This document shows positions 1 to 21,692 of a DNA stretch of 21,692 nucleotides, one piece after another. A program made the position numbers and the translations under genes. The notes beneath the pieces were generated by a model that was not told the origin of the DNA, did not search any database, and saw only the letters and a list, made by a program, of their open reading frames with translations. The stretch is from a virus: the IMG/VR virus record IMGVR_UViG_3300007234_000126, positions 1 to 21,692 of that record. The stretch is one strand, 5' to 3'. Each line of letters starts with the position of its first letter. Positions within the stretch are counted from its first letter, which is position 1.

Positions 1-1
1 A

Positions 2-736
2 ATAGAAGGAATAACTCACATTCAGATCGACAAGCAAAAAGAATTCAAAGATTATGAAGAGTTAATTGACCTTGACATCTCATCAAAAGTAGGTCATAAT
101 GCTGTTCATGTTTTCTTGTTTGGTGGAGGAAAAACAACAGGCGCAACTTTAAAAATTCTAGAAAAGATTAAAGACAGAGAGATAACTATAAACTATGTTA
201 GACCTGAACAAAACTTTTTATCTAGCAAGCAAAAGCTAAGAGAAAGAGCCGCATTCGGAATCTTACAAGAACTAGCTAGGTCTGGAGTCTTTAAAAGAAT
301 GAATCTTTTTGATTCAGACATTTTATTAAAGTTGAGTGAAGTTTCTTTCTTAGAAAAGAAAAATTACCTATCAGGAACAATCGCGCAGGTTTTTCACATG
401 ATTAATTGGGCAAATAAAACTGATGGGGTCTTTTCTAATCTAGAAGAACCATCCGAAGTGAACAGAATTGTTTCATTTGGAATGATTAATCCAGAGGACG
501 GAGAAGAAATCTTCTACTTTCCTCTTGACAGCCAGAGAGAAACCTGTTACTATTTCTTCATGAATCGAGAGGCTCTTGGGACACCGGGAGTTATAGAAAA
601 AATAAACAATCAAATTAAACAAAGAAATGAACAATCTTCATTTAAAATAATAGAATCTGATTGGGAAACCAATCATGTTTATTTTGAATCGTTCACAAAC
701 ATAATTCAAAAAACCCAAATCAACACGGAGGAATAA
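2..736 (+). CDS. FtsZ/tubulin-like protein (partial, 5' end outside window)
   Basis: The frame is open from position 2, so this is the 3' part of a longer gene; the in-frame TTG at 116 is internal. The visible 244 residues look like the second half of a tubulin/FtsZ GTPase. A hydrophobic strand leads into GGGKTTG (bases 122-142), in the place of the tubulin signature GGGTGTG. A helix and strand follow, then a P-x-x-x-F segment, K---R--A-fG-L-EL, and FDSDILLKL, which parallels the IPND-LLK stretch of FtsZ. The C-terminal part alternates strand and helix as FtsZ's second domain does. The signature differs from consensus by a Lys and by loss of one Gly. Phage tubulins (PhuZ, TubZ types) form filaments that position DNA. 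The stop abuts the SSB start, and the GGAGG ribosome site for SSB lies inside this gene. A P-loop ATPase is the main alternative, but GGGKTTG does not fit GxxxxGKT spacing. Confidence 0.55.
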   Translation: MEGITHIQIDKQKEFKDYEELIDLDISSKVGHNAVHVFLFGGGKTTGATLKILEKIKDREITINYVRPEQNFLSSKQKLRERAAFGILQELARSGVFKRMNLFDSDILLKLSEVSFLEKKNYLSGTIAQVFHMINWANKTDGVFSNLEEPSEVNRIVSFGMINPEDGEEIFYFPLDSQRETCYYFFMNREALGTPGVIEKINNQIKQRNEQSSFKIIESDWETNHVYFESFTNIIQKTQINTEE

Positions 737-1480
737 ATGGGTATTGATCTTAAGAAGATGCGCCAAAAGCTATCTGACCTACATAACAAGGGTGGTTCTG
801 GTGGTGGCGCTAAGTTTTGGAAGCCATCGGAGGGCGAGAATGTAATTCGTATTATGCCTTCACCGGATGGTGATCCATTCAAACACTTTCATTTTCACTA
901 CAATCTAGGTGGTGGTGCTGGTGTTCTATGTCCAAAAAAGAATCATGGCGATGATTGTCCGGCTTGTGACTTTGTTTCAAAGCTTTACAATGATGGTGAT
1001 GATGATTCACGCGAGATGGCTCGTAAGCTTGTAGCAAAGAGCCGCTTCTTCTCAACTGTTCTGGTTCGTGGTGAGGAAGCTGATGGTCCTAAGATTTGGG
1101 GTTATAGCAAGACTGTTTATGAGAATCTTCTACAACTAGTTCTAAATCCAGACTATGGTGACATTACTGATGCTGAATCTGGAACAGACCTTGTTCTTAC
1201 TTATGGTAAGTCACCAGGAGCTATGTTCCCTTCAACAAACATCACTGCTCGTCGTAAGTCTTCACGACTAGTCGCAGATGAAGATTCAATGGTTGAATTG
1301 CTAGAGCAAACTGTTGATTATGACAAGCTCTTTGAGACTAAGAGTTCGGCAGACATTTCTCAACTTCTAGAGAAAACTCTATTGGGTGAAGAAGGTGATG
1401 ATTCTGATGGAGTTGTTGTAACTCCAAAGAAGTCTGGTTCATCTGTAGATGATGCCTTCCAAGACCTACTTGCTGGTTAA
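737..1480 (+). CDS. Single-stranded DNA-binding protein, T4 gp32-like
   Basis: This is a 247-residue homolog of T4 gp32, the replication and recombination ssDNA-binding protein. The basic, Gly-rich N-terminus (LKKMRQKLSDLHNKGG) resembles gp32's cooperativity arm. The core has FW-P-EGENVIRIMP, then a zinc-ribbon-like cluster: H50/H52/H54 followed by C65, C74 and C77. The C-x8-C-x2-C spacing is close to T4 gp32's C77-x9-C87-x2-C90. The C-terminal third is acidic (GEEGDDSDG) and ends in DDAFQDLLAG; in gp32 this region recruits partner proteins. T4 gp32 is about 300 residues, so this version is compact. The start has GGAGG at 727-731. It lies directly upstream of uvsX and is separated from it by a strong GC hairpin. 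Family assignment is firm; host partners are inferred. Confidence 0.9.
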   Translation: MGIDLKKMRQKLSDLHNKGGSGGGAKFWKPSEGENVIRIMPSPDGDPFKHFHFHYNLGGGAGVLCPKKNHGDDCPACDFVSKLYNDGDDDSREMARKLVAKSRFFSTVLVRGEEADGPKIWGYSKTVYENLLQLVLNPDYGDITDAESGTDLVLTYGKSPGAMFPSTNITARRKSSRLVADEDSMVELLEQTVDYDKLFETKSSADISQLLEKTLLGEEGDDSDGVVVTPKKSGSSVDDAFQDLLAG

Positions 1481-1488
1481 ATCTGTGA

Positions 1489-1512
1489 GAGGGGGAGCTT
1501 TCGCTCCCCCTC
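1489..1512 (+). terminator. GC-rich hairpin after the SSB gene
   Basis: Bases 1489-1498 and 1503-1512 form a perfect 10-bp GC-rich stem with loop TTTC, nine bases after the SSB stop. No clear T-tract follows, only GTTATTATGG. It could be a leaky terminator or a 3' hairpin that stabilises the highly expressed SSB message while some transcription continues into uvsX. Confidence 0.5.
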
Positions 1513-1530
1513 CGTTATTATGGAGAAAAA

Positions 1531-2658
1531 ATGTCTAAAGCAACCGGTCGGCTAAACATAGCTGACATGAAAAAATTAATTAATAAGAAAGCAGGAATGG
1601 ATGTTGCTTTCTCACTTTCTGATGATAATCCAACAGAGGTAACTCAATTTATTCCTACAGGCTGTAAATGGCTTGACGGAATTATCAAACGCGGAGATTG
1701 GGGTGGCATTCCTGTTGGAAAGCTAACAGAGATTGCTGGTTTAGAAGCAACTGGTAAATCTTACATGGCTGCTCAAATCGCTGGCAATGCTCAAAAGATG
1801 GGAATTGATGTGGTTTATTTTGATTCCGAGAATGCTATCGATCCAGAGTTCTTAACCAATGCTGGTTGTGATGTAGAGAAATTGCTTTATGTTCAAGCTA
1901 CATCGGTAGAGTTTGTGCTAGAAACAATGGAGAGCCTACTTGCCAACAATGATAGCCAAATGTTATTTATTTGGGATTCTATGGCTCTAACTCCATCTGT
2001 TTCTGATATCGAGTCTGATTTTAATCCGCTTTCAACAATGGCTGTAAAGCCTCGTATTCTTTCAAAAGGAATGTCGAAGTTGATTCAGCCTATTGCTAAC
2101 ACAAAGTCAACTCTATTGATTCTAAACCAGTTAAAAACAAACATTACCAGAACGCCAGCAGAAGCCCTTACAACGCCTTATTTTACTCCAGGTGGTAAGG
2201 CATTGGCTTATTCCTATTCTCTACGAATCTGGCTAACTGCTCGCAAAGGTAAGTCATCTTTTATCTATGATGATAAGGGATTCCGTGTTGGAACTGAGGT
2301 CAAAGCCAAGATTGAGAAGTCTCGCTTTGGAACTCAGGGTAGAGAGTGTAATTTCAAGATTCTATGGGGTGGTGATGAAGTTCGCATCTTAGACCAAGAA
2401 AGCTGGTTTGAAGCAATTAAAGGTTCGGAACAGTTGACAAATGCTGGCGCTTGGTTTACACTACACTATAAAGATGGGACATCGGATAAGTTTCAATCTA
2501 AGCAGTGGCTAGATAAACTTCAAGATAAAAAATTCCATGACAGAATTGTGGAATTACTTGAAGAAGAAGTGGTAATGAAGTTTGATAAGAGAATTGGTCA
2601 TGCTTCAAATTTCTATTCAGAAGACAAAGAAGAACATTATGTGGAGGATGTTGATTAA
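1531..2658 (+). CDS. uvsX: UvsX/RecA-type recombinase
   Basis: This 375-residue RecA-fold strand-exchange ATPase forms filaments on ssDNA. Walker A is GLEATGKS at residues 70-77, preceded by PTGCKWLDGII and GGIPVGKLTEIAG, a typical UvsX/RecA entry. YFDSENAIDPEFL gives the catalytic Glu region, MLFIWDSMALTPS is Walker B, and LLILNQL plus FTPGGKALAYSYSLRIWLT match the later RecA motifs. Length suits T4 UvsX (about 390). The ATG at 1531 has GGAG at 1522-1525. The stop overlaps the next gene's start as TAATG. The partner mediator UvsY is not visible in this window. Confidence 0.92.
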   Translation: MSKATGRLNIADMKKLINKKAGMDVAFSLSDDNPTEVTQFIPTGCKWLDGIIKRGDWGGIPVGKLTEIAGLEATGKSYMAAQIAGNAQKMGIDVVYFDSENAIDPEFLTNAGCDVEKLLYVQATSVEFVLETMESLLANNDSQMLFIWDSMALTPSVSDIESDFNPLSTMAVKPRILSKGMSKLIQPIANTKSTLLILNQLKTNITRTPAEALTTPYFTPGGKALAYSYSLRIWLTARKGKSSFIYDDKGFRVGTEVKAKIEKSRFGTQGRECNFKILWGGDEVRILDQESWFEAIKGSEQLTNAGAWFTLHYKDGTSDKFQSKQWLDKLQDKKFHDRIVELLEEEVVMKFDKRIGHASNFYSEDKEEHYVEDVD

Positions 2659-2810
2659 TGGCTAAAGTAGGAATTCATGATTTAAAACCAGGTGGTAAGC
2701 GAACCGGAACAAAAAAGAAAACCCGTCAGGGAACGGGAACATTTACTAAATGGTCAAGTCATAAAAATTCAAAGTTGTACAAGAAAAAGTACCGTGGTCA
2801 AGGCAAGTAA
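2658..2810 (+). CDS. Small, very basic 50-residue protein
   Basis: The ATG overlaps the uvsX stop (TAATG), and GGAGG lies just upstream at 2643-2647. The product begins MAKVGIHDLKPGGKRTG and is rich in Lys, Arg, Gly and Thr, with about 18 basic residues out of 50 and a single acidic one. It ends in LYKKKYRGQGK. Such a charge suggests binding to nucleic acid or to the acidic tail of the SSB. I believe similar short basic proteins occur next to replication genes in marine T4-like phages, but that is memory rather than a search. No known domain is recognised. A 12-bp stem terminator follows 24 bases after the stop, so this gene closes the SSB-uvsX transcript. Confidence 0.75.
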   Translation: MAKVGIHDLKPGGKRTGTKKKTRQGTGTFTKWSSHKNSKLYKKKYRGQGK

Positions 2811-2817
2811 TCTAAGC

Positions 2818-2846
2818 TTGACTTATTTGGGAGCCCCTGCTAGAAT
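2818..2846 (+). promoter_or_regulatory. Sigma70-like promoter embedded in a terminator
   Basis: TTGACT (2818-2823), a 17-base spacer and TAGAAT (2841-2846) match the bacterial consensus. The -10 box sits in the 5' arm of the terminator at 2834-2869. Initiation would fall near 2853, in the 3' arm, leaving a leader of about 19 bases before the 5' nuclease ATG. Confidence 0.55.
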
Positions 2847-2869
2847 GTGATTTCTAGCAGGGGTTTTTT
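2834..2869 (+). terminator. Intrinsic terminator after uvsX and the basic gene
   Basis: A perfect 12-bp stem (2834-2845 with 2852-2863) and 6-base loop are followed immediately by TTTTTT. This is a textbook rho-independent terminator. The AGGGG at 2859-2863 in its 3' arm is also the only ribosome-binding candidate for the next gene, 8 bases before its ATG. Confidence 0.88.
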
Positions 2870-2871
2870 CT

Positions 2872-3819
2872 ATGGATAGAATTATGATTGTAGACATGCT
2901 AAACATGTACTACAGAGCTTACATTGTTGATCCTTCATTATCAGCAAATGGACAACCAATTGGAGGAATTAAAGGTTCATTAAAAATTTTACAAAAACTA
3001 TGTCGAGAAATCAAGCCAACACAAATTTATATTTGTTGGGATGGTCGTGAAGGGTCTTCTAAACGAAGGAAAATTAACAGTGGCTACAAAGAAGGTCGCA
3101 AACCAATTCGATTAAATCGAGACATTCGCCACCTATCAGACCAAGAAGAAATGGAAAACAAGATTTGGCAACAGCTAAGGCTGGCTGAATACTTCAATCA
3201 GCTTCCCATCTGTCAATTAAACATTGAGTTCTCAGAAGCAGATGACATTATTGGAGCCCTTGTTGCTAGGTTCCGAGGTAAACAAAAGGTAGTTATCTCA
3301 AGCGACAAGGATTACTTTCAGCTACTAGATGACACAACTCTTCTTTATCGCCCAACACAAAAGCAAATCTTAAATAAGAATAACATTATCAGTGAGTACA
3401 ACATTCATCCATCAAACTTCGCAGTTGCCAGAGCAATCGTAGGCGACAAGAGCGACAATCTCCCAGGAGTAAATGGGGTAGGTCTTAAGACTGTAGCGAA
3501 AAAGATGCCTTTTCTTCTAGAGAGAGAAGATTGCCTCTTGAAAGATGTGTTCGACTCTGCTATAGTCGATGATCCATTTTGGGAGAAGATTAAAACCAGT
3601 AAAAATTTAATTGAAGAAAACTTCAAAGTAATGAATCTTGGAACAATCAATCTTTCACCTCAAAATAGTAGAATTATTAAAGAAGCGGTAGAGAATTATC
3701 CAACAGAATTTGCCAGAACTGAACTAATCAAAATGATGATGAAAGATGGTTTTGCTGAATTAAACTGGGACGATCTCTACACTTCCATGAATCGCATAAG
3801 GATTGCCAATGCTAAATAA
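2872..3819 (+). CDS. 5'-3' exonuclease / flap endonuclease (T4 RNase H-like)
   Basis: This 315-residue structure-specific nuclease resembles T4 RNase H and the 5' nuclease domain of Pol I, and would remove RNA primers and flaps. The acidic metal-site motifs are in order: D8 in IMIVDMLN, D57 in CWDGREG, E122-D124-D125 in EADD, D145 and D147 in SSDKDY, and D192/D195 in GDKSDN. The H3TH DNA-binding turn follows as LPGVNGVGLKTVAKK. Length equals T4 RNase H (about 305), with no attached polymerase. The ATG at 2872 lies just after the terminator T-run. Its 3' end overlaps the helicase gene by 11 bases. Confidence 0.9.
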   Translation: MDRIMIVDMLNMYYRAYIVDPSLSANGQPIGGIKGSLKILQKLCREIKPTQIYICWDGREGSSKRRKINSGYKEGRKPIRLNRDIRHLSDQEEMENKIWQQLRLAEYFNQLPICQLNIEFSEADDIIGALVARFRGKQKVVISSDKDYFQLLDDTTLLYRPTQKQILNKNNIISEYNIHPSNFAVARAIVGDKSDNLPGVNGVGLKTVAKKMPFLLEREDCLLKDVFDSAIVDDPFWEKIKTSKNLIEENFKVMNLGTINLSPQNSRIIKEAVENYPTEFARTELIKMMMKDGFAELNWDDLYTSMNRIRIANAK

Positions 3820-5170
3820 TGATTTTTCAAAATTTGGAAAACACTTTCAAGAAAACCTAGTTCAGATTATGTTTGAAGACCGAGCCTTCTGCGATCAAGT
3901 AGGCGAAGTCTTCAAGGTGGAGTTTCTAGAACAGAAATATCTACAGGAGTTTGTTGATAGGTTATTTACCTACAAGACAAAGTTTACCACTCATCCGTCT
4001 TCCAATGCGATGGCTTCTGTTCTTAGGACAGAATTGGATGAGTCTAATCAAGTCTTAACAAAGCAAGTAAGAGACTTCTTTGCTAGAATTCAAGCAAATT
4101 CTGAGATTGAAGATGAAGAGTATATCAAACACACTTCTCTAGACTTCTGTCGCAAACAAAAGTTAAAAGAAGCTCTGATGAAGTCTGCGAACCTTCTTCA
4201 GAAGGCTTCATTCGACGAGATTTCAGTTCTTATTAATGAAGCTCTGAAACTTGGCTCAGATAATTCCTATGGCTATGATTATAAGCTAGACTTTGAAAAG
4301 CGATTTGTTCTTAAGCAAAGAAGTCCAGTTACAACAGGCTGGGATATCATTGATAAGATTAGCAAAGGCGGCCTGGGAGCAGGAGAGCTTGGTGTTGTTA
4401 TTGCTCCAACAGGAGCAGGTAAATCAATGGCTTTGGTTCATTTGGGAACTCAAGCTCTTATCAACGGTAAGACAGTAGTTCACTTTACACTAGAACTAGC
4501 AGACACAGTTGTAGCTTCTCGTTATGATTCTTGTTTGACTGGAATTCACCTGAAAGACCTTTACCATCGTAAAGAAGAGATTTATGAAGAGGTAAAGGGT
4601 GTAAGCGGAAACATTATTGTAAAAGAATACCCAACCAAGTCTGCTTCTGTGACAACTTTGCGAAACCATCTAAGTAAGCTACAGAATCGTGGCATTGATG
4701 TTGGAATGATTATCGTTGATTATGCCGACCTTCTAAAGCCAACAGGCAACTACAAAGAAAAAAGAATTGAGTTAGAGACAATCTACGAAGATCTTCGTGG
4801 TCTTTCTCAAGAGTTTGGTTGTCCTATTTGGACAGCCTCTCAAACAAATCGAAGCGGACTTAATGCCGAAGTTATCACAATGGAAAGTATTTCTGAAGCT
4901 TTTAACAAATGTTTTGTTGCGGACTTCATATTTACCTTATCCCGAACCATCGAGGATAAAAATACGAATGCTGCTAGAATGTTTGTAGCTAAAAATCGTA
5001 ATGGGCCAGACGGTCTTGTTTACCCGATGAAGATGGATACCGCTAATGTTTTGCTAGAAGTTCTGGAACCAGATGGTAATACGATTCAAGAGATCAATAA
5101 GGAAGCAGCAAAACATCAAAAACAAAGATTAATCGATAAATACAAGAAATTTAAACAAGGAGACAGTTAA
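3809..5170 (+). CDS. Replicative DNA helicase, DnaB/T4 gp41-like
   Basis: This 453-residue hexameric 5'-3' helicase drives the replication fork. An N-terminal helical domain (residues 1 to about 150) resembles gp41. The RecA-like core then begins with VTTGWDIIDKISKGGLGAGELGVVIAPTG. Walker A is APTGAGKS at residues 199-206. Walker B is MIIVDYADLL with D304. QTNRSG and AKNRNGPDG match the H3/H4 and arginine-finger region of DnaB-family helicases. I chose ATG 3809 over the upstream TTG 3803 because AAGGA at 3798-3802 is correctly spaced for it. No primase is adjacent, so it is presumably encoded elsewhere. The stop overlaps the RNR start (TAATG). Confidence 0.9.
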   Translation: MLNNDFSKFGKHFQENLVQIMFEDRAFCDQVGEVFKVEFLEQKYLQEFVDRLFTYKTKFTTHPSSNAMASVLRTELDESNQVLTKQVRDFFARIQANSEIEDEEYIKHTSLDFCRKQKLKEALMKSANLLQKASFDEISVLINEALKLGSDNSYGYDYKLDFEKRFVLKQRSPVTTGWDIIDKISKGGLGAGELGVVIAPTGAGKSMALVHLGTQALINGKTVVHFTLELADTVVASRYDSCLTGIHLKDLYHRKEEIYEEVKGVSGNIIVKEYPTKSASVTTLRNHLSKLQNRGIDVGMIIVDYADLLKPTGNYKEKRIELETIYEDLRGLSQEFGCPIWTASQTNRSGLNAEVITMESISEAFNKCFVADFIFTLSRTIEDKNTNAARMFVAKNRNGPDGLVYPMKMDTANVLLEVLEPDGNTIQEINKEAAKHQKQRLIDKYKKFKQGDS

Positions 5171-7029
5171 TGGAAATAGCTTCAGAAATTTTATCAGAGA
5201 TCACAGTTCACATGAAATATGCTAAGTTTAACCCTGAAAAACAACGCAGGGAAACTTGGGAAGAACTTTGCGAGCGCAATATGGATATGCATATTAAGAA
5301 ATATCCACAGTTAGAAAGCGAAATCAGACAAGTCTATAAGGATTATATCGTAACGAAGAAGGTTTTGCCTTCTATGCGATCAATGCAATTTGCAGGCAAG
5401 CCAATTGAGCTAGCCCCAAACAGGGTTTTCAACTGTGCTTACATGCCAGTAGATCACCCAGACTCATTTGCCGAGTGTATGTTCCTCCTATTAGGAGGAA
5501 CTGGTGTTGGTTTTTCAGTTCAAAAGCACCATGTTGAAAAACTACCAGAGATTAGAAAGCCAACAGGCAATAAGACCCGCCGCTTTTTAGTTTCAGATTC
5601 AATCGAGGGTTGGGCAGATGCCGTAAAAGCCCTTATTTGGTCTTACTTCAAGGGAACATCAAGGCTTCGTTTTGATTTCAGCGACATTCGTCCCAAGGGA
5701 GCCAGACTAATCACTTCCGGTGGTAAAGCTCCCGGCCCTCAGCCTCTTAGAGAGTGCCTTGTTAAAGTTGAGGGTGTTTTAGCAGAGAAAGAAGATGGCG
5801 ATAAATTAGAACCAATTGAAGTTCATGACATTATTTGCCATATTGCCGATGCTGTTTTAGCTGGTGGTATTCGCAGAGCAGCCCTTATTTCGCTTTTTTC
5901 GGCAGATGATGATGAAATGATTGCTTCTAAGTCTGGTCCTTGGTGGGAAGCTAATCCACAAAGAGGCAGAGCAAACAATTCAGCAGTTATTCTTCGCCAT
6001 ATGGTGGATAAAGATTACTTTATGTCGCTTTGGGATAGAATTAAAAAGTCAGGCTCGGGCGAACCTGGAATTTATCTATCAAACGACAAAGACTGGGGTA
6101 CTAATCCATGCTGCGAGATTGCTCTTCGTCCTTATCAGTTCTGCAATCTAACAGAAGTAAATGCTTCTGATCTCGACAGTCAAGAAGAGTTCGAAGCCCG
6201 TGTTAAAGCAGGAGCTTTTATTGGAACACTTCAAGCTGGCTACACAGACTTTCACTACCTCCGCGATGTTTGGAGGAGAACAACAGAGAAAGATGCCCTA
6301 ATCGGTGTTTCTATGACTGGAATTGGTTCAGGGGCAGTTCTAAAATTAGACATGAAAGCTGCCGCAGCAGCAGTTAAAGAGGAAAATAGCCGAGTTGCTA
6401 AACTTATTGGCATTCGCGAAGCAGCAAGAACTACCTGTGTAAAACCAGCAGGTACTACCTCCCTAGCACTAGGTACATCTTCAGGTATTCATGCTTGGCA
6501 TAATGACCACTACATTCGTAGAATCCGTGTAGGTAAGAATGAAGCAATCTATAACTATCTTTCCCTAGCACATCCAGAGTTAGTCGAAGATGAATTCTTT
6601 AGACCACACGACACAGCAGTTATTTCTATTCCTCAAAAAGCTCCAGAAGGAGCCATTTTAAGAACAGAATCAGCTATGTCTCTTCTTAAGAGAGTGGCAA
6701 GAGTTTCTAAAGAATGGGTCAAGGGAGGACACCGCAAAGGTCAAAACACTCACAATGTTTCAGCAACAGTCAGCATTAGAGAACACGAATGGGCCGATGT
6801 TGGTGAATGGATGTGGGATAATCGCGACATTTACAATGGTTTAAGTGTTCTACCTTATGATGGCGGTAATTACCAACAAGCTCCTTTTGAGGATTGCTCA
6901 AAAGAAACTTATGAGGTTATGATGAATTCATTAACCAAAGTTGATTTAAGTAATGTTTATGAAGCAGACGATAATACCAATCTAACAGGTGAAATAGCTT
7001 GTGGACCACAGGGCTGCGAGGTTAAATAA
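5170..7029 (+). CDS. nrdJ: Class II (adenosylcobalamin-dependent) ribonucleotide reductase
   Basis: This 619-residue single-chain reductase reduces ribonucleotides using vitamin B12. It resembles the monomeric Lactobacillus leichmannii enzyme (739 residues) but is shorter. The redox pair is C89 (FNCAYMP) and C325 (QFCNLTEV), and the thiyl-radical cysteine is C314 in NPCCEI. The 11-residue gap C314-C325 equals the 408-419 gap of the leichmannii enzyme. N312 and E316 complete the N-x-C-x-E active-site motif. The extreme C-terminus has CGPQGC (C611/C616), the C-x4-C shuttle pair. MFLLLGGTGVGFSVQ and CVKPAGTTSLALGTSSG are further RNR hallmarks. There is an extra Cys (C315) beside the radical Cys, where Gly is usual. 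No R2 or activase gene is needed or seen. No intein or intron interrupts it. Confidence 0.93.
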   Translation: MEIASEILSEITVHMKYAKFNPEKQRRETWEELCERNMDMHIKKYPQLESEIRQVYKDYIVTKKVLPSMRSMQFAGKPIELAPNRVFNCAYMPVDHPDSFAECMFLLLGGTGVGFSVQKHHVEKLPEIRKPTGNKTRRFLVSDSIEGWADAVKALIWSYFKGTSRLRFDFSDIRPKGARLITSGGKAPGPQPLRECLVKVEGVLAEKEDGDKLEPIEVHDIICHIADAVLAGGIRRAALISLFSADDDEMIASKSGPWWEANPQRGRANNSAVILRHMVDKDYFMSLWDRIKKSGSGEPGIYLSNDKDWGTNPCCEIALRPYQFCNLTEVNASDLDSQEEFEARVKAGAFIGTLQAGYTDFHYLRDVWRRTTEKDALIGVSMTGIGSGAVLKLDMKAAAAAVKEENSRVAKLIGIREAARTTCVKPAGTTSLALGTSSGIHAWHNDHYIRRIRVGKNEAIYNYLSLAHPELVEDEFFRPHDTAVISIPQKAPEGAILRTESAMSLLKRVARVSKEWVKGGHRKGQNTHNVSATVSIREHEWADVGEWMWDNRDIYNGLSVLPYDGGNYQQAPFEDCSKETYEVMMNSLTKVDLSNVYEADDNTNLTGEIACGPQGCEVK

Positions 7030-7040
7030 TAGAATAATAG

Positions 7041-7069
7041 AATAGTATTCTGTTCAACAGAATACTATT
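7041..7069 (+). terminator. AT-rich hairpin after the RNR gene
   Basis: Bases 7041-7054 are the exact reverse complement of 7056-7069, giving a long AT-rich stem with a tiny loop (in practice 11-12 bp with a 5-7 base loop). The downstream stretch TACTATTACTT is only partly T-rich. It is probably a terminator or transcript-end hairpin between RNR and the next gene. Confidence 0.5.
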
Positions 7070-7091
7070 TACTATTACTTGGAGAAAAAAA

Positions 7092-7442
7092 ATGAAATTA
7101 TTAATTGAAAACTTTAGAAAATACCTAAAAGAACAAGAGGAGTTTGATCCATATAAAAAGTCATATAAAAAGGTCGTTAAACTTTACACCGATGATGACA
7201 CTCTACTGGATGAACTTAAAAACAATGAAGGGGATGAAGAATCCGCCGCCTCTGAAATAATCGAAGGCATGAAAAACTGGATTGAGGATGCTCTTGGCGA
7301 AGGTGAATGGAACGAAGATAAAGCTCTTCAAGCTCTTAGAGGCGAAGAGGATGATGAAGAGGATGATGAAGAGGGTGAAACCTTACAAGATGCTATTGTA
7401 GTTTTAATTCAAAATGCCAAGTCCAATGCCCAGAACATTTAA
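7092..7442 (+). CDS. Acidic protein of unknown function
   Basis: The product has 116 residues with GGAG 8 bases upstream of the ATG. Its N-terminus, MKLLIENFRKYLKEQ, is a short amphipathic basic helix. The rest is strongly acidic, with an Asp/Glu run (GEEDDEEDDEEGE) near residues 83-95 and a hydrophobic C-terminal helix (LQDAIVVLIQNAK). I recall N-termini of the form MK-LLEN-R-YL-E on several otherwise unrelated proteins of large marine phages, but cannot confirm this here. It lies between the RNR hairpin and the lysis pair. No enzymatic motif is visible. Confidence 0.7.
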   Translation: MKLLIENFRKYLKEQEEFDPYKKSYKKVVKLYTDDDTLLDELKNNEGDEESAASEIIEGMKNWIEDALGEGEWNEDKALQALRGEEDDEEDDEEGETLQDAIVVLIQNAKSNAQNI

Positions 7443-7454
7443 AGGAATAAAGTT

Positions 7455-7817
7455 ATGTCCGACGATAGAAAACCTTTTAATAACACAATAAGCACAGCAG
7501 TTGAGTTTACAGAATTTAAAGGGCAATTACAGAGAATAGAAGACATGATTTCTGCTGTAAAGGAAAAACAAGACGAGATGAGCCAAGACATCACAAAGAT
7601 TAAAGAAGCCATCTACAATCCAGATCAGGGCATTTACACTCGTCTAAAAGATGTCGAACAAAAAGTCAAAGACCATGAAAAAATTGTTAAATTAGAACAA
7701 GAAGTAAAAGATTTAAAAGAGTGGAAGGCTGGAATAGTAAAGGTGGGTTGGACTGCTGCTGCTGGTATTATCGGTTCAATCGCCCTAACACTTTGGAATT
7801 TAATCAAGGGAGCATAA
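7455..7817 (+). CDS. Coiled-coil protein with C-terminal membrane helix (XhlA-like lysis protein)
   Basis: The product has 120 residues. Residues about 18-92 are heptad-like coiled coil (FKGQLQRIEDMISAVKEKQDEM is its start region). The C-terminus carries one predicted transmembrane helix, WTAAAGIIGSIALTLWNLI, ending in KGA. This layout matches XhlA-type and similar holin-associated phage proteins, which anchor a cytoplasmic coil to the inner membrane. The endolysin start follows one base after the stop, supporting a role in lysis timing. No second membrane helix is present, so a pinholin or a holin partner is possible. Function is inferred from architecture and position. Confidence 0.75.
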   Translation: MSDDRKPFNNTISTAVEFTEFKGQLQRIEDMISAVKEKQDEMSQDITKIKEAIYNPDQGIYTRLKDVEQKVKDHEKIVKLEQEVKDLKEWKAGIVKVGWTAAAGIIGSIALTLWNLIKGA

Positions 7818-7818
7818 A

Positions 7819-8745
7819 ATGTTATTAAAGAAAGGTTCATCAGGACAACAAGTCGTTGAATTACAAGAAGGACTTGAAGCCCTTGGTTATGAGTTGGGAA
7901 ATTGCGATGGAGCTTTTGGTCCAGCCACAGAAAAAGCCGTAAAAGCCTTCCAGGCAGCCGAAAACCTCAAAGTCGATGGACTGGTCGGAAAAGCAACTAT
8001 CGGGGCTATGAACAAGCTTCTTGAGGCTAAAGGACTCGACCAAGTAGGTGATGAGTTCCAAGAGGAAGAAGAACTATCCACCCCAACAGAAATGCTTACT
8101 TGGGTTCGTTGTCAGTCTGATAAATTCCCAGGAAGAGATGGATTTACATCAACAACACTTCGTTCAGATGCCGCTCAAGCTTATAAAGCTTTACATGAAG
8201 AAGTTCAGCAGCTTGGTGGCTACTTGACTTCTGCTGGTGGCAAAAGAGGTCTTTCATCTGGTGCCGGTCCTGCTCGCTCTAAAACATCGATGCATTATGT
8301 TGGGTTAGCTTTCGACATGGCCCTACCAACAGGTATGCAAAAACCAGAATCAGACCCTTATGTTATTGAAGACATAGGCGATAGACGCTGGAGAGTTTGG
8401 ATGCGATGTGATAAAGGCGAGGAAATGGAACTTGAAGGAACCTATGTAACTCGTTCTGGTGGCAAGACAGTTCTCAATAAAAAGAAGGTTCGGGGTAAAT
8501 TCGTTAATTTTACAGAATTAGCCGAGAAACATGGCTTCTATTCAATCAGAGCAAGAGCTTCTTTCTTCAGGGGAGGTTCTTATGGAGGTGCTGAATGGTG
8601 GCATTTCCAATTCAATAAGGCCCTTATTAGGGGCGTATCTAAGTTTGGAGAAGAATTAAGAAAAGTTTATTCAGAATCTGCCTGTGAAAAATTTGTTTAT
8701 TGGAACGAATCAAAAAACAAGGTCTATGGCAAGGACTGGTTCTAG
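7819..8745 (+). CDS. Endolysin: peptidoglycan-binding domain plus M15 peptidase
   Basis: The product has 308 residues. Residues 1-68 form a PG_binding_1 domain (GSSGQQVVELQEGLEALGYE, FGPATEKAVKAFQ, LKVDGLVGKATIGAMNKL). A linker follows. The catalytic part is a zinc peptidase of the M15/VanY fold: H159-x6-D166 in SMHYVGLAFD and H262 in AEWWHFQF supply the metal ligands, with E259 nearby. It would cut peptide cross-links in murein. A stretch between these motifs (about residues 175-240) carries extra strands, including VWMRCDKGEEMELEGTYV. There is no signal peptide, consistent with holin-dependent release. It follows the membrane coiled-coil gene by one base. Confidence 0.88.
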   Translation: MLLKKGSSGQQVVELQEGLEALGYELGNCDGAFGPATEKAVKAFQAAENLKVDGLVGKATIGAMNKLLEAKGLDQVGDEFQEEEELSTPTEMLTWVRCQSDKFPGRDGFTSTTLRSDAAQAYKALHEEVQQLGGYLTSAGGKRGLSSGAGPARSKTSMHYVGLAFDMALPTGMQKPESDPYVIEDIGDRRWRVWMRCDKGEEMELEGTYVTRSGGKTVLNKKKVRGKFVNFTELAEKHGFYSIRARASFFRGGSYGGAEWWHFQFNKALIRGVSKFGEELRKVYSESACEKFVYWNESKNKVYGKDWF

Positions 8746-8747
8746 TC

Positions 8748-8776
8748 TTGACACCAGTTTAAAACTGGTGTATAGT
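8748..8776 (+). promoter_or_regulatory. Sigma70-like promoter with palindromic spacer
   Basis: TTGACA (8748-8753), a 17-base spacer and TATAGT (8771-8776) form a near-consensus promoter three bases after the endolysin stop. The expected start, 7-8 bases after the -10 box, coincides with the ATG at 8784. Confidence 0.75.
8751..8771. promoter_or_regulatory. 21-bp perfect palindrome, candidate operator
   Basis: Bases 8751-8760 are the exact reverse complement of 8762-8771, around a single central A. The palindrome overlaps the last half of the -35 box, all of the spacer and the first base of the -10 box. A dimeric repressor bound here would block the promoter. It could also fold as a hairpin ending the endolysin message, although no T-tract follows. 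Confidence 0.55.
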
Positions 8777-8783
8777 GTGTCTT

Positions 8784-8990
8784 ATGAAAAACAAATACCA
8801 TATCGTATTAGTAAATACAAAAACAAAAGAACAAAAAATTGTTGGTTATGAATCACTTACCTTCGCAGAGACTGCTTCGAAAGCTTATGTAGAAGCAAAA
8901 AAATTGCTTGAAAAGACAGGAACAACCTGGGAAATTGTCAGCATTTATAATTTAAATTATAATTTTGATATAGCTGTTCAACTAACTTAG
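8784..8990 (+). CDS. Small protein of unknown function, probably leaderless
   Basis: The product has 68 residues, starting MKNKYHIVLVNTKTKEQ. The fold looks like a beta-hairpin followed by a helix (FAETASKAYVEAKKLLEKTG) and another strand (TWEIVSIYN). This resembles small phage proteins that handle one short sheet-helix unit, but no family is recognised. I chose ATG 8784 over GTG 8775 because GTG overlaps the -10 box. There is no Shine-Dalgarno sequence, and the predicted transcription start falls on or within one base of the ATG. The gene has its own promoter with an operator-like palindrome, so it may be a tightly controlled early product. Confidence 0.7.
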   Translation: MKNKYHIVLVNTKTKEQKIVGYESLTFAETASKAYVEAKKLLEKTGTTWEIVSIYNLNYNFDIAVQLT

Positions 8991-9080
8991 TCCTAAAAGA
9001 CCGCCAAGGGGGTGATTTCTTATTAGGTCGGGACTAACCCGCAGGAAGGCACGGGGTAAAAGGTGCCTTATTTCTATTTA
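8988..9080 (+). ncRNA. Structured intergenic RNA candidate upstream of HNH gene
   Basis: The 99-base gap holds nested complementarity. TAGTCC (8988-8993) pairs with GGACTA (9031-9036). Inside it GACC (8999-9002) pairs with GGTC (9026-9029). The loop GGGT can pair with ACCC just outside the stem (9037-9040), giving an H-type pseudoknot. A second hairpin, AAGGCAC (9046-9052) with GTGCCTT (9063-9069), is followed by a T-rich ATTTCTATTTA. It could be a leader RNA, a riboswitch-like element or a terminator-ended small RNA. I match it to no known class. Confidence 0.35.
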
Positions 9081-9089
9081 TGGTGAAAA

Positions 9090-9605
9090 ATGGACACTCT
9101 AGTACTATCATCTGCTTATCAACCAATGCGCCAAGTAAGTTGGCAAGAAGCCATTTCTATGTGGTTTGCTGGGAGAGTTGAAATCATTTCAGTTTATGAA
9201 GACAGATTCATCAGAACTGTTGATGAGGTCTTTAAAGTTCCTTCAATTGTTCGCTTTGTAGGGAATGTCGTTAAGAAATTTAATTTTAACAATAAGCCAA
9301 AGTTCAGCAGAGAAGCTATTTTTATTCGTGATAAAGGCGAGTGTCAGTATTGTTCTGCAAAATTAAGCCCACATAGTTTTACTCTCGATCACGTTATGCC
9401 AGCATCAAAAGGTGGTCGTAAGCATTGGTTAAATATTGTAGCTTGTTGCAAGCCGTGCAATCAAGCAAAGGGCAATCGAACACCAAAACAAGCTGGAATG
9501 ACTCTAAAACGACAACCTTTTATTCCAGAGAAAGTAAAAGTAGAAAATAAAATGAAGATTGAACGAGATGTTCCCTTTGAATGGAAAAATTACTTATTCG
9601 ATTGA
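9090..9605 (+). CDS. HNH endonuclease, common bacterial/phage type
   Basis: The 171-residue protein belongs to the widespread HNH family that begins VLSSAYQPMRQVSWQEAISMW and continues with a conserved beta domain (VRFVGNVVKKF). The HNH site is FIRDKGECQYC (first zinc pair), FTLDHVMPASKGG (catalytic His), WLNIVACCKPCN (Asn and second zinc pair) and KGNRTP. Unlike the other two HNH genes here it has no extra N-terminal zinc fingers and looks like a resident gene rather than a recent homing element. Possible roles include DNA processing or packaging-type nicking. Its stop codon TGA is part of the TTGACA box of the tRNA-Ser promoter. Confidence 0.88.
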   Translation: MDTLVLSSAYQPMRQVSWQEAISMWFAGRVEIISVYEDRFIRTVDEVFKVPSIVRFVGNVVKKFNFNNKPKFSREAIFIRDKGECQYCSAKLSPHSFTLDHVMPASKGGRKHWLNIVACCKPCNQAKGNRTPKQAGMTLKRQPFIPEKVKVENKMKIERDVPFEWKNYLFD

Positions 9606-9630
9606 CAAGCTGATTATTCTGCGATAGAAT
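9602..9630 (+). promoter_or_regulatory. Sigma70-like promoter for tRNA-Ser
   Basis: TTGACA (9602-9607), 17 bases, TAGAAT (9625-9630). Predicted initiation is near 9637, about 11 bases before the mature tRNA. The HNH stop codon lies inside the -35 box. Confidence 0.75.
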
Positions 9631-9647
9631 GGTCGGCGTCATAGAGA

Positions 9648-9737
9648 GGGCAGTTGTCCGAGTGGTTTATGGTGATAGCTTGGAAAGCTGTTGTAGGTTC
9701 GCGCCTACCGGGGGTTCGAATCCCTCACTGCCCGCCA
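9648..9737 (+). tRNA. tRNA-Ser(GGA)
   Basis: The acceptor GGGCAGT (9648-9654) pairs fully with ACTGCCC (9727-9733), followed by G and encoded CCA. The anticodon loop TTGGAAA gives GGA, reading UCC/UCU. A long variable arm (GTAGGTTCGCGCCTAC region) marks a serine-type class II tRNA. The T-loop is TTCGAAT. Confidence 0.93.
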
Positions 9738-9791
9738 AAAAATTTTGTTGAATGGTTTAGTGGTTTATTGGTTTAGCAGACTATTTATAAT

Positions 9792-10262
9792 ATGAAATAT
9801 GAGCGCAACCCAAACACAAAATGTTCTATTTGTGAAAAAGAAATCTACCGCCGTCCATCACAGTTGGACAGGCAAGTTTTCTGTAGTAGGGAATGTTATG
9901 GTATTTCTTGTAGAAAAGAGATAAAATGCTTGATTTGTTCAAAAGAAATATTATCAGGTCTGAATAAAAAAACTTGTTCAGAGAATTGCTACAAAGAATA
10001 TCGGATCATCCTAAACAAAAAACACAAGTGGAGAATAAACAAAAACCCAGATAACGTAGTTCGTTCTAAAGTAGCTAGAGTAAGGTTTATAGAAGAACGG
10101 GGTAATAGATGTGAGCTATGTTCTTATAATAATGCTCCACAAATTCTAAACATACATCATATTATTGAACGTTGTAATGGAGGAACTGATGAAAAGGATA
10201 ATTTATTAGTTGTTTGCCCTAATTGTCATTCCGAGATACATGCTGGTTTGAGAGAAATATAA
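9792..10262 (+). CDS. HNH endonuclease with N-terminal zinc fingers
   Basis: The 156-residue protein starts with two Cys4-type knuckles (CSICEKEIY...FCSRECY and CLICSKEI...CSENCY), a common layout in mobile phage HNH endonucleases. The nuclease core is GNRCELC, ILNIHHIIERCNGGTDEKDNL and CPNCHSEIH, with His, Asn, His and both zinc pairs intact. It has no clear Shine-Dalgarno site and lies 54 bases after tRNA-Ser, with no homologous host gene interrupted that I can see. This suggests a free-standing homing-type gene that settled by a tRNA. It is more AT-rich than its neighbours. Confidence 0.85.
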   Translation: MKYERNPNTKCSICEKEIYRRPSQLDRQVFCSRECYGISCRKEIKCLICSKEILSGLNKKTCSENCYKEYRIILNKKHKWRINKNPDNVVRSKVARVRFIEERGNRCELCSYNNAPQILNIHHIIERCNGGTDEKDNLLVVCPNCHSEIHAGLREI

Positions 10263-10277
10263 TTTGGAGGTTTATAG

Positions 10278-10652
10278 ATGAATGTAGTTATCACTGGTGG
10301 TCGCCATTTTAAAGACCGTAAAATGATGTGGGAAACTCTGAATAAGATTCATCAAGAGACTCCCATTGAGCGGCTGGCTCATGGTGCTTGTACGGGTGCA
10401 GATAATTTGGCACGGGAATGGGCCATTGAAAATGGCCTAACTGCTGTTGGATACCCAGCCGATTGGCATATTGGCAAGAAAGCCGGCCCGATGCGTAATG
10501 CTTATATGCTACAACAAGAGCAACCTGATTTAGTTGTTGCTTTTCCTGGCGGTCGTGGAACTCAAAATGCTATTGACTTTGCTGAGAGAATGGGTTACAA
10601 TATAACAGTCGTCCATGAGAACGGTACTTTAGAATTAAACGAAACACTATGA
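10278..10652 (+). CDS. DUF2493/SLOG (YspA/DprA-like Rossmann) protein
   Basis: The 124-residue protein fits DUF2493 of the SLOG superfamily, which binds nucleotides or nucleotide-derived ligands. Matching segments are VVITGGRHFKDR at the start, LAHGACTGADNLAREWA, YPADWHIGKKAGPMRNAYML and PDLVVAFPGGRGTQNAIDFA, the last being the typical loop that holds a phosphate. GGAGG at 10266-10270 sets the start. The stop overlaps the thymidine kinase start (ATGA), so the two are translated together. A role in nucleotide handling or signalling is an inference from fold and neighbour. Confidence 0.88.
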   Translation: MNVVITGGRHFKDRKMMWETLNKIHQETPIERLAHGACTGADNLAREWAIENGLTAVGYPADWHIGKKAGPMRNAYMLQQEQPDLVVAFPGGRGTQNAIDFAERMGYNITVVHENGTLELNETL

Positions 10653-11194
10653 AGCAAGAGTTTATTATCTTCACAGGACCAATGTTTGGAGGAAAGACCT
10701 CAAGAATGCTCTCAACTTTGGAGAGGGCAAAATACCAAAAGAAAGTAATAAAACTATTCAAGCCTGCTATTGACTCTCGTTATTCAACAGAGTCGGTTAT
10801 TTCTCACAATGGTAAGAAGTGGGTTTCTATCAATGTAGATGTCGGAGAAGAGATCCTCAATCATCTTGGTAGAGCAGATGTTGTAGCGGTTGATGAAGCT
10901 TTCATGATTCCCGGTGTAGCTCAAATTTTAATTGATCTATTTAAACAAGGCAAATCAGTTTATGTTTCATCGCTTCAGCTTTCCTCAAAAGGACTTGTAT
11001 TCGATGAAATAGCAAAGATGATGCCTTGGGCAACAAAGATTGAAATCTGCCCTGCTGTGTGTTATTGTGGAGAAGATGCTTATTATACAGTGCCTCTTAC
11101 CCAGAACAGAGAACCTATTGGAGTTGGTGGTTCAGATAATTATGAGCCTCGTTGTAAAGAACACACAGACTTTCTGATAGATGAAAAAGCTTGA
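10649..11194 (+). CDS. tdk: Thymidine kinase (type II)
   Basis: This 181-residue thymidine kinase phosphorylates thymidine with ATP in the salvage path to dTTP. The P-loop is GPMFGGKTS (residues 10-18), the DRY-like segment is IDSRYST, and D82-E83 in VVAVDEAFM is Walker B and catalytic. The zinc site uses C134/C138/C140 of CPAVCYCGEDA and C169/H172 of PRCKEH. The spacing C-Y-C is tighter than the usual C-x2-C, so C134 may substitute. The lasso segment sits near SLQLSSKG. The gene pairs naturally with the phage ThyX and RNR. Its stop codon lies in the -35 box of the next promoter. Confidence 0.92.
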   Translation: MKQEFIIFTGPMFGGKTSRMLSTLERAKYQKKVIKLFKPAIDSRYSTESVISHNGKKWVSINVDVGEEILNHLGRADVVAVDEAFMIPGVAQILIDLFKQGKSVYVSSLQLSSKGLVFDEIAKMMPWATKIEICPAVCYCGEDAYYTVPLTQNREPIGVGGSDNYEPRCKEHTDFLIDEKA

Positions 11195-11219
11195 CAGCAA
11201 ATTAAAAGTGGTGTAGAAT
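11191..11219 (+). promoter_or_regulatory. Sigma70-like promoter for tRNA-Leu(TAA)
   Basis: TTGACA (11191-11196), 17 bases, TAGAAT (11214-11219). The tdk stop TGA is embedded in the -35 hexamer. The tRNA starts 11 bases after the -10 box. Confidence 0.75.
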
Positions 11220-11230
11220 AGATTCAAGAT

Positions 11231-11316
11231 GCGAGCGTGCCGGAATTGGTATACGGAGTTGACTTAAAATCAACCGCACTAAGTGCTTGGGGGTTCAAGT
11301 CCCCCCGCTCGTACCA
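11231..11316 (+). tRNA. tRNA-Leu(TAA)
   Basis: The acceptor GCGAGCG pairs with CGCTCGT, with a G1-U72 wobble. Discriminator A and encoded CCA follow. The anticodon stem GTTGA/TCAAC carries loop CTTAAAA, so the anticodon is TAA (reads UUA). The long variable arm fits leucine. The last 25 bases before the final CA recur at 11745-11769. Confidence 0.92.
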
Positions 11317-11346
11317 AGTATAAAAAGATGGATAACTTAGAACCGC

Positions 11347-11375
11347 TTGACAAAGAATTAAAAACTTGATATACT
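11347..11375 (+). promoter_or_regulatory. Sigma70-like promoter for tRNA-Arg/tRNA-Ile copy 1
   Basis: TTGACA (11347-11352), 17 bases, TATACT (11370-11375). The spacer end AAAAACTTG and the -10 box match the second copy at 11844-11872. Confidence 0.78.
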
Positions 11376-11384
11376 AAGTTCAAT

Positions 11385-11461
11385 GACTCCTTAGCTCAGT
11401 TGGATAGAGCAACAGCCTTCTAAGCTGTGGGTCGTAGGTTCGAGTCCTACAGGGGTCGCCA
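11385..11461 (+). tRNA. tRNA-Arg(TCT), copy 1
   Basis: The acceptor GACTCCT pairs with AGGGGTC, followed by G and CCA. The anticodon stem ACAGC/GCTGT with loop CTTCTAA gives TCT (reads AGA). D-loop AGTTGGATA and T-arm GTAGG/CCTAC are standard. Confidence 0.94.
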
Positions 11462-11504
11462 ACAAGTCTAACTGTGCGTTATTCTTAAGGCTCATTACAT
11501 TTAT

Positions 11505-11581
11505 ACACCTCGGCTGGCTGGTAGTCAGAAGGCGTCTTATAAGCGTCTTAGAGCAGAGTTCAATTCTCTGGGGGTGTACCA
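11505..11581 (+). tRNA. tRNA-Ile(TAT)-like, copy 1, unusual anticodon arm
   Basis: The acceptor ACACCTC pairs with GGGGTGT (A1-U72), then A and encoded CCA. T-arm is CAGAG/CTCTG. The anticodon arm can be read as AGGCGT/GCGTCT, 6 bp with a 7-base loop CTTATAA and anticodon TAT. With canonical 5-bp numbering it instead gives a 9-base loop, which leaves a normal 5-base variable loop. Positions 8-9 are GG instead of the usual T at 8. Ile(AUA) is the most likely identity but not certain. Confidence 0.7.
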
Positions 11582-11775
11582 AAAGTCCACCGTGTGGGTT
11601 CGATTCCCACTCCGGCGCTTCGGGGTCGGAAAAGCAGTGAATGAGGTTCAACTGCGCTAGTTAAAACTAGCGGTGGCAAACTCTACCGTCGTGGTGTAAC
11701 AGGTAACACACAGTTCTTATGACGGGACCGTGCGCATCGGAGCCGGGGTTCAAGTCCCCCCGCTCGTACTAAAAT
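11582..11775 (+). pseudogene. tRNA fragments and hairpins between duplicated units
   Basis: No complete cloverleaf fits. Visible pieces are a T-arm GTGGG/CCCAC (11594-11610) with an acceptor-like TCCGGCG; a hairpin GCAGT/ACTGC near 11633-11655; a hairpin CGCTAGT/ACTAGCG (11655-11672); a D-arm-like GTGT/ACAC with loop AACAGGTA (11694-11709); and a T-arm and acceptor end at 11744-11768 copied from tRNA-Leu(TAA), with one C-C mismatch and CTA for CCA. I read this as decayed tRNA genes; a novel structured RNA is the alternative. Confidence 0.5.
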
Positions 11776-11843
11776 TTTAAAAAATCTGATTAAGCTATTT
11801 GCCAGAGAAGAGGTTCTAATAAATTTTAGTGACTTAGAGAAAG

Positions 11844-11872
11844 TTGACAAGTGAATAAAAACTTGCTATACT
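11844..11872 (+). promoter_or_regulatory. Sigma70-like promoter for tRNA-Arg/tRNA-Ile copy 2
   Basis: TTGACA (11844-11849), 17 bases, TATACT (11867-11872), 16 bases before the tRNA-Arg. Confidence 0.78.
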
Positions 11873-11888
11873 AGACTCACGAAACAAC

Positions 11889-11965
11889 GCCTCCGTAGCT
11901 CAACAGGATAGAGCAACGGCCTTCTAAGCCGTAGGTTGCAGGTTCGAATCTTGCCGGGGGTACCA
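11889..11965 (+). tRNA. tRNA-Arg(TCT), copy 2
   Basis: The acceptor GCCTCCG pairs with CGGGGGT (G1-U72 and one internal T-G wobble), then A and CCA. The anticodon stem ACGGC/GCCGT with loop CTTCTAA gives TCT. The body differs from copy 1 at many positions while keeping the anticodon loop. Confidence 0.92.
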
Positions 11966-12006
11966 CAAGTTTGACTAAGCGTTGAACTTTAGGCTCATTT
12001 CATTAT

Positions 12007-12080
12007 ACACCTCGGCTGGCTGGTAGTCAGAAGGCGTCTTATAAGCGTCTTAGAGCAGGGTTCAATTCCCTGGGGGTGTA
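12007..12080 (+). tRNA. tRNA-Ile(TAT)-like, copy 2, no encoded CCA
   Basis: It is nearly identical to copy 1, including the odd anticodon arm and the GG at positions 8-9. The T-stem has changed from CAGAG/CTCTG to CAGGG/CCCTG, a paired substitution that keeps base pairing. After discriminator A the genome reads CTA, so CCA must be added by an enzyme. Confidence 0.7.
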
Positions 12081-12101
12081 CTAAAGGAGGGATGATATCA
12101 A

Positions 12102-12326
12102 ATGAATACGAAAGTAAAAGAAATGATTCCTGACGGCTTTGATAAAGACCGATGGGAATGGGACGGCGATGAATTGACCCTTTACATCAAGGGAGAACCT
12201 TTCAGCAAGCAAGAGTTCTTTATGGATTCTCCGACTTACGCGGCAATGTCAAACATTGAAGAGTACTTGGAGCAACTGGATAACCAACATGAAATTAGTT
12301 CTGCTAATAGCACAACCTATAGATGA
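12102..12326 (+). CDS. Small acidic protein of unknown function
   Basis: The product has 74 residues, starting MNTKVKEMIPDGFDKDRWEWDGDELTLYI. A strong AAGGAGG lies at 12084-12090, immediately after the end of tRNA-Ile copy 2. The predicted pattern is strand-turn-strand then helix (MSNIEEYLEQLDN). No family is recognised. It overlaps the next gene by 38 bases. Together these two genes interrupt the tRNA array and have a somewhat higher GC content than the surrounding DNA, as if acquired as a pair. Confidence 0.65.
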   Translation: MNTKVKEMIPDGFDKDRWEWDGDELTLYIKGEPFSKQEFFMDSPTYAAMSNIEEYLEQLDNQHEISSANSTTYR

Positions 12327-12549
12327 AGAGGGAAACAATTCAGATTACATTGGATTGCGAGATGTTTTCTCGGATTATGAGTCGGCCAAACAATATCTCT
12401 TAGACGAAGTTGGCCCGGTCGGGCTCTTAGGGTCGGGCAAACCATTTTGCTGGGAAATCCGACATACAGACGGTCGTGTGCAAAAGTTGAGCGCCTTTGA
12501 AGGCAAAACGCATGATTATACGATTATTGAGACAGAAATGACTAGTTAA
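12289..12549 (+). CDS. Small protein of unknown function
   Basis: The product has 86 residues, beginning MKLVLLIAQPIDEEGN. I chose ATG 12289 over the upstream TTG 12256 because the protein then starts directly with a beta strand, and the upstream extension is the other gene's codons. It has strands (VLLIAQP, FCWEIRHTDG), a helix (DYESAKQYLLDEV) and a Gly-rich GLLGSGKP turn that is not a full P-loop. No family is recognised. It overlaps the preceding gene and is followed by tRNA-Thr 19 bases later. Confidence 0.6.
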   Translation: MKLVLLIAQPIDEEGNNSDYIGLRDVFSDYESAKQYLLDEVGPVGLLGSGKPFCWEIRHTDGRVQKLSAFEGKTHDYTIIETEMTS

Positions 12550-12568
12550 TGAAGAGGAGTGGCAAATT

Positions 12569-12641
12569 GCTGGAATAGCTCAGTTGGTAGAGCGCCTCAC
12601 TTGTAATGAGGATGCCGTGGGTTCGATTCCTGCTTCCAGCA
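12569..12641 (+). tRNA. tRNA-Thr(TGT)
   Basis: The acceptor GCTGGAA pairs with TTCCAGC, discriminator A. The anticodon stem CCTCA/TGAGG with loop CTTGTAA gives TGT (reads ACA). The genome continues CTG, so CCA is not encoded. Confidence 0.92.
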
Positions 12642-12695
12642 CTGCTTTTTGAACTTCCAACCACTATTTACTATAGAACAGGGGGGGAAGGTCAA

Positions 12696-13238
12696 ATGAC
12701 AAAAAAAGAAGAATATACAAAAAACCCTAAAAAGTGCCATGAATGCAGTTGCAGCCTTAGTTGGGATAAAAGAAAGAATAAGTTTTGTTCTTCTTCGTGT
12801 TCTGCAACCCATTCAAATCAAAGAAGGGCGATAACATATCGCAAGCATGACAAAGGAAAGACTTGCGTTTTTTGTAAAAAAGAATATAATACAAAACATA
12901 AAGATAGTAAGTGGTGTTCTAATAACTGCCACCACAATTGGATGAGAGAAGAAAAAATCAAAAGCGGCGTTGCAAGTCACATTGTTGTAAAAACCTTTTT
13001 GATAAAAAAGTATGGTGCAAAATGCATGGAATGTGGTTGGGGCAGAATAAATGATTACACTGGCAAAGTTCCAATAGAGTTGGAACACGTTGATGGTAAT
13101 AGTCATAATAATACTCTAGAAAATGTAAAGTTGCTTTGTCCCAATTGCCACTCTCTCACACCCACTTATAAGGCTTTGAACAAGGGAAATGGAAGGTATA
13201 AAAGAAGGCAACGTTATCAAGAGGGGAAATCGTTCTAG
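12696..13238 (+). CDS. HNH endonuclease inside the tRNA array
   Basis: The product has 180 residues from ATG 12696; a G-run ending in AAGG (12681-12691) is the ribosome site, so the in-frame upstream extension into the tRNA is rejected. Two Cys4-type knuckles (CHECSCSL...FCSSSCS and CVFCKKEY...WCSNNCH) lead into the nuclease core CMECGWG, IELEHVDGNSHNNTLENVKLL and CPNCHSL, with His, Asn and His present. The layout equals the HNH protein at 9792, though the sequences are diverged. It sits between tRNA-Thr and a broken tRNA end, as expected for a mobile endonuclease that inserts at tRNA genes. Confidence 0.85.
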   Translation: MTKKEEYTKNPKKCHECSCSLSWDKRKNKFCSSSCSATHSNQRRAITYRKHDKGKTCVFCKKEYNTKHKDSKWCSNNCHHNWMREEKIKSGVASHIVVKTFLIKKYGAKCMECGWGRINDYTGKVPIELEHVDGNSHNNTLENVKLLCPNCHSLTPTYKALNKGNGRYKRRQRYQEGKSF

Positions 13239-13249
13239 AACATAGGATA

Positions 13250-13284
13250 AGTTTTATAGGTTCAAGTCCCTCTTAAGGCACCAA
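13250..13284 (+). pseudogene. 3' fragment of a tRNA
   Basis: Just after the HNH stop comes GGTTCAAGTCC, a T-loop core, followed by TTAAGGCACCA, an acceptor end with CCA. The T-stem no longer pairs well and no matching 5' half (GCCTTAA) is seen before or after the HNH gene. It looks like the remnant of a tRNA broken during insertion or deletion. Confidence 0.5.
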
Positions 13285-13286
13285 AG

Positions 13287-13362
13287 CTCCAGTAGTGTAA
13301 TGGGTAACATACCAGCCTTTCAAGCTGCGAGATTACGGGTTCAAGTCCCGTCTGGAGTACCA
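13287..13362 (+). tRNA. tRNA-Glu(TTC)
   Basis: The acceptor GCTCCAG pairs with CTGGAGT (G1-U72), then A and CCA. The anticodon loop CTTTCAA gives TTC (reads GAA). The T-stem ACGGG/CCCGT is perfect; the top anticodon-stem pair is a C-C mismatch. Confidence 0.92.
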
Positions 13363-13369
13363 CAAAATC

Positions 13370-13442
13370 GGGCGGTTAGCTCAGTTGGGAGAGCATCGGC
13401 TTTGCAAGCCGAGGGTCGTGGGTTCAAGCCCCACACTGTCCA
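13370..13442 (+). tRNA. tRNA-Ala(TGC)
   Basis: The acceptor GGGCGGT pairs with ACTGTCC with two G-T wobbles, discriminator A. The stem TCGGC/GCCGA with loop TTTGCAA gives TGC (reads GCA). The genome continues CCG, so the final A is not encoded. Confidence 0.93.
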
Positions 13443-13466
13443 CCGAATCAATTTATTGTTTCTAAA

Positions 13467-13537
13467 GCGAGTATGATGTAATGGTAACATTTCTGCCTTC
13501 CAAGCAGACTTTACGGGTTCGAATCCCGTTACTCGCT
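13467..13537 (+). tRNA. tRNA-Gly(TCC)
   Basis: The acceptor GCGAGTA pairs with TACTCGC, discriminator T. The stem TCTGC/GCAGA with loop CTTCCAA gives TCC (reads GGA). The short D-loop (AATGGTA) is typical of glycine. The genome continues CCT instead of CCA. Confidence 0.93.
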
Positions 13538-13542
13538 CCTAA

Positions 13543-13624
13543 GTTGGCGTGGTGGAATCGGTATACACGGCAGTCTCAAAAACTGCTTCCTGATGGAATG
13601 CGAGTTCAAGTCTCGCCGCCAATA
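13543..13624 (+). tRNA. tRNA-Leu(CAA)
   Basis: The acceptor GTTGGCG pairs with CGCCAAT (G1-U72), discriminator A. The stem GCAGT/ACTGC with loop CTCAAAA gives CAA (reads UUG). It has a long variable arm and T-stem GCGAG/CTCGC. CCC rather than CCA follows, and the next gene's ATG begins four bases after the tRNA. Confidence 0.91.
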
Positions 13625-13628
13625 CCCC

Positions 13629-13883
13629 ATGAAAGAAATTAAATTTACAATTACAGAAAATCTCTATAAAAGATTAGAAAAAGCAAATAAATTTTATTTT
13701 GAAGATAGTGAAATCAATCGTTCTTGTCGCCTAATGGTTGAAACTTTTATCGAGTATATTGAAGGCGAATATCCAAAGAAAAAAACAAGGAAAACAAACG
13801 GAGTTAAAAATGTCGAAAGTATCAGAGAAACTAAAGAGCCTAAACCTCGCAGAAAACGCACCAGTAAAGCTAAAGTTCAGTGA
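13629..13883 (+). CDS. Basic ribbon-helix-helix-like protein
   Basis: The product has 84 residues from ATG 13629; the in-frame ATG at 13593 lies in the variable arm of tRNA-Leu and is rejected. The N-terminal half, KEIKFTITENLYKRLEKA then NRSCRLMVETFIEYIEGE, has the strand-helix-helix pattern of ribbon-helix-helix DNA-binding proteins (MetJ/Arc type). The C-terminal 35 residues are Lys/Arg-rich (KKKTRKTNG, KPRRKRTSKAK). A DNA-binding regulator is a reasonable guess. There is no ribosome site upstream because the tRNA ends there. Its last 74 bases overlap the next gene in another frame. Confidence 0.6.
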   Translation: MKEIKFTITENLYKRLEKANKFYFEDSEINRSCRLMVETFIEYIEGEYPKKKTRKTNGVKNVESIRETKEPKPRRKRTSKAKVQ

Positions 13884-14283
13884 TGGAGCCCAAGTATTTC
13901 ACTACACAGGAGACTACCTTGACGGAGTTCTTAATGAAACAGGAGTTTTAAGCGAGTTGTCTCATGTTATTTGTTATGATGGAATTCGTAAATCAAATTC
14001 AGTTCTTAATCAAATGCGAGATAACGGAGTTCTAGATGATTATGAGCGCGGATCATTCACTTTTGATGATTATGTTTATGATCTTCTAAAAGAAGATTGG
14101 CAAGATTATGTAGAGGAAACTCTTGAGCAGTGGGACTTTAAGCGAGGAATGTGTAATCTCTCTACAGAGGTAGAGGTTCCACTAAATCTACTAGCAGAAG
14201 CAGAGTCCTATGGATTTATTTTAGGTGGTGGATGGCAAGTCTATGTTCAGACCGATGCTGGTCTCTTGGAGGTAGAACGATAA
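13810..14283 (+). CDS. Acidic protein of unknown function
   Basis: The product has 157 residues from ATG 13810, with GGAG at 13800-13803. It begins MSKVSEKLKSLNLAENAPVKLKFSDG and continues with a helical, acidic stretch (DDYVYDLLKEDWQDYVEETLEQW), ending in strands (FILGGGWQVYVQTDAGLLEVE). No family is recognised. Phage proteins of this type, all-soluble and acidic, are often early host-takeover factors, but nothing here shows that. The start lies inside the ribbon-helix-helix gene and the stop overlaps the next start (TAATG). Confidence 0.75.
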   Translation: MSKVSEKLKSLNLAENAPVKLKFSDGAQVFHYTGDYLDGVLNETGVLSELSHVICYDGIRKSNSVLNQMRDNGVLDDYERGSFTFDDYVYDLLKEDWQDYVEETLEQWDFKRGMCNLSTEVEVPLNLLAEAESYGFILGGGWQVYVQTDAGLLEVER

Positions 14284-14396
14284 TGTTTAATTCAGACGCA
14301 GAACTACAGAAAGCAACAGATAGAATTTTTTATTCTTGTTTGTTCGGAACAACTTTAGGGTTTGCTCTTTTTGGGTGGTTTGTTTATAATGTATAG
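14283..14396 (+). CDS. Tiny single-span membrane protein (37 residues)
   Basis: The ATG overlaps the previous stop (TAATG). The product has a short polar N-terminus (MFNSDAELQKATDR) and one strongly hydrophobic helix (residues about 15-37: FYSCLFGTTLGFALFGWFV), probably N-in or N-out single span. Preceding GGAGG at 14268-14272 supports translation. No family is recognised. It overlaps the next tiny membrane gene by 8 bases, so the two are likely made together. Confidence 0.6.
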   Translation: MFNSDAELQKATDRIFYSCLFGTTLGFALFGWFVYNV

Positions 14397-14496
14397 AACC
14401 AAGAAAGAATTTATTTTAACTTTGGTTGGTATGACTGTTTTCTTTTATTCAATCTCATACCTTCTTAAAGTGTTTTATCACGCTATATTGGAGTAG
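14389..14496 (+). CDS. Tiny single-span membrane protein (35 residues)
   Basis: The start overlaps the end of the preceding tiny gene. The product opens with charged MYRTKKEF and then one hydrophobic helix (ILTLVGMTVFFYSISYLL), ending KVFYHAILE. The Lys/Arg at the N-terminus suggest N-in topology. It has no clear ribosome site, consistent with translational coupling. ThyX starts 3 bases after its stop. A paired role with the preceding membrane peptide is an inference from the overlap. Confidence 0.55.
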   Translation: MYRTKKEFILTLVGMTVFFYSISYLLKVFYHAILE

Positions 14497-14498
14497 AA

Positions 14499-15230
14499 AT
14501 GCAACACATCAAAAAATATCTTTATGGTGAGAAAGAATGCTTTGTAGACTTGGTAGATTATGTAGGCTCCGACCTTTCAGTAGTCAATTCTGCTCGCGTT
14601 TCATTTGGCAAACATAAGGCAGAGTTGGATGAGAAAGATAAAAAGCTCATCAAATACCTTATCAAACACAAACACACTTCAACACTGGAACATTGCTTTG
14701 TAACCTTCCGCGTCAAGGTTCCTCTGTTTGTTCGCTCACAGCATCATCGTCACCGTACTTGGTCTTACAACGAGATTAGTCGTCGTTACACGGATGAAGC
14801 TATTAAATTCTATGAACCGGAAGCTTTCAGGACTCAGCATAAGTCAAACCGTCAGGCATCGAATGTTGATGGGTTGAACAACCCAGAAGTTACTGCTTTG
14901 GGGGTTGATGAATATGGTTTGCGCTTTATGCCTGAGAAAACTACCGCTTCTCAAGCGGTTCAATCACACCACATTCTTTCTCTGGAACTTTACTATCAAC
15001 TTATCGAAGCAGGTGTTTGCCGAGAACAAGCCCGTGGTATTTTACCACAGAACATGCTGACAGAGTATTATTGTTCAGCAAATCTAAACAACATTCTAAA
15101 GTTCATTGACCTTCGCACACACGAAGGAGCGCAGTGGGAAATCCAACAAATGGCTCTCGCTATGCTAGAAATTGTCTCTAAACTATACCCAGTTACCGTG
15201 GAGGCTTACCGTGAAATTAGGGGGCTCTAA
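14499..15230 (+). CDS. thyX: Flavin-dependent thymidylate synthase ThyX
   Basis: The 243-residue enzyme methylates dUMP to dTMP using methylene-THF, FAD and NADPH. The ThyX signature RHRTWSYNEISRRY is at residues 84-97, matching RHR-x7-S. Upstream STLEHCFVTFRVKVPLFVRSQ matches the FAD/dUMP-binding helix and strand. EQARGILPQNMLTEYYCSANLNNILKFIDLR, spanning residues near 178-207, is the conserved C-terminal motif with R-x-x-L-P. Length is normal for ThyX (about 220-250). The start has GGAG at 14490-14493. Together with thymidine kinase and RNR it gives the phage two routes to thymidylate. Confidence 0.95.
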   Translation: MQHIKKYLYGEKECFVDLVDYVGSDLSVVNSARVSFGKHKAELDEKDKKLIKYLIKHKHTSTLEHCFVTFRVKVPLFVRSQHHRHRTWSYNEISRRYTDEAIKFYEPEAFRTQHKSNRQASNVDGLNNPEVTALGVDEYGLRFMPEKTTASQAVQSHHILSLELYYQLIEAGVCREQARGILPQNMLTEYYCSANLNNILKFIDLRTHEGAQWEIQQMALAMLEIVSKLYPVTVEAYREIRGL

Positions 15231-15698
15231 ATGGGAACAGTTACAGGAACAGTCTTATGTGCTGCTATCATGGCTAGTTCAGGTGTGTTTGGTTTTGGCG
15301 GTAAAAATCGTGCTTGTAAGCATAGCAAGCAAATAGTAAAAGCCGCAGATAAATACAAACTCGATCCCTATTTACTAACGGCTATGATTCAAGTTGAATC
15401 TAATTGGAAGCCCTATGTTGTTTCTCATTCCAATGCTTGCGGATTAACACAGGTTCTACCTCAATACAGCAAATATACCTGCAAGCAACTAAAAAATCCA
15501 AAAACTTCTATTTTTGAAGGAGCAAAAAAGCTCAACTTTTGGATTTACAAATACGGAAAAGGAAACATTACAATCGGACTTTGCGGATACAACAAAGGTT
15601 TTCGTTGTAAGGGAGAAAAAGCCAATCGAAGGGGCTTGACATATGCCAAAAAGGTTGTTAAACTAACAGCCAGCTTAAAACCAAAGGAGAATAACTAA
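15231..15698 (+). CDS. Exported lytic transglycosylase (SLT domain)
   Basis: The product has 155 residues. Residues 1-24 are hydrophobic and probably a signal sequence or membrane anchor, although it lacks the usual basic N-terminus. The SLT fold follows: YKLDPYLLTAMIQVESNW with catalytic E56, SNACGLTQVLP (residues 67-77), and GLCGYNKG. Five Cys after the signal suggest disulfides in the periplasm. It cuts the glycan strand between MurNAc and GlcNAc. It lies immediately after ThyX and before a lipoprotein gene, so it may act at the envelope during entry or release, separately from the M15 endolysin. Confidence 0.85.
   Translation: MGTVTGTVLCAAIMASSGVFGFGGKNRACKHSKQIVKAADKYKLDPYLLTAMIQVESNWKPYVVSHSNACGLTQVLPQYSKYTCKQLKNPKTSIFEGAKKLNFWIYKYGKGNITIGLCGYNKGFRCKGEKANRRGLTYAKKVVKLTASLKPKENN
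15636..15664 (+). promoter_or_regulatory. Possible sigma70-like promoter for lipoprotein
   Basis: TTGACA (15636-15641), 17 bases, TAAACT (15659-15664), 34 bases before the lipoprotein ATG. It lies within the transglycosylase reading frame, where chance matches also occur elsewhere in this window, so support is weak. Confidence 0.35.
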
Positions 15699-15956
15699 AT
15701 GTTTAAGCAAATTTTATTTCTAATCGCAGCAGGGATGCTAGTCATTGGTTGTGGTTGCGATGATGAAAAGAAAGCAAAGGAAACTGCTGACGTTGTAAGC
15801 GATGCTGAAGCCGATGTAGAGCAAGATGCTACAGAGACAGCAGAGGATACAACTGAAGCTGATGTTTCTGAAGCAGATTCCGCCGAAGCAGATGTTTCAT
15901 CTGCTGATGTTACAGAGCCAGTTGATGCTGCTCAAGATGTAACTCCACAGGACTAA
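15699..15956 (+). CDS. Lipoprotein with acidic low-complexity tail
   Basis: The product has 85 residues. The signal MFKQILFLIAAGMLVIGC ends in a lipobox LVIGC with C18 as the acylated residue. The mature part, after GCDDEKKAKE, is built almost entirely of Ala, Asp, Glu, Thr, Val and Ser in loose repeats (EADVSEADSAEADVSSADV). It would sit on an envelope membrane as a flexible acidic tether. Phage lipoproteins can block superinfection or act as outer-membrane spanins; neither is shown. The composition resembles lipoproteins I associate with Myxococcota-type hosts. AAAGGAG at 15684-15690 is the ribosome site. Confidence 0.8.
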   Translation: MFKQILFLIAAGMLVIGCGCDDEKKAKETADVVSDAEADVEQDATETAEDTTEADVSEADSAEADVSSADVTEPVDAAQDVTPQD

Positions 15957-15964
15957 TGGTCCTT

Positions 15965-16040
<76 letters not shown>

Positions 16041-16051
16041 AGGAGGAATAA

Positions 16052-16432
16052 ATGGCTATTATTCAGAAACACAATCACGGAGGTTATACAGTGTATCCTT
16101 CACCACCAGACCCATTTGAACCAGTAGAAGAAAAGACAAAATCAGATCCAGTAGCAAAAAAGCTTCATGGGGAATATTTTAAAGAGTCTTTAGATCTAAA
16201 CAGAGATCGTGCCCAACTCGCTAAACTTCCAGAACGAGTTAATCACCCTTCTCATTACAATCAAGGGAAATATGAAGTCATTGATGTGATTCAAGATTGG
16301 GGACTTGACTTTACCGAGGGCAATGTGGTAAAGTATTTAGCAAGGTCAAAATACAAAGAGAATCGTATTGAAGACCTTAAAAAAGCCAGATGGTATCTGG
16401 ATTATTTAATTAACCATTTAGAAAAGGAGTAG
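16052..16432 (+). CDS. DUF3310 protein
   Basis: The 126-residue protein has a variable N-terminus (to about residue 60) and a C-terminal DUF3310 domain: RVNHPSHYNQGKYEVIDVI, WGLDFTEGNVVKYLARSKYKEN and RIEDLKKARWYLDYLI. DUF3310 is common in tailed phages and often labelled nucleotide kinase, but the biochemical role is not firmly known to me. AAGGAGG directly overlaps the end of tRNA-Asn. It heads a compact series of small genes. Confidence 0.9.
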   Translation: MAIIQKHNHGGYTVYPSPPDPFEPVEEKTKSDPVAKKLHGEYFKESLDLNRDRAQLAKLPERVNHPSHYNQGKYEVIDVIQDWGLDFTEGNVVKYLARSKYKENRIEDLKKARWYLDYLINHLEKE

Positions 16433-16435
16433 GTT

Positions 16436-16618
16436 ATGTCAGTTAAGAATTCACTAGAGAAAGTTGTAACACAGCTACAGGCTTCTGTAGCCGACGCCGA
16501 GCGAGTAGATTCCGGCAATAAGGCAGCAGGAACCCGCGTCCGTAAGGCAGCGCAGGAAGCCACTGTTTTGCTTAAGGAACTACGCAAGCAAGTTCTAGAA
16601 GCTCGTAGTTCGGATTAA
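16436..16618 (+). CDS. Histone H1/Hc1-like small basic-helical protein
   Basis: The 60-residue product contains SGNKAAGTRVRKAAQEATVLLKELRK, close to the G-NKAAGTR-RKA core of bacterial histone-H1-like (Hc1-type) proteins found in Chlamydiae, Planctomycetes and others. It is one long helical hairpin and lacks the Lys/Ala/Pro-rich DNA-binding tail of the longer family members. It could bind phage or host nucleoid DNA, or only keep the helical dimer part. AGGAG at 16425-16429 precedes the start. The stop overlaps the next ORF (TAATG). Confidence 0.7.
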   Translation: MSVKNSLEKVVTQLQASVADAERVDSGNKAAGTRVRKAAQEATVLLKELRKQVLEARSSD

Positions 16619-16761
16619 TGTATAAAAGTAGAGAGGAATACGAACAGCTAAGGGACTTTATCTTAAAGGTAGAGTCCTTTTTCAAAAAGGTATTTAAAAA
16701 TGGGAAAAATAAAACAAGTAGTAGAAAAGCTAAAAGCAGACGAAAATCTAACGACAAATGA
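16618..16761 (+). CDS. Small basic protein of unknown function
   Basis: The ATG overlaps the preceding stop (TAATG). The 47-residue product begins MYKSREEYEQLRDFILKVESFFKK, a helix, then a Lys/Arg/Ser-rich tail (KTSSRKAKSRRKSNDK). It resembles the style of a nucleic-acid-binding peptide and could complement the tailless histone-like protein just upstream. It overlaps the following ORF by 62 bases in another frame, so one of the two may not be translated. Confidence 0.45.
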   Translation: MYKSREEYEQLRDFILKVESFFKKVFKNGKNKTSSRKAKSRRKSNDK

Positions 16762-16864
16762 GGTCTTGACAAAGTATCCAGACCTTGCTAGACTATTAGA
16801 GCGAGAAGAACAGGAGGAAAAGCTCAATGAATCGAAAGGGGAACGAGTTCTTCTCAAAGGTTGA
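16700..16864 (+). CDS. Small helical protein of unknown function
   Basis: The product has 54 residues from ATG 16700 with AAGG at 16687-16690. It is helical and charged (MGKIKQVVEKLKADENLTT, NEVLTKYPDLARLLEREEQEE). It has the look of a small homeodomain-like helix-turn-helix fragment, which I cannot confirm. It overlaps the previous ORF by 62 bases and the next by 38. Within it lies TTGACA-N17-TAGACT (16766-16794), which could be an internal promoter or chance. Confidence 0.45.
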   Translation: MGKIKQVVEKLKADENLTTNEVLTKYPDLARLLEREEQEEKLNESKGERVLLKG

Positions 16865-17057
16865 GAAGAAATACGATGTTAAAGTCGGTCGCCACCTTCG
16901 CTGTCCTATTTGCCGTAGCGAAGGCACTCCGCAAATAGATAATCCATTAATTATGGAACACCGCGTAGATACGGATAAAGCCATCCTTTATCATCGATGG
17001 TCTTATTCAACAGGTAGAATTGTAAGCAAAAGCCCAGAAGAGACTAATGTCCTATAG
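16827..17057 (+). CDS. Small protein with CxxC motif
   Basis: The 76-residue product has AGGAGG at 16812-16817, well placed for ATG 16827. It contains HLRCPICRSEGTP, one CxxC knuckle without an obvious second pair, so a zinc site would need His residues (HRVDTD, HRWS) or a dimer. No family is recognised. It begins inside the preceding ORF. Confidence 0.65.
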   Translation: MNRKGNEFFSKVEKKYDVKVGRHLRCPICRSEGTPQIDNPLIMEHRVDTDKAILYHRWSYSTGRIVSKSPEETNVL

Positions 17058-17065
17058 GAGAAACA

Positions 17066-17332
17066 ATGGAATCAACCAAACAAGAAAAATTCGCTGAATA
17101 TATTCAATCAATGGCAGCAATCGAAGATTGTATGAAACCTTATCGTGAGCAACGAAAGGAGCTTCGTAAGAACTTTCTAGAAAATCGCTGGCTAAGTAAA
17201 GATGAAATTAGTCTAGCAATGAAAGCTTTCCGCATGTGGGAACAACAGCTAGATTTTGATGATTTTGCTTCAATCTATGAAGCAATCGAGACTTCTTTCG
17301 GTGAGAAGGAGTTGCGTGATGAAACCACTTAA
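17066..17332 (+). CDS. Helical protein of unknown function
   Basis: The 88-residue product starts at ATG 17066, with AGGAG at 17056-17060. It is predicted mostly helical and charged (YREQRKELRKNFLENRWL, KDEISLAMKAFRMWEQQLDFDDF). No family is recognised. It overlaps the GroES-like gene by 14 bases, so translation of the co-chaperonin is coupled to it. Confidence 0.75.
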   Translation: MESTKQEKFAEYIQSMAAIEDCMKPYREQRKELRKNFLENRWLSKDEISLAMKAFRMWEQQLDFDDFASIYEAIETSFGEKELRDETT

Positions 17333-17588
17333 TCGCCACATTTTAATTCAACTTCCAAACAAGAAAGAAGAAAAACAGCAAGGCTTTTATCTGCCTGAAG
17401 ATGTCGTAGTTAAAAAGAAGCCCCATGAAGTTGTCAAAGTCTTGAAAATCGCATCGGATTCAAAGTTCGATGGTATTTTGAAATCAGGTGATATGATTGT
17501 AGTAGAATCTCATCTAATCACCGAAGTCGAGACTGATAGTGATAAGCACTACTTTATTTCTGAAAATAATGTTTTGGCGGTATGTTAA
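17319..17588 (+). CDS. GroES-like co-chaperonin
   Basis: The 89-residue product fits the GroES/Cpn10 fold: MKPLNRHILIQLP at the start, a mobile-loop segment EEKQQGFYLPED with hydrophobic tripeptide FYL in place of the GroES IVL, VVKVLKIASDSKF, LKSGDMIVVESHLITEVE and HYFISENNVLAVC. It is about as long as GroES (97) and shorter than T4 gp31 (111). No GroEL is visible, so it likely caps host GroEL to fold phage proteins such as the capsid. I chose ATG 17319 with AAGGAG at 17307-17312 over an upstream in-frame start that would add 21 residues of unrelated sequence. Confidence 0.82.
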   Translation: MKPLNRHILIQLPNKKEEKQQGFYLPEDVVVKKKPHEVVKVLKIASDSKFDGILKSGDMIVVESHLITEVETDSDKHYFISENNVLAVC

Positions 17589-18316
17589 GGTATGTAAACC
17601 CTGGAATCTTTGAGAGTGATGAGCTTGTAGTCGGAGCGACATTAGAAGCTCTAGATTTTGCAAAGGACAACAACCTTCCTGTTTTAACCAGCAGGAAGGT
17701 TGTTTATTCTGACTTAGACGTTCTCAACGGCAAGAAAGCAGAAGATATTGTATGTAGTCGTAAGATGTCTTTATGCTTAAATGGAAAGATTCTCTTTCCT
17801 TCTGTAAATAAAATCTTTTACAGAGAAGATCATCTAACAATAATATCTGAAACTTCTTCTCAGAAACTTTACTTCAATAAAATTTATTTATTTGATCCAG
17901 AAGAAATCGATAATCTAAAAATAACTTCGGTTAAGTTTCACATAATTGATCTCTTTAAAAGAGAATATATTAAAACACCAGAGCAACTTTTATATCCATC
18001 AGAAGAAAGCTTTCATAAATTAATAGAGTTTAGAGAACCTGGACTTATTTTAGCTCATTCTCTCTTAACAAAGAAAGAAATGGCCTCTCAGGAAACATCT
18101 GAATTTATCTCTAAAAAACGGCTTTATTGGTGGTTGAGACAAAACGGATTTAAATCCCATGTCACCAACAACAAAATGAGACTTTTTCCGAGACAAAGAT
18201 TTAAAAAAGCCGTTTATGAATTTATTTTACCAGATAACATAGTAGACAAGGTTGTAAAAAATGAAGAGAATCGTTGGCATAGTCCCTTTAGCAAAGAGAC
18301 ATTCAATTCACAATAA
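17582..18316 (+). CDS. Uncharacterised 244-residue protein
   Basis: The start overlaps the co-chaperonin stop (ATGTTAA). The sequence opens MLRYVNPGIFESDELVVGATLEALDF, with alternating strands and helices. A later region, KKRLYWWLRQNGFKSHVTNNKMRLFPRQRFKKAV (residues near 179-212; quoted only in part: RLYWWLRQNGF), is basic and might bind nucleic acid. No known catalytic motif is visible. It overlaps the following gene by 56 bases, which suggests coupled expression and possibly a functional pair. Confidence 0.8.
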   Translation: MLRYVNPGIFESDELVVGATLEALDFAKDNNLPVLTSRKVVYSDLDVLNGKKAEDIVCSRKMSLCLNGKILFPSVNKIFYREDHLTIISETSSQKLYFNKIYLFDPEEIDNLKITSVKFHIIDLFKREYIKTPEQLLYPSEESFHKLIEFREPGLILAHSLLTKKEMASQETSEFISKKRLYWWLRQNGFKSHVTNNKMRLFPRQRFKKAVYEFILPDNIVDKVVKNEENRWHSPFSKETFNSQ

Positions 18317-19169
18317 GCTATGGGACGATGGTCTAATCGACGTAAGAGAAGGCTTAAATGCCATTCAGGCGGCTATTGTAGAATGCGCCTCTGTTGGCTG
18401 TGATAGCATTTGGGTAAATGCTGACTATGAACAAATTCCCCTGCTTAAAAGACTTGTCGGTTCATGGGTTGAAGATCCAACATGGTTTTATAGAAAACAC
18501 GATCCCAGGCCAAAAACATCAAAAAAATTAATTCCAATTTTTTATTCCTGGAATCATCAAAAAGATGTTGGTAGAAGGGACTCTCATGGCTGGGGCATCT
18601 TGAACGCTGCCACGGTGGCTTGTAAAGTAGCCAATAATGTAAGTAGGCACCTAGTACCGGAACTATTCTATGTTTCGTCGCCTTTTGCCATTACAGATAT
18701 CTGGCAGCCAAAACACTTAAGAACGGAAATAAAAACAAGCGACCGATTTTGTTTTTCCTATAACGGAGAAACATTCCTAGATAACAAAATGCTGTCATTT
18801 GTTTTTAACAGAGACGATTTATTGGCAGCAAGAAAGAATGTTAGACAGAAAGGGACAGGAATGAAGTTCTTTCCCGATGGGTTTGAAAACGAACCTGTTT
18901 TTCTGCCCATTGAAGAAAGATGGTCGGCTAGATTTTTTGAAATTGGAGACATTTTTTCTTTCTTAACTAAAAAAGACTTCCAAGTTCAAGAAACAGAAGT
19001 TTATTACCCAATCGATAGTTGGGAAGGCTATGTTGATTACATGCGATCTGACTTGCCAACTAAGCCATTTAAAAGCAAATACTTTTACAATAGAGGAATG
19101 GAAAGGATTAGAGGATATGAAAGAAATGGACCAGAACCAGACTATAGCCACCCTGAAGAAGATGAATAA
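18261..19169 (+). CDS. Conserved phage protein, possible GT-A nucleotidyltransferase fold
   Basis: The 302-residue product starts MKRIVGIVPLAKRHSIHNKLW, continues AIQAAIVECASVGCDSIWVNAD and then PLLKRLVGSWVEDP. This order, a strand with a Pro-containing loop, then a helix with Ala-Cys-Gly-Cys, then a strand ending in N-A-D, resembles the N-terminal half of GT-A nucleotidyltransferases of the MobA/GlmU type. The usual Gly-rich G-G-x-G-x-R-M loop is replaced by PLAKRHS. I believe close relatives occur in marine T4-like phages (with PIFYSW and WGILNAA segments), but no function is known to me. It starts inside the previous gene. Confidence 0.75.
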   Translation: MKRIVGIVPLAKRHSIHNKLWDDGLIDVREGLNAIQAAIVECASVGCDSIWVNADYEQIPLLKRLVGSWVEDPTWFYRKHDPRPKTSKKLIPIFYSWNHQKDVGRRDSHGWGILNAATVACKVANNVSRHLVPELFYVSSPFAITDIWQPKHLRTEIKTSDRFCFSYNGETFLDNKMLSFVFNRDDLLAARKNVRQKGTGMKFFPDGFENEPVFLPIEERWSARFFEIGDIFSFLTKKDFQVQETEVYYPIDSWEGYVDYMRSDLPTKPFKSKYFYNRGMERIRGYERNGPEPDYSHPEEDE

Positions 19170-19308
19170 GGAATTAATGGAAGAGAACGAGCATCTTCGT
19201 AAGCAAATCCGAGCATTAGAAGAACTTGCCATCGACCAAAAAAGCTGTTATAATGATGATGAATTAGAAGAAGAAGCCTGGGAGGATTATCGTGAAGACT
19301 ATCTATGA
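19117..19308 (+). CDS. Small coiled-coil acidic protein
   Basis: The product has about 63 residues from ATG 19117 (ATG 19126 and ATG 19162 are alternative starts). Residues from about 8 to 40 form a coiled coil (LKKMNKELMEENEHLRKQI), followed by an acidic tail (DDELEEEAWEDYREDYL). It overlaps the end of the previous gene by 53 bases and the start of the next by 17. No function is recognised. Confidence 0.6.
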   Translation: MKEMDQNQTIATLKKMNKELMEENEHLRKQIRALEELAIDQKSCYNDDELEEEAWEDYREDYL

Positions 19309-19555
19309 AGAAATTCCTATTAACCTTTTGGAATCAGCAGGATTTCCAATTGGATGGTATGATCTTAACCACGACCAAAAGAGTTTGGTCGAATGGTTTT
19401 TAAATCAAATTGAGTCTCATAAATCAGTTATCTTAGAACTTGAGATGGAAAAGGAAGCTTTAGAGGAATCCTTGGAAGACTTACAATACGAAACAAGTGA
19501 TAAGATTGCCGATCTTGAAAGAGAACTAAGAAAGTGTCGAACAAGAGAACTTTAA
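19292..19555 (+). CDS. Small coiled-coil protein of unknown function
   Basis: The product has 87 residues from GTG 19292, with GGAGG at 19281-19285 correctly spaced. The N-terminal half is globular (PINLLESAGFPIGWYDLNHDQ) and the C-terminal half is coiled coil (ELEMEKEALEESLEDLQYE, DLERELRKCRTREL). It begins within the preceding coiled-coil gene, so the two may form a heteromer. The polymerase gene starts 15 bases after its stop. Confidence 0.7.
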   Translation: MKTIYEEIPINLLESAGFPIGWYDLNHDQKSLVEWFLNQIESHKSVILELEMEKEALEESLEDLQYETSDKIADLERELRKCRTREL

Positions 19556-19569
19556 TTAATGGAGGAAAA

Positions 19570-21692
19570 GTGACCGACCAAATTAAATTTGTAGGGCTTC
19601 ATGCCCATTCTGTTTTCAGCGTGTTTGATGGTTTGGGTTATCCAAACGATCACATTGATTTTGCCATTGAAAATGGTATGGATGCCTTAGCTCTAACTGA
19701 CCACGGCAACATGAATGGGTTGAGTTATCAAGTCCTACATGCTAAAAAACTAAATAAAGAAGGCAAGAGCTTCAAGCCAATCTTTGGTATTGAGGCTTAT
19801 TTCATTGATTCTCTTTCAAAGTGGAAAGAAGATTATGCCGAGATTCAAAAAAATAAAAAGCTAAAAGGAGAAGAAAACAGCGCGGTCGTTGTAGAAGATG
19901 AAGAAGCAACCAAGCGAGAAGAAAAGAATATTCTCAATCGCAGGGCTCACCTTGTTTTATTGGCACAAAATCAGATTGGTCTAAATAATCTATTTACATT
20001 AGTAAGCAAGTCTTACGAACCAGATAACTTTTATCGTTATCCTCGCATTGATTTAGAAATGCTTCGCGAGCATAATGAAGGCATTATTGTTTCGTCTGCT
20101 TGCATGGGTGGTCCTCTATCAAAGGACTATTGGAACAACAGGGAGAAAGGTGATGATTCTATTCAAGAAGCAATGGCGAAAACCATTGGAGACTTTACCT
20201 CTATCTTTGGAGATCGATTTTACGCTGAGTTGCAATGGAACGCCATTCCAGAGCAACACGAAATTAACAAACACATTATTAAAGCCGCTAGGAAGGCCGG
20301 TGTTGAGACTATTTCAACAGCAGATAGCCACTACCCTCGACCAGAGCTTTTCAAAGACAGAGAGCTTTATAAGCAGCTTGGCTGGCTTGGTCAATCAAAG
20401 CCAGACTATGCCGAAGCGAAACTCCCAGAAAACCGAGAAGACCTAAAATATGAACTTTATCCAAAGAACGGCAACCAAATGTGGGAAGCCTACAAGGCTT
20501 ATTCAAAGCTATGTGGTGTAGATTATGATGATGACTTGGTTAAAGAAAGCATTGAGCGGACTTATCATATTGCTCATAATCGCATTGAGTCTTTTTATCC
20601 TGATTCCACTGTTCGTTTGCCTGATTTTGTTGTTCCTGATGGAAGCAGTGAAAACGAAGCCCTACAAAAACTATGTGAAGAGGGATTAAAATGGCGCGGA
20701 TTGGATAATAAGCCAGAGTATTCTCTAAGGTTAAAAGAAGAGCTGGAAGTAATCCAAGATCGCGGATTCTCCAAATACTTTCTAACAATGAAGGCGGTGT
20801 CAGATGAAGCTACCAAAGTTCAACTTGTCGGCGCAGGACGCGGTTCTGCTGCTGGTTCTCTTGTTGCTTATGTTCTTGGTATTACGGGAATTGATCCTAT
20901 TCATTACGGTTTGCTCTTTTCTCGATTCCTTAGAAAAGATGCTACTGATTATCCCGACATCGACTATGATGTTGCCGACCCAATGGAACTCAAGGAGATT
21001 CTAATCCAAAAGTGGGGTAAAGACACAGTAGTTCCTATTTCAAACTACAACACCCTACAACTTCGTTCTCTTATCAAGGACATTTCAAAGTTCTATGGTG
21101 TAGATTTTAGTGAGGTTAATCGTGTAACATCGGCAATGCTTAATGAAGCGACCCCTATCGCAAAGAAAGCTCACGGCATCACTGCTGGTGTTTATGCTCC
21201 AACTTTTGAAGAGGTTAAAGAATACAGTGAATCACTTAAACAATTCCTTACAAAATATCCACACATTGCTCACCACATTGACCAATTACATGGGCAAGTT
21301 CGATCTATCTCTCGTCATGCTGGTGGTGTGGTTATTGCTGATGGTCTGAATAATTACATGCCACTAATTAACTCTGGTGGAATTCAGCAAACACCTTGGT
21401 CTGAAGGACAAAATGTTAGACACCTTGAGCCTCTTGGCTTTATTAAATTTGATATTCTTGGACTCGCAAGCCTCCGAATGTTGGAGGGTGCTATCAGCCA
21501 TATTCTTCGCAGGCACCATGGGGTGGAAAAGCCTACATTCGATGATGTTAAGAGGTGGTATGACGAAAACCTAGATCCTAATTCTCTAAATCTTAATGAC
21601 CAAAAGGTCTACAAGAATGTGTTTCACAAAGGCAAATGGGCTGGTGTTTTCCAATTCACAGAGAAAGGGGCTCAAACTTTCTGTAAGAAAGC
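19570..21692 (+). CDS. dnaE: DNA polymerase III alpha subunit, DnaE-type (partial, runs off window)
   Basis: The first 707 codons are visible from GTG 19570, with GGAGG at 19561-19565. The N-terminal PHP domain has all nine expected metal ligands: H11 and H13 (HAHS), D20, H45 (TDHG), E75 (FGIEAY), H127 (RAHLVLLA), C178 (SSACMGG), D252 and H254 (ADSHY). An intact site predicts built-in 3'-5' proofreading or pyrophosphate cleavage. The polymerase palm has GAGRGSAAGSLVAY (G421-S426 at its core) and PDIDYD with catalytic D463 and D465. SRHAGGVVIA, IKFDILGL and GVFQFTE are later DnaE motifs. A segment of about 35 charged residues (near 84-120) is inserted in the PHP domain. T4-like phages normally use a B-family polymerase instead. 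Confidence 0.95.
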   Translation, partial: MTDQIKFVGLHAHSVFSVFDGLGYPNDHIDFAIENGMDALALTDHGNMNGLSYQVLHAKKLNKEGKSFKPIFGIEAYFIDSLSKWKEDYAEIQKNKKLKGEENSAVVVEDEEATKREEKNILNRRAHLVLLAQNQIGLNNLFTLVSKSYEPDNFYRYPRIDLEMLREHNEGIIVSSACMGGPLSKDYWNNREKGDDSIQEAMAKTIGDFTSIFGDRFYAELQWNAIPEQHEINKHIIKAARKAGVETISTADSHYPRPELFKDRELYKQLGWLGQSKPDYAEAKLPENREDLKYELYPKNGNQMWEAYKAYSKLCGVDYDDDLVKESIERTYHIAHNRIESFYPDSTVRLPDFVVPDGSSENEALQKLCEEGLKWRGLDNKPEYSLRLKEELEVIQDRGFSKYFLTMKAVSDEATKVQLVGAGRGSAAGSLVAYVLGITGIDPIHYGLLFSRFLRKDATDYPDIDYDVADPMELKEILIQKWGKDTVVPISNYNTLQLRSLIKDISKFYGVDFSEVNRVTSAMLNEATPIAKKAHGITAGVYAPTFEEVKEYSESLKQFLTKYPHIAHHIDQLHGQVRSISRHAGGVVIADGLNNYMPLINSGGIQQTPWSEGQNVRHLEPLGFIKFDILGLASLRMLEGAISHILRRHHGVEKPTFDDVKRWYDENLDPNSLNLNDQKVYKNVFHKGKWAGVFQFTEKGAQTFCKK

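Follow-up and report, generated by a model that had tools for sequence, protein, structure and literature searches.

The window, by which we mean the whole stretch of DNA analysed here, is an IMG/VR virus record of 21,692 bases, and its left part carries a series of replication genes (Table 1). The first open reading frame encodes 244 aa and is open at the left contig edge, and its stop codon directly abuts the ATG of a gp32-like single-stranded DNA-binding protein (SSB) gene at position 737, a placement that an earlier sequence-only reading of this DNA had described correctly. The motifs which that reading took to be FtsZ-like are likewise found in the translation (GGGKTTG, RPEQNF, RERAAFGILQEL and FDSDILLKL). 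Complete homologues on related contigs supply the missing 5' end: those on L001 and L002 are each 279 aa long and each 98% identical to the window copy across the 244 common residues, and a third, also of 279 aa, is 77% identical (L003). The window copy lacks only the first 35 codons, which in the full-length copies encode, as expected, the first strand, the GxGxxG loop, a helix and the second strand; the L001 protein (encoded at 1255-2094 of that contig) begins MIVIGIGTGGSQI...YDCLTIDSE. Protein length in the family ranges from 264 to 286 aa.

Table 1. Features of the tubulin-like gene and the replication genes that follow it (window positions; residues numbered as in the full-length protein)
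Feature	Positions	Strand	Basis
Tubulin/FtsZ-fold protein (predicted), 5'-truncated by contig edge; residues 36-279 of 279-aa full-length form	2..736	+	Model and Foldseek
T4 (phosphate-loop) equivalent GGGKTTG, residues 76-82	122..142	+	hhalign, opposite FtsZ GGGTGTG
Central helix H7 equivalent, residues 151-174	347..418	+	DSSP of model
T7-equivalent segment GVFSNLEEPSEVNRI, residues 177-191	425..469	+	Without helix H8 in model
Shine-Dalgarno-like GGAGGAA of SSB gene, within last tubulin-like codons; TAA abuts SSB ATG	724..736	+	Sequence
gp32-like single-stranded DNA-binding protein	737..1480	+	Pfam PF08804, 54.8 bits; phrog_1192, E 5.7e-28
UvsX/RecA-like recombinase	1531..2658	+	phrog_97, E 9.2e-51; PF00154, 114.5 bits
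5'-3' exonuclease	2872..3819	+	PF02739, 99.4 bits
DnaB-like replicative helicase	3803..5170	+	PF03796, 73.6 bits

Elsewhere in the window are twelve tRNA genes (9648-16040), with HNH endonuclease genes among and beside them (9090-9605 and 9792-10262); there are two copies each of tRNA-Arg(tct) and tRNA-Ile(tat), arranged alike both times, which suggests a local duplication. A gene for a YspA/cpYpsA-related SLOG-family protein (10278-11194) adjoins one for thymidine kinase, a GroES-like co-chaperonin (Cpn10) of 88 aa starts at an ATG within a longer ORF (17322-17588), and a DnaE-type polymerase III alpha subunit with a PHP domain is present (19534-21690) besides the family-A polymerase upstream of the window.

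The same arrangement recurs in viral metagenomes, where the conserved order is family-A polymerase, tubulin-like gene, gp32-like SSB, UvsX, 5' exonuclease and DnaB, with a gene for a B12-dependent ribonucleotide reductase also among the neighbours. A scan with the window's UvsX yielded 80 loci, nearly all of which, where the region is present, have a homologue upstream of SSB (25-65% identical to L001), and the tubulin-like gene is present at all loci whose sequence extends over more than 400 bases ahead of SSB; the locus set was gathered through UvsX and family members, and these figures describe that phage group rather than all phages. The family-A polymerase ORF runs into the tubulin-like gene in 57 of the 81 distinct copies, the shared stretch being 4 bases long in 29, 10 in 26 and 13 in 2. 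Another copy lies within 2 bases of the polymerase ORF, 17 are cut by a contig edge, and in some of the few that remain small ORFs stand between the two genes. On the other side, SSB starts at most ~110 bases from the tubulin-like stop in 77 of the 81, and in the window's clade the two abut, with the SSB ribosome-binding site inside the last tubulin-like codons. The relatives' contigs are fragments, the longest of 184 kb, and do not themselves establish a jumbo-phage size. The connection with replication genes that had been proposed from the window thus extends across its relatives, and we regard the tubulin-like protein as very probably a component of the replication module. In one relative (L070, 5257-7110) SSB and UvsX occupy a single open frame of 617 aa, either a natural SSB-recombinase fusion or a frameshift or assembly error.

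An AlphaFold2 model built from 38 sequences (pLDDT 90.9, pTM 0.89) has the elements in the order S1-H1-S2, a short strand, S4-H4-S5-H5-S6-H6 and a 24-residue central helix, followed by a strand-rich second domain with H10, S9 and S10. When the PDB was searched with this model by Foldseek, FtsZ or CetZ accounted for 50 of 50 among the matches listed, the best of which had an E value of 3.5e-12 and a TM-score of 0.71 by query over ~310 alignment columns covering both domains. A second model, led by the divergent member L012 with its SGEEKIAG loop (pLDDT 94.2), had FtsZ and TubZ as its top structural matches, also across both domains (E 7.5e-11). Both models contain the nucleotide-binding domain, the long central H7 and the second alpha/beta domain that characterize the tubulin/FtsZ superfamily. 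In an hhalign comparison with a profile of nine FtsZ sequences, the family stayed in register with FtsZ from S1 through H7, with GGGKTTG facing GGGTGTG and FDSDILLKL facing PNDKLLKV, at a probability of 17.5% (E 0.0014); taken alone, this profile signal for FtsZ appears weak. Because the model matches FtsZ and CetZ over both domains and the FtsZ profile aligns in register, the resemblance to FtsZ is more than would be expected by chance, and structure prediction indicates that the gene product is almost certainly a two-domain protein of the tubulin/FtsZ fold. This agrees with what the sequence-only reading had proposed: the model of the complete protein shows the two domains as well as the long central helix, the predicted fold is not of the P-loop type, and the N-terminal FtsZ half is present in full-length copies. 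The same reading had looked for a tubulin or FtsZ match over both domains together with a T7 loop; the match was obtained, but a canonical T7 loop is absent.

Sequence searches by themselves were less informative and pointed in part to another identity. The Pfam Tubulin profile (PF00091) scored 10.5 bits against L001, below the curated cut-off of 33 bits, and matched six of 38 members at E ≤ 1 (best E 0.011); in the relatives' contigs it gave two weak matches (12.4 bits), both at the tubulin-like gene itself. Neither PHROGs nor Pfam assigned a confident family to the members scanned, and no tubulin-named PHROGs family was among the matches listed. No relative was found by tblastn with four family queries against 50,697 phage records, nor in GTDB species genomes scanned with one protein and a nine-sequence alignment, and the deep alignment A3 of the family contained no stretch conserved enough for pattern scans. 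FtsZ matches in records labelled as phage were mostly to bacterial-type FtsZ (37-99% identical) on bacterial or fecal contigs; these are probably host DNA and were set aside. TrkA_N profiles, in turn, matched within residues 2-93 (best E 4.9e-4; 12 of 38 members at E ≤ 1), and over the same residues a PDB profile search gave KtrA at E 8.6e-6 for a two-copy chain and E 0.34 for single stretches, as if the protein were a Rossmann-type NAD- or nucleotide-binding regulator (KTN/TrkA_N-like) that shares with tubulin only a beta-alpha-beta start. However, the structural matches of the two models, to FtsZ and CetZ throughout in one (50 of 50 among the matches listed) and to FtsZ and TubZ in the other, include H7 and the second domain, and a TrkA profile used as a Rossmann control aligned across 26 columns only. 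We thus discarded the Rossmann identity on the structure of the two models and consider it highly improbable.

Conservation, counted over 44 representatives sharing less than 90% identity, is uneven among the elements that bind nucleotide in FtsZ. The T1 glycines are near-invariant (G5 in 44/44, G7 in 42/44, G10 in 43/44) and D29, the acidic or polar residue closing S2, is kept in 36/44, although this loop and the S2-end residue are also common to Rossmann folds and are not diagnostic alone. The T4 signature GGGTGTG ([SAG]GGTG[SAT]G) is absent: the window's own clade, which is monophyletic with full support in the tree, has GGGKTTG, and the phosphate loop of other clades reads SGEEKIAG, GGSGDISA, AGAGISSG and so on. 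Nine of the 44 carry an acid at phosphate-loop position 78, a gain that takes three changes on the tree, at least two of them forced by well-supported branches, and the SGEEK clade also lacks D29. A counterpart of the FtsZ T3 motif GAGA was not found in the family alignment. Where FtsZ has T7 and H8, the model is non-helical from residue 175 to residue 190, the next strand following at 191, and the T7-like segment has an acid at position 183 in 23/44 and at 187 in 37/44, without the NxDxxD consensus; the protein also has no C-terminal tail. The window's clade retains GxGTGGS, D29, GGGKTTG and the acids at 183 and 187. Conservation is highest at Y100, Q124, R128, S129, R190, E204, R214, Y262 and Q271, residues that lie mostly outside the nucleotide loops. 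For three pairs the dN/dS ratio of the tubulin-like gene was 0.11-0.14 (SSB, 0.04-0.10), and by this measure the gene is under purifying selection. Because the model has no H8, the T7 acids vary, the C-terminal tail is absent and the phosphate loop is variable, we conclude that the family is not an ordinary FtsZ, TubZ or PhuZ. Nucleotide binding has probably been lost in clades other than the GGGKTTG clade, where a nucleotide may still serve as structural ligand or as switch.

Proteins of the tubulin superfamily are GTP-driven filament formers that act in division, DNA partition and phage nuclei. In this family the GTP loop has eroded while the fold and the operon position were kept, so nucleotide-driven filament dynamics would not be the common function, and the same pattern favors a role as a scaffold or partner protein. 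Since its gene overlaps that of the polymerase and abuts that of SSB, the tubulin-like protein would be synthesized together with both; it could then be a structural member of the replisome and bind polymerase and/or SSB through putative surfaces at the conserved end of H5 (Q..xARSG) and near the C-terminus (TNxIQ). In place of dynamic filaments it may form short or closed oligomers, or not assemble at all, and for the window's GGGKTTG clade nucleotide would be an optional ligand. The acid at position 78, the loss of D29 in the SGEEK clade and the lack of H8 in the model all speak against an obligate GTPase. Overall, the best explanation is that a protein of tubulin fold was taken over by the replisome, as a scaffold or as a partner of polymerase and/or SSB, and we put this at about an even chance; that the mechanism is that of a non-cytoskeletal scaffold we hold a little less firmly, and only tentatively do we propose the narrower version, a dedicated non-cytoskeletal subunit of the replication complex (a polymerase/SSB scaffold or processivity partner) in which nucleotide binding was lost more than once. 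Against a scaffold, operon position is not proof of physical interaction, and the window's clade, with T1, D29, GGGKTTG and the acids at 183 and 187 intact, could bind and even hydrolyze GTP. Moreover, Microcystis phage Mel-JY01, the closest cultured relative by SSB and UvsX, has the same operon without the tubulin-like gene, so a related replisome can work without the protein. A search of seven long relatives and of Mel-JY01 for sliding clamps turned up neither a gp45 nor a beta-clamp domain; DnaE, present in four of the seven, could use a host clamp, and a sliding-clamp role for the tubulin-like protein is a lead only.

A working phage cytoskeletal tubulin of the PhuZ or TubZ kind, which would polymerize with GTP and position or segregate replicating phage genomes, would also fit the fold found by Foldseek and the T1 glycines, D29, GGGKTTG and T7-like acids kept in the window's clade, and PhuZ and TubZ offer precedents in phages (PMC7950403). 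It is, however, difficult to reconcile with a model that lacks H8 and a canonical T7, given that subunits of PhiKZ TubZ, tubulin and FtsZ meet within the protofilament through T7, the base of H8 and S9 (PMC3678025), or with a phosphate loop that is degenerate in several lineages and a missing C-terminal tail. We therefore consider this reading unlikely. Counted against it as well, PhuZ and TubZ genes occupy other genomic settings. The filament-based positioning of the genome suggested by the sequence-only reading is so far unsupported, for want of a canonical T7/H8 and of a phosphate loop stable enough to serve as a GTP signature, and a second tubulin gene was not found in ten long relatives; in the window's GGGKTTG clade such positioning is possible, though unproven. 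Phage inhibitors of FtsZ are known, and a truncated FtsZ-like subunit that keeps the tubulin N-terminal domain and in the model has no H8, an element of the bottom interface, might act as a decoy, capping host protofilaments and blocking division during infection. Yet an identity to FtsZ of only ~10-15% is poor for a mimic, none of the lineages sampled has the gene outside the replication operon, and the GTDB scans found no copies in bacterial genomes, which together make a decoy quite improbable.

Tubulins encoded by phages are already known from TubZ of c-st and from PhuZ (PMC7950403, PMC7824862). A search of the literature on phage tubulins and replication, at the level of titles and abstracts and with subscription papers and preprints outside its range, returned no description of a tubulin-like replisome protein or of such a family. 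To our knowledge there is no earlier tubulin-superfamily replisome component, and this one, if the scaffold or partner reading is true, would be the first; the tubulin fold could then serve DNA replication without being a cytoskeleton. If instead the protein of the window's clade polymerizes, a phage cytoskeleton would be encoded inside a replication operon. In either case, a gene that Pfam and PHROGs recognized in no member scanned gains an annotation, as a small, divergent and so far phage-only protein of the tubulin/FtsZ superfamily, in a widespread and fast-evolving family that keeps its fold and its place beside polymerase and SSB while the GTP loops wear away. The wearing away of these loops in several lineages suggests a filament protein re-used in a viral DNA-copying machine.

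Comparison with known systems places the family as follows. Mel-JY01 and Flavobacterium phage immuto share the order polymerase A, ..., gp32-like SSB, RecA/UvsX, 5' exonuclease and DnaB, but in these more distant phages, and in two spounaviruses of similar operon order, different small genes stand where the tubulin-like gene would be, and the family model detected no homologue in Mel-JY01. There (L085, 3703-5369) a diverged polymerase-like ORF is followed by an overlapping, unrelated ORF of 147 aa, which may be a replacement of the tubulin-like gene. A structure search also brought up the BFVD entries A0A6J5RW92 and A0A8S5UFG9 from uncultured tailed phages; they too are predicted FtsZ-like tubulin folds but are 387-452 aa long and 11-12% identical. 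TubZ of Bacillus plasmids and phage c-st shares the tubulin fold, that of Bacillus cereus (4ei7) being among the matches of the L012-led model, but TubZ acts with TubR and a centromere (PMC7950403), whereas the neighbours of the tubulin-like gene are replication enzymes. FtsZ (e.g., E. coli FtsZ, 6ll6) is the best structural match, with two domains, central H7, T1 GxGxxG, S4-T4-H4, the T5 proline and S6-T6 in common; in contrast to FtsZ, with which identity is 10-15%, the tubulin-like protein has a core ~30 residues shorter, no H8 in the model, a T4 loop two residues shorter that is GGGKTTG or degenerate, and neither the GAGA T3 motif nor the C-terminal linker and peptide, and it is encoded in a replication operon rather than among division genes. 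PhuZ and PhiKZ TubZ of nucleus-forming jumbo phages are likewise tubulin folds encoded by phages, but PhuZ forms canonical protofilaments through T7, H8 and S9 and centres phage DNA (PMC3678025, PMC7950403, PMC4244570), whereas neither H8 nor a canonical T7 is seen in the model of the tubulin-like protein, whose gene is coupled to those of the polymerase and SSB.
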